Positions 1-64,000 of a stretch of DNA of 64,000 nucleotides are shown piece by piece. Source of the stretch: Cladocopium goreaui (lineage: Eukaryota; Sar; Dinophyceae; Suessiales; Symbiodiniaceae); contig CAMXCT020006334.1 of NCBI GenBank assembly GCA_947184155.2, positions 849,580 through 913,579 of the forward strand, in the 5' to 3' direction. The notes under the pieces were generated by a model that had not been told where the DNA came from, made no database searches, and was given only the letters and a program-made list of their open reading frames with translations. The position numbers were made by a program, and so were the translations under genes. Each line of letters begins with the position of its first letter. The first letter of the stretch is position 1.

Positions 1-381
1 CAAAATACATACTTACTAGTTACATTGTTTTCCTTACTTATCCACCGTCTTGCCCTTTTGCTGCTCTTGGTTTCTCTTCGTCATGAACTTGATCAACACC
101 TCTTCATCGTGAAGGTCACTGACACAGGTGTTACTGACTTGTCTTGGGCATTGGGATGGGTTCTGTGTCAACTCTCTAGGCTAGTTGCCCACATGTCTGT
201 ATTTTAGGGATTCTGTTTTAATTACCTCTCATTCCAGTCATTAATCATTGCAGTTGCCACTCAAAATTGATATCTTGGCTGATCACCGCAGACATCTGTC
301 CCGAGAGTTTTGACTTCGCTGTTTTGTGACCCGGCTGACTCGACATTTGTCGTCATTTGTCGTCATTTGTCGTGATTTGTC
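1..381. other. Upstream spacer of the first gene
   Basis: No convincing coding segment is seen. Just before the first ATG there are three near-tandem copies of a TCATTTGTCG-like unit (about 343-380), continuing the ACANNTGTC theme. No promoter element can be named; dinoflagellate genes usually lack TATA boxes. Confidence 0.4.
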
Positions 382-3042
382 ATGGCTCGTCCTGGTGAAG
401 TGGAACGCCAAATGGACTCACAGGTGTCCACAGAACTTGTGTTTGAGTACCTGTGTGGGATGGGTGAGGAGGGCACCCAATTCGTTGTTCGCAAGATGGC
501 AAGTGCGAACCCGACTCCTCGAGAAGATCTTCGGGAGTTTTTTGTTTATTATTTATCAGCATTTTATATTTTGAGAGTGGATTTTCAATGTGAAATGTTT
601 CTACTACTTGTGTCTTTCTTTTGGTATCGGTGTTGTTTCTTAATTATTCATGGGGATGCCATTGATGACAATTGTTTGATGGCTAAGGGGGCTACAATTG
701 GCGGTACATTTGTCCAACAACCTCTTGATTGAAGCTGTGGGCCAAATCCACAAGCCGTCACTCGTTTTGAACTTGGGTTCTGTTTATTTTGTTTTATGTT
801 TTGATCAAATAGAATATTGAATTGAAGCAGTTGCGCAATGTTCCTGCATGTTGAATTTAAGTGTTTACACATTATTTGTGAGATATTTGTAAAGTTTCAT
901 TCAGTTCAGAAATAACTTGTTATGACTTGAGTTCAGGTCTTGCTGGACAAACTTTTGTCTAAGGCACTATGACCCAGGAGCATTTGCCATCAATGTGGAG
1001 GAGGCCAAGCGGCACATTTGTCTGGAGCGACTGACTTGTTGTTCATTCATTTTTGTTTTCTTGAACTCTTCCTTGAAGAGTGTTTGGTATTTATAGTGGG
1101 GCATAGGGATCCAAACATGATTCTAAGTAATATAAGTCAGTCACATTTCTGATTCTGCTTTCTGCCCTTAGGACTGCCTTCAACTATCTCGCCTCGAGAG
1201 CATTGGACTGGGCAGGGGCGCAGCGCCGACCACAGGGGCGCAGCTTAAGTGCACATGTGTCATGGCTGAACGAGCGCCTCCCATGCCAGACTACAGTTGT
1301 CCCGTATCGGGGACAATTGTTTCATGTACAGTTGTCCTACAACCAGGAGCACACGTTTTTGGTACATCAAGGTGCCTTCCCTCAGCAGCAGTATTTTTAT
1401 TTAGGACACATGACATGTGTGACTGTTTGGTGATACATGACATGTGTGATTGTTTGGTTTTTGGGGTTTTGAGACATGATAAAAAATAGCTTTGATGGAG
1501 TTTGATAACTAACTACTGTAAAAGTTGCAGTGGCAGCAATTTCCATGTCTCAGCATGGCCTCCCTGCAGGACAAGCGTCGTTGGAGGCATGGGGGCTCTA
1601 CTTGAAGCCTGCTGATTTGGATAGAGTTGTCCCTCCTGTTGCACCTGCTCCACCGATCGTGCATATGCGCTGACACATTTGTCCGTACTGAGACATTTGT
1701 CCATCATTGACGCTCAGGTCTTCCATTGTCACATTTGACATACTGGGACATCTCCAGTTTGGTTTGATGCTAGTTTTTCAACTTCAAAAACCTGCATTCA
1801 AACAAAGTGTCAGATGTCAAGGCTTTTTTGATTTATATCATTTGTCCTGGTCATGTGCGTCATGTGTGGGTCACAGAAAAATCGAATCCTGAGCTGAAAA
1901 AAAGGTAGGGTTCAGTTCTGTCAGAGGTACTGCAATTAGTACAAGTATCACATATGTCTTTGCTGCTTCAATCTGGAGTGCTGTGTTCAAACACTACTGG
2001 TAGTTTGTTTCACTCAATTTGGGTTAGTCAAGGGGGGCAGGGCGGAACATCAAATCATCATGAAAGCTTGGCAAGTCATCCAAACCCTTGCATTCCAGTA
2101 GTTCCAGTGTACGCATGTGTCTGTCACTAGCCAAGCGTGTGCCAGGTGCTCTGTGGGTGTGTGGAGCAGTGCAGGCCTCAATATTGGGAACGCTCAACTT
2201 CACTAGGAGCTGATGCCTTGTTTGACACCAGTTATCATGGTCCTCACTTGTTATACCAACATATTCTTGCAGCACTTGTTATGTCCTGCGTTATCTTTGT
2301 GGCCCAGGCGCAGTTCACCACAAATCATTTGTCCCCAGATCATTTGTTACATTTGTCAGCTGTGTCTCATGGCGACAGTTGATCTTCTTTCCAAGGGGGA
2401 CACGCAGAAGGGTTGGGAAAAGGTGACGGGGACAAGTGTCATGGATGTCCTCAAGTGGCGCACAGGTGAGTACAGATGTCTTGTCAGTGATGCTGAGCCG
2501 CTGCCTGTCCCTGGTCTGATGTTCGTCAGTGACAATATTTCATTTTTTTCATTTAGCACATGCTGCATCTAAGACAATAATTTTGTTTTTGTGGATGCCC
2601 AATGTCGAAACTCATATGTCAGTAGATTCCCCACAATATCATTGTAGAGTTCAATTTGTTTCTGAACTCTTGTCATCAGGATGGACCATGGAATATTACC
2701 ATCACTATGCGTGGCCCGAACAAATCTGTACAAGTGTTTGGCACTCTTGAGGGCAAGGGTAAGAGGAAGACTTGTCCCTCGTTCCAGTCGCCGTGCAAGT
2801 CGCTCAGAAGGTCGAATGCGTTTCTTGAGGAGAAGGGTGCAGATGTGTCAGAGCCAGTGGGGTCTCAGAATTCTCCAGTTCCTGGTGGTCACATGTGTCA
2901 TGGTGAGTGGGTTACAGATTCCCAGGTTGAGCCACCTGATGATTTCCGTTGTCATGATGGTGATGATGAGATTCCTCAAACTGTACCTCAATATGGTGAT
3001 GATTGGGATGACACTCAAGTGGTGGAAGATGATTGCGTCTAA
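382..3042 (+). CDS. Multi-exon gene, unknown protein (element gene 1)
   Basis: Not recognised. The chosen start is the ATG at 382 (MARPGEVERQMDSQ), the first codon of a protein-like segment after the spacer. Further exons are suggested at about 937-1034 (acceptor TTCAG; LRHYDPGAFAINVEEAKR), 1172-1395 (acceptor CCTTAG; AFNYLASRALDWAG), 1529-1665, 2360-2465 (donor GTGAGT; ends DVLKWRT) and 2680-3042 (acceptor CATCAG; begins DGPWNITITMRG, ends at TAA). The C-terminal 40 residues are strongly acidic and rich in D, with repeated GDD. The middle has a basic patch (KGKGKRK). Codon phase between the last two exons does not match a plain GT-AG splice, so one border or one base is uncertain. It is the first gene of the + block, 1.1 kb ahead of the next. 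ACANNTGTC motifs lie in both exons and introns. Confidence 0.5.
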
Positions 3043-4143
3043 TGTCCTTTTGTATATTGCACATATGTACTTTGCTATGTGCTGTGACTGTGTCAAATGT
3101 CACTGAAAATGGTGATATTTTTGTTAGACACATGTCATGTTGCACCAATGGTGCCAAGTTAATTATGCCTAGTTTGTCTGTGTGTGGTCGATAGTAGCGA
3201 CAGACTGTGAGGCATGAGCAATTGTCAGGGGATCAGATGGAGAAAAAAACAGGACGAAGCAAAGACACACTTGTGATTCAATGTTGTTCCGAACTTTTGT
3301 CTGAATATGCACTTGATGTCAAGATCTTTCAGCAGTTTTTTTTATATATGTCGCACATGTTTAAGTTCCTGCTGGCCAAGGTGTGGAACTATTTGGAGAT
3401 GTGGAGAGCTCAGTCAAGAATCCAGTGAATGATGATGTTTAGTTACGTGTTACTTGTGTCATTTCTCATTCACTGATTCACTGGGTCTGAACTTGTATCA
3501 AACTTATTCTTGTGCCCAGGCTCTTACCAATGAGGTGTGGTCTTATGAGACTTGTGACTGTGACATGTGTCCACAAGCTTATGGCATTTATTTTAGTTAG
3601 ATATTGGCTACTGCTGTTCAATATGACATATCCAAGTAGCTCCATAGTTTAATAAATGGTTTCCACTTTGTTCCATACAGTTCTTTCGGAATCTGCTGCC
3701 AGGCTGATCAAGGTCTATACATTGTCTTCTCTGCCAGTTCTTGGTTAGTGGTGCCAAGCTCAAGTCGGATCACCAATCTGGGACATGATGATTAGTTAAT
3801 ACAACAGCTCACTGAACTAGCAAAGTGAAGACTTTAATTTGTTCAGAGAGTCTTTCATTGAAGTGTTTGATGCATGAGACATCTGACATTGACAATGTTT
3901 GCCATTTTCCGACTCAGACCCATGACAGAAATGTCCCACAGATATGTCAAGCAAACATTTCTTCGGAGTAAATGCATACATGTGGACAATATAAGGTTAT
4001 AATGAAAAATGATGACAAGTAAAGATATAATTCTAATGACTGAAAAATGATGATGCACTGTCGATCGACTCACTCACTTTCACAGCTACTTTCACAGCTA
4101 CTTTCACAGCTGGATTTGTCACAGTTGTCACATTTGCCTTCGT
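3043..4143. other. Spacer between element genes 1 and 2
   Basis: No supported gene. The stretch holds scattered motif copies (about 3120 and 3560) and a short triple repeat of TTTCACAGCTAC at about 4078-4115, just before the next start codon. Confidence 0.4.
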
Positions 4144-7123
4144 ATGTCCTCGGGCAATAGTGCGGCTCTGGAGCACCTGGCACTATCTGATTCAGAGCGA
4201 GAGGCTCTTGAAGGGCATCGGACTCTTGTCTTAACCTCAAGTCAAGCCTTGCCAGATTGTGCACTGAACTGTTCAAGTTTCTTTCTAAATGACACACTGT
4301 TTGCAGTTGCTACATTGTCACTGATGAGAAGTTTACAGTTTACATGTGTCAATTCTGCATTGATCAGATCTTGATTCAGGAAAGCCCAGCAAGTGCCATG
4401 TCTGCTTTTATGATTTTGTCTTGCCTTCTTGTTTATTGTCACTGTTCAAATGTGATGAGCTGGTGATGAGCTGCTGCATTGTTGAATGCTGTGCTTCTCT
4501 GGATCAGGCCATCTACTTGCTCTCGCTGCTGAGCCCGGCCCGGGCCGCGGAGATTTGTGGACAACTGTCGGAAGAGAAAAAGGGCGATGTCACGAGCTGG
4601 AGCCTCACATCAAGCTGGCGGCACGTCAAAAGGACAGGTTCTCAGATCTGCCTTTCACTTTCAGAAAAAATCATAGCTGTCACATTTGTCTTGAATAATG
4701 CCTTTTCCTGTGATTGAGGGCACTGAAAGTGTCTGACTTGTTGTGATTAAGGCTCCAGATCCATCATGGGTTCCCCGATCATCTTCCGTGGAAAAACCCT
4801 GGATGAGATCAGAACAGTAACTTGGCAGCATATTTATCTAAAACATTCAGACGTTAAAAGTATCTATAGGGAGTGCATGGTCTGTTTCAATTCTGATGGA
4901 TCACCTGTTGTTTCCCTTCTGTCTGACTTGATTCGGTCGCTGGCTGAGATTGTCCGCGATGCCGCTGAAAAAAGTGTCCTGCCGGACTGCATCGGACAAC
5001 TGTCCTCCCGGTACCACCGTGGCAAGATTCTGCAGTGGCCTATGAAAGTGGTCATTGCGGGATACGGCCAGGGCAAGAAATGGCAGAACATGCGTGAGGA
5101 CTGATTGATGTTGCTGTGCATGACTGCTTTTTGCATGTTGTGTTGGTTTGCCTTGAGGAAACTGATTGGTACTTCTTGCCTTTTTTGTTTAACTGTTTGA
5201 TATGCATGATAGCCTCTTTCCTGCAGGAATATGTGTCGGACCATTGGATGAAGAACGTTGGAGACATGTGTCAGTTCATGTCCCCGAACGAGTGGCACCG
5301 GGTTGACCTGGGCATGCCAGTGGAGTCCCTTGGCTGTACTATTCCATTGCCCCATGTGTTTGGCTTGTAAAATTATCTTCAAGTCATGCAGGAATGTTGG
5401 GCAAGTTTGAATTCAAAATCTTGACTTCATTAAGGCGAGCTCTAGGACCCTTCCGAAATGCACATTTGTCTGGCTGGCATCATGATATCCAGCGACAGGT
5501 GTGGTCATGTTCTGAAATGTGTCTGAATCTGTGTCATGTTCTGGTTTGATGAGTCTGGAATTGAAGTTTCAGTGCATTCTTGTATATATACTTATTGATT
5601 GCAGGTGATGGAGCATCCTGACTTCATGGAGACCATGGACTGGATCCTGGAAAGTCCTGCACCTCTGGTGAGGAAACCTGTTTGCTGATTTGTTTTTTAT
5701 GTGAAAAATGACAAAGTGGGTTTGACACATGTTACATAGTCAACTATTGACATATGTCCTGCAGGATCTCATGCACAGCTGGCTGGCACCGTACAATTGT
5801 CTGCGCCATGACCTTGTACGGCATTTTGATTGCAACTTGGCTTGAAATACTTGTCTTGATTGAGATTGCTGCTGATGTCTTTCAATTCAGCTATTCATTT
5901 CTTTTCAACCTAAGGCCATCGGGTGCCAGCCTGTGCTCTGCATCCAGTCCACGAGCACACAGTGGCAACAAGACGTGCACATGTGTCATTCCTATATGAA
6001 GGGCGAAATGTCCTGGGTTGACACAATGTCTCAGTTGCTGTCCACGACCGACGTGGAGTTTAGCGACTTTAAGAGGTATACAGCTGAATACATCGACCGC
6101 TACATATGTCGATTCAAAAACGGCTACTTCGAAGGGTGTTCTGGCTGCATTAGATTCATTTTCACACTGTGCTCAAATCTGAATTTGACTTCACTGTTGG
6201 AGAAAATTAGCTTAAGTACCCTTCAAATGGAACAAACAGTTGTGTAATGATTGACATTTTGCATAACCCATGTCATGTTGCCCAGGTTTGACCACTTGGT
6301 CCCCTACATCGAGGAAGTCAGAAGTGGTACAACTGTCGGACCAGCCCCCAAGGCTAGAGATTTGTCATTGCTGTTGCTGTGAAACTAACTTAAGGCTGCA
6401 AATGCAGTTGTATTGTTGTGTTGAGCAAGTCTTGCAAACTGATGTGAATAGCATCTGAATGTTTGATGTGTCTGAGCTGGATGTTGCTGACATATGTCTC
6501 ACAATTGTCACTTTGTCCACTTGCAGGCCATGCCCAAGGCCAAGGTGAAGGCAATGCCCAAGAACAAGACGGGGACAGAGTTCTTGGGGGCCAGTGCGAA
6601 GGCTGCCTCGTCATCAAGAAGGACACATGTCAACACCTCGGTCTTTGAGGAGGATGATGAAGAGTGTACAATTGTCGGAGGAGGTTGGGGATGCATGGAG
6701 GTGGATGATGATGGTGATGATGGTGATGATGGGGATGATGGTAATGATGGGGATGATAGTGATGATGGGGATGATGGGGATGATGGGGATGATGGTGATG
6801 ATGGGATGATGGTGGATGATGACTTCATCCCTTTCTTGTCATCCCCTTCACCTCCAATGGCTGCAGGTGGAGCCAGCCGTGCGAGATCGAAGAGCGTGAC
6901 CTGGCGAAAGAAGCGACAAGTGTCGCCTCCTCCCCCCCCTCCGGGGGTGCCCCCCCCGTGGCGCAAGGGGCCGGGCAAGAGACATGTGTCAGTGGGACAT
7001 GAGTCAGAGGAGGAGGACGATGTGGAGGTGATAGAGGATGAGGTGGAGGAGGATGATGAGCCACATTTGTCCGGAGAGCAGCTGGAGATCCCACAATTCG
7101 ACATTCCAGATGAAGTGATGTAG
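4144..7123 (+). CDS. Multi-exon gene, acidic low-complexity protein (element gene 2)
   Basis: Function unknown. The exon chain with mostly consistent phase is 4144-4227, 4508-4637, 4752-about 5095, 5227-5355, 5605-5667, 5765-5815, 5915-6075, 6286-about 6334 and 6527-7123 (stop TAG). Acceptors are CAG or AAG; donors include GTGTTT, GTGAGG, GTACGG and GTATAC. The third exon keeps phase only if it ends just before GAGGAC, a GA donor of the kind reported in dinoflagellates. The N-terminal half is a compact mixed sequence (ARAAEICGQLSEEKK; MSWVDTMSQLL; FDHLVPYIEEVR) with no family I can name. The last exon is low complexity: a GDD/DDG tract (6708-6815), a proline run (PPPPPPGVPPPW) and an acidic tail (ESEEEDDVEVIEDEVEEDDE), suggesting a disordered nuclear or chromatin-associated tail. 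ACANNTGTC is read in several frames in this exon (TIV, QVS, HVS, HLS). Confidence 0.6.
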
Positions 7124-7159
7124 CTTGGCTTTCGACTTTAATGACTGTACTAATTCATT

Positions 7160-7500
7160 TGACATGTGTTTCAGAACTTGTGTCTATCACTCCTGGCACT
7201 TGTGACTTATCTAAGGAATGAGATCATGGAGGACCATGGGATCTACAATAGCACCATCGGATTGTTCTGGAACCTTCAAGATTTCGAGCTTGGAAGAGTT
7301 CGCATGGTGAAGCTGCTGCTACTGGTTGTGCACAAATGTTTCATATGTCCAAATGTTTCATATGTCCAAATTGAGCTTTCCTGTGTATATGCTGATGGCT
7401 CGTGTGTCTCAGGTTCAAGCTGCTCTTCCGGAACCCTCGTCATCGACGTTCCAATCAGCGCTACTTCGCGTCGAATTTGGGTACCTTGCCTCATTTAATT
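7160..7500 (+). CDS. Possible small exons after gene 2
   Basis: Two protein-like pieces lie just after the gene 2 stop. One follows a TTTCAG acceptor at about 7173 and includes MEDHGIYNSTIGLFWNLQDF. The other (about 7411-7485) is flanked by a TCTCAG acceptor and a GTACCT donor. They could be a short separate gene or decayed exons. TCATATGTCCAAATGTT-like units are duplicated at 7337-7370. Weak support. Confidence 0.25.
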
Positions 7501-7633
7501 ATATTTGTATTTTGCTCTTTTGCATTTTGAACATGTGTCTTCTCATTCATCAGAATCCTTGTGTTGCATGATTTGATTGCTGCAGTTTGGTGTGCTTGTC
7601 TGCTTTGACACTCGAACTAAGACAACTGTCTGA

Positions 7634-7851
7634 GAGAGCTGAGACACTTGGAGCTAGCTTCCGGGTAGGAACATTTATCAATATCTATCAAGGGATTACA
7701 TTTGTCAACATTTGTCTGACATTGTTTGATCAAACCAGCAATGAGAGCTGAGACAATTGGAGCTAGCTTCCGGGTAGGAACATTTATCAATATCTATCAA
7801 GGGATTACATTTGTCAACATTTGTCTGACATTGTTTGATCAAACCAGCAAT
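7634..7851. repeat. Perfect-length 109-bp tandem duplication
   Basis: Two head-to-tail copies, 7634-7742 and 7743-7851, differ by eye at one base only (GAGACACTTG versus GAGACAATTG). Each carries two ACATTTGTC motifs. Near identity means a recent local duplication. It lies in noncoding DNA between genes 2 and 3. Confidence 0.9.
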
Positions 7852-8745
7852 GTGTCTTAATGTGCAAGATGTTCAATATAATATATATATATATTATTAT
7901 TATTATTATTGTTATTATATAAATTTAAGTAATATATATCGATAAGGATAAGAATATGTATGTCCAAATTTAATCCTCCAGGCATACACAGTTGAAAATT
8001 TGTTTGGTTCATGGTGGTCAAGACACATTGCTGGATGGGTCATTTTGCTGTCACTTTGCATCATAAGTGACATGCCGCTTCCCAAACTGCATAGCACTGC
8101 GTGCAATGGAAAAAAAAAGGTCTCTTTGGAGCTCTCTGTGAGTCAATGATTCCGTGACATGTGTCAATTGTCCATTGTAGACTTGTGTAATTAACCACCT
8201 TGACGTGTGCATCAATTTTATCCCAAGGTGCTTTACTTGTGGCAATAGTGCTCAGGACTCAGCGACATAACATGGAAGTACAAAATCCTTGAGTGAAGAG
8301 TTTGTACTCAATAAATCTGATCTCAAGAAAATATTCAAAATGCAGTGTATAATATAAAGCAAACACAGAATCGTCATATATTACATCTATATTATCATTG
8401 CTCCTGTGGTGCACTGAGGTCTGCAGTCGCTGACAGAGAAGCGTTGCTCTTAACAAAGTTGATTGCTCCATATTGTCATTGATCTGAGCACCATATCTCA
8501 TGGATGTTTGCCACATGAAACATGTGTCACACTTGTTTGACTTACTGCATTGTTCACTCAAGGTGATGAGTGGTGCATGGTGTGCCACAACCATGTGACC
8601 ATCTTAGCACTTTGCTGCTTTAACGTCTACATTGTTTGAGTCACTATTCTTTAAACAGCCTTGTGCAAGTTTGCCAGCTGTCTTGTTTATCTTTCAAAAT
8701 CTCTGTGATTGAATCTGTGGCATGAGGTGGTGATGGGAAAGTCCA

Positions 8746-8866
8746 GAGCTGTGGCACATTTCAGGGTTGAGACTCTCACTTCCAGCATTTACTGCACCTT
8801 TGTCAATGCACTGGTGTGATACTGGTGAGACACATGTCCAAGATTTACCACAGGCTATGGATGCTG
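8746..8866 (+). pseudogene. Decayed partial copy of a gene 4 exon
   Basis: The stretch aligns on the same strand with the gene 4 exon at about 13806-13981. Shared blocks include AGCTGTGGCACATTTCA, CTCACTTCCAGCATTTACT and ACTGGTGAGACACATGTCC. The copy has point changes and lacks about 60 bases of the source, including the segment coding SPDKKRIVQGNQ. It has no open frame of useful length. I read it as a fragment copied within the element and then decayed. Confidence 0.8.
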
Positions 8867-8898
8867 TTTCCTTTCTCAGGACCAATCAAATGCTGCGA

Positions 8899-9094
8899 CA
8901 TAAGTGCCAATAATCACAAACTGTTCACCTAGTGAGAACATGTGTCAGACCAAGTGCAAGAGTTACATATGTTCAGCTCAAATGCCCCTGAAATCAACAT
9001 AGCTTAGGCGCAAACGCTGAACATATGTAACTCTTGCACTTGGTCTGACACATGTTCTCACTAGGTGAACAGTTTGTGATTATTGGCACTTATG
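8899..9094. repeat. Perfect 79-bp inverted repeat with 38-base spacer
   Basis: Left arm 8899-8977 and right arm 9016-9094 are exact reverse complements over 79 bases by direct reading; the spacer is 8978-9015. The arms contain the motif in palindromic setting (AACATGTGTCAGAC and its complement). The DNA could extrude a cruciform, and the RNA would form a 79-bp hairpin. It is noncoding and lies between the decayed exon copy and gene 3. Confidence 0.95.
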
Positions 9095-9887
9095 ATCGTG
9101 GACTTGGGGCACATCGGTCCAAACCTTAGTATATTGCAAAATCACATTCATGAGACATGTGTTCAATTCAATGTCTCAGTGCATGATGTGTACTCTGCAA
9201 TCCTTCATTCCACCTGTGGACACATGTCAAAGTGACTAGGATGATGCAGTTGCACATACGTTGGTTGATATAAACATGGTCATCCATCATAAAACTGGAT
9301 TTGTAAAAGTTTTCCAGTCCTGATACAATATAGAGCTAGACTCACAGCAAACATTATAAGTGAAGCACAATGGAACTGTCACAGGTGTCTTCTCTTCATG
9401 GTGCAGTGGCGTCAACTGTCAAGGCGTGGCAGCAACTGCAACACCACCAGCAAGTATGATACTGACTGCATGTGAGATCAACCATTGTCACAACAGATGC
9501 CTGCAATCCCATGGGGCAGCAAGTCGAACCTAGAAAATAAAACTAAAAAAAAACTGGCTAGAATTTTCTCAAAATTTCTCAAAATTTCTCAAAATCAAAA
9601 TCTCTCAAAATCAGAGGCATGGGAACCATTGTAATTGAAAAGTAGTATTGCTGGGTGAAGTGAAAATTTCTCAAAATTCTCAAAATCTCTCAAAATCTCT
9701 CAAAATTTCTCTCAAAATCTCTCAAAATTTCTCAAAATCTCTCAAAACACTAGTAAAAAAAATATAGAATGCAAAAAAAAAACAATGGACAACCATTGGA
9801 CACTTGTGCTGATTTGTGGGGTATGTGCAGCGATCTCGGTCAATTCAAGTGTCCTCTTTTGTGCTGATTTGTCATCTGTACTGAGCC
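9095..9887. other. Spacer before the RING gene, with TCTCAAAAT repeats
   Basis: No coding segment is supported. At 9566-9748 there are about a dozen copies of TCTCAAAAT and TTCTCAAAAT in two clusters separated by about 60 bases. A few ACANNTGTC copies occur (about 9220 and 9380). Confidence 0.6.
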
Positions 9888-11584
9888 ATGCCAATGTCAG
9901 CATCGAAGCGTCAGAGGGTTCAGCAGCAGCAAATGATGATGAACCCTTTGATGATGATGTTGCCCCAAATGGCACAGATGGCAATGCAGCAACCAGCTCT
10001 TGATGAGGAATCGGGGGATGAAAGGGAGGTGAAGGAAGAGAAGAAAGAGGAGGAGAAGCAAGAGGAGCGTCGTGCACTACCAGAGAGGGGACAGATGCTT
10101 GGGTCAGGTGTCCAGGACAAGATTTCCTCTTCAGTGACCTTTTTGCGTCAAACACCTCGGTGTCGTTTGTCAGAGGGATTGGAATGGCTTTGCAAAGACT
10201 TGGACCCTAGCATGACTCATGCCTTGAGCCAGACTGGTCTGCTGGCCCTTGTGTACATGTGTACCCGGTTGAACCCTACAACTCGAATCAATGATCTTCG
10301 TGCCATGGTGTGTATCTTATAGTGTATTTTGGTAGTGTGGTAGTATAATGATAATGCTTTTATTATGTTAATGTGAATCTATGCATTTACTGATAGAGTA
10401 AGTCAGTTTCCCGACCGACTCAGGTGTGGTGACATACACAGATCTCTTCAACTGCTGGATTCGGGCGATGAACCGGGTGAAGGTCTCCTGTGGCCAAGCA
10501 CACATTGAGACAATTGTGAGCAAGTTACCTTTGTCTCCATGTGATGATGCTGTCCTGCAGCAAGCCTATCCACATGGCTGGGACACTCGAAATGAATTTG
10601 AACATATTTTATGTGTTTTGATGTTTTGGTTTCACATTACATGGCTGAGTGAAAAAATCATATTGGGATATGAGCTGTTCTGCATGTTGCACTGATCAGG
10701 ACAATTCGTGGATGAAGGCCAAGAAGAAGCGCTCTGTGGCAGAGGTGTCCGCAGGGAATGGTGATGTTGGTCAGATGCTTGGGCTTGCACCACCTCAAGA
10801 CAGCCCTGTGCAGCCCCCAGAGCTGGTACAAGCTGATGGGACATCTGTCACTGTCCAGCCAGCAACTGCAGTGGCCCCTGTGACACATGTGCAGCCTGCT
10901 GCGACAGTCCAGCCAGCAACTGCAGTGGCCCCAGTGACACATGTCCACCCTGCTGCGACAGTCCAGCCAGCAACTGCAGTGGCCCCAGTGACACATGTCC
11001 ACCCTGCTGCGACAGTCCAGCCAGCAACTGCAGTGGCCCCAGTGACACAGCCAGCAACTGCAGTGGCCCCTGTGACACATGTGCAGCCTGTTGCGACATT
11101 TGTGCAGCAAGTTGTGTCACATGGTGGGACTCCTGACACTCCAGCACCTCCTTGCACTCCTGCTCGAGCTTATCGTCGTGCTCCTGGAACACCTGTCCCT
11201 GCTGCTCAGTCAAAGGCTGCTGCCCGCCCACCTCCACGTGAAGATGCCATGTCTGATGATGAGAGTGACAACAGCCTGTCGTCAGATGTGGAAGCACATG
11301 TGTCGGAGCCTGTCGAAGAGGAGCCAGATCCATGCCCCATCTGCTTGGAGAAGATCCAAGTGGGAGAGTCGGTGACAGCCCTGCCTTGTGCACATGTGTG
11401 TCACAATGAGTGCCTGTCAAAGTGGAGGGCCTCACGTCCGGGCGGCATCCCTCTGCACCACTGCCCGATGAGGTGTGAGAGGACCTGGCAGTCGGAGATG
11501 GAACATGTGCCGTCTGAGTGGGAGCTTGTGGAGGCCGAAGTTGAGACTGCTATGGAGACTGAGATCGAGCAGATTTTTGGCTGA
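9888..11584 (+). CDS. RING-H2 protein, probable E3 ubiquitin ligase (element gene 3)
   Basis: Three exons keep phase: 9888-10311 (donor GTATCT), 10424-about 10614 and 10700-11584 (acceptor GATCAG, stop TGA), giving about 499 residues. The start is the ATG at 9888 (MPMSASKRQRVQQQQ), followed by a Q/M-rich and then a KE-rich charged tract. The middle holds 54-base repeats from 10853 (18 residues each, with VQPATAVAPVTHV), a flexible linker. The C-terminus has a complete RING-H2 finger: CPIC, then C-x-H-x2-H-x2-C in LPCAHVCHNECLSKW, then CPMRC. Such fingers bind two zinc ions and recruit ubiquitin-loaded E2 enzymes. Substrate and location are unknown. In this cluster it could act on a host or element protein, which is inference. 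The linker repeats carry ACACATGTC in frame, so motif number grew with them. Confidence 0.75.
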
Positions 11585-11616
11585 GGTCATCTGTTTTGGC
11601 TGAGGTCATCTGTTCA

Positions 11617-11652
11617 GTTCCTTGTGTCGTGTGTCATTGGCATCATGGTCTG
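11617..11652 (+). repeat. 36-bp exact copy of gene 5 coding sequence
   Basis: Bases 11617-11652 are identical to 18961-18996 inside the methyltransferase-like exon of gene 5. This copy sits just past the gene 3 stop codon. An adjacent 19-base unit (GGCTGAGGTCATCTGTT) is also doubled at about 11579-11615. Confidence 0.9.
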
Positions 11653-11831
11653 ACATATGTCCTGAGGGGAAGTCATTTGTGCTGCATGTTTCTGTGGTGC
11701 TGTGGGTTGCATATTGTGGTCATCTGTCTAAGTGAATGATGATGGCATAGTTGCTATGTTTCCTTTGTTTGTGTGAACAAGCACATGATGTTTTATTGTT
11801 TATATAATTTTGTTTTGTGACATTTGTGCAG

Positions 11832-14800
11832 TTGACCGCAATATCTCGTACTATAGGGGAGGCACCCTGTTCGAAGCACCAGCAGCTGACATGCCTTCAG
11901 GCAATCTTAAATTAGGAGAGCTTGGCTTCACTGCGAAGAGTTGAAAACATTGGATCACTTGAATTGTGAAATCAGCCTGCTTTGTGAGTGTGGCAGCACA
12001 AGTCAAGTTATTGTCATGTAATAATGTTGATTCTTATTATTGTTGCTGACAGGCTGATGGCGAGCAGCTCCACTATATCAGCAAGTTTGATTCTGAGAAT
12101 TATGCATTTCCTTTGATGCAATGGCATGCACTTCAGTTGAATCAAAGGAAGTCAATTAGTCTGCAATTGTGTTGATGTATGTCTATGGTGTTCTTGTAGC
12201 TGAATTGTGGTTCAGGAGTTTTGTTTCTGTTGTCTCATTTGTCCCCTGTGCTCTGCTACTATGGTGCGGGATGATGCAAGACTCATGGTCTTCAACAACC
12301 TTCAGCTGCCAAGCACTGTGGGGTATGTTGACAACACTGATGCTAATCGCATTCACTGGGATATAGCGTACTTCTATGACATCATCCGGGAAAAGGGGCA
12401 TGAGAAGAGAGGTTCCTACAAGTTCTACCGAGAGCTTCTTGGGACGGTAACAAACAAAGCTTTTGCTTTGAATGATGTGAGTTTGAGGACAGCTGTCGCC
12501 AGGTAGGGGTTTCTGAAATGTTGATTCAAAAATCTTATTTATTAGTAAGAACCTATCATTTAAAATTAGCTGGATACACTTTCAATATTTTGTGTTCATG
12601 CCGGAGTGAAGTGTTGGTTGGATTTTGGTGATGCCAAACCAATCAGCCTTGCTTGGAGGCCAGGCCTACTGGACCGAAATCTCTGCACTTCTTTGGCACT
12701 GGTGATCTGCCTGTTTACATTTGTCAACAGAGCTCGGGAGGAGGCCAAAGCTCAATTCCTGTTGTCCTACTTGAAGGCAGTTGGCTTCATGGTGATGCCT
12801 TGGGTGAGTGCTGTTGCTGGAGTGCAGGTGAGGTTTCCAGCGAATCGAGGTGAAACTTTGTTGGTGACTTCTTCTGGGAATCTTGCATTGGCTGCTTTTC
12901 TTCGCAGTGTCCATAGAGGAATTACTACAGCTTGGTCTCAGGAGTGGCATGCTATGTTCAATGCTGGACATTTGTCATCTGATTGGCAAGAGGAGGTACA
13001 TGTTGTCGATATTATCATTTTTGTTGCTATTTTGGAACGCTTTAGACGCTCCAGGCAGAAAGCGGTTCTGGGACAAATGTCAATACAGCTGCTCCAGGAT
13101 TTTAAAGATTTGATGGCGACATTTGTGTCAACTGCAATGGATCAGTTTTTGCTGCACATGTATACCCCAGAACAACCACATCAAGCACAACAAGCTGCTC
13201 CTGCCAGAAAATTTAAGAAACTAGCCATGTTACTTCAGCTAGTTGTTTTGATCAAATTTTGGCTTCACTTTCTTTATGTTGGGTTTATTTAGATGAACCA
13301 ATTACAATCTACTCTTGTCACAAGTGTCATCCACCAGGAAACGTCGAAGTGGACCGACAAAAACTCATGAGTCACATGTGTTGGTGCACCCAGACTCAAT
13401 ATGGACCATGCTGGAAGCAGCTCGGGAAAAGAACTGCAGCTTGTCAGTTGTCGCCAAGTTGCGCAGTGATGAAGTTCAAGGAGGTGCACACGCATCTTCT
13501 GTTGAGTACTGGAACCGCAAAGTGCTGGGAATTTATTTCGGGAAGGTCAAAACTGGGTTCCTGAATATTCCACACATCAACATGGTGACTGATGCTTCGA
13601 CTCACAGTCAAAAAGAAACAATTGTCAGCATATGTTACTCTCACGAGATGGACAGTTGTGCTCTTTGCCCGATTCAACATGTCTCTAGATCCAAAGTCAT
13701 TGCCCCACTTGAGTTTGATCTGGAGCCGGAAATCGAGATTCTGGCCGCCACACGCAAAGTTGAACGTTTGGCTGCCTACAGGTTTCTAGCTGCTCTTTCA
13801 CATCAGCTGTGGCACATTTCACGGGGGCGACTCTCACTTCCAGCATTTACTCCACCTTTGTCAATGTACTTGTCTCCGCTGAGTCCAGACAAGAAGAGGA
13901 TTGTCCAAGGCAACCAGGTCTTGATCAAGGATGTCCATACTGGTGAGACACATGTCCAAGATTTGTCAAAGGCTATGGATATACCCATCCTCACTGTCTC
14001 GATTGATCAGGGCGGTGTAGGTGCTGTTTCTTAGCAGCAATATCAAATGGGAAGGTTTCATAAAAGTATGAATTTATGACACATGACATGTGGCCATTCA
14101 TTGTATATTATATGTAAATGCAGAATACATGTATATTGTTTTAATACGTTTGTATGGTTATTTTCCCCTTGACCTGTTTCTTTGGTGCAACATTGTGGCC
14201 CAGGCAGGCTTGGCCTACTTGCAACACTGCAATCTGCTTGTACACTGTCACTGTGATAAAGTTCACAGACTGATTCGAGATCTGAAACTGTCCAATGGCT
14301 GTGACCCGAAGTTCAACGAGGCTGTATTAGCCACAACATATGCCTGGTCAGTCAACTATAAGCCACATGGCTCTGGGGCTTTTGGAGACGAAAAGTATGA
14401 TCTCCTGGCCAACTTCTTTGATACATGTGTCATGGAGGACTCACTCAAGGCAAATCTTATCATATTAGTTTTATGTTTTTTTAACACCATTCAAAAATCA
14501 TCCAACGTAAAACTCGTAGCTGATGATGTTGTGCAAAAACTTTTGGAGCAGGACTCGGAGCACTTCCAGCGGTACAAGTGTCTCATGGCTCTGGACTTTG
14601 AAGATGATTTTGGCAGGACACCAACAGATGAAGAAATGTGGAATCACATGTCAGAGTTGCCATCCTTTCTAGCCAAAAAGGGCTTACCAAAACCAGGCAG
14701 GTGGTTCGCCTGGCATGAGTGTGCACACCAACAGCTCAAAGAGTTTTTTGCCACACGTTGCCTTCTGCACTGGTACTTTGAAGATGAGGGGCTGCCAGCC

Positions 14801-17633
14801 CCTGAAGAAGTAAATACAAAATTTCAAAAGTGCAAAGGGGATCTGGGGGGCTTGAAACTGCTACATCGAGCTTTGACATATGTCAACCATGAGACTGCAT
14901 GTATCATGCTCTTGGTCAGCCGACCTTGCTGGACCTGGTATACGGAACAAATCTCTGAGATCAAAACCCCCCAGGAAGGAGTTGAGCAACTCATGACGTG
15001 GGCTTTGTCTTGGTACAAAGATGCTCACTTGCTGGCCATTGTGAAAACTCTGTATGATTGGCGGTCTCTGAAGAAGTTGGTGTACTACCAAGTGCACCAA
15101 GGCAGAACTGATGATGATGACCTAGCAGCAACTGTGTTCAAATATGCGTCAAATGTCCTGTCAAGAAGATTATGGACAATGTCAAGGTATGGCACAGCTC
15201 CTGAGTGCTTTGTGGGACTTGTCTCGTCATGTGTCGATCATCGCCAGGAAGCCATGCGTGTGATGAGGAGAGACTGGCGGCTTCTCAATCTGGCGGAACA
15301 GTCGGACAAATGTGCTAAAATTGTCCCTGACTTGCAATTCTTGTTCAGCGCCCCTGTCAGGCTATCGTGTGCTCTTTTGAGCAGAGTGGCTGGGACGAAA
15401 CAAGTGTCCCTGGAACATTTGTCTTGAAGGGTGTCTTGACTGTCTTGCCCGACAACAAGATCGTCGAAGATTGTCATCAAGCGGTGAGAGTGGAGGCAAA
15501 GAGTCACCCGAACCAAAAGATGACCGTGCCACGTGTGCAGTCATGTGTCATGAACAGCAATGTCTTCAGTTCCAGAAAGCTATTCCATGTGGGAAAGTTG
15601 ACTAAAGAGGAATTCGTCCAGAAATGGGGCAAGCGACAGACTGCTGATGAGCAGTATGGTCGCAAGATCTTTTCTAGCCGCTATCATCGTCTTCCCAAAT
15701 CTTTCAGCAACATCATGAAGAAGAAATCATGGACAAGTGTCAATGAGGAACAGTATGGGAAATCATATGCTGCATGGGAGTGGATTCGATTTTACACTGA
15801 ACATACTTTAGCGGAGACAAATGTCAAAGTTGACGACACTTGACTTGGATTTTGATTGAGCATCTTTTGCTTGCTGGCATTGTTTCCTCAATTCTCAAAT
15901 AGACTTACTTAAAAATATTCTTTTCTTTGATCAGTTTGGGCTGCACTTGCAGGATGGTCTGAACTCTGTCATGTGTTTTCCTGGTCAACTTCTGTCACAG
16001 TTGTCCACAGAGACAACTGTTCTCAGCCTTGGCAATCGACTTTGGGCAACTATGGTGTGGCCGTTGGAGGAACATGGTCATCATGACAGGTTTCAAACCT
16101 ACAAGCTCAGCACCAATCCATCCATTGGGGGGTCATTTGTCTTTCCATTCAACCCAAATGACTGGGTAGCAGCAGATGCAGAAGCATCATTGGAGGAAGG
16201 TGTTGGCGTACTACTGTCTCCACAGCGTCCATTTGAACCCTTGCCACAGGCAGCCCTTCGCCAGTCGGTCAATTTGACTTACAATGACTTGGTCATCATT
16301 GCTGATGCACTGGGGGTGCCCAATCCTGTTAAGTTGTCTCGAGCTGATTTGATTACCCGCTGTTGTGAGCGGCTTGGGGATGCAACTTTCACAGAGTTTG
16401 TGAAAAGTCAGGAAGCAGCAGTGAAAAAAAAAACAAAGAAGAATAATGCAGTGACAAATGTCGACCTAGCTGCATCATTGCTGGAGGGGCTGGATAAGGA
16501 TGAAGCACAAGAGTTTAGCGACATCAAGACATTTGTCAATCCTCGAACTGCTATGAAGAGGAAGTGGGCAGATATTAAGGAGGAGAAAAAAATGAATCTT
16601 GGTTGCTGACTAGATTTCTCAAATTAATTAGTCAAAATGAAGTGAAATAGAAAGCTTTAGAAATAACTAATTTCAAACATTCTCGTCTAAGGAGAAGGAG
16701 GAAAAGAAGAAGAAGATTGCCTCTCGCAAAGCATTTGGTCGAGGCCGAGGAGGTCGGGGACGAGGACGAGGCAGAGCCAGAGGCAAAGGCAGAGGCCGTG
16801 GAGTTCAGCCTCAATCCAGCGATCGTCCAGAACAGGTGTCAGCACCAGCGCCACCTCCAGCACCATCTGTTTCTGAGCCTGTGCCCTTAGCACTGCTTCC
16901 CGAAGTCGCTGAGGAACATGAGGAACATTCGCCGCACATGGAGCAACATGAGGAACATCAGTCCCCGGACATGGAGGAACATGAGGAACATGAGTCGCCG
17001 CACATGGAGCAACATGAGGAACATCAGTCGCCGCACATGGAGGAACATGAAGAACATCAGTCGCCGCACATGGAGGAACATGAGGAAAATCAGCCGCTGC
17101 ACATGGAGCTGGATGAGGAAGAAGTGTCTGATGCTGCAGCTGGGCCTGCTGCAGGTCCTGCTCCGTTAGCAGAGGCTGTAGCAGAGCCTGCAGCAGGACC
17201 TCCAGCAGAACCTGCTGCAGCTGAAGCAGGGAGGAGGCGTCATGTGGTACTTGTGTCGCCAAGAGAGCACTTCACACCTGCAATCCTTCAGAGATTGGCA
17301 CCTCCAGGAATGTCATTTGGCTTGGACCAAAAGGCCCACCGCTTCACCATAAAGTTTAAGATCAAGCCTCGAGAGGGACAAGTGTGGGCTGCTTATGGAC
17401 CAGGTGGATCTCGCTCCAAGGCGTTTCAACATATGTCCTGGGAAGAGGCACTGAAGCAGTTGCATCAGGAAGCTTGGGAGCGCTGGGATTTGGCAAAACA
17501 TTTGCCTGGCTTTGAACTCGATGATCCGAATCAAGCGCAGCAGCCTGGACATGTCTCAGACAGCATGCTTGCTGTGATAAGAGAGGTCATTGCACAGATG
17601 CCTCCTCCTACTAAGTATCCTAAGCGTCCTTGA
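11832..17633 (+). CDS. Large multi-exon transposase-like protein (element gene 4)
   Basis: Exons are recognised at about 11832-11935, 12056-12140, 12222-12450, 12730-12803, 12837-13010, 13338-14020, 14208-15322 (perhaps with an internal intron near 14450-14520), 15361-15828, 15935-about 16600 and 16692-17633 (stop TGA). The 14020/14208 junction keeps phase and reads SIDQGGVGLAYLQHCN, followed by HCHCDKVHRLIRDLKLS. An upstream exon has NMVTDASTHSQKETIV. Spaced aspartates at strand-like positions plus D-x2-HR-x3-D resemble an RNase H-like DDE transposase core and match, from memory, a repeat family in dinoflagellates; this is inference. The tail has an RG-rich basic block (FGRGRGGRGRGRGRARGK), 33-base repeats coding HEEHQSPHMEE (about 16911-17109) and an A/P/E-rich stretch. 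A frame change at 15323-15360 needs a 38-47 base intron or is a frameshift. The first exon is uncertain. Confidence 0.55.
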
Positions 17634-17944
17634 ACAAGTGTGTTGCAATGGCTTGCACATGTATGCTGCTGCGCTTAAAAAAATGCCTCAAGTTTGAATG
17701 AATGAATGCACAAGACTTTGAGTGAATTTGTCTTGTCTTGGACTTGTTTTAAGATTGAGTTTCATGCCCGCAGCTTTTTATGTGAATATGTCAAACTGTT
17801 TCAAACAACTATGTAGTTGTATTCATGTTGAAAAAACCATGTTATATCAAATCATGGCATAATTTTCGAAATTCCACTGGATACTGGTCACTGATCACTG
17901 ACTATTATCTTGAGTATAAATTTCACTCCTCCTCTGAAGTGGCC

Positions 17945-19342
17945 ATGGGGAAATCAATTGCAGTTGCAGAAAGGCGCCAGCAGCAGCAGCGGACTATGAT
18001 GTGGCCCTTTCTTCCATTTCTCTGCTTTGCACCTCCGAAGAAGAACAAGTGTCAGAAGAAGAACAAGTGTCAGCAAAACAAAGAGGTGGACGAAGCTGCT
18101 ACCAAGAAATATGTCCATGATGATGCTGGCTCTTCTGGCACTGGCACTGAGGCATCAGGTGTCACTGAAATGCATGAGGCAACAAGTGTCAATGCAGCAG
18201 CTGCAGCTGCCACTGATTTGCCAATTGACCCATTTGTGGACAAATGTGCTAAAGCTCTTGCATTTGGCTATGAGGATGCCTGGCCCTACTCTTCCTTCAA
18301 CAGGCCAGGGTTGATAATCATGTTGTTGAATAATAACAAACGTAACAAAGAAACTTAGTAGTGTCTTAGTTTCTTAGTAGTACTTAGTAGTGTCTTCAAA
18401 ACTATCCTGGCTGCCCACCCTGACTGCTGCAGGTGTGCACAAATGTCGTCGTTCCTGATGGAGACCTTTTCTCGGTTCTTGGCACATGATCTTCATGTGT
18501 CTGGTGGGAATGCGATCAAGATGTGGCCACCTCTCCTGGACTCACTGTACCCATGTCTGCGACCAGTTACAGACCTTGCGATGAAGCTGTCACTCCTGTG
18601 CCAGCGTGCTTTTGCCAACAGGCTCCAGTGTTCACATCATCTCCACCACTTTGTTGAGTACTGGTGTGGCGCAGCCAACTTGACCAAGGAGATGATCAAA
18701 GCAGGCTTTGAAGGAGCTGGGTTCGACATCATCCATTCACATATGCACAGTTGTCTCGACACATGTGGCCTTCGTCTCTGGATGGATATGCTCATGAGCA
18801 TATGTGAACATGGTCTTTGTTGGCTTGGACCACCTTGTTCTTCATTTGTCATATTATGTCTGGCGCAAAGCCAAAGGTATGGCTGGAACCAGTGGTGGGG
18901 AGACACCACGAGGACATTTGTCAGGACTGGCAATAGCCACATGCAGGTAGCAGCCATGATGTTCCTTGTGTCGTGTGTCATTGGCATCATGGTCTGCTTG
19001 GAGCAGCCGGACAACTCGTGTTTGCACAAGTGTCTTCCTATGAGGTCAGTGTTGTCATTTGTGAAGGCTCATCGTGTGAAGACTTATCTTGGAGCATTTG
19101 CTGGCCCCACTCAGAAGCCGCTGCAGATATGGACAAACAGAGTGTGCTTCAATCAACTGTCCAGAGATTGTCCAGCCAGGGAACAATTGTCAGGTGAGCA
19201 ACTGGTGACTCGAAGTGAAGATGGCCGAAGTTTCACCGGGAGGAAGGACCTGCTAGAGGAGTCAGGTAGCTACACTCCACAATTTGGGTCAAGTGTTGCC
19301 CAGACTTTTGCATCGGAGTTTCTGCGGCTGCGTCATGTGTGA
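17945..19342 (+). CDS. Methyltransferase-like protein (element gene 5)
   Basis: Two exons, 17945-18309 (donor GTTGAT) and 18433-19342 (acceptor CTGCAG, stop TGA), join in exact phase to 424 residues. Exon 1 has a basic Q/K-rich start (MGKSIAVAERRQQQQ), a doubled KKNKCQ unit and an acidic middle. Exon 2 holds a Rossmann-type methyltransferase-like domain: a motif I-like segment FVEYWCGAANLTKEMIKAG, GAGFDI, the P-C segment LGPPCSSFV where C5-cytosine methyltransferases place the catalytic cysteine, and CLEQPDNSC. From memory this matches a family repeated many times in dinoflagellates and usually carried by mobile elements. Target (DNA, RNA or none) is unknown; the usual target-recognition region is not seen. 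It is the last gene of the + block, 311 bases after gene 4. Confidence 0.65.
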
Positions 19343-20648
19343 GTGACTTTTGTCTCACACTTGTGCCAGCTGCCTGCATGCAGTGTGTTGCACTACATGG
19401 AGAACTTCTGTCTCCCCAATCTTTGGCAACCACTGCAAATTAGATTTTCAACACATGTCAAGCATCATGTGTTTGATCTCATCATAGGGTTCTTGGGTAA
19501 AAACAGTTGTCCTTGCAGGCGAAACTCAGGAATTTGTTTGATACTTGTGTTTGTAAATGCTACGAGAATATGCAAAATCTTAGATAAATCTTAATTCCAA
19601 CTCCACTTGCTTCACCTGAGGTTGGATGGCAATGTTTCGAGGCCAGGGTATACAGACACATGTTCACTTGTGCTTACTTGTGACAATTGACACAAAACTT
19701 TGACATATGTCCTCTCTTTTGCTCTTGCCAGGAGGAAAGCATATCAATAAAATATAATAAAATTATATAAACATATAAAAATTAAAAGAAAAATATATCA
19801 TGTATTATTGAATTAACTATAATTTCTGGAGTTTTGTTTTACGTAAACCATCGTTTGGAATGCGTTGTCCTTTGCGATATGCAAAACGTGAAGAGAGAAA
19901 AAAACATGTTTTTTTTCTGACAAAGTTTGTGGTACTCCATTGTGTTCCACCGTGATACCACCGTGATACTTGGCGTGCAATCTTTAAGAAAAATTAGGGA
20001 AAAAAAAGGAAACACATGGAAAACCCAGGAAAACAAAAGGCAACAGCGTTGCAGTATCAACTCTATTTTTGTTTTATTTCTGTCTTCAATAACCCAAACC
20101 TACCTTATAGAGGACCCAGGGAACCAAGGTAGCACATTACGTTTGGTGATTACAGTGGATCCCAGGTTAGAAATGAGGTGGACATGGGGAACGCATGAGA
20201 ACTCCATGGAACTCCATGTGTATTATATAGGTCAATCTATCATGATCGCTGATTTCGCCTGAGTAGTTCTAGTTTGGGATTTTTTGTTGCTGGATGCTGG
20301 TGGTGCAGCCATAGAGACGGTAAGGGGAACCAATAAATTGCAATTTTTGCATATTTAAGGTGAACAAACGATATACAAGCCGAATGATGAGCAATATATT
20401 GTGACACGGACTCGTTGAATTGGGATGTTTCTTTTATCCACAAACTCGGAACACCGAAATCTCAACCGTAAAAAACATGTTTGAGGTTAGGTTAGAAGGG
20501 GTGATCCTATCCGGATATTGTATCCTGGACTTGGAAGGGAATATGTTTAATTCAAACTTTAGATAGTAGTGTTAGTGAGGAAAACCGTGATCAACCGTAA
20601 GATTCTTATGTACATTCTTTGCAATCCGAGGCAAACTTACAAACACCA
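19343..20648. other. Spacer across the right edge of the motif-rich block
   Basis: The first 400 bases still carry motif copies (ACAGTTGTCC near 19505, ACATATGTCC near 19705). From about 19740 the composition changes abruptly to AT-rich DNA without the motif. No gene is supported. Confidence 0.5.
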
Positions 20649-20762
20649 TACCCTCTGGTAAACTAATATAGCTTTTGAGGATTGCCATAATAGTTATAAT
20701 AGTTGATTTGCCCATTTAAAATGGTAATTTTCCATAGCAAACTGTTCGTTTACCAGAGGGTA
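20649..20762. mobile_element. MITE family 1, copy a
   Basis: A 114-bp foldback unit begins TACCCTCTGGTAAACTAA and ends with its complement TACCAGAGGGTA; the outer TA could be a target-site duplication as in Tc1/mariner-type insertions. The interior has the family signature of GAAAATGG/CCATTT stretches. It ends 53 bases before a predicted splice acceptor. Confidence 0.8.
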
Positions 20763-20815
20763 TGGTTTCCTCAAAAACATCAGCAAAACACGACATCATC
20801 GGCCCGTTTTCACAG

Positions 20816-23800
20816 GTGGACCCGCCCGAGCTCCGTTGCCCCTGTGGACCTGGATCGAACATGGCGCCTGGACCAGATTTCGGTGCCCCAAATCGTTCGT
20901 TCGTTCGCGAAGGTATGTAGGTATTTCAGATGAAAAAAAGATAGGAAATGATTGAGTTGGGTTACATATCTCCAATATATATATATATGTACATATGTAT
21001 GTATATATTATATATACATATACAGAATTATATATGCATATATATATTTACATATACATCATATACACTGTATTGTTTGTAAAACTAAACTTACAAACAA
21101 ACAAACATACATACATACATACATTAATTACATTAATTACATTACATTGCATTACATTGCATTACATTACATTACATACATTACATTACATTACATACAT
21201 TACATACGTTACATACATTACATACATTACATACATTACATTCATTACATACATTACATTACATTACATTACATTACATTACATTTACACTACATTACAT
21301 TACGTTACATTACATTACACTACACTACACTGCATCACATTACATTACATTACATCACATTACACTACATTACACTACATGACGCTACATTACATCAAAT
21401 TGCATTAACATTACCATGAAAATCAACATAACATTACCATGAAAATTCACATTACATTACATCCATACATACATCCATACATCCATCCATACATCCGTCC
21501 ATACATCCATCCATCCATGCATACATACGTACGTCCGTATGTACATACATACATACATGCATACGCACATCCATCCATCCATATATCCATCCATCCATAC
21601 ATACAGACAGACGTACATACATTACATTCATTACATTCATTACATTCATTACATTCATTACATACATTACATACATTACATACATGCATTACATTGCATT
21701 ACATTACATTACATACATTACATTACATTACATACATTACATACATTACATACATTACATACATTACATACATTACATACATTACATACATTACATACAT
21801 TACATACATTACATACATTACATACACTACATACATTACATACATTACATAGATACATTGCAAACATACATTACATACATAGATACATTACATAAATTAC
21901 GTACATTACATACATTACGTTACATTGCATTACAATACATTACATTTACATTGCATTACATTTCATTTACATCACATTACACTACATTACATTGCATTGC
22001 ATTACATTACATTACCTTACATTACATTACCATACATACACTATATATATATATACACATTATATATATATGTATATTATATTTATATGTGTATATTACT
22101 TTGGGTTTTTGGTAAGATATATCAAACTAGTTCATGGGGGCTACACAGCAACAAACATCACTCGGGGGCACCACTCTGTGGGGATATCAATGGCGTAAAC
22201 GGTTCGGACGATTTGGAAATGATGGGTTTATACCGTTGGTATTTGTGCCCCACGCGATGTGACATAATTCACAATGATGAGTGACGTTCCAGAATTGATT
22301 GAAACATGCTGATCAGGGGGAAAACTAAACACAAAAATCAATAGACGTAAACCAAAAGGCAAAACTCACAAGCTGTGCATGCGACATTTCAAAGTTGAAG
22401 TTCCAAATTCCCGATCATGAGTCACCACGATTCTTTCGGCGCATCTGATTTGTAAGCCCCAGTTTTGGTTAGAAAATTTTCGGCCACTGAACGCCCCGAA
22501 AATTTCAACTGACCCAACTGAAAAGACCACAGCCGTTGAACACCATCATGAAGGACTACCGATAACCAACCGTGCCAACATTAACGAAAAATTCGGAGCT
22601 GCAAAATGGGTGAAACGCTTACCTCAGTCAGAAGCGTCGCCTTCAAATGAGCCAGCGCCAACCAACTGACTGAGGCAAATTCCAGCAAAAAAACACGAAG
22701 ATGAAACATCATAAACATATTCCATCCACTGGTCGCTGGGCCACCACTAGCTATGGTTGATGTTTTATTTTCTTCAACAGGGCTTCATTTGAAATCCTGA
22801 ATCCCCAGTCTATCTAATGCAATCTAATCAAATCTAATCTAATCTAGATAATCAAAAATCTAATCTAAATCAAGTCTAATCTATAGTCTAATCAAATCCA
22901 ATCTAGTGGTCCATAGGAGGCCAATCCTAGATGACTAGAAAACGTCCCTCAAACGTCTTTCCGAACTAGATCACATATGATCTAACATTAATGTTTGTTT
23001 ATCCCACATTGAATCCATATATAACATATATTTCCACATTTGAATGCATATTCTCCCATATGGGGTTTTCTAAAATATGGGTACCCCCAAATCATCCATG
23101 TTTAGGGTTTTCTTATCAACCATCCATGTTAGGTACCCCATTTATGGATCCCCCATATGAAACCCTGGGTTTTTGTTGTCTAACCCCCCTTGTATCCTGC
23201 AGTGTATGATCCGAGGCTCAGTGGCTGCCGTCGAAGCCTTGTTACGGAGCACCGAGACGGTCTGGGAACCCTGGGCACTGGGTAAAATTTGGATTATTGA
23301 ACCATCAACTAAGGGGGTTTATAGAATAAATATAAACCATATTGTGTATATATTGTACTATATACAGTAATGGGATTTAGTTTTACTGCTTAAATATTCA
23401 TTTGTTTGTGAACTATATATCATCACCTTTGCTGGTTAAATCACCACGTTTCATCGTTTTCTCTAGTTGCTTCTTTTTGTTTCATGGCCACAAGTGCTAA
23501 ATCCCCTATTTCAAACGGAGGCCTTGGCGGCCCCTCAGTGCCGTTGCCTCCCGCCAGAGGTCTGCGTCGAAGATGTCATTACATTGCAACGCTGTCGCCT
23601 GCCGCAGAGGGAGCAGATTCAGGACAATGCCAAAACACAGGGGTGCAACGCGGGTTCTAAGTCTAAGTGGATATTTGGCATAAGGGAATGGGCCAAAGTT
23701 TAAGGCCCAGGGGACCAGATGTTAGTAGATGATGTTTAGTATTAACCCTATAACCACCCAGTTCTAGAGGTATCTAATTTTGAACTATACCCATAGATAC

Positions 23801-26800
23801 GAGGAAAATATGGACAAACCAAAGAATGATGGGAATATAATGGCATCATGGGAGAATAACAACCATCTTTGGGGGGAACCCCCATTTCACCATAGTTGAA
23901 TGACAGCCCAATTACCTTACAGTGTTGTAGGTTGGTTCGGTAGGGTCTTCCACCCTGGCTTCCCCCATCCCGTGTATTGTATCCTGTGGATGTGGCCGGG
24001 TATAGATGTTAAGTGTTTGTTTGACCTTAACCAATTGTTCTTGTGAGATATATCTGTGGTATATTCCAAGCACTTTTTGCCTGGCTAAAATAGTATGATT
24101 TTTGTGCCTGCATGTTTCTCATAGTAACACAGTAATATAGATATCTAGTTGATATCTGGTATTTGATCATATTTTATCATGGTAACCCGCATCTCAGATT
24201 CAATATTAAACAAAAGTTAGCTCATATAAATATATAAGCGTAATTCACATACCAGTGCAAATATACATAGTAAACTATAACACTATGTTTTATAGTACAT
24301 ATTATTTATAAAAAAAATGTCAAAACTGTATAATATTAAACAAAATATGACTATTAAACACCTCCATAAACCTCTATGAATCTAAGTGGTTATAATCCCT
24401 CCAGAAACCATGGTGGATGTACACAATTTACACATATTTTGGATCATTTAGGAGTGTTCAAAATTTTGGGGATGGGATTAATTGGACAAATATGATAAAA
24501 TCCGTTAAGATATATATATATAGTGTTTTTTGGGGTTATATATATATATATTATATATATATATGTGTGTGTATGTCCAGTTCTGTGATATTTGGGTCCG
24601 AAAATGGGGCATACATACAAAGCCCCCCCCAGTTTTGCCACTAAATACTGGCAAAATCATGATTGATCAACGGATGAAATGGGGTTCTCCTCACAATTGT
24701 CAGCCCAAATGACTGATGATTTTACATGACTTTTCTTAATGCATCATCAACAAATCGGGATAAATCATGGGGAAACCATCCATTTGGTGGTGATATCATG
24801 GTATAAGAACCGTATGTATAGTGGCCATAGTCAATGGGAAATTATGGGATTATGTTTTTTAATGTGATAGTGGGAATAATATGGGGCAATATGGATTAAG
24901 TATATATATATATATATATTATTATTATTATTATTAGCCATAGTTGTAGGGGGCCCCATATCACTTATACAAGGAAGTGGGAATCCCGTGAAAATAATCA
25001 ACTTTGATATTGGAATGTTGGGTTTCCCACTATGAAAATTGTTTTAACTGAGGCATTGATGAGTGAGGACGCAGCATTGCTAGTCGATAGTAAAAACTGT
25101 TGTGCATGTGCAAATTTGAGAGGTTGGGATGATATAATTCAGGTAAACTAAAGACTTCGGCCAAACTTGTGCCATCGAATATGGGTTTGGTTTCACTTCA
25201 AGGTCTATATTGCACTTTGGTCATTAAACATAGGCACTGGGAAATCCTCCATTTAGTTTGATGAGTTTTCCATTGAGTATCATGTGGGTAAAACCAATGT
25301 CATAAACCACCCATTTGGGAATGGTAAACATACCACCTATTTAAGTATGGTTGTTTGGTGGATGGTTTATATATTATTGTTTTGCCCACATGGAATGATT
25401 TCCAATATTGTCCCCATTAAATCACAGTTTCTCATAGGTCAACGGCGGATTTCCCATGTTTTTTTTATAGGTCTGGATCAGACCGTCACCGCCAGGACTT
25501 ACTACAACGCAAGTGCGGTGAAGAGGCGCGCGGGCCGCAAATCACTTTTGTTTTTTGCGGGTGTCATCCGGATGTTTCGGATGTTTGTGTTATATATATA
25601 TATATATATAATGTTGGGAAAGCAATTATATATAAACCATCCCCCAAATCAGCATTTGTAATGGTAGTATGTTTACCATTCCCAAATGGCTGGTTTATGA
25701 CATTGTTTTACTGTACCCACATTATCCTTATTTTTGATGTACAACATCAACCATTGTTCGTGGTGAAATCCCCGTTTCCCTTGATGTTGCCTCCATGATC
25801 CTCCATTTCCCAGTCCCATAGTGGCAAGAGGTCTTCGCCAAACGATTGGATGATAAGAGTTTGTTGGCTACACATGAAGATATACTGTATAGTTGCATAA
25901 AACAGCAATAACTATAATGATATGATATACGATGTAAATAGACTATATAAGAATACAATTTGTTTGCTATTTTAATATCGATAACACAATATGATATCTT
26001 ATATATATATATATACCCAGTAAACCTGAACCCTGACCATTCCTAGGGTTTAAATACAGACAATAAGTATTCCAGGAATTCATGAAAAAATCGGGTATAA
26101 TGACACAATAATAATTGTGTTTCCTGAAGCCTCCCAATGCCAACAAGTGAACCGTCCTGGAACCCTGAACAGCAACTGAGATCTCGACTCCAACCGGAAA
26201 AAGAATGTTTCAACCCAAAAAACAAAACCAAGTTTCCCCAAAACTCCAAGCAGCCACCTCGCTGCCAGCTGACGCACCTTTGTGCCACTTGACATCTAAA
26301 GGGCTTCGGTCCGGCCCAGATGCAGGTTCTTCAAGATTCCTAGACTACACCCAGAGGGTAGTAGTCTGGACTACACCCGTTGGGTAGTAGTCAAAGCAAA
26401 AGTGGAAGTATTTCCATTTGAGAATTGGATAAATAGGGATGCATGAAATTCTCACACGCACTCCCCCTATGTGATCAGTTCCACTGACCACATATTCAGC
26501 TCAAGCCCTCTAAACAAGTCTATCATCTGCAGTGCAGCAAATCGCACATGGATTGAAGGCCCGAAGTGGACCATTGGATCCCGCATCACGACAATGCTCA
26601 TAATCAACATGAAGTGCATATCCATGTGAGATCGCATACAGCCTATGTTGGGGAACGTCTGACTGTGGGCCACATCTGTGACATCGTGGCGTCAGACAAA
26701 CTTCCTTGGCATGTCTAAGACCATGGCATTCACGGTCACAGTGGTATCTTCCACCAAATGGCGTGGTGAAAAGGGGTTTTGGTCCTCTTTGGGAACGAGA

Positions 26801-29800
26801 TCCTCTTGATCTCAACATGTTCGCCGGCTCACGCGCCGCTGCGCCGCCATCTGCCGCGCCAGCTGCAGCGCTAGGAATGCCAGCTGCTCCATAACTTCTT
26901 GGAGCGCCATCAGCACTGCCAGCAGCTGTGGATGCAGCGCCCGCAGCACGGCCAGCAGCCGTATTTCCATCGCCAGCAGCGTCAGCAGCACAGCCAGCAG
27001 CCGTAGATGAAGCGCCCGCAGCGCCAGCAGCACGGCCAGCAGCACTAGATGAAGCGCCCACAGCCCCAGCAGCACGGCCAGCAGCCGTAGATGAAGCGCC
27101 TGCAGCGCCAGCAGCCGCAGATCCAGCGCCCGCAGCGGCAGCAGCACGGCCAGCAGCCGTAGGTGAAGCGCCCGCAGCGCCAGCAGCCGTAGAAGGCAAC
27201 CAATTTGGCCTGACAGTTGGATCACGTTGCTGCTGATTTCTTTCATCCTCATCTCTTTCTGGCGCATGCCACAAAAACGCAGGCACGTTCAGCAATGAAC
27301 CTTTGTATTTGACAACAGTGAGCTTGTCAACTCTGTGCCACATGAAAATGCCCATGACGCATGCTCCAATGATGAAACCGGCAAAAAGGATCACAGCCAC
27401 AAACATGATGAAATAAAACTGACCGTCTCTCTGCTGCAAAACTGGATTGAGGTCTTGAATGACCAAAGCATTTGAAATATCTTTTTTCTCCTCATTCGAT
27501 GCTCCTGCAAGCGCCAATTTTGTCACCAAAATGATGATCTTCAACGCTTTCTCACGTGCTTCTTGTGTCATCCCAAAAGTGGTTTCATTCTGTTCTCCGT
27601 CTTCTATCTTTTCCAAAACTTTCCAACCTTCCAAAAACATGCCCATGGTTTCTTTGTGCTGGTTGAACTTCTGCACCGATAAAACTTTGGTGCCCAGGTC
27701 AGCTGGCATCTCAGCTCCAGGCAAATGCCGGAGCATCCATTCCCCAGACAAAACTCTTGAGCGCAAAATGAAGGCCCTTTTCCGCAAATGGCGTGTCCGC
27801 CAAGATCCAGTATCTCCGGCAATGATGGCTAATGCCGCTGAGCTGTCTGTGTAGGAAAATGACCTAGCACAAACATCCAATGCCTCCTCCAAAACGACCT
27901 TGACAGCATCTCCCGCCAATGCTCCTTCAAGCACCTCCACAAGTTCGGCCTCGGCCGTCGATGCAGCTTGAATGGGCTGCTTGCCAGCCTTCCAGAGCAA
28001 CAGCGACGATCCCCAAAGGATCAAATGGCATCCAAATGAGATATCGCTATATGATGCATCCGTGTACACATTGAGCTGCTTCTCGCCCATGTTGTTCTGA
28101 AAAATCAAACCTTGGTCCATGGTGGCTGCCAAATCGTACCACACTGGTTTCACCAACTGCACAACCTGCATAGGTGACTTTGTGATCAATGACGCCAGCT
28201 TGGAGACAGTGAAAGCCAAATCAGGCCTGGACCTGGCAGTGATCCAAACCAATTCACCAATGACTCGCTGGGCTTCTTTGACTGCCATTGGAGTCTTCTC
28301 CTCACCTTCAATGACCTCGGGCTCCTTCACCAAAGGAATCTTTCTAGTCGGCCACGTAGTGGGATCTGCTCCAAGATTTCTTTTCAGCAAGTCCTTGATG
28401 TAGTTTGTCTGCGTCATCAACCAGGCTCCATCTTCTCTTCTCCATAGCTCCGCGCCCAAAAATCTCACCTCCTTCTGCATGTTGATGGTCTCTGGCTCCG
28501 ATGTCTCCCATTTCGCCTGCACCCCTTGAATGACTGCAGCGATGGATGAGGGAAAACCAAGGACCAGAAGATCATCCACATAGACCAAAAGTAGTCCCAC
28601 AAACTCTTCCTCATTCGTCTGCAAGTTGGGACCTGGTTGCTTCAGCATCATTCTCCACATGTTTGGCTCCGTGATCATTTGCTGCAAGGTCAAAATGCCA
28701 CCCTCGCATGGTAACTCCATCTTTGCAATCTCCTGATCACGGTAGTCTGACCACAATTTGGGTGACTCCTTGTAGCCGTAGAGGGCCATGATGACCTCGT
28801 AGAATTCGTCTGGCTTGGCCAATCCAGCCAAAATGAGAAGAGCAGGAGGGCGGATGATGGCTCTTCTAGGCTCCATCTTCTCCCCATTCTCATCCTTTGA
28901 CCCGGACAAAACCATTGGAGCATTTAAAAATGCTGTCCTCACATCCATGACGCTCCCTTCAAAACCAAATTGTGATGCCACCGTCAATGCAGCTCGAAGT
29001 GCCACTGCTGATGCTCCGCCTGCAAAGAGATCTTGCCCTTCTTCTCTTTCTGAGAAGTTCCCACAAGCCACCAATCGTGTCTTTTTCTTGCCACCCTTGT
29101 TGGTCTGATCTGGCTTGACTGTGAAGACCAGCTTGCTAGGGATAAGTTCTGCTCGATCTTCGTCAAGCAGCTTCTTCACCTCAGCTTCTGTGATCTTTCT
29201 CAGCGCCCCTTTCGTCTCAAACAAGGAGGTCAGCTCTTTCTCGATGGATGGCCTCCAAGCCTCAATGGAACGGCGAACTTCAGCTTGTGACACAATGCGT
29301 GTCTGCAAAACTTCTTCTCCTTTCTCAGGTCCAATCAACTCTTTGACCATGGTGATGGAATCCAGCACCATGCCAGCAACTTTCTCATCATCTTCCATGG
29401 CCTCAACCATCTCCTCCTCTATCAAACGTTGGACCCTTTGTTTCTTGGCCCATGCATCCTTTTCTTCCTCCTCAAAACTTGGTGATCTGCCATCTCCTTC
29501 TTGGTTCTCAAGTTCATCTGCTTCCGCGGCGTCCTCAACCTCCAGCATGTATATGGACGGGACCATATATTCCATAGACCCAGTATATGAGAGTGTGTGG
29601 TAAATGTAGGAATATCATGACATAATCCCACAGATTTTACTAATAATAAATGGGGATATGATATATGCAATGTAGTTACAGATATATATATATATATACT
29701 GCAAAAGACACTCGGTATACAATACTACTCATGAAACAATGTTTACAGTCTAATACTGGACGGGTTCGTTTGGGAATAAATGGGAATACATACTGGACAG

Positions 29801-32074
29801 CTGAACCATGTTTCTTTATTTGCTGGGTATATTTATTTTACAAAATCAAGGGAAATGTCATGAGTGTTACCCTCGGTAATCCAACATGGAAATCAAAAGT
29901 CCCCTAGAAATGGAGCTTTTAAAAATAAATTGATAGTTGGGAAAATCATCGAACTAAAGGGGAGATTCTCCAGCTAGCCGTGTTTGATATGTCGTCCTCC
30001 TCCTCCTCCTCTCTCAACATCCTCCTCCTCCACCCTGTCATCCTCCACTTCATCTTCCGCACCAAGACCCATGGTACCACCACAGCCAGCCCTTCCTGTG
30101 GTGAAATTCGGGCTACAGCCCTGCCCAAATGGTCAACGCGTCATCTGCGCACTTTGAAAGCGAGTCATCTGCGCACATTGCAAACGAGTCATCCGCGCAC
30201 AGAGAAAGAGCGGTCATCCGCGCACATTGATGCTGGGAACCAGCCATTCAGTGGGGTGGGGTGGGGTGGGGTGGGATGATAACGTTCATGTTCCTATGCA
30301 CACACAGGCACAGCAACCTCATCATCTTTCTTGCTGTTGAGAAGAGACAGGCACAGCTCTTTCATGATCAGTTACCGGTGGGGTGGGGTGAGTTAATAAG
30401 GTTCATGTTCCTATGCCTGCACACGCACAGCAACCTCATCATCTTTCTTGCTGTAGAGCACTTACACGCACTGCTCTTTCATGATCAGTTACCCTTGGGG
30501 TGGGGTGGGGTGGGGTGGGGTGGGATGATAACGTTCATGTTCCTATGCACACACAGGCACAGCAACCTCATCATCTTTCTTCCCGTAGAGCAGAGACAGG
30601 CACAGCTCTTTCATGATCAGTTACCGGTGGGGTGGGGTGAGTTAATTAGGTTCATGTTCCTATGCCTGCACACGCACAGCAGCCTCATCATCTTTCTTGC
30701 TGTAGAGCACTTACACGCACTGCTCTTTCATGATCAGTTACAAAACTGCCCCACTCAAAATCTCAAGATTTTTCTCCATCCCTACTCTTGACAGCCTGAA
30801 CACTAGAAAAACTCTAAAAGCGTAAATCTCCTACAGATTTATTGTTAGGCACTCTGGTGCTATTCGCAACACCAACTTGCGGCAATGCAGCGCAGTGAGC
30901 GCATGTGATTTTGTCTTGGCACAACTCGGTCAGGCTTCAATTTTGCTGATGAGTTGTGAGATGAGTTGTGTTAGTTGCGAGATGAGCGGAAATACGTGAG
31001 ATGAGTTGTGTGAGTTGTGAGATGAGTGGAGTAGTGTGAGATGAGTTGTGTGAGTTGTGAGATGAGTTGTGTGAAAGAACTTGGGTGAAGTTCAGTGAGA
31101 GAACACCAAGCAGCTCCACCAAATGCCACACGAAAGCAGCTCTTGAGAGAGTTGAGTTGTGTGAGATGAGTTGAGTGAGATGAGTTGTGTGAGATGAGTT
31201 GTGTGACTTGTGAGATAAGAGGAGTTGTGTGAGATGAAATGTGTGCATTGTGTGAGACAACTTGAGTGAAGTTGAGAGAGAAAGAAGCAACTCAGGAGGA
31301 GAAGGAGGAGAAGGCAAGGAATACAAACATAAAAACAAAAGCCCCACACAGAGATGTGAGGAAAAAAACATAACTTGATGAGTTGTGTGATGATGTTCAA
31401 AAAAGCTAGAAGAAGAATCATGTTACAGAGCTACAATGACAAAATCACACAACAAAAACGTGCACAGACGACCAACTGTCTGACGTGCACAGACGACCCA
31501 CTTTTGACGTGCACAGACGACCCCCCAACCCAATGGGGGAGCAGCCTATGACTCACCCTTTGCAGCTCGAAGTGACGGATGTCAAGAGTCCTCCCTGCCA
31601 AGTCCTTGAAGAGACTACAGGCCGCATTCGGTGCGTGTCACCAACCGGCCGCCATGACCCGGCGACTGGTACAGCGGCATTTGCGCCACTGGGATACGTC
31701 TTGATCAAGAACACGAATGAGTATAGACGAGTGTATCCATAGAAGTGGTGCTATACCATGTAATTTGGAGGCATCCAGGTGAAAGATGGGACTCCACCAA
31801 TTATTTTAAGACCTGTTGGGTAAGGTATCATCTCTTCATCCCCAATGTGTATAATATCCATTGATAGACAGTTTGTTGTGTTCCATGAGTTTTCACCAGA
31901 TGTTGGTGATAATTGCTCATTCAATCGGCTAAAACGTGTTGTTTACCTGCCAGCAAAGTAGAATAGAACATCCACCGTTTGCTTCATCGGAAAAGCCATG
32001 AACACATCCACCTGCAAGGAGTTTCTGCGGCTGCAGACAGAGGCTGCCACCCGCAGGCTGCTGCAGGAGTGATG
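20816..32074 (+). CDS. Putative + strand gene(s) of small exons in repeat-rich DNA
   Basis: Short GC-rich coding-like islands with + strand splice signals: 20816-20912 (TTTCACAG before, GTATGT after), 23203-23281 (CCTGCAG before, GTAAAA after; MIRGSVAAVEALLRSTETVW, phase-compatible with the previous one), 23521-about 23650, 25472-about 25560 (TARTYYNASAVKRRAGRK), 31567-about 31730 (PLGYVLIKNTNEYRR) and about 32010-32074 (KEFLRLQTEAATRRLLQE, then TGA). No family is recognised. If these are one gene, its introns hold the pentanucleotide satellite, two MITE families and, on the opposite strand, the copia polyprotein. They could equally belong to several genes or be decayed exons. Confidence 0.35.
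21098..22040. repeat. TACAT/ATTACAT satellite
   Basis: About 0.94 kb of degenerate 5- and 9-base units built on TACAT, ATTACAT and ATACATTAC, with a CCATACATC-like block at about 21465-21605. All three + frames stay open by repetition only, so the long reading frames here are not genes. Confidence 0.95.
22811..22906. repeat. AATCTAATC short tandem repeat
   Basis: About ten imperfect copies of an 8-9 base ATCTAATC unit in AT-rich noncoding DNA. Confidence 0.8.
23720..25280. other. AT-rich noncoding DNA
   Basis: No coding island is seen. Microsatellites (TA)n occur at about 24535-24570 and (TA)n(TTA)n at 24900-24938. Confidence 0.5.
25281..25392 (+). mobile_element. MITE family 2, copy a
   Basis: A 112-bp unit opens with CATGTGGGTAAAAC and closes with GTTTTGCCCACATG, an inverted repeat with one mismatch. 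The interior includes CATAAACCACCCATTTGGGA and AATGGTAAACATACCACC. It lies just before a predicted exon. Confidence 0.7.
25611..25722 (-). mobile_element. MITE family 2, copy b (opposite orientation)
   Basis: A reverse-oriented relative of the 25281 unit: it starts ATGTTGGGAAAGCAAT, contains GTATGTTTACCATTCCCAAA and ends TGTTTTACTGTACCCACAT. Together the two copies bracket the small exon at 25472-25560. Confidence 0.65.
26510..29575 (-). CDS. Ty1/copia-type polyprotein (RT and RNase H) with membrane and Cys/His tail
   Basis: A single 1021-residue frame. Residues about 110-400 are the copia reverse transcriptase: LVACGNFSEREEG, the first catalytic aspartate in MDVRTAFLNAP (D211) and the YVDD box (332-335). 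RNase H follows at about 500-630 with YTDAS (D506), STAEAELVE, YTDSSAAL and the usual end ADLGTK. Family members copy element RNA into DNA in a particle. Unusually, no gag, protease or integrase is seen upstream on this strand, so the element is truncated or split. A 470-residue extension follows RNase H: a hydrophobic helix (about 720-742), Ala/Gly-rich 15-residue repeats, then a Cys/His cluster (GGRYHCDRECHGL, CLTPRCHRCG) that may bind zinc and, from memory, recurs in dinoflagellate RT proteins. No stop or frameshift interrupts it. LTRs were not found. Confidence 0.85.
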   Translation of the reverse strand: MEYMVPSIYMLEVEDAAEADELENQEGDGRSPSFEEEEKDAWAKKQRVQRLIEEEMVEAMEDDEKVAGMVLDSITMVKELIGPEKGEEVLQTRIVSQAEVRRSIEAWRPSIEKELTSLFETKGALRKITEAEVKKLLDEDRAELIPSKLVFTVKPDQTNKGGKKKTRLVACGNFSEREEGQDLFAGGASAVALRAALTVASQFGFEGSVMDVRTAFLNAPMVLSGSKDENGEKMEPRRAIIRPPALLILAGLAKPDEFYEVIMALYGYKESPKLWSDYRDQEIAKMELPCEGGILTLQQMITEPNMWRMMLKQPGPNLQTNEEEFVGLLLVYVDDLLVLGFPSSIAAVIQGVQAKWETSEPETINMQKEVRFLGAELWRREDGAWLMTQTNYIKDLLKRNLGADPTTWPTRKIPLVKEPEVIEGEEKTPMAVKEAQRVIGELVWITARSRPDLAFTVSKLASLITKSPMQVVQLVKPVWYDLAATMDQGLIFQNNMGEKQLNVYTDASYSDISFGCHLILWGSSLLLWKAGKQPIQAASTAEAELVEVLEGALAGDAVKVVLEEALDVCARSFSYTDSSAALAIIAGDTGSWRTRHLRKRAFILRSRVLSGEWMLRHLPGAEMPADLGTKVLSVQKFNQHKETMGMFLEGWKVLEKIEDGEQNETTFGMTQEAREKALKIIILVTKLALAGASNEEKKDISNALVIQDLNPVLQQRDGQFYFIMFVAVILFAGFIIGACVMGIFMWHRVDKLTVVKYKGSLLNVPAFLWHAPERDEDERNQQQRDPTVRPNWLPSTAAGAAGASPTAAGRAAAAAGAGSAAAGAAGASSTAAGRAAGAVGASSSAAGRAAGAAGASSTAAGCAADAAGDGNTAAGRAAGAASTAAGSADGAPRSYGAAGIPSAAAGAADGGAAAREPANMLRSRGSRSQRGPKPLFTTPFGGRYHCDRECHGLRHAKEVCLTPRCHRCGPQSDVPQHRLYAISHGYALHVDYEHCRDAGSNGPLRAFNPCAICCTADDRLV
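26830..27190 (-). repeat. 45-bp coding minisatellite in the copia C-terminal region
   Basis: GC-rich repeats in multiples of 15 bases encode AAGASSTAAGRAAGA-like units in the - strand frame. The unit length keeps the frame open in several frames, which explains long antisense frames here. Confidence 0.85.
30139..30232. repeat. Four copies of a 23-bp GCGCAC unit
   Basis: Units resembling GAGTCATCTGCGCACATTG repeat four times with small changes, directly ahead of the 249-bp composite repeat. Confidence 0.75.
30251..30741. repeat. Two-copy 249-bp composite repeat (A-B-A-B)
   Basis: Subunits A (GATAACGTTCATGTTCCTAT) and B (GTTCATGTTCCTATGCCTGC) alternate twice. A-to-B spacing is 117 bases and the full period 249, both multiples of three, so a + frame of about 176 codons stays open. 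The units are separated by GGGGT runs. I regard the frame as a by-product of repeat length. Confidence 0.85.
30945..31265. repeat. GAGATGAGTTGTGTGA low-complexity array
   Basis: Degenerate repeats of GTGAGATGAGTTGTGT spread over about 320 bases, strand-asymmetric (purine-rich on +). Antisense frames through it are S/H/T-rich artefacts. Confidence 0.8.
31460..31524. repeat. Three copies of GTGCACAGACGACC
   Basis: Copies begin at 31460, 31485 and 31509 with spacings of 25 and 24 bases, just ahead of a predicted exon. Confidence 0.85.
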
Positions 32075-32486
32075 GCCGCATGAGCCCGTTCTGACTTGGA
32101 TTATTGGTGATTTAACCAGCAAATATGATTTCAGCAATAATTCAGAGTGTTTCAAGCAACACACATGCTGGTTTAAGAAACGGAATGATGGAATTTTAGT
32201 GGATCTAGCCACTGCAAATGCTAATATTTATCTAGTGGGTAAACTCATGAATGTTTTGTTCCGCTATGTTGATATGGGAAAACAACATGTCATCTAAATT
32301 TGTCCTTTTTGATGGCAAACCAAAATTCATCATACAAAAATATAACAAAAACTTGGGTTCGACCGTACATACTATGGCTTTTACCTACTGAGAAAGTGGG
32401 ATGCACATCTAAACCAGTTATAAGTCAGTAAGTCACCCCATTTATGGATAGTTATGGTCAGTAAGACACCCCAGAACCATGACAAA

Positions 32487-32700
32487 TACCCTCCGGTAAA
32501 CTAACATAACCATGGAAAATTACTATGTTTAATGGGACAATCCACTATGTCTATGGCCATTTTCAATAGCTATGTTAGTCATAACCAGAGGGTATATGGT
32601 ATAAATTATCATAGCTATTGAAAATGGCCATAGAAATAGTTGATTTTCCCATTGAAAATATGGTGATTTTCCATAGCTATTTTGACATAAGCAGAGGGTA
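32487..32700. mobile_element. MITE family 1, copy b with attached partial copy
   Basis: A full unit runs 32487-32594 (TACCCTCCGGTAAACTAA to ACCAGAGGGTA). It is followed directly by a second, partial unit to 32700 with the same interior (ATAGCTATTGAAAATGGCCA) and a right end AGCAGAGGGTA. This looks like one element inserted next to or into another. Confidence 0.75.
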
Positions 32701-32749
32701 TTTGGTTTCGGCCATGATCAGAATCTTTGGATGTTTCTTTGTGGGGACC

Positions 32750-35700
32750 GCAGGAGCTCCGAGAAGCCTTTGACGATCAGCGCGACGTCTTGTGGCACAG
32801 CAATCAGCGGGGTTTTTAAGTCGGTGCGGCGGTGACGCTGGTTGTAAAATGTGGTAAACAAAGATGGGGAATAAATGATGATGATGATGATGTTGATGAT
32901 GGTGATGATGATGATGATGTTGATGATGATGTTGATGATGATGATGTTGATGATGTTGATGTTGATGATGATGTTGATGATGTTGATGTTGATGATGTTG
33001 ATGATGATGATGTTGATGATGTTGATGTTGATGATGTTGATGATGATGATGTTGATGTTGATGTTGATGATGATGTTGATGTTGATGATGTTGCTGATGA
33101 TGATGTTGATGATGATGTTGATGATGATGATGTTGATGATGTTGATGATGATGATGATGTTGATGATGATGATGTTGATGATGTTGATGATGATGATGTT
33201 GATGTTGATGATGATGATGATGTTGATGATGATGATGTTGATGATGTTGATGATGATGATGTTGATGTTGATGATGATGTTGATGATGATGTTGATGTTG
33301 ATGATGTTGATGATGATGAGGATGTTGATGTTGATGATGTTGATGATGATGATGATGATGTTGATGATGTTGATGATGGTGATGTTGATGATGATGATGA
33401 TTTTGATGATGATGTTGATGTTGATGATGATGTTGATGTTGATGATGATGATGTTGATGTTGATGACGATGATGTTGGTGTTGATGTTGATGTTGCTGAT
33501 GATGATGTTGATGTTGATGTTGCTGATGATGATGTTGATGTTGATGATGTTGTTGTTGTTGATGATGATGATGATGTTGATGTTGACGATGGGATAATTA
33601 TTCCATCCCCGTGATATAAAACACCCCAGTTCTATGGTCCCACATATGAATGAAGCCCATACTAAACCATGGTTTCTGAAAGGTGTTTAATATTAGGGGC
33701 AAGGGATTAATCCAATAATCTGGAGAAAAAAAAAGGTGACCTCAAGTCGTAACATCACTGGGAAATCACCCCCACATGGCCGAATGAAAACATATTTTTA
33801 GGCTAGGGTTTTTTTTAATATTTCAGCGAGAACAATGGGATAACACATGATACAGTAGTAATTTACAATGATTATTGGCTTTGACTGAAAACTGTATACG
33901 GCTCCAAGTGGTTATTGAAATGGGGAACATTCTGATGAACCGTCAAGGTATTGGGGAGTATATACCAATACAAAAAAACGGGGTTCAGAAGTTCAGCAAC
34001 CAGAAGAGGGATCTAAAATGATTTGACCAGCTGAAAATGGGCTTACCCTTTGGTAATTCATATAACATGGCGATGGAAAATCACCAATGTTAATAGATAC
34101 ATCGTCTACAAATGGGTCCACAGCTATGTTAAATCCCCGGTATATCCCAGAAATGCCGAGATCAACCAAAGTGATGGACAGAACCAACAAACGCAACAGA
34201 ACTGTGGAAATATCCAGGTCTGGGAATCTGGTTGGTTGATGCTTTGTTCCTCACCTGCCAGGTGAGGGTCTCTATAGATTCCTCCTTCCTCCTTCCTCCT
34301 TATTCCTTCCTCCTTCACTGTGGAGCAAGCGCGGGACACCGAGCTCAGGATGCTGTGGAGTGTGCCTGGATCCGACCGCCATATCGCAAGCTTGGGATGC
34401 TGTGGAGTGGGCCTGGACCCGAACTCATGCCAGAGAGGATGCCAGACAGAATGCCAGATAGAAGAATGCCAGACAGAATGCCAGAATATCGTCAGAGAGG
34501 ATGCCAGAAAGATTGCAAGACATATCAGATAGAATGCTTGAATGATTGCCAGAAAGACTGTAAGAATATATGCCAGAAAGTATGTAAAGTATGTTACGTC
34601 AGAATAGATGCCAGATAGACTGATAGACTGTCAGATAGAATGTCAGCATATGCCAGAAAGAATGTCAAATGCAATAAACAAATCCAGATTCAGATGGTAC
34701 AAGTTAGAAACTATGTCAGACTGGTGTGTCATGGTGGGATCATTCGAAGAAAGTAATTTATTGTTGTTCCTAGATGATTTAATGGTGATGGCTTGTTTGC
34801 AAAAAAGATGAGAACCCAGTTTTGAGCCAACTACTGATCATCATTGATCTGCAGCTGGGTGAAATGAGAATTGTCGACCTCACCAACGCGTCAACGTGGA
34901 CGATGTTTGTAGAGATCCCATCCCACAAAATACTGCTTGGTTGATAGAGTTGATAGGCATCCCTATTACTATTTATAATGTGGTCATTAAAAACCCCTAC
35001 TGTAAACCTGGTAGCTTAATGACTTCCTATTTCACAACCAATCAATAGAGGTATAATTTTAGTGGCTGTTGCAATCGACAGGATGATTTGCAATTTCGGG
35101 CGTTGCCCGGCGGTGCAGTTAGCGCTATCAATGGGTCTAAACATGGCGACAACTTCCATAAATTGGGATATATATACCCTACAACTATGGCTGCATACCC
35201 ACTTAACATTTGTTTTAACACCCCAATAGTTTATATAGTTATAGTCTTAGTTATATTCACAATAATCATTTTAGCTGCATCATTTTGCCCAAAAAACATT
35301 GTCCGGCTAAATACACAAATAAATAAATAAATGAATACATGAATAAATGTGTATATATATATATATACATATATATATATAATGTTTATAAATACTTATA
35401 TATTCATACATCACCATTCTATCTATCGCTGGTATCACCCAAATTGCACCCTGAAACGATGGTCATGGCAGCCCCCCAGGTTAAGCTCTTAACATTACAG
35501 AACAGTTTGGATTTGGGCGCGGATGCCAATGCACAGGCGCCTTTGGCTTGGTGCGGTGGTAGCGCATTGGTGGGAAGGGGAATCATCCAAGAAAAATGTT
35601 CAAGTGTTTGACAAGAAAACACAATTCAATGTATATAATTGACCTAGTTTTTGTCGCGCATCAAGTTATCAAGGGTTGAAACCCCGGTCATTGTGGTCAG

Positions 35701-38700
35701 TGCCTTTCGTCAACTCAACGCGGAGATGATTTAGCAGCGCTATAGATTTTCTTGGTGAAATGCAGAACTGAGTTCACAAAATAGGGAAATTGAGAATGTT
35801 GGAAATATTGCAGGTTGTCAACCAGTCACCCAAAATTTGTCCTGACGTGACACCATTTTGTTCGGAAACACAAACGGCCGCGTAGAAGGCTGCTGATCCA
35901 CATGGAAAATACCTGTTTGCTGTGGATGTCGATTATAGTTTCACTCCCGCTCTTAAAGTCATAGATCCAAATGGGTGCAAATTGTGGTGTTATGATATTA
36001 GTTTTGCATGTTTCTTGTTTGTGTAAATTCTTTTGGAAGCGGCAAGGAGGAGGAAAGCGAAGAGACGGCCGAGTTTCAGGAGGCCTTGAACCGTGGGGCC
36101 GATATGTTGGGGGATTCCCCAACGTCTGGAAACTACAGTTGTGAAAATTTGATATCTTTGGGGAATAATTTTGGGGAAAAAATAATAAACCAATCCCCAA
36201 ATCACCATGAATAGCTGGTAACCATTCACAAATGGGTGGTTTATGGCATTGTTTTACCCACATTACTGAGAATGAATCAACCCCTGCCCACGTAGGCGAA
36301 AGGGGAACTGATATGTTTGCCTGTGCCCTGGCTCCGACCAGCATGGTGAAGGCAAGGGGAGGCTTTTCAGAGGAGAAAACTGTGCTGATGCGCCTAAAAG
36401 AAGCGCCGCACAGCGGATCGCAAGTGCGTGAAGAAGAAGTTCTTCCTGGACAATCAGCCGAAGCCGGAGGCCAAGGACATCGGCTAATTTCTGCGCTGGG
36501 TAAAAGAACCCCAACGTACCCACTGCAGCAAACATGCCTGCCGCCCGTTGGAGCCCATCGACACCCGTCGGAGTGCCCAAGCCGAGATCACGTCCAACGC
36601 CTGCAAGCAAAAGGATGTCACTTTAATAGTAGCATCCATACAGCTGAAGCCATCCAAGAAGGCTGACGCAAATGCTGGGAAATTAACAAAAGCAGAATGG
36701 AAGCTGGAAGCCCACCCCTTGCCAAGAGGGGCAAGGGCGTTAGAGCACGAAAGACACATCAGCTCCCTAGCCTCACTGAAGTCAGAACATGAATCTGATC
36801 GCTTTGGGTTGAAGAATGGACCTGGCAAAGCCAATTTTATTTAACACGTGCTAATCCTGCTGCTGACTGGCAACCTGGTTTGGTGGATCAAGGGGTACAC
36901 CATTTTTTGCAATCGCCATGGGAAAATGATGATCAATAGTAATGGAGTTTTGGGGTAAATATGCCATTTTTAATCCAGTTTAAGGATGTCTCAAGAGATG
37001 GGTCAAAAGCATCCGTACCGATGTGAAGAGAACTTTTAGTCAAAATGGTTTATACAAATTGGTGAAGAGGCCAAAAAGGTTGCCAAAATGCAGCAGAAAG
37101 TCTGTGATTGTGATTTAGATAGATTATGATGGATTGATCAAAATATACCCTCTGGTAAACTAACATAACCATGGAAAATCACCATTTTGAATGGGTAAAT
37201 CCACTATTTCTATGGCCATTTTCAATAGCAAACTGTTAGTTTACCAGAGGGTATCCAAACCAAACCCATGTTTGGTTGCCAACCCATCAAATCATCCGGG
37301 TTTTCGTCGTTGCTGTTTAAACAGCGTGCACTGGTGGGCACTGTTATTGGAGACGACAGTCTGCTGCTGCTGTTTTGGAAGCAAAAGTGTGGTCAGGAAT
37401 TTATATATTATTATGAGGACAAAATTCATGTACAAAGACTTAAAGACCCAATATTATCATTATATATATATATATATATATCAATACTATTCGAACAGTG
37501 TTTGACATGCAAAGACAAAATAAGATGGTGTGTTATGTTCTTACCTGTGGAAAATTGCTAATGAATAGAACTAATTTTTGAATATATGTTTGATTACTTA
37601 TCCAGAAGACTGAGACGTAACTTAGTAGTCAATAGTTTGGGTCTGCCTGAAAATAGGGTACCCCATTCCATCCACTTGTTCATCATAGTTTTCCCTAGTG
37701 AAAGGCCCAAACATGGGGGGTTTATCATCTCCATTTTCAGACTCGCCCCAATATCATCCCTAATATCCATTATTCATTGGGTTACACCATGTTACACCCC
37801 TATTTTTTCATGGTTGGAATTCCCTATCTTGGCTGTCACGCAGGGCAGCTATTCCTTGTCGGCCTTGCAGTTGTTGGTCACCAATTTGCACGCCTCCGAG
37901 GACCCAGATTCTTTCGGCGTTTTCGTCACTTGAGCGGGGAAAAACACATTAAAGGTGCATTGAAAAAACATCAGTTCGCCAATGGAAATCGTTACTGTAT
38001 CGTTTGGATGGTTTGAGCAGATTTGATGAATCAAAAAGTGCCGATTTGGGCTATGAACAGATGGGTTGGCCTGAAAAATGTTGGAGAAAAGCGCGAAGTC
38101 TCATCACTTTCGTACTGTTGAAAAACAGAACCCGTTTTTGGACACAGCCCCTTGCTTGGTGAAGGGAAATCACATGAAATCACCTTTCGATATTGACAAG
38201 TCAAAAATTCCATGTTCATGGGATCGTCCCATATGTTCATTCAAGGTTTCCCTATGAATTTCGCATGAAAACCTCCATTTGTTCAACCTCCATTTGTTCC
38301 ATGCGATGTTCCAGCCCTAGCTTCCCCATAGCTGCCCATAGCAGGAGACGATGCGTCAGGCCGTGAAGTCCTTGGTCGAGGCGAAGGCGGATGCCCGGAG
38401 ACCCTTTTTTTCGCTTCGCGCGCGGATCGATGGGGCGGAGTTCGGGGAGATTTGGTGATATTTTAATGGGATCTTAATGGACTTTTTAATGGAATCCTTA
38501 ATGGGATTTACCCTCTGGTAATTTGTTACATAGCTATTGAAAATGGCCATTTATAGTGGAATTTCCCATCAAAAATTGTGATTTTCCATGGCTATGTTAG
38601 TTTACCAGAGGGTAATGGGATGGATCATGGGATGGATCATGGGATTTCAGCTGAGCCAGCTGCACTGAAGCCATGGGATTTCATGGGAGACCTGAAATCG

Positions 38701-39270
38701 AAACGCCGGGTATACCGTGTGTCATCGTTGAGCTATCCGTTCTGAAGGTCGGTGAACCGGGCTTGCGCTATCCCCTAAAAAATTCCCCATCATCCCGCCC
38801 GTGTCTTGGTCTTTTTTGAGCCCCTTGTTAACCCACCATGAATGTAGATCATGGTTCCGTGTTCCATTTTCCTTCCTCATCACTGTCATATGTTGTTGAT
38901 ATTTGATGTTTTAAATATATCGAACAGGTACATACAAGTTCTGTATGTTTGGAATTGTTTGGAGAACTCAAGTACTTATTTTCGCCTCAAAAAGGAACCA
39001 TTAAATTCAATCAATTAAGTTATATTTGCAGTAATTTGTTTTATACATGCAATTAAAAAACTATATATAAAGTTATCCCACCTCATTTATTACCCATGAT
39101 ATCACATGATTTTTCAACATACCATGACTGGACTTGGCTAAACACCCCACTCCCCGAGGTCAACTGCGAAGTCTCCGAGACGCCCTTGCTCTCTGCGCTG
39201 CAGAGCCGCTGCGTCAGCGGGCTGCGGGCCGTGTGTCCGGGGGGCCCAGGGGCCCGGGGGAGATGATGGA
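32750..39270 (+). CDS. Further putative small + strand exons
   Basis: Islands with coding-like sequence: about 32751-32815 (acceptor ACCGCAG; LREAFDDQRDVLWHSNQRG), 35082-35150 (acceptor CGACAG), 35465-35590 (KLLTLQNSLDLGADANAQA, faintly ankyrin-like in GADANA), 36040-36115 (GKEEESEETAEFQEALNRGA), about 36330-36480, 37849-37930 (acceptor CACGCAG; LSALQLLVTNLHASEDPDS), 38347-38400 (ETMRQAVKSLVEAKADARR) and 39158-39270. No family is identified with confidence. They are separated by AT-rich DNA carrying MITEs and satellites. The number of genes cannot be decided by eye. Confidence 0.3.
32872..33592. repeat. GATGATGTT minisatellite
   Basis: About 720 bases of almost pure ATG and TTG triplets in GAT phase, arranged as GATGATGTT, GATGATGATGTT and GATGTT units in shifting order. 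Every triplet respects the same phase; rare CTG, GTG, GAC and GAG variants are single-base changes. Two frames stay open (D/V or M/L only), which is not taken as protein evidence. Confidence 0.95.
33600..34320. other. Noncoding DNA with a degenerate MITE-like unit
   Basis: No gene is seen. A diverged MITE family 1 relative may begin at 34044 (TACCCTTTGGTAATTCATAT), but its right end is not clear. Confidence 0.35.
34428..34680. repeat. ATGCCAGACAGA 12-bp degenerate array
   Basis: Successive units such as GCCAGACAGAAT and GCCAGATAGA, decaying to GCCAGAAAGA and TGTCAGATAGA toward the right. The upstream 34345-34420 holds two copies of a GGATGCTGTGGAGTG unit. Confidence 0.85.
36165..36262 (-). 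mobile_element. MITE family 2, copy c
   Basis: Same orientation as the copy at 25611. Shared interior and right end read AATGGGTGGTTTATGGCATT and TTTTACCCACAT. The left end is worn. Confidence 0.6.
37146..37253. mobile_element. MITE family 1, copy c
   Basis: A 108-bp foldback: TACCCTCTGGTAAACTAA on the left and TTAGTTTACCAGAGGGTA on the right, interior CATGGAAAATCACCAT and ATGGCCATTTTCAATAGC. Very close to copy a. Confidence 0.9.
38509..38614. mobile_element. MITE family 1, copy d
   Basis: A 106-bp foldback with ends TACCCTCTGGTAA and TTACCAGAGGGTA and the family interior GAAAATGGCCAT, GATTTTCCATGG. It is next to a predicted exon at 38347-38400. Confidence 0.9.
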
Positions 39271-39435
39271 GATCCTATCGAAAACGCGATGTTTTGTAGG
39301 AAAAACCATGGGAAAACTGGGAGGTTTCAGCAACAACACGTCAATGTTTTACGTTGCCAGGGAAAATTATATGGTTAAAATTTTCTTGTGTTCTAATGTT
39401 TTCTATCCCCGAGGATCCAGCGTAGTGAAATAGCA

Positions 39436-39550
39436 TCAACATTCACAAATGTAGGCTCTCAGGGCCACATTGGGGTTTTAGATGCCTCCGTAGCCCCCAG
39501 AACCAACATTCACAAAAATGAATTTTTGTGATTTTTTAAGAATTCACATG
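39436..39550. repeat. Dispersed repeat with ACATTCAC and CACATGTGA
   Basis: Contains ACATTCACAAATGTAGGC, CCAACATTCACAAAAATG and TTCACATGTGAG, related to segments at 49260-49369 and 59171-59215. The inner TTCACAAAAATGAATTTTTGTGA is a local hairpin. Confidence 0.65.
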
Positions 39551-39570
39551 TGAGATTTGGGGGGCCAATC

Positions 39571-42500
39571 TTATACCTCCAACAGCCAATCTGCTGCGCA
39601 CAACATCATTTTTTTCACCCCTTTCGGCCGGTAGGTTCGCAACCTAATGAGGAACCGGCCCAGCAAGCGGAGCTCAAGGAGCTTCCTGTGCACCCGCTTC
39701 GCCAAACCTTTGCAGGTTCCGATCATGTCCTCATCCATGTAGGTGTGGTAAAACCTGCAATTGTACCTCGTCCGGAGCATCGAAAGGTTCAAGTCACTGA
39801 AGACCTCAGATTTCGATGAAAATCATGGCCCATCATCATGTCAGGATGTCTCAATGCTTCAACATCCTTCTGCCAAAAAAAAACTTTGCCCAAAACAACT
39901 CACTAGATGGGAGAAAGATCAGGAAACACAAAATCAGCTCAAGCAAGATCAAGGCACATGGAACTTTGGCTTCAGAGCCCACTGCAGAATGCCACGGCTC
40001 TGATGCCACTTCGCAAGCGCACGGTAGAGCTTGAGAAACCTAGCAAAGAACACCAACATGTTAACAAATTGATAGTCCGCAAGATTTTGGGATATCTCTT
40101 TGTTGGTTCAGTTTGTTGGAAAAGAAAACAAATATGTTTTCCCACCATTTGCATAGAAAAGGAGCTGCAGAGAGGTTCTGTAGATCTCGGAAGCTTCATC
40201 TGCAGTCAGATACCGTTGCGCAGCTTCAACTTGCAGAAACCATCGGCAAATTGCACTGAGAGCTCCATGAGTCAGCAGCAGAACTTCTGATGGTCCAGGG
40301 CCTTCAGAACGCTGACTTTCAGTGATCACCAGGGATGCAACCTTATCCTGAAGGAATGCAACAAGGACCCGGCCAGCATAGGCTTTGATGCGAAGCTCTG
40401 GGTAATCACCCTGAGGTACCACCAGCAGTGCGGCACAGATTGGCTGTTGGTAATGCCTTCGCAGGGAATTCATAATATATATATATATAATTTATATAGG
40501 TTTTCCCCAAAAAAAACATGTTCCCTTGTAACCAGGCCAGGGGAAAACACATAAACACAAGTTTTTGACTTTCAGCATGCCGTCCTGATCTTCTTGGCTT
40601 GGCACCACCGGTTAAACTGACGTGTCATACAACTCAGTTGGTCGCTCAAAGTGCCACCACCTGAGTTTCACTATATATATATATATATAAGAGACATCAA
40701 AACATATAAGTTTAACAAAACATGAGGGGACCCTAATATACAACCAAATTTATATTATATATATATTATATATATAACAGAAACAACTTATAAGTTTAAC
40801 AAACATGAGGGGAACCCTAACATTTAACTCAGTTCATATATATATATATAGACAGAAAAACATACAAATTTAACACACATGAGGGTAACCCTAATATATA
40901 TTATTATAACTCAGTTCAAGGCACCGAAAACGTTGTATTCGTTCAACAAGTGGATCGTGCTTGCATTTGTCCATTGCAGAATGCCAAGGTTGACAGTATG
41001 CATGCCTAGGCTGCACCAGATCGACACCACATAGAATTTTCAAGTTGATTTCAAAACGAATCAATAATTGATTTATCTATCAACGCTATAACGTAACATA
41101 TCAACTAATAGTACGACCCAACTCACAAAACCAATGATTCATCAAATCACTGTTGAAATCCAGCCATGTTACTGCACATGCGTACCATTGACGGCACGAA
41201 TCCAGTGACAGCCTCAGCAAAATCTGATGGGTTAAGGTGAAGGGACCTCTTGGGGAAGGATTTGTCTTGTGTGTGTTTGTGCTTGTTGCATGACTAAAAG
41301 ACAGCTAGAAAACAAATATAACATAATTCACGTTTTGCTGAATGAGAAGCTGCGATCGGATTGACATAGTTCTTCAAGCTGTGCAGAAAAAACTGGGGCA
41401 CAGTCATCTGTGGGAAGTTGATCGCCTCTTCGAACTTTGTGTACCTTGCAGATAGGTCCACAGCTAAGCTATATTGATCATATATAAAAAAAATATATAT
41501 ATATATATATATATATAATCATATCTTATATATATATTGTCAATTTCTCCACATCTCAACGACTTATTGTTTGGCTCAATTCGCTTAAAATATTAGTAGC
41601 TATATATTTGTATTGTTTCAAACCATATATTCAAAGATCTGCTATGTGGAACCAAGATGCTGATAAGGTCCAGGTTTTTTGGTGGCATAACAGGCATGAC
41701 AAAGGTCAAGAGCTTTGTAATGACGTTTGAAATCCCAAATTTCTCGATGCCACTTCCAGTCTCCACGGCACTCTACCAATGCAAAACAGTGTCGAAAAGC
41801 TTTTCCACCTTTGCGTTGACGTTCAGGGTCAAGAGGTGATCCATCTTCCTTTACGGAAGGCCAGCGCCCAACATACGCAGCCTCATCAGCTCGGAGCAGG
41901 TACGAGTGTCAGGGAACCCAGTTCAAAATACTGGATGGCATTGCAGCTGTTGGACCCAGATATCGATATACTAGCTAACATTATCTTTAGTTGGAACAAG
42001 CTTGGATTCAGGGTATCTAGTTGTAGATTCAAAATGCTCCAAGTCACATTAAGAGACCATGCAGTCACACGTAGTACTGGATCCAAAGTACGTGTACCCA
42101 GTGACAGTTCGTGGCGCAGCGAAAAGAAGACAAATCTCGATAGGTCAGAACCTGTAGCCAGGCCATGGGTAGTCCATGTAAACTATGTTTGATGATTGAG
42201 GGACAGGGTTATGTCAATATATATATATATATCTATATATATATATATGATTGTGGAACATATATATCCTCGCTGGGTATATATATAATATCTTAAACTT
42301 AAAAAAAAAAACTGATGGCCGAATTATCATCAAAGAAACTCTCAACATGCTGGAGGACCAGGCTGATCATCATTACAATAAGTTTTGATCCTGCCAGTGT
42401 GTATCGAGCGTCATCACCCGAAAATCCAATTGGATGGTGTTGCTTCTCTTGGCATGCTGGGTGTTCATCCGGTTGAAATTGTTGCCAATGGGACCAAAAC

Positions 42501-44240
42501 TCTGAGATATCTCCAGGTTTCCAAGTGATCTTCTCGGTCTCCTTGTGCGCTGGCTGAGGATCATATGCGATGAGGCATGCAACACTGAGGTACCCAAGTC
42601 TGTTGGTGGGGAATGGTGCAGCAAGGATAGTGATCACTTAAGGCAACCCGTTTGGTAGAAATTGTTATAATAGGTGTTTGTTATGTTTTGTAGGTGTCTG
42701 TAGGTGTATAATATTTATCAGCAATTAATGACCTCAGGCAATCCGAATCCAAGCATCCATCAAATAACATAAGAGCTCATGAGGCAGTACCATCGGCACC
42801 CTCATAGTCGATGTAGCCTTCTTATCATCTGAAGACAAATCTTTGATCGGGATCTCAACGAAGTACATTGACTCAGTGGGCCAATGGGTCACAACGAGAC
42901 ACAATTCCACTTCGGCAAGGGCTGCAGTGAGTGTGAAAAGGAAAATGCGAACAAAATGAAGAAGGTCTGGAATGAGCACAAAAGTACCACAGCAGCCTTC
43001 GATTGAACAAGCTAGACAGCGGTCTTCGGATCATGCGAATACCGCCTATACTGGCAGCCGAGTGGCAAGTGGCAGCTGAAGCGCTCTCACCAAATCCCTC
43101 TCACAGTTGGCAGGGTGCCTCCCACTGGTTCCAATGCGCGCGATCTTCTTTGTCAGCTCGCTGCAATGGCCACCGCTTTCCTTATCGCAATCATGATCTA
43201 GCATCAGCACCATAAAGGTAAATAATTTAAAAGACTGAATTGGTATCAACGATATATGATAATATATATATGTATATGGATTCCGATGAAGTGCAAAATA
43301 TATCTAAGATTATCGATTAAACTAGTATTAGTAACAAATTCATCGGTGGTGTGGGTTTGGAGCAATGTAAGATATCGATATAGATATATATATATATATA
43401 TATGAAGAAATTATAATATATTATATTATATACCGATCGATATAAATAATATATTTTGTAATGTTATACATGTTGAACCTATGTGTTCTGAGCATGAAAT
43501 ATTCTCATCAGCACAGCAATGCCAAACCCATTGTGGTGTTTGTTAAATAACTAATAACTAATATAAACCATATAAACCAATCCCAGGTCTTTTCAATACA
43601 AGTTAAAACACTTCATGTGTCAGCACTTTATCACGCATGGGACATGGGGATACTGTTCAGGATCTTAGCTCAGCTCTTTGGCCTCAAAGGCTACACAACC
43701 AAGATTCGACAACACATGCTTGAGCAGCTTCCTGAAGACCAGCTGCTGAAGATGCCTGAGACCACATCCCACTATATCATCAGGTTGAAATCATCACAAC
43801 CTTAATTAGACCGAAACAAATTTATTGTCGTACAGGTCTGGAGTGAAGTAGTTCAGAATCAATGAACCAGTGAAATAAAATAACAGCCATGCCAACCTGT
43901 TTTAATTTGAAGTCTACCTCATAGCCAAGCCACTCCTTTGCCCAGTGTCGACAGAAGGTGCTCCGCATAGCTTGTATCTGCGACGGAAGCTGGAAGGCGA
44001 GACCAGAAGTACAAGTGGTGGATCTCATATATTGACTGCTGATCAGTGATAGGTTCAAATTAAATTCAAAAGTGACTGCTGATCAGTGATAGGTTCAAAT
44101 TAAATTCAAAAGTTTTTTTTTTCCCATGCGTCTCTTCAGGTTTCACGAGATCTCAGGAAACAGGTGCAAATCGAGCGACCTCCACAAGCTGTCACCACTG
44201 CTATGCAATGTCAGTAGACTGCATTGCGCAGTTCCCTTGT
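39571..44240 (-). CDS. Multi-exon gene of a dinoflagellate-expanded family (Y-x-DED, PIGFSGD motifs)
   Basis: Exons read from right to left: about 44190-44135 (GDSLWRSLDLHLFPEIS), 44010-43890 (MRSTFCRHWAKEWLGYEVDF, donor GTTGGC), perhaps 43790-43660, 43200-43090 (CERDL, donor GTGAGA), 42920-42735 (MVLPHELLCYLMDAW), 42620-42345 (ISEFWSHWQQFQPDEHP, then PIGFSGDDARYTLAGSK), about 42150-42045 (TLDPVLRVTAWSLNV), 41860-41650 (RGDWKWHREIWDFKRH, then CHAC), about 41450-41350, 41000-40910 (MHTVNLGILQWTNASTIHLL), 40470-40235 and 39750-39571 (FYHTYMDEDMIGTCKG). From memory, the order PHELL, FW, HGD-like, GDWxWH, CxxC, LGI, Y-x-DED-x2-G recurs in a repeat-encoded protein family of dinoflagellates. No function is established, and a transposon origin is only inferred. 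In this copy the HGD position reads SGD. Introns carry (TA)n tracts. Borders are approximate. Confidence 0.55.
40695..40925. repeat. Three ~75-bp intronic repeat units
   Basis: Three copies of a unit with AAGTTTAACAAACATGAGGG followed by AACCCTAATAT, each attached to a (TA)n tract and AACTCAGTTCA. They lie inside the 39.57-44.2 kb gene, probably in one intron. Confidence 0.8.
44033..44112. repeat. Perfect 40-bp tandem duplication
   Basis: Copies 44033-44072 and 44073-44112 are identical; each begins TGACTGCTGATCAGTGATAG. They lie at the upstream edge of an exon of the - strand gene, so the copy number may affect the splice region. Confidence 0.9.
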
Positions 44241-44499
44241 CCCGGGGCCGAGGCTAAGAGCTCTTAAACCAGTAAAAAAAAAAAATGGTTCAATGTAGAT
44301 CGATTTAAATACAATTTGATTAAGTGTTTGAAATTTATGTTGAAAATTGTTAAATGGAGATATGTTTCCAACTGGCCTCATCCCAGGTTCCTACCAAGAC
44401 AGTTATATGTACAGGCCCTGCTCGAAATCTAAGCACCACATCTCTCCACATTCATTTAAACAAAACTCATGGCTGCCAGGCGCAGGGTCAACACCCTAG

Positions 44500-47400
44500 T
44501 CACTTGGAGGGTGCTGCTGATCCCTTTGCCTTGGCCTTAGCCTTTGATTTGGCCTTTGGCATCAAACTTTTGACAGTTGCAGCGGCCGATTTGTAAGACG
44601 ACACTGCTGCCACAAGTCCTTGGGTCAATTCAACCAGCGTTGTCTCCTCTGATCCACGCGCCATCGCAGCCTGCAACGACAGAGGATAGACATGTAAAAC
44701 AATAACTTCAGAACATGTGTGGGTTGTTCACTTAAATTGAGGTCACTGAAAGTTGTTTCATTGTTGACTACTAATAATTAGTCAGTACTGTATTTGTGAT
44801 GATCAGGTTGTCCCATGCCTCCAATTTGCTACGTTCACCCTCAAGTTTCTTAACGTGGGTCTCAACATCGGACAAAGCTGCAGTCTTCATAGCTTCCGGC
44901 CTAGGCCAGTTCATCTTTCGGTGGCTGGCGAATGTGAATCATATATCAACATGAGCATGCAGGGGCCCTCAGACCCAGACACACCAGCTTTGGTGAGCAC
45001 TGGGGCCCAACCTTGGATGACGCAGATTATATGAATATATTCATATATATGTTTATCATTCATTCATGCCAGCCCTCCACATATCAATATCAATACATGT
45101 ATACAATGATGCAGGTAGGTATGACTCTAATTCTTCCAAGAAGCTTTTTCCTTCGAGAATCATGGCAGACGCTTGCTGCATAGCCTCAGATGCTTCGAGC
45201 AGTGGTATGTTTGAAATCACATCTGTAATTCCTGTGTCGCAACTGTTCTCCACACCCAGCATTAACATGATCCCAAGTAACTCCTTTGGCTTGCTGTTCT
45301 GCCGTCTTTGCCTTCGGTGGCCTTTTCGATTCAGCATCTCTGTTCCCTGCGTTTGGCTTGGGCTTGGGGGTTGGTGTCTGAGGTCGATTTGTGTTGCCAG
45401 ATCCACTAGGCGCCGCTGGATCAAGAAGGGTGGGCGTCTGGAACGAGTTGGGCACAACATTCAACGGATTTGTCCTGAGCAATGCATTAAAATCAACACA
45501 ATGTATGGGGAAATGTTGAGAGACGAGAATTAATTACATAGTTTCAGGCCTATAATATTTTGTGATGCTTATGCTGTCTTGCTAGTGATGCTGTGGTAAA
45601 ACTGAGATATGAACATCATGCTGCCAGCATGTGCGTTGTCGATAGCGGCTTCCTTCGCAATCTCAACAGATTGGGTCACCCTTGTCGCTGATGTTTCAGA
45701 CGTAGAGTTCCAGCACAGATACATTTTCAGCTCCTGATCAGCTCAGTGCAAGGTATGATATATATATATATACCATCGATCATATGTTTGGTGACATTAA
45801 CATGTATTTTGACCATGGTTTCACTGCAAGACAGCTGAGATGGGCACCGGGGCATCAGGGTTCATCTGCCATTGTCCATCCTTTTCCTGCAGCAAATCAA
45901 GTGGTGTAATAGATCTATATATATATATTTCTATATCTATATATATATATAATATATATATGAATGATATATACAATATATATGTAGTACTACTAGCTAG
46001 TGTAATATATCTATATATATTGAAAAGCATACTCTGAACCCACCCCTGTGGTCTGTCGTGGTTTCCCTTTGTCCTTGGAGCTAATGATTCCATCGACCAA
46101 GGCCAAATTCTGATGGTACTTCTTCAGAAGGTCCTCAGAACACAGTTTCTTTCCTCAATATTATCCAGTTCATGTCGGCTGTATGTTAACAAGCAATACA
46201 TATATATATATAGTTATTCCCCAAACTGATAGTAATCAGCATTCAAACAAGCAACACAAATAGAACACAACACATGCACCACAACACTGTGACCAACTAG
46301 TGACTTGTATTATTAACTTCTGCAGTGCAATCAAGCTGCGTCACGAGACATCAGTGCATACTCACCTCTGCGTTCATGATCTCTCTCCGCACGAAGACTG
46401 GCCAGCAGTGTGCTGGCACTCCAGTTTTCATTGCATTGACAAAATTCTTCAAACAGCTGCCATCGTTCTTGGTGGCTCGCTTTGCCACCTCATGGTCAAT
46501 ACATGAAAGCAAAACCACAAGGAAACTGTGCAGCATGAGCAGCTGCTGATGTAGAACCATGTTTGTTCTGGAAGTACAACCAATTTATTCAAGGCACCTT
46601 TGGCCTTGATCTCCTTCCATTTGCTTGAAATCTCAGGTGGACACTTCTCGCCTCAGATTGCGAATTTACCAAAGCCATGCTGACAACATATCTGTGAACA
46701 AAGTTGCGATGGCAGCAACAAAGAACAAACTATTGATATCGAGGTGCTGGTCACCGATCTGTGAAATCGCATGTAGCTGTTCCGTAAAGCAGCCTTTGCT
46801 TCTGCATCATCAGAAGCTGGGCTCTCCGAAGACTGACCACCATCTCCAGGACCAGGCAATGCAGGTGAGGCATGGGCCACGGAAGTCGGGGTTGCAACTT
46901 CTGTTGCTGGCGCAGGGCTCTCCAAAGCTGGTGGTGTTGGCACCAAAGGCTTGACTTCAACATTCCCTGCAGCATCAACAGTGAGGTCAATTGCTGCTGC
47001 AGCATGTGCCGAAGGCTCTCTTGCTGGCTTCGAACTGGCTGTAGAAACAACACTGGAGGTAGACGGAGTGACCAGCTTGACTGATGGGCTAAGTGTCAAG
47101 CCAGCCTTCACTGCAGCATCTGGTGCCATGGGGATCCAAACATCTTGAAGAACACCAGCCAACTCCATCACAACAGAGGTGTGTCCAGGCATTTCCTGGG
47201 GAGCAATGCTACGGTTCAAATCCAAGGTTGTCTTGCGCAGAAGGCAGGCATGAACATCAGACGCCTGGGGCACAAAAGATTTCATCCTTTTGCCATCACT
47301 ACTCGCTTCAGAAGCAGCATCGCTGTTTGATCCACCAACATTTTCCACGTCCTTCTCAGCATTGGGTCCATCCACAGGGACAGGTTCATCAACCTTGTCA

Positions 47401-48953
47401 ACAGGCTCGGACTCGTCTGGAAGTCTGTCAGGTTCCTCAGCAATGCCAGCAAACAAAGCTTCTTCGGCAGCTGATGTCTGAGTGGGTCCTGTAGCATCAG
47501 TGCCTTCTTCCACATCAGCAAGGCCAACATGATGGGCATGTGCTTCAACAGATTCTGCAGCAGCAACTTCTGCAGCACCATCAGCAACCAACGCCCCACT
47601 GCCACCTGCTGGAGCAGCAGGTACAGGCGTCACAGGCCGTTTGAATTTGGACCAAAAGTTCCGGTAGGCAGGCACCCACATTCTCTAAATCCTTCTGGGT
47701 TGAGTCAGAGCCATCCACAAGAGGCCGTTTGCAAGATTCACTGGCTGGTGGTGGGGAAGCTGGTGAATGGCCCTGCTGTGACTTGACAAGATTCTCCATA
47801 AAGTCACCCAGGCATGCTGGGTTTGCCAGGAACACCGGGTTCTGCGCCAATTGCATCATCGCATCATGAACCTGAAGGCTGAATGTAAGAAAGAAACACT
47901 CCCTAGCATCAAACCTTCAAGAACTGTGTGAGTACAATGCTGATTGCAATGGCAAAGGTTGACTTGACACAAAAAAGAAACCTATGAAAATTCACAACAG
48001 CAGCTTTGTATTCAATATATACAAAACCAAACATGATCACTGGGTGGCTATATAGTTCGGTATAACCCCCATTATATTCATGTACTGTTAATTCTCTCCC
48101 AGGTATATACCAATTTTATCGAAAGAAACAAGTAGTTTGGCCAAGATGCATTCGGTGGGCAGGCCAATGCAGGCATTGGAACAACCTTCGAGGGCATCGC
48201 TGGCAGAGGCGGCAGCTCTGGAGGGGGCATAGCCTCGAAGCAGCATGTTGGTCATTAATATAATGTACCCCGCTTGCTATCAGATTGTAGTTTCTTGGAG
48301 TAGCAGCAACACACATCGACCACAATTATCACTGCATGTATTGTCTAAGGGCTATATGTTGAGTATATATATATAGCATTATTTTCAATATATGCATATA
48401 TATATGATATGTTATATTATATAATTGAAGTAGTTATATATAGTTGACCAAGGAGCAGCTAAGGGTTCAGGGACAGCTTCATTTGGTAGTGTCTCTGCAT
48501 CTTCCAAGGCCACAGTAAGCGGTCCACCTGCCCCAGCATATGATTGGCTTGTCTAGGGCTAGGTCAAGGAAACCCCTGTGGCAGTGGGTTGTGTTGTTAC
48601 ATGTATTGTGTTGCTACCTGGCCTGGGGACTCGTCCATGTGTGTATCGGCAGTCACCACAGCATTAGGTTCAGCAGAAGGTGTCCCAACATCTCCAAACA
48701 AGTCAACTGGCTCAACTGGCTGAACTGGCTGAACTGGTTCAACTGGCTCAACTGGGGCAACTGGTGTTGTCTCTGAACCAGAAACAGTTGAGGGTGTAGT
48801 CACAGACATGTGCCGCTTGGGATCAGGGGTCACTGTGCTCACAGAACCAGGGTTGGGACTCTTCTTCAATGGTCGCTTCGAAGCCATAGGTGGCGGTGTT
48901 GCCAATAGTGCCAATGCCCGTCTCCTTGTTCCAGCTTCCAGTGCGTTGTCCAT
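44500..48953 (-). CDS. Multi-exon gene, unknown P/V/A-rich protein
   Basis: Not recognised. The start is the ATG at 48953 (MDNALEAGTRRRALALLATP), followed by a basic segment (SKRPLKKSPNPG) and a valine-proline repeat (VEPVEPVQPVQPVEPV). Further - strand exons: about 48525-48440, 48240-48170, 47866-47690 (MQLAQNPVFLANPACLGDFM), 47675-46760 (a long A/P/E/S-rich exon, donor GTGACC), about 46620-46570 (KWKEIKAKGALNKLVVLPEQ), 46150-46030 (LCSEDLLKKYHQNLALVDG), 45895-45825, 45725-45590 (RVTQSVEIAKEAAIDNAH), 45480-45110, 44930-44800 (MNWPRPEAMKTAALSDVETH) and 44672-44500, ending in a lysine/alanine tail (KAKSKAKAKAKG) and TGA. Around 47680 two frames abut without room for a normal intron, so a frameshift or an unusual border is likely there. 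It lies between the methyltransferase-like and Y-x-DED genes, same strand. Confidence 0.45.
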
Positions 48954-49234
48954 TGCCTAAGTTGTTGTGCCAGTTAGCTGTCATGGTGTCACATTAAGTA
49001 ATGTTTAAGAAAACTATCAAAAGACGTTTATACAACATGAGTAATCTGGCACTGCTGAAACTGATTGGGGTTGTTGCCTAAGGGAATTCAAATCATAAAA
49101 GCAATTAGGCCGAGTATCTGCTTGCATATCAGTGTCCAGCGAGTCTTGACTCATGGCTAAACTAGCAAGTCCAAGGTTTTTTCTGATCAGTTTAATGACC
49201 TGGAGCCTGAAAACCTATAGGCAGTTTGGGAAAT

Positions 49235-49394
49235 CACGCAAAATCACGCGAAATCACGCTGATGGTTTTCACATGTGAGTTTTGTTCGTGAATGTCAGTT
49301 CCTGGGGCCTACATTCATAGAAATGTAGGTCCCCAGGGGCTACATTCACATGTGAACCCTCCTGTTTTTCACGCAAAATCACGCGAAATCACGC
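49235..49394. mobile_element. Foldback unit between 25-bp direct repeats
   Basis: Identical 25-base direct repeats (starting CACGCAAAATCACGCG) at 49235-49259 and 49370-49394 enclose about 110 bases. The enclosed part has TTCACATGTGA near both ends and an inner hairpin, GGGGCCTACATTCATAG against AATGTAGGTCCCC. It may be a small insertion with a long target duplication, or an insertion into a pre-existing CACGC-type array. Confidence 0.65.
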
Positions 49395-49592
49395 GGCATC
49401 ACGGCCATCCTGTGAAGGCCTATTGGTGGCAGCCATATGTTTCTGGCATGTCAGGAACCCCAGAAGTGGCAAATGGGAGGCAGCATGTAGCATATATCGC
49501 ACTTTCAAACACCTAATTAGGTTAATATATAATTTCCAATCACCTCCCGGCATCTGGAGATTTAATTACAAATTTGAGAAATGATGCATGCA

Positions 49593-50100
49593 TCACAAAG
49601 GTAAATTATTGGAAGGTACAAAGCGACCAGCTGCAGCTTCTTGTTTTAAGAAGTCCCTCAGCTCACCAAGTTCTGCATGTTTCCAATCAAAAGGTGGCAC
49701 CTGAGCAACAACACGAATGCCAATGTTAAGACAATACGTCCATAAATATGCTGGCACACAATCAACTCGATGATCATGTTTGTGCAATAAATAGCTAACA
49801 TGTAGGCATGTTGTGACTTGAATCTAATTGAACCAGGGTACCAGTGGACTCATGGATGCAAGATCAGCAGCTGATATCGGCATATCGAGTTCAGGTAGAA
49901 CACCACGGTCCTTGGAGAAACTTCTTGGGGCACTGCATCATCAAGGAACTCTGGCAATAATTGCTGACACATGCTATGATTGTGCTGCACACTACAGCAC
50001 CACCCAGAAGCCCGGCAAACTGTGCCAGCAGTTGGTGCAATTTGAACTATGTGGCCACCTGGACATCAACAAGATGCTGATTCTCATGAAATGCATTTAA
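49593..50100 (-). CDS. Possible exons between two - strand genes
   Basis: A segment at about 49710-49610 follows a good acceptor (GTTGCTCAG) and reads VPPFDWKHAELGELRDFLKQ. A second piece near 49830-49965 gives a weaker - strand reading (LPELDMPISAADLASMSPL); the + strand frame there is also open. These could be the 3' end of the methyltransferase-like gene or a separate short gene. Confidence 0.3.
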
Positions 50101-50402
50101 GAATATATATATAATATATATATATATATATTTATATTATATATATAGTAATATATACATATATATATACCGCTGAACATACATACATATATATATGTGT
50201 TGACATTCAATATACATTTTTTGGTATATTATTATAGTTAAGTTATACGTACACATATTATATATTATTTTATAATATATATATATTAATAAGATATATA
50301 GTACTGTATATATATATATATACATATTATTATAATTTATAATTAGATTGTAAGTTATATATATATATATATTATTAAATATTATTATATAATATATTAC
50401 TG
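50101..50402. repeat. Intronic (TA)n-rich tract
   Basis: Nearly 300 bases of TATATA with interruptions, one of the longest of the many (TA)n tracts that mark introns and spacers here (others at about 41477-41540, 45915-46020 and 62400-62510). Confidence 0.85.
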
Positions 50403-50429
50403 TATGACGTAAATCATAATTCCAACTGC

Positions 50430-53400
50430 CAGGTTGCCATATATTCAATATGACGGCTGGCAATCCACTCAGCAAATAGTTGGGGATATTCAGCTGATCG
50501 TCGAAGAGATGGCCCACCACTCCTGGGTACAAGGGGAAGAAGAAACATACAGTGTGGGCACTGTGAGTCACTATGAAATCGAAAAGAAACCAGTGATAAT
50601 ATCTTCAAAATCCAATCACCTAAGCCCCCCACACTCTGTTGTTGCCTGATCTATCGATGTACTTGTTGACCATTTTCACAGTGCTATCACCAGCATAGCA
50701 AGGTAGGGCATCCTTTAAGTCCTTTGACATCTTGGATTCAAGGTTGTCAATCCATTTCCTCAGAGCAAATGAGCAGGCCGCAGGCTGGTTTAGTTCAATC
50801 CAATCCCTGTTAGTGTCCAGACCATGATCCAATTGCAGCAGTACCTTGACATATATCAATATGCGCATATATTGAGCATCCAACGGGCTTCCCAGTAGCC
50901 ACGAAGGTTTAGGACTCTGGTGTCCATACAAGCCCATCCAACTTGGTTGTCCGGGATGGTTAAACTGTTACACAAAGCAACACCAACACACAGATCAGCG
51001 CAGAACAGCAGCACTAACTAGAATTGAAGTTTGAGTTCAAAGGTTTTGCATTCATGGCAGACAACTTGATAGTGCTAAATTAAATCAAAACACAATCTTC
51101 GGAAACGAGCTCGTCCGGGTCCATCCCCCATCGCCGCAATGATGTGCTGGACATAGGGGATAACAGCCAGCAAACTCGAGCCCGGCTGTTCTACCTCAGG
51201 TGGGGCAAGAGTGGCTCATTGATGAGGATGCAGACTGCATGGTTCGGAACCCTGGAACCTGAATGATTGTTTATCACTTATACAGTTGGTTCATATTATT
51301 TTACGGGGTGTATATGTATATATATATATATATTATAAACATATATATATGTAATATGGGAATATTAATGATATGCAATATAAGAACAACACTTGCAGTG
51401 CACTCACAGACTTTTTTCATCCACCGTCGAAGCCATATGTTGTGCTGTCATGACGGCGAAGTTCGGTTGCCACCCAATCGCATCATGAGTTCTGTGTAGG
51501 GATCCTGCACTTGCACCTCTTCATAGACATCATCTTCCATATCATTGGCATCACGTTGTTCAGCAAATTGCTGAGCAATGACATGACCAGGTGGTGGGCA
51601 CGTCGGGGGGGCTGGAACCTTTTCTGCTTCTGCTCCGGGATGCACTGGGCTGACCCTTGGTGGTACAGGCATGGCCTTGGGCTGTGGTGGAGGCATGGAC
51701 TTGGGCGGTGGCACTACATGTCCTTTTTTGGGTTTCATGGCATCATCAGAGCCACCCTCCTCATCATCATCATCATCTTCACCATTGTCTTTTTGGGAAC
51801 CTTCTGGATTACCGGATTGTCCACATTGTCCATAGTAACCGGCCATCCAGGTTTCCCATTCATTCCCAGTCCATGGACCTGCATTCCATGATTGCCAGTC
51901 CTCAATGGTCCACGGTCCTTGATTCCAGCGTGACCAGTCTTCGGTGCTCCATTGTTCTTCATTGTTGTTAGATGTTGCTGGTCCTCTCCAAGAGACACTT
52001 TCAAAGATGACACCACCTCCATGATGATGGCTATCCTCCTCCTGGTTGTCGGTGTTGTTGGTGTCGTCGTTTCTGTTCCATGGTGGCGGTGATGGCGATG
52101 GATATGGTGTGTCCGGTGGTGCTTCTTTGGGTGGTGGTAATGGTGGTGGTGGTAGAGGAGGCCGAGGTCCAGCTGTCATCGGGATATATGGCATCGGCAC
52201 CCTGATGTAGACAGCGTTTTTCTGAACTCCTTGTCCAAGCGTTGAGGCAATGAAAGAAGGAGGAGGTGTGTCGTAAGTCTTGAAGCCAATATAGCCCGAG
52301 TTGAAGAGGTCGTTGTTCAAGGTCGGAGGCTTCATTCTGGCCTTCAACCATTGAAGTTCCCACGCCTGTCTCTGTACCACAGGTCCGCACCACCAAGACA
52401 AGTGGTTGTGGTGGGGATTCTCAATCCCTTGATGAGGTGGCGTCTCATCCCCCTGCAGTTCCATGGTGGCCTCAGCCTGTGGTGCAGCTGCATGTGCATC
52501 ATCGAATGATGGGCGGCTGCCTGAAGCCAATGGTTTTTCTTCTGCTTCTGCTCCTTCTTTGTCAGGTGGGGTTGGCACTCCATCCACGAAACCAGGCTGA
52601 TCTCTGATCTCTGTTTTTTGCCTCTTGCGTTCTGGTTCAGTCTCATCTTTGTGCTCCTGCTGGCCATCCAGTGTCTCCATATGATGCCCTTGATCCCGAT
52701 CCTGCGTTGAAGGTTGACTCTTGGAGTCTGTGTTGCCCTTCTCCACCTCATTTGTCGAAGATTTACCCTTGGAGCCCTTGTTGCCCTTCTCCACCTCCTT
52801 TGTCGAAGATTGACTCTTGGAGTCGTCCTTGTTGCCCTTCTCCACCTCCTTTGTCGAAGATTGACTCTTGGAGTCCTTGTTGCCCTTCTCCACATCCTTT
52901 GTCGAAGGTTGACTCTTGGAGTCCTTGCTGCCCTTCTCCACGTCTTTTGTCGAAGATCGACTCTTGGAGTCCTGTTTCTCTTTCTCCAATGCATCATCTT
53001 GCACTGAAGCTGGTTTCTGGGAGACCTTTTTGACCTTGTCCTTGTCCTTGCCAACGTTTTTTTTTCCTTGTCCCGTGTTTTCTTTTCCTTTTTCAGTGCC
53101 CCACTAGTACTGCCATGTTTCTTGCCGCCTCTCTGCTGTGAAGGTGATGTTGAGCTCTTTGCCATGATGCACACTAGTGCACAGCACAGGGTGAACAGTT
53201 TGAAAACACACACCAAAAAAACTGACTAGTTCATGATAGTGTTCATGATAGTGCTGGAGTGTCTGGTTTGCTGGTGCTGATGATGTTGTTGCTGCTATGT
53301 AAACTGTGTATTCTGGTTCAGGCTGATGCTTTCCGATGAATCTAGATATAACATAATGATATTATATATATACTATTTATTGCATGGACCACAGCATGTG

Positions 53401-54400
53401 TGCCTTCACACAACCGATGCGCACCCTGATCCCTATAGATTTGATCTGTTCACATGGCTACATGTCCCGCATACACATAGGGGTCAGCAACAGTATATGT
53501 ATCGTTTCAACCGATGTATGTCATGTCCACCCCAGACCCTCTTAGCTGCCAAGCTGCCGTGAAGAACACGTTGATAGAAATGCATATCAGCAGTATTAGG
53601 CTGAATCGAGCTATCAGCAGATTGGAAACCTGCACCAGTACTTGGCCTCAGCTCACAACACCAGCTACAATCAATGTAATTATGTTGAGTCCATGCACCG
53701 AATACATAGCAAGAATCAGCACAAGCTTGAGGTATATGGGAACAATAATATATTGAATCCAAGCCACCTGGATGCCCCATGTAGCACAAGTGCCTATAGT
53801 GGGTCCCCGAGGACATGAAGATGAACCTTAGATGAATTTGTCTTCAGGATACAGTTACAAGTTGTTTGTTATATGCATGTGCAGCAGCTGAAGTAGTGTT
53901 TGTAGTTGTGGCCACACTGCATGTAGGAGGCATGTTACTTTCGCTTGCAACTAAAACAAGACCAAGAAACCCATTGCATGGATGGCCTGCATGAAGAAGT
54001 CCCCCACTCTTGATCCGCAGGCAATCCCTGATAGATACCACCAGCCCCTGTAGCGTAGTAAGGTCATTTTGAGCACCAGGACGATGCTCTTTGTCAAACC
54101 ACTGCCTTGGAAGGGATTGGGCTAGCACTCAAAGCAACAACACCATATCTGATATACATACTATATTCAGATCAACCACACAGAGACCAAGTAAGAACCC
54201 AACGTAGGTCTGCCTCGCCGACCTAAGGATCCAATATATCAATATGAAATTCATGCATACATACATATTGATCATACATATCATGTTGAAGTGGCACTGA
54301 GCAAACCAGGAGCCTGACGGAATTCCTTATAGAGGGTTCCACATCCACTGAACATTTCGTAGAAATCAGTGTCCTGAGCAGGTGTACCGGTTTTCAAGGT
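50430..54400 (-). CDS. Second methyltransferase-like gene, split over seven exons
   Basis: Exons in order from the right: 54375-54300 (DFYEMFSGCGTLYKEFRQAP, a motif I-like FSGCG), about 54110-53990 (HRPGAQNDLTTLQGLVVS, then LLHAGHPCNGF with the P-C of motif IV), about 53760-53690 (YLKLVLILAMYS, before a GTGCAT donor), about 51190-51090 (VEQPGSSLLAVIPYVQHI), 50940-50870 (WMGLYGHQSPKPSWLL), about 50830-50650 (KMVNKYIDRSGNNR, donor GTGTGG) and 50540-50430 (AEYPQLFAEWIASRH). The order FSGCG, P-C, EQPGSS, YG-x2-PK, YP-x2-F matches the fold of the gene 5 protein and, from memory, a dinoflagellate repeat family. Ordinary C5 methyltransferases have ENV where this has EQP. The gap between the third and fourth exons is about 2.5 kb and contains another ORF. 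Activity is unproven. Confidence 0.6.
51448..53165 (-). CDS. K/S-repeat and proline-rich ORF nested in a methyltransferase intron, with frame break
   Basis: Start ATG at 53165 (MAKSSTSPSQQRGGKKHGST). The frame continues as a K/E/D-rich stretch, then must shift one base at a run of nine A (+ strand T run 53057-53065) to enter the long frame ending at 51448. After the shift come five or so repeats of a 16-17 residue unit with DSKSQ(P/S)STK(D/E)VEKG (about 52990-52700), an acidic/Q linker, then proline-rich and W-rich segments (WSTEDWSRWNQGPWTIEDWQ) and a DE-rich stretch. It looks like a disordered, charged protein. No family is recognised. It has its own start codon and lies between the exons coding LVLILAMYS and VEQPGSS on the same strand. 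The break may be an assembly error in the homopolymer, programmed slippage or real decay. Confidence 0.55.
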
Positions 54401-54616
54401 AAGGTTCAATCTAGATAATTATGCATTCATGCCTGCTTGCTGATGAGTTTCACGGAACAACACTTCTCCATTCAAGGCCGCAGTTTGGCATATCCAGTCA
54501 CAAAGATGCACCCTCAGATCCAATGTTGAAACATTGACATATAAATATGTATATAAATAGGTCATGCAAGGATATTGATAGTCATGTCATCCCAACTGCT
54601 CCTATGATGAAAAGCC

Positions 54617-57600
54617 TACAGGGTTGTGTGGATTCTGCAACCAAGACGCAAAATAGGAGGACCTCCTAGAAGTAAAATTGTTGCTGCAGCACGTGCGCTG
54701 AGGTTGGCAGGAACCGATGGCCGCCCTTCCATGGCTGCCAGGGCTACCCAGCTACAGTCGATGGGACACTGGTTTAAGTCAGAATCCAGGGTGACATAAT
54801 ATATATATATATATACATAATTATATATATATGTTTAAAAAAATATTCATTCACTTATTATTAATGTATCAAGTACGTTATCATTATATATATATAATAG
54901 TATTATATATATGTGCTCAGATTTTGCCATAAGCTTAAGAAATATGGTTAGCAAGTGATGCTTGTGTTTCTTCAGTAGTGTCTATGCGATCTGAATTCAT
55001 CAATGTTGTTTTCAAGGCTGGGGTTGGGCCAGCAGCTTTGAAAGTATCAAGACATCAGGCCATCACTGTACAAGTACAATCACCAGCAGTGTTCATTACT
55101 GGTTCGAAAAACCAACCACGCAATATTGCCACCTGACACTGTTCAACATTTTTTCCCCAAAACATCGACTGCTGCAATCCTAATTGGTCAGCAGCTAAGC
55201 TAAGCTCCAATTCTGACCCAGATCCCAAACGTTCAAACCATGAGATTATATTATTTATATATATATATACCTTTTGAGAATATTTTGAGGAAACAAGTAA
55301 CGATCACTAATCATGCATTCGACTTTGCTTTCCCAGGTCAGTTGCACAACACATCATTGCAGCGTGTGGAAATCACACACTCGTACGCTGGAAAACCTTC
55401 AGCTGCTATGTACTTTGTACTTTCCATTCAAACATTTTTGGTAGCAACTTGCTTTGCAAGGGACCAGCTGTTCTCAATGCCACCACGTTTTTTGAAAGTG
55501 ACCGTGACACCACTAGCACCATTGCAACTCAACCCGGACCCAGCAGGGATTTGCTCAGGAGAGCAGCCATAGATATAGAAGGATTTGGCATGCCACCTCA
55601 GGGAACAGTTATGTAAGCAGGGTGTTGGTGGTGTTGTATAATGTTGTATAGTCAATGCAGTGCAGTGATGCATCTAAGCTACAGCTGCTCAACTACCAAA
55701 GACCCCTTCCATGATGATGTCACATGTTGTCTAAAGTTTAAAGCTGACAAGCAACAACACGCCAATGGCACACCGTTTCTCGTCAGCAGGCAATGTGAAG
55801 GATTTGCGGGATCCATCGAAATCTGCAGGGATAGGGATGCCAGCCTCCTTCAGCAAGGTCTCCTGCAAAGACAATAAACACAATGAACTTGTTGATACTG
55901 ATGGGGGTCTTAACACCAAGAAATAAAAAAACACATATGTATTTTTGTACACCATCAATCCTGTGCTTTCCAAGCAGTTTTCACTGCTTCGTCGTCTGCT
56001 GCTTTGGCTGCTGTATCTTTTTTAGTTTTACGCTTGCGAGGGCCTCCCTTGTTTGGTGTGGTCTGGTCTTCTGCCTTTCGTTTTGCTGGATCCTCAGTCG
56101 AATCCTCACCTTTGTCCATGGATTCCTTGGAGGGAGTTGCAGGTTGCTTTGCATCACCATCATCCTTGCTGCCTGTGTCATCTGGCTTGTTGTCCTGTGC
56201 AGTGCTGCTGGCTGCTGTGCTTTGCTCTGGTTTCTCTGCATTTTCGGCTTTGGCTGTTTTTTTTCTAGGTCTACCCCTTGCTTTGGGCTTTGGGTCTTCA
56301 GCATTATCTGTTGCATGCTCTGGCTGCTTGCCCCTGGCTCGGATCGCTCTTTTCACCTGTGCAGCTGTGTGCAACCAGACTGTCTCAAGCAGCTTCCATC
56401 AAACACTAATATTATCGATGTACAAACATATATAATGATGTCTGAAGTACATGCTGATCCCACCTTGGCCTGAGCCTTGATTAGATCGTCATCTACTCCT
56501 TCAGCTCCACCATCAACAGAAAGACATAGGCTGCTCACTTGCTCCTTCACACAGATGAGGCTTACTTGACAGAATTGTCACTAGAGTCACTAGATGATAT
56601 TATGCGCAGGGTATAAAATTATAATATATATTATATTAATTACAAACATAGTTGCATCGAAGTTGACATATATATATATAAGATTTGTGTAGCCCCCACT
56701 GGAAGTATTAATTAAATAGCAGCGATACCCCACCTCCAGTGACTTGTCCACCGATGTCACCCCACAAAGCAAGGGTTTGGATTCCTCGCCAAGCAAATCA
56801 AATAATGGTTGGCTGAGGCTCCTTAGACATGATGCAGTATGACTAGAAGGCCTTCATGGCCTGCCGGCGATCTTCTGGGACTTCAGGGTGAATATCCTGC
56901 CAGGGAGTGTTAGTTATGTCTTAAGTTGTTTCTTATATATGTTTGTTCTTTTCGGTATTCTGACAAAATGTAATATTCAGCATGACTCAATTCACTGAAT
57001 GCACCTGATTGGGCATCACATCTCCATCAATTGGCAACGTGTCTTGTTGGTCAGGATGAGGAAATAGAACCTCCCAGATCACGAGAATATGAGGACAAAA
57101 TATAGCTAGAGTGATTGTGTTTTTTTTGTGACTGCTTGTTCTCAGTAATATACCTAGCCTTCTTCACCTCGGGCTCCGCAGTGCTTGACATGGACTCTTC
57201 AGAGCTAGCTGCATCCGGCTCCTTCCACACAATATTAATGTTCTAGTGATTCAAGTGCATCGCAAACCAGCAGAGATATATATATATATATATCAACATA
57301 TTCATATATGATATATATATATATAGTTCCACCTGCAGCGCCGCTTGGGCTTCGCATTCGAGACGGCCATCCACATCACCTACCAGGGTAAGCCAGCAGA
57401 TAATATTGAGAAAATCAACTATGTAATAAAACATGTATGCCAGCACATTGTACAAGTACGGTACCTTCACCAGCTTCAGCTAAGGCTGCCCGTATGGTCT
57501 TCTTGATCAGGATCACTGCTTTTCGCCTGGGAAAAAATATCAAAGCTATTAAATTACTATATATATATATATATTGCAACCATGTTTACATACCCCGATA

Positions 57601-58720
57601 TAATCAACACATCGATGCCTTGAACCCTCTGATCGTGATGCCAACGTCAGGCCATGGATGGCGAGTCCACGGGCATGTCCAGCAGTGAGGGAAGCCCATC
57701 CCTGCACATTAATGTCAATTGAAATTGAAAACAAAACGCATCTTTTGACAACATCATCGACGAACACAAAACAATCAACATATTGAGTACACACACTCAG
57801 AGAGAACAGGCCTTGACAGCCTTTTTGATGGTTCTCGGTGGAAAGAATCCATATCGCATAGCACATAGGTAAAACACTGCCTCGCAGGATGAGTTACAAA
57901 GCTGCAGAGATGAAGCAAAAACAGTGGTGTCAGTGCTCAGGAGTGGTGAAAGATCATATCAGGGACTAATTTTCCTGCCTTGAACTTTGAAAATGTAGGT
58001 ACTCCAATAGGTGCGAAGGTTGCGAAGAACTCCACAAGAAAGTGCCAGTTGTACTCCAACTTAGTCACAGCAATGTATGTTTTGTTTGATAATTTTGGCC
58101 CATTCGATGCTTAGCATTTTGTATTCAAGCAATTTATAGTATCTTGGTCGCACAAATCATTGTAATATATATTAAAATTATATAAATATATATATATATT
58201 TTGTATATATGCTGATTGCACAATGCAGCTGGGAACATTGATCTGAGAGTTGCACAGCCTCTACACTCTGGGTCCCATTGGAGTCAAGATCAAAAACCCT
58301 CTTGTCCTGCATCCACAAACTCAGACCCCAATTCAGACACCAATTCAAAATATAGATCTTATCGGTCAACAAATTTTGTAAAGTTATTCACTCGACCCTT
58401 TCTGTAAAACAGTAAAGATTCCACAGTCCTTGGAGTCCCTGATGTCTGCAATCCTGGAAGGTGACCCCTGAAGCCATGCAACCATCACATCCTCCAAGAG
58501 CAACAACATAGGATCCCTTCCATGCCGCTTTACCTGAGAATGAAAACATAAGCAATGAACACGCAAGAAGGTTAGCATATCATTATACTTTAGTTGGCTT
58601 CAGGTGAAAAATGAGAAATGGAAAACCTGCAAACAAGCAGCAAACGGGGCGGCAGCTGCACCCTCATTAGCAAGCACAACCATGGCTTGAAAGCAGCGAC
58701 ACCACTAAGCCAAAATGACT
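54617..58720 (-). CDS. Upstream exons of the second methyltransferase-like gene or a separate gene
   Basis: At least sixteen short - strand coding islands with good acceptors: about 58700-58627 (FQAMVVLANEGAAAAPFAAC), 58535-58412 (acceptor ATTCTCAG; LLLLEDVMVAWLQGSPSRIA), 58318-58215, 58085-57978 (YIAVTKLEYNWHFLVEFFAT), 57903-57791 (AVFYLCAMRYGFFPPRTIKK), 57706-57597 (donor GTATGT), 57529-57463 (AVILIKKTIRAALAEAGE), 57390-57335, 57235-57158, 57105-57005, 56900-56850, 56815-56740, 56565-56465, 56360-55960, 55863-55735 and 54790-54617. The 56.0-56.4 kb exon is lysine/alanine/proline-rich with an AT-hook core, RGRPRKK, and a second basic block GPRKRKTKK, suggesting binding to AT-rich DNA. Otherwise no family is recognised. 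Same strand and spacing suggest they could be the N-terminal half of the methyltransferase-like protein. Confidence 0.45.
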
Positions 58721-58779
58721 TTAAGACAGCTTGACAATAATGTTCAGCAATAATATATATTTGAAATCGATTGGTGATC

Positions 58780-59170
58780 ACTGCGCAAGTTCAAGATGCA
58801 GGGCGGGGGGGAGTTGTGCCTTCTATCACAGTCGATCTGACTGAAGTAGCCGGTTCCGGATTCAGATTGAACCGACCTGGGCAACCAATCATGAGGACAT
58901 ACCCACAACACAAGTAACATGCAATCAGCATATATGCTTTAGTTATATACAAGTACTTTGGTTTGAAATTCTGAGCCCGGGGCAAAGAGCTGATGCTCTC
59001 TCCATCACAACATTGGCGTCTTGGGTGAAGAATCATATTGATATGAACATGTTCTGAGTGTTTTTATGTTAAGAATACATGGAAATTGATGTGAATATAT
59101 ATAGTTTATTGATGAAATAAGCTAAATATTGCTAAACATAATATATAATATATATAATTTAATTTATTTT
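58780..59170. other. Spacer right of the - strand block
   Basis: No coding island with splice signals is supported. AT-rich DNA at 59085-59165 leads into a short member of the CACATGTGA/GTGAATGTAG repeat family at 59171-59215. Confidence 0.45.
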
Positions 59171-59284
59171 TTCACATGTGACTTTCTCTCGTGAATGTAG
59201 CCTCCTGGTGCTACATACCCTTCGTAATTTCCTGGAGCCAACATTGGCATGTAGTGAAATAGTGCTGACAAGGAGTCTCTGGGT

Positions 59285-59470
59285 CAGTTTTTGACGTCCA
59301 ACGTCCATTTCGTGCGAAAGGGTTGCGCGCGACGCTTCAAAGTCGCAATTTTTCCTCAGTTTTTGACGTCCAACGTCCATTTCGTGCGTAAGGGTTGCGC
59401 GGGACACCTCAAAGTCGCAATTTTCCTCAGTTTTTGACGTCCAACGTCCATTTCGTGCGAAAGGGTTGCG
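59285..59470. repeat. Three tandem ~71-bp units
   Basis: Units start CAGTTTTTGACGTCCAACGT at 59285, 59357 and 59428 (spacings 72 and 71). The third is cut short at about 59470. Each contains TTTCGTGCGAAAGGGTTGCG. Confidence 0.9.
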
Positions 59471-59533
59471 TTTCGTGGCGCTCCGGCGGCACCGCCCCCG
59501 CCTTAAGAGAGAATAGAAGAAGAGCGAGAGGAG

Positions 59534-59868
59534 ATCTGCAGATGTGAAGGTGTGAAGATCTAGATCTGCAGGTGTGAGGGTGTGAAGATCTAGATCTGCA
59601 GATGTGAGGGTGTGAGATCTAGATCTAGATCTGCAGATGTGAGGGTGTGAAGATCTAGATCTGCAGGTGTGAAGGTGTGAAGATCTAGATCTGCAGATGT
59701 GAGGGTGTGAAGATCTAGATCTGCAGGTGTGAAGGTGTGAAGATCTAGATCTGCAGGTGTGAAGGTGTGAAGATCTAGATCAGCAGATGTGAGGGTGTGA
59801 AGATGTAGATCAGCAGATGTGAAGGTGTGAAGATGTAGATCAGCAGATGTGAAGGTGTGAAGATGTAG
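59534..59868. repeat. 30-bp GATCTAGATCTGCAG minisatellite
   Basis: About eleven head-to-tail units of roughly 30 bases, GATCTAGATCTGCAGGTGTG followed by AAGGTGTGAA. The AGATCTAGATCT part is palindromic. Toward the right end the units change to GATGTAGATCAGCAG. Strand asymmetry and lack of unique spacers rule out CRISPR. Confidence 0.95.
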
Positions 59869-60146
59869 TATAACGGCTGCTTTTTTACGAAGAACCCTTC
59901 GCAGGCGCTCTCGGGAATAGAAAAAATGTTTGAGACCACCAACTAGAGACAAGTATGGAGCAATAATATGAAGTGATTGTTTTTTTGCTCAAAAAGTGCC
60001 GAATTCATAGCATCAGCCAAGTTTTAGCGATGAAAAACACACGAAAAATCAACAAACGCTGTATACATCATGGGTTTGTCCAACAAACGGGTATCACCAA
60101 ATCCACTAGCTTATCATCATCTTCCTATTGAAATGGGAGATTGACA

Positions 60147-60581
60147 TTAAACCCATCCTGTCAAAGATATTATGGTTAGAACGAGGTGCCCGTGGAGCTG
60201 ATATCTTTGAGCTCGTGAGGCAATGAGTTGTGAGGTGAAGAGCATAATCCCCAAGGCCAGCCACGAAAACGGATGGAGATCAATGGCGCACAGCACCAGG
60301 TGCATTAGGTCGCCGGAGGCCGGGGACAGTGCCGGTGTGGCTAGTGACTGACTCAGGAGGAGAACATCCCCGGTGACCATGGTGACCTCATTTCCGAAGA
60401 TATCCAAGACATCATCCAAGATCTCCTCCAACCAGCCCACCAAGGCGTTGACCATGGACTCCATGGAATCCATGGAACCGGCGGAATCCGCGCTGCGGCT
60501 CCGTCGCCACGAGCCAGGTCGTGTTGGACTTGGATGGACTTGGCATGGCCAGGGCCGTGGGGTGATCTCGGCAGGCCCCAT
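60147..60581 (-). CDS. Possible exon, unknown protein with hydrophobic stretch
   Basis: A - strand frame reads MESMVNALVGWLEEILDDVL, then LLLSQSLATPALSPASGDLM and a hydrophobic stretch (FSWLALGIMLFTSQLIA) that could be a membrane segment. It begins as an S/R/P-rich segment. No splice signals were fixed and no family is recognised. Confidence 0.35.
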   Translation of the reverse strand: MGPAEITPRPWPCQVHPSPTRPGSWRRSRSADSAGSMDSMESMVNALVGWLEEILDDVLDIFGNEVTMVTGDVLLLSQSLATPALSPASGDLMHLVLCAIDLHPFSWLALGIMLFTSQLIASRAQRYQLHGHLVLTIISLTGWV

Positions 60582-60599
60582 ACGTTTGATGCTGGACAG

Positions 60600-61956
60600 T
60601 GGCTCTCAGCAAAGTCATTTCTGGGCAAATCTACAATCTACAAGTGTTGGTTCCCCCGGAAATTTGGAATTGCCATGATGCAATGGTTCAAACACCGGAT
60701 TGGGAATTGCATGGAATTGCCAATCCTACAGGAAAGAAAGGCAAGTTCGGCAAGAATGTACAGTAGAAACTCCCAGAAAAAATGTATAAAAATGGCTCTC
60801 CGCGCTTGGGAAACGTCTATATTTTTAGGTTCCAATCTTTGGACACCACACTCTGCACCTGGGATTTGGACAAAAATATGTTGACACTACCCTTGATTGG
60901 GATCTCTGCCTATTAGTTTTGACCTGAAACAAGCCTTGCAGAAACTTGAGCTTCCAAATACAAGTATAACATCAGTACTAAAACCCTCCGACAATCAAAC
61001 AGGGCTTGCTGGACAATTCCCCCTTTATATAGATGTTCCCATCAAAACTCAAAAACCTCCATTTCTAGGGGATTTCCATGGATTTCCCATTGCCATCTTT
61101 GACTACCGAAGGAAAACCAAGGAACTTTGAAATCCACCTCGGCTCCCGGGCAATAAACGCGCCACAGCATCGGCCGTGGCACGGGCTTGTGCTGCAGTGC
61201 GAGGCTTTGCCGTGACATCTTTGCCTGGTCAAGGGCCCCTGGTACCTAAAATAGCTGGTTAATGGATGATATGGCATATGGATTGTTATTTCCCCAAAAT
61301 ATGGTAGTAACATGATGTAACATGTAATCATAGGTTTTGACCCATAGCCATATGGCTGTGTCTGAAAATTGGCTACCCAACAAGTTTGATGGAACATGTT
61401 GATGGTTGATCATCAGTTTATATCATGTTAGTTCAATTTCCCTACAAAATAGCAACTTTGGGGCATCTCCCATTTTCAGACAAGCCCATATGATCAACAA
61501 AGACACCCAGTTTAGGGCGGAAAAACCGAATGCCGGCCATGAAATTTCTCTGGCGGCAAGCATCCAGAAGAGCTGTGCATATCAGGATTTGTCTGAAAAT
61601 TTCTCCATGAAAATCTGCGGCCATACATTGGGGGACCAAGGTCCAGGCCCACTTTGAGCAATCGCGTCAGTACTGCCTGTTTCAATGCCTCAAAATCCAA
61701 TCGCGCCAATCGAGACATTCATTGGGAAAGCGATCCACCGATTTGTGTATCAGCAGGCATGGGTATGGGTGAAAATTATTGACAAAGTTGGATGATGTTG
61801 GATGGCTTACATGGTTTCATACTCAAAATAAGCTATTGCTGGTGTCCATTGGTGCACCAAATTTGAGTAGCCATACTTCTTTTTGCACCTGGGTTTGAAT
61901 ATTTCAGGATCTCCATGCTACAGTACACTTGCACCTTTTACAAATGAATCTAAAGA
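60600..61956. other. Mostly noncoding, two weak - strand islands
   Basis: A GC-rich island at about 61235-61130 and another at about 61718-61640 (FEALKQAVLTRLLKVGLDL) look coding on the - strand, but borders and family are unclear. The rest is AT-rich. Confidence 0.25.
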
Positions 61957-62057
61957 TACCCTCTGGTAATTTAGCTATTGAAAATGGTGATTTATAGTGG
62001 ATTTACCCATTGAAAACGGTGATTTTCCAAAGTTATGTGGCTGTTTACCAGAGGGTA
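61957..62057. mobile_element. MITE family 1, copy e
   Basis: A 101-bp foldback from TACCCTCTGGTAATTTAGC to GTTTACCAGAGGGTA with interior GAAAATGGTGATTTATAGTG and GATTTTCCAAAG. Confidence 0.85.
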
Positions 62058-62294
62058 AAACCGCGTTTGTATACCAACATCAGTAGCCGTGAAGATCTCA
62101 TCACCCCAATCTGGCAGCTGAATCCCTGAATCCAGCTGGCCATTGCCTCCAGCTCCACGCCCAAGACCTTTGAAGCCTGAGCCGATCGGCGGAGATTAGC
62201 TGCTATGAGGCTATATCTATATCTATTATATATATAATATGCAAATAAAACATATAATAAGATGTGTTAAGTAATATGCAAAGTAATATATAAA

Positions 62295-62391
62295 TACCCC
62301 AGGGTAAACTAACATGGATGTGGAAAACTCTCTAGGAAAACAATCTACAAATGGTGGGTGTTCCACATCTATGCTAGTTTGCTGAAGAGTA
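62295..62391. mobile_element. MITE family 1, diverged copy f
   Basis: Starts TACCCCAGGGTAAACTAACA and ends GCTAGTTTGCTGAAGAGTA. The termini and interior (GATGTGGAAAAC, GTTCCACATC) are more worn than in copies a-e, so this is probably an older insertion. Confidence 0.6.
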
Positions 62392-62726
62392 ATATATTTC
62401 CAGAATATATATATATATATAATTATAATACATGTAATTATATATATATAACTATGTTACATATATATAACTATATTATATATAATTATAATATATATAT
62501 ATTATCAACCCTTGAAAAGACTGAATAGATAGAAAAGTTGTTTTTTTTTAAAAAAAAAAATAGTTTTAAGTTACTCTCCGGTCTTTTTCAGGGGTATTAT
62601 ACATATATACATACATGTGATGGGAATATGAGGTGATATCACTGGGATAAATATCGATAAACATTGAGAAACATGTTCATCCAAGCACATTGACGGGTGA
62701 AAATCACCCATAAATCGGGATACCAA

Positions 62727-62815
62727 GGTCTACCCAGACTTGTGGCCAGCTCCCCTGGCCTTCTTGATGGGCGCGGCATCAGACTCGTCAGTGAGTTTTG
62801 CTGCTTCTCCTTCCT
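62727..62815 (-). CDS. Possible terminal exon with lysine-rich tail
   Basis: The - strand reads LQEGEAAKLTDESDAAPIKK, then ARGAGHKSG and a TAG stop. A basic C-terminal tail is plausible, but the gene it belongs to is not known; it may or may not be part of the myosin gene to the right. Confidence 0.3.
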
Positions 62816-63189
62816 GTAACTGGAAGTGTCACAGTTACCATTTTTGTTGGGCAGAAAAGTTTGTAACCAACAACCAGTCATGTGCGATGGCAGTATAGTC
62901 TGTTGCGCAAACATGTTTTGAATCCCGCTTTTGCTGCAGACGCACGCAGTGCATGTGGGCCTCCGGGTGTTGCTGGATATTGGATATTTTGGAACGGAAG
63001 TTTCCACCACCCGTTTGATACCGAGGGGATCTACATTGCCTCTCTCAAAAGACATCTAAGCCAATCTAAGCTTGAAAGCATAAAAGTGGGATATTCTTGT
63101 AATTCCTCCAGATTTCTTTGTCTGACGTCCCAGTCCTCCATTCCACTGATGGAATATGATGGAATCATCATTTTCCCTAGCGAAAAAAA

Positions 63190-63740
63190 AAGGCCGTCGC
63201 GGTTCAAATTTCGCCGCACCTCCTTGAAGTCCACATTGCCCATCAAAAGGATTCCCGTCACGATGCTAAAGACCTGTTAGATCTGTTAGTGAGGAACTGA
63301 CAGGTAAATAGTGGTAAATGACCGCGAATTCACCATGTCTTGGCTAAATTTGGGTCACCGGAAGTTTGAGAACCCACCTAAAACATCCTGAAACCAGCAA
63401 ATCATCCAACGGTTCCCAATGTTTCCTCATGGTTTCTCACATTGTGTCCATCGTTTTTCCCTTTTCAGGCATGTGCCAACACAAATGCACCTCGAACTGA
63501 AGCTTGGAGTCGATACCCAACCTCGGAGGGGAGGTGCTCAAAGACTTCAAAGCCAGCTGCATTTTTTATTCCTGTCTGAGCCATTGGCCCTTGGAAGGCC
63601 TCTTTGAGTTCCTCAAAGAATCGGCTATCATCGATCCCAGGCGCCTGGCAAATGGCGGCCAATGTCCAGTGATAAACTGAACATCATTGGGGTTCTTCCA
63701 CTCCGACCTTGGGCAGGCAGCCGCGCAAGTAGGCATAGTC
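63190..63740 (-). CDS. Myosin heavy chain motor-domain exons (partial)
   Basis: Three exons are recognised. 63740-63708 is a 33-base micro-exon (DYAYLRGCLPK) between a CTGCAG acceptor and a GTCGGA donor. An exon starting at 63644 after GCCAG reads APGIDDSRFFEELKEAF. An exon from 63273 after AACAG reads VFSIVTGILLMGNVDFKE. Joined, they match the motor stretch that in myosins reads Y-x-YL, then PGIDD, then ILHLGN-(I/V)-F, in the same order. Myosin motors hydrolyse ATP to move on actin. The ATP-binding P-loop and switch regions should lie beyond base 64000; the rest of the head and tail lie to the left but were not found. The L-to-M change in LMGN is mild. This is the clearest host gene of the window. 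Confidence 0.7.
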
Positions 63741-64000
63741 CTGCAGGACAGCTCCACGAGAGCCCCGTTCGCGAGAGCTTGTGCGACGTCAAGTCTTCCA
63801 GTTCAGCCGAGTCTGAACTCTCACAGGAGACTTATAGAAATTACTATGAACTTCCTTGGTTTCTATTGAAATATATTATTAAGCTTACATAATATAGTTT
63901 ATATATCATTATTCCAAGGAAGAAAACAGGATTTGACCTCTGGAAATTCTCTGATTTTGCTGGATTTTCAGCCGATCCCCACACCTTGGGCTCCATAATC

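Follow-up and report, generated by a model that had tools for sequence, protein, structure and literature searches.

Why does a single 9-base motif recur throughout a 19.7-kb multi-gene block on a Cladocopium goreaui contig and hardly at all beyond it? We addressed this question in a stretch of 64,000 nucleotides of the contig (the window). Inspection by eye had predicted ~75 copies of a strand-biased 9-mer in the block, against one or two expected, and only a stray copy in the other 44 kb.

Density and form of the motif array

The predicted saturation was borne out. ACANNTGTC occurs 84 times on the + strand of positions 1-19740, whereas the other 44,260 bases of the window contain a single copy, in bin 24001-25000. 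The same 9-mer on the - strand, GACANNTGT, was found 56 times in the block and the full dyad, GACANNTGTC, 33 times, with no copy of either in the rest of the window. Distinct sites in both orientations number 107. The background rate, 12 sites in 163,390 bases taken from the flanks and from samples of host DNA (0.073/kb), predicts 1.4. Markov chains trained on the block produced on average 4.6, 6.4 and 8.3 copies of ACANNTGTC at orders 2, 3 and 4, with a maximum of 14 in 30 runs at order 4. Genome-wide (1.1656 Gb), we counted 16,083 copies of GACANNTGTC and 12,187 of a reversed control. The dyad density is thus ~14 per Mb genome-wide, whereas the block reaches ~1,670 per Mb, supporting the conclusion, as the original prediction had anticipated for this check, that the motif marks the element described below and not the genome at large.

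Site spacing resembles that of a Poisson process (dispersion 0.89 across 500-base bins), and the density stays even to the middle of the element. Over the element's body, ACANNTGT-core sites average about one per 180 bases, whether the DNA is coding or not. One further site, at window position -10, forms the start of the array just outside the window; the final site has its first base at 19,703.

A spacer of 2 bases between the motif halves is strongly preferred (84 sites), with 12, 5, 4, 6, 0, 3, 3 and 2 sites for spacers of 0, 1, 3, 4, 5, 6, 7 and 8. Spacer 0 also exceeds its frequency elsewhere in the window (3 in 44 kb), in part because sites with NN = CA (8 of 84) contain the spacer-0 form. 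The halves are unequal, the right TGTC being strong and the left degenerate. Half-dyad sites with only the right C outnumber those with only the left G by 51 to 23 (p 0.0015), the one-mismatch forms TCA/ACT/AGA-NN-TGTC occur 47 times on the + strand and 10 times on the - strand, and TGTC is enriched on the + strand beyond the full sites. With the right half stronger, a necessary symmetry of the dimer site was dropped. The predicted strand bias is real but partial.

Such a bias could also reflect a motif at the RNA level, with an RNA-binding protein reading ACANNUGUC on the sense transcript and so acting in its export, stability, processing or packaging. The orientation does follow the open frames, most strongly in the half-matching sites (47 to 10), and extends over both coding and non-coding stretches. 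However, 33 of the 56 opposite-strand matches are perfect dyads, a DNA dyad of fixed spacing is unexpected for a single-strand signal, and sites in introns would be lost. We consider this explanation quite unlikely.

A complete DNA transposon makes up the block

The block had been suspected to be a discrete mobile element, and its ends confirm this (Table 1). The DNA transposon is 20.6 kb long and contains multiple genes. The copy analysed extends from window -450 to 20149 (G000:C5837:849129-869728, + strand), so that its first 450 bases lie just to the left of the window. Its termini are common to five other copies, with four left ends at window -450 to -454 and four right ends at 20149 to 20155; at the ends these copies are 95.5-99.4% identical to the window copy. 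Aligned in inverted orientation, the ends scored 49, compared to 35 for the largest of 60 shuffles, and the inverted ends of the copies share 78-79% identity over 55-57 columns. A 5-bp target duplication (TTACA or TTCAA) was found in two of the four copies with both flanks checked, and none was seen in the other two, C152 and C885. Thus, two characters of class II elements, terminal inverted repeats at the two ends of many copies and a target-site duplication, are present, and the block is a complete, discrete transposon.

Table 1. Features of the element in window coordinates
Feature	Position	Strand	Evidence or remark
Site array, ACANNTGTC / GACANNTGT	124..19711	.	107 sites: 84 +, 56 -, 33 shared
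DNA transposon	1..20149 within window	+	shared ends of 5 other copies
ORF	376..729	+	no recognised domain
Two ORFs, likely exons	4751-5101, 5098-5367 (4751..5367)	+	first: no recognised domain
ORF	5876..6244	+	no recognised domain
Acidic-protein ORF, Asp/Gly repeat	6491..7120	+	sub-threshold collagen-repeat match only
Likely RING-finger protein exons	9885-10319, 10649-11581	+	zf-RING_2, E 2.2e-8, in second ORF
Largest gene, several exons, transposase candidate	12204..15840	+	no Pfam or usable fold match
ORF, possible DNA-binding protein	15860..16606	+	sub-threshold Rho_N match, E 0.039
ORF, Arg/Gly-rich, then 33-base coding repeat	16671..17630	+	no domain
ORF	17786..18355	+	no recognised domain
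Methyltransferase-like protein	18443..19339	+	FVExWCG...GFD and conserved PPCSS (alignment of 13)
Right terminal inverted repeat	20096..20149	-	~55 bp; partner at window -450..-396
Target-site duplication TTACA	20150..20154	.	second copy at window -455..-451

A 25-mer from the right end, allowing up to 2 mismatches, had at least 79 matches in the genome and a control had none, which suggests a copy number of a few dozen. At least 16 end pairs lie 19.8-25.2 kb apart genome-wide and at least 9 further pairs ~3.46 kb apart; pairs were assigned by hand, 29 of the 79 end matches are without a partner, and the counts are lower bounds. Contig C1 (56-60% GC), probably bacterial, was unsuitable as background for the copy estimate. 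Viral contigs that we examined gave no lead. An RVT_2 ORF at 26510-29575 lies outside the element. Among the literature matches listed, no title or abstract opening described such an element.

Both extremities of the element are free of sites over ~440 bases (~437 bp). Transposase sites of En/Spm and Ac are subterminal and cluster near the ends. The present element resembles these systems in carrying many short copies of one motif, the binding here being putative, but its ends are site-free and its body is filled. These features bear on the idea that the transposase itself uses the sites, as a dispersed extension of subterminal sites that would pair the far ends or titrate transposase. The long element does contain a transposase candidate, and short elements have the same ends; one of these elements, read in part, also has sites. 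Given the site-free ends and the even density to the middle, use by the transposase appears unlikely.

Genes of the element and sites in coding DNA

Pfam searches of 16 element ORFs revealed no MULE- or VANC-type domain, pieces of which may be hidden by introns, and no DDE transposase above the cut-off in the element ORFs, large gene included. The largest gene has at least 15 relatives among the matches listed, and the largest cluster contains 225 member sequences; the AlphaFold2 model of one relative of the transposase candidate, P0011, had a pLDDT of 41 and was unusable. For the possible DNA-binding protein, 12 of 20 listed relatives are 97-100% identical.

The original prediction of a methyltransferase-like protein gained support from the FVExWCG and PPCSS motifs and from an AlphaFold2 model (pLDDT 79, pTM 0.82), whose best Foldseek matches were DIM2/DNMT1 (E 3e-4 to 9e-4, TM only 0.31-0.34). 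Pfam, DNA-methylase included, gave no match, and the best E value against PDB sequences was 0.28. In the portions of PMC5890265 consulted, the Symbiodinium retrotransposons SymbioLINE-Dnmt and SymbioDIRS-Dnmt3 are described as mobile elements with a DNMT. On that description, the present element is similar in combining mobility with a methyltransferase-like gene. In contrast, it is a DNA transposon with inverted ends, no reverse transcriptase was found among the 16 ORFs scanned, and its methyltransferase-like protein is without a Pfam match.

Site density is equal in coding (5.46/kb) and non-coding DNA (5.39/kb), and coding sites occupy all three reading phases. We counted 37 coding copies, compared to 5.0 ± 2.0 in 300 synonymous shuffles, whereas the one-mismatch form ACT showed no clear enrichment in coding DNA (4 vs 2.6). 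At a density of 5.4 dyad sites per kb in coding DNA, selection for a putative label would therefore compete with protein coding.

The array might instead be a by-product of local tandem duplication, gene conversion, base composition or codon bias. Some sites do lie inside tandem repeats (for example at 7634-7852, 18037-18073 and 10853-11049, the last a 54-base coding repeat in the RING ORF), and the + strand enrichment of TGTC exceeds the full sites. However, by eye most sites fall outside the detected repeats, flanks and NN vary, and spacing is Poisson-like. Tandem repeats were rejected as the main source. Neither Markov nor synonymous-codon controls yield the sites, and spacer 2 is far above the others; these tests rule out chance, base composition and codon bias as the source and contradict a by-product as the full account, which we regard as very improbable.

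Persistence of the sites and their possible reader

In the fetched pieces of other copies, core positions of sites called on the window copy had changed in 0 of 382 cases and other positions in 63 of 10,400, a difference that was not significant (P 0.098). Peptides that a site could encode were counted at positions lacking one in the near family. Methyltransferase-like relatives (60-64% identity) contained 16 of them vs 6.1 when shuffled, and large-gene relatives (50-55% identity) 20 vs 7.4, in an indirect test whose compared rows are kin to one another. Three remoter relatives had 5 vs 5.1 by shuffling. One short element with the same ends and unrelated inner DNA, of which 1,500 of 3,466 bases were read, contained 3 sites in 977 bp vs 0.07 expected, a count reached in 6 of 1000 simulations.

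The expectation that other dense clusters would be linked to this gene set was contradicted in part. Of 100 genomic places listed as having double sites, 12 could be recognised as this element and the remainder may include diverged relatives; C253, the sole other cluster inspected, consists of degenerate repeats, and blastn showed no similarity between it and the element. The existence of motif clusters outside the element counts against the explanation preferred below. Clusters such as C253, and the modest genome-wide dyad excess (element and host parts pooled), would fit binding by a host protein, a silencer or chromatin organiser on which the element depends or by which it is marked. However, a silencing mark should be counter-selected in a family whose copies are recent, as judged from near-identical pieces of five copies, and the motif is nonetheless built into coding sequence. 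A host binder is accordingly rather improbable.

The proposed parallel with VANDAL transposons stood only as to the array. In the sections of PMC5735166 consulted, VANDAL21 is reported to carry a dense 9-base motif of uniform orientation that is bound by VANC21 and rare elsewhere, its density being proposed to matter for targeting; the motifs are mainly non-coding and grew through tandem repeats. Judged by those sections, our element resembles Arabidopsis VANDAL21 as a multi-gene DNA transposon with a high-density oriented motif that is rare outside, and a VANC-like oriented site array would be the nearest known parallel. In contrast to VANDAL21, sites here are equally dense in coding DNA and, by eye, most lie outside tandem repeats. 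The target duplications of MULEs are ~9 bp, compared to 5 bp here, in two of four copies. Thus, the placement of the sites and the length of the target duplication both speak against membership in VANDAL.

In the explanation that we prefer, and to which we give about an even chance, the sites serve for recognition by a sequence-specific protein to which the whole element is a single target, in the manner of VANC. This binder would attach to DNA as a dimer, and the element itself most likely codes for it; candidates are the Rho_N-like gene at 15.9 kb, the transposase candidate and the methyltransferase-like protein. Dense sites would let it load along the entire element and so tell the element from host DNA. 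Once loaded, it may set the chromatin or methylation state, as VANC-like anti-silencing or self-marking, and the strong right half TGTC with the degenerate left half would orient the bound complex along transcription. Selection would act on site density, not on individual places. We propose that such selection would account for the random spacing, the free NN and the sites in every reading frame, as well as for the sites that a short element carries in its unrelated inner DNA.

To our knowledge, transposons that counter silencing in a sequence-specific manner are known from one plant system, with sites mainly in fast-changing non-coding repeats. We tentatively suggest, at somewhat less than even confidence, that a giant-transposon family here wrote the code of its own binder over its full length and that short non-autonomous partners are partly kept by the same code, which would serve as a self/non-self label, possibly read with the methyltransferase-like protein. 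If the binder is found, the family would provide a test bed for parasite self-marking, motif-binder co-evolution and the mobility of non-autonomous partners, with selection for the label against protein coding measurable in any copy.

A spaced dyad motif saturating the block

The original prediction held that the 9-mer ACANNTGTC saturates positions 1-19740 of the window and is nearly absent elsewhere in it. Counting confirmed this, with 84 copies on the + strand of this block and 1 in the remaining 44,260 bases. The reverse complement, GACANNTGT, occurred 56 times in the block; these minus-strand sites argue against the possibility that the motif acts in RNA. The full dyad GACANNTGTC was found 33 times, and neither form was present in the rest of the window. 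With both orientations merged, the block contained 107 sites (5.42 per kb), compared to 1.4 expected from the background in flanking and sampled host stretches, where 163,390 bases held 12 sites (0.073 per kb). Order-4 Markov chains trained on the block gave a mean of 8.3 and a maximum of 14 among 30 runs. Across the whole assembly (1.1656 Gb; search of 1.17 Gb in 6,202 contigs), the dyad occurred 16,083 times and its reversed control 12,187 times, a motif density of ~14 per Mb versus ~1,670 per Mb in the block.

A spacer of two middle bases (NN) yielded 84 sites, while spacers of 0, 1 and 3-8 yielded 0-12 each; altering the spacer thus removed most of the excess. Spacer 0 gave 12 sites in the block, partly nested in the NN = CA sites (n = 8), and 3 in the rest of the window. 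The composition of NN was variable (TT 18, TG 13, AG 10, TA 8, CA 8, plus others). Only the right C was present in 51 sites and only the left G in 23 (p 0.0015), and the right half of the motif is the stronger half. One-mismatch forms of the left half (TCA/ACT/AGA-NN-TGTC) numbered 47 on the + and 10 on the - strand, and TGTC not within full sites 166 and 80, respectively. Based on the right-half excess and the strand asymmetry of half-matching sites, the core is a dyad with oriented bias. The proposed orientation along transcription, whose direction we took from open frames and not from RNA, therefore holds as a + strand bias (51 vs 23; 47 vs 10), but the core is dyadic and the bias partial.

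Placement of the sites was random (dispersion 0.89). Their density was 5.46 per kb in coding sequence (8.6 kb in 16 stretches taken as likely coding from their open frames, introns not proven) and 5.39 per kb in the rest of the block, and coding sites occupied all three codon phases. Synonymous-codon shuffles (n = 300) produced 5.0 ± 2.0 copies of ACANNTGTC (largest 11) compared to 37 observed, ruling out protein sequence or average codon usage as the cause of the coding copies. The coding sites impose the peptides Thr-x-Val, His/Gln-Leu/Val/Met-Ser and x-x-Cys-x, and so shape the element proteins as well.

The transposon and its genes

The block is a transposon. The leftmost site lies at window -10, and the 50 kb upstream contained only strays at background density. 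The termini read TCACCAA...TTGGTGA. Five other copies, located through the double-site pattern (4 left and 4 right ends fetched), end at window -450..-454 and 20149..20155, with 95.5-99.4% identity inside the termini and no blastn match outside them. The window copy is flanked by two copies of TTACA and that on contig C325 by two of TTCAA, indicating target duplication; the flanks of the C152 and C885 copies were without duplication. Alignment of the C325 and C152 copies (L031, L033) ends at window -20, possibly through an insertion common to the two or a deletion in the window copy. No description of this element was found among the literature matches listed.

Features of the element and its surroundings
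Feature	Window position	Observation
Inverted repeat, 56 columns	-451..-396 and 20096..20150	flanks block; score 49 vs largest shuffled 35 (60 shuffles)
Perfect 79-base inverted repeat	8899-9094	38-base loop; inside element
In-frame tandem repeat	10853-11049	54 bases; element protein
Large multi-exon gene	12204-15840	at least 15 relatives; one cluster of 225 member sequences, one relative from EukProt
Open frame	15860-16606	weak Rho_N match, E 0.039, below Pfam cut-off
In-frame tandem repeat	16911-17108	33 bases; second element protein
Methyltransferase-like gene	18443-19339	last in element; aligned with 12 relatives around FVExWCG and PPCSS
TACAT / TACATTACAT satellite	21108-22030	long; ~1 kb beyond right end
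1,021-aa ORF	26510-29575 (-)	outside element; RVT_2 (copia-type) reverse transcriptase match, E 8.5e-8

A Pfam scan of 16 element ORFs returned a RING finger as a clear match (E 2.2e-8). For the large gene, the scan gave no match and structure prediction no usable fold; only its size and abundance mark it as a transposase candidate. The product of the last gene appears methyltransferase-like: its predicted fold was good (pLDDT 79), with DIM2 and DNMT1 as best structural matches (E 3e-4 to 9e-4), although the TM-score was low (0.31-0.34). The character of the proteins suggests that the host may be a dinoflagellate, a point on which the finding does not depend. In Symbiodinium, DNMT genes are reported inside retrotransposons (PMC5890265). 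Two element proteins contain tandem repeats; VANC proteins likewise contain tandem peptide motifs in their variable parts (PMC5735166).

Short elements, other clusters and relatives

A 25-base end pattern (≤2 mismatches) occurred at at least 79 places in the genome (reversed control, 0). Pairing by hand among the matches listed gave 16 pairs 19.8-25.2 kb apart and nine pairs 3,441-3,473 bases apart, leaving 29 matches unpaired. The nine ~3.46-kb elements have their ends in common with the 20.6-kb transposon. Inner sequence was read for 5 kb of C152, 1.5 kb of C125 and end pieces. In C125, the only short element read (1,500 of 3,466 bases; L041, G000:C125:507940-509439), the first ~320 bases aligned at 92% with the right end of the long element, and bases 384-523 at 70% with the part adjoining it. 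The next 977 bases had no blastn match in the long element at E 1e-3 and contained 3 sites compared to 0.07 expected (Poisson P 6e-5); three or more arose in 6 of 1000 order-2 simulations. This stretch also holds a 102-aa frame whose product matches a C2H2 zinc finger at E 5.4e-5, narrowly missing the Pfam cut-off. Thus, in this case (one element, three sites), the motif travels with the element ends and not the genes, since the sites lie in inner DNA dissimilar to the long element.

Double-site places numbered 373 genome-wide (control, 139). By letters, 12 of the 100 listed were recognisably this element; the remainder include tandem repeats. Further clusters lie at C289, C785, C890 and C253, the last being the only one read (L040, G000:C253:234500-237500). 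At about 1,000-2,400 it holds a degenerate array in which CATGTGTC-like units are abundant and each orientation has 5 sites; its 3 kb gave no match to the element. The motif is therefore not exclusive to the element, and the predicted link of dense clusters to this gene set applies to the 12 listed places but not to the C253 array. Within the clusters read, the dispersed 20-kb form was seen only in this element. All 13 of the 10-kb stretches sampled from contig C1 (7.38 Mb, loci L010-L022) had 56-60% GC, and seven stretches of C5837 and C2 had 39-53%; C1 is probably a bacterial associate within the assembly.

With sites called on the window copy, pieces fetched from other copies differed at 0 of 382 core, 1 of 104 NN and 63 of 10,400 other positions; this trend runs as expected but did not reach significance (P 0.098). 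For relatives available only as protein sequences, we counted site-encodable peptides where the near family has none, omitting P0020, P0025 and P0014, which belong to the same alignments. Methyltransferase-like relatives (P0019, P0021-P0024) had 16 compared to 6.1 by shuffling, and large-gene relatives (P0004, P0006, P0007, P0008, P0010) 20 compared to 7.4; these rows are related, not independent, and P0021 and P0022 are nearly the same. P0023 taken singly showed no excess (1 vs 1.2), and the remoter P0026, P0030 and P0011 had 5 compared to 5.1. This protein-level comparison points to the same motif at different positions in relatives of 50-64% identity, and to its absence from remoter ones.

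A proposed recognition array

Docking of the transposase is a possible function of the sites, but neither end of the element has a site in its outer ~440 bases. We propose that the motif forms an array recognised by a dimeric DNA-binding protein acting on the whole element. This would fit the bare ends, the favoured spacer and dyad core, the even distribution of sites regardless of coding, and their presence in a short element whose interior is foreign. Such a protein would bind the sites, may be coded by the element and would alter methylation or chromatin. A transposon-coded protein, VANC21, finds its own element via dense same-orientation 9-base motifs and induces methylation loss (PMC5735166, PMC10398659). 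VANC21 is the precedent for the whole-element recognition proposed here.
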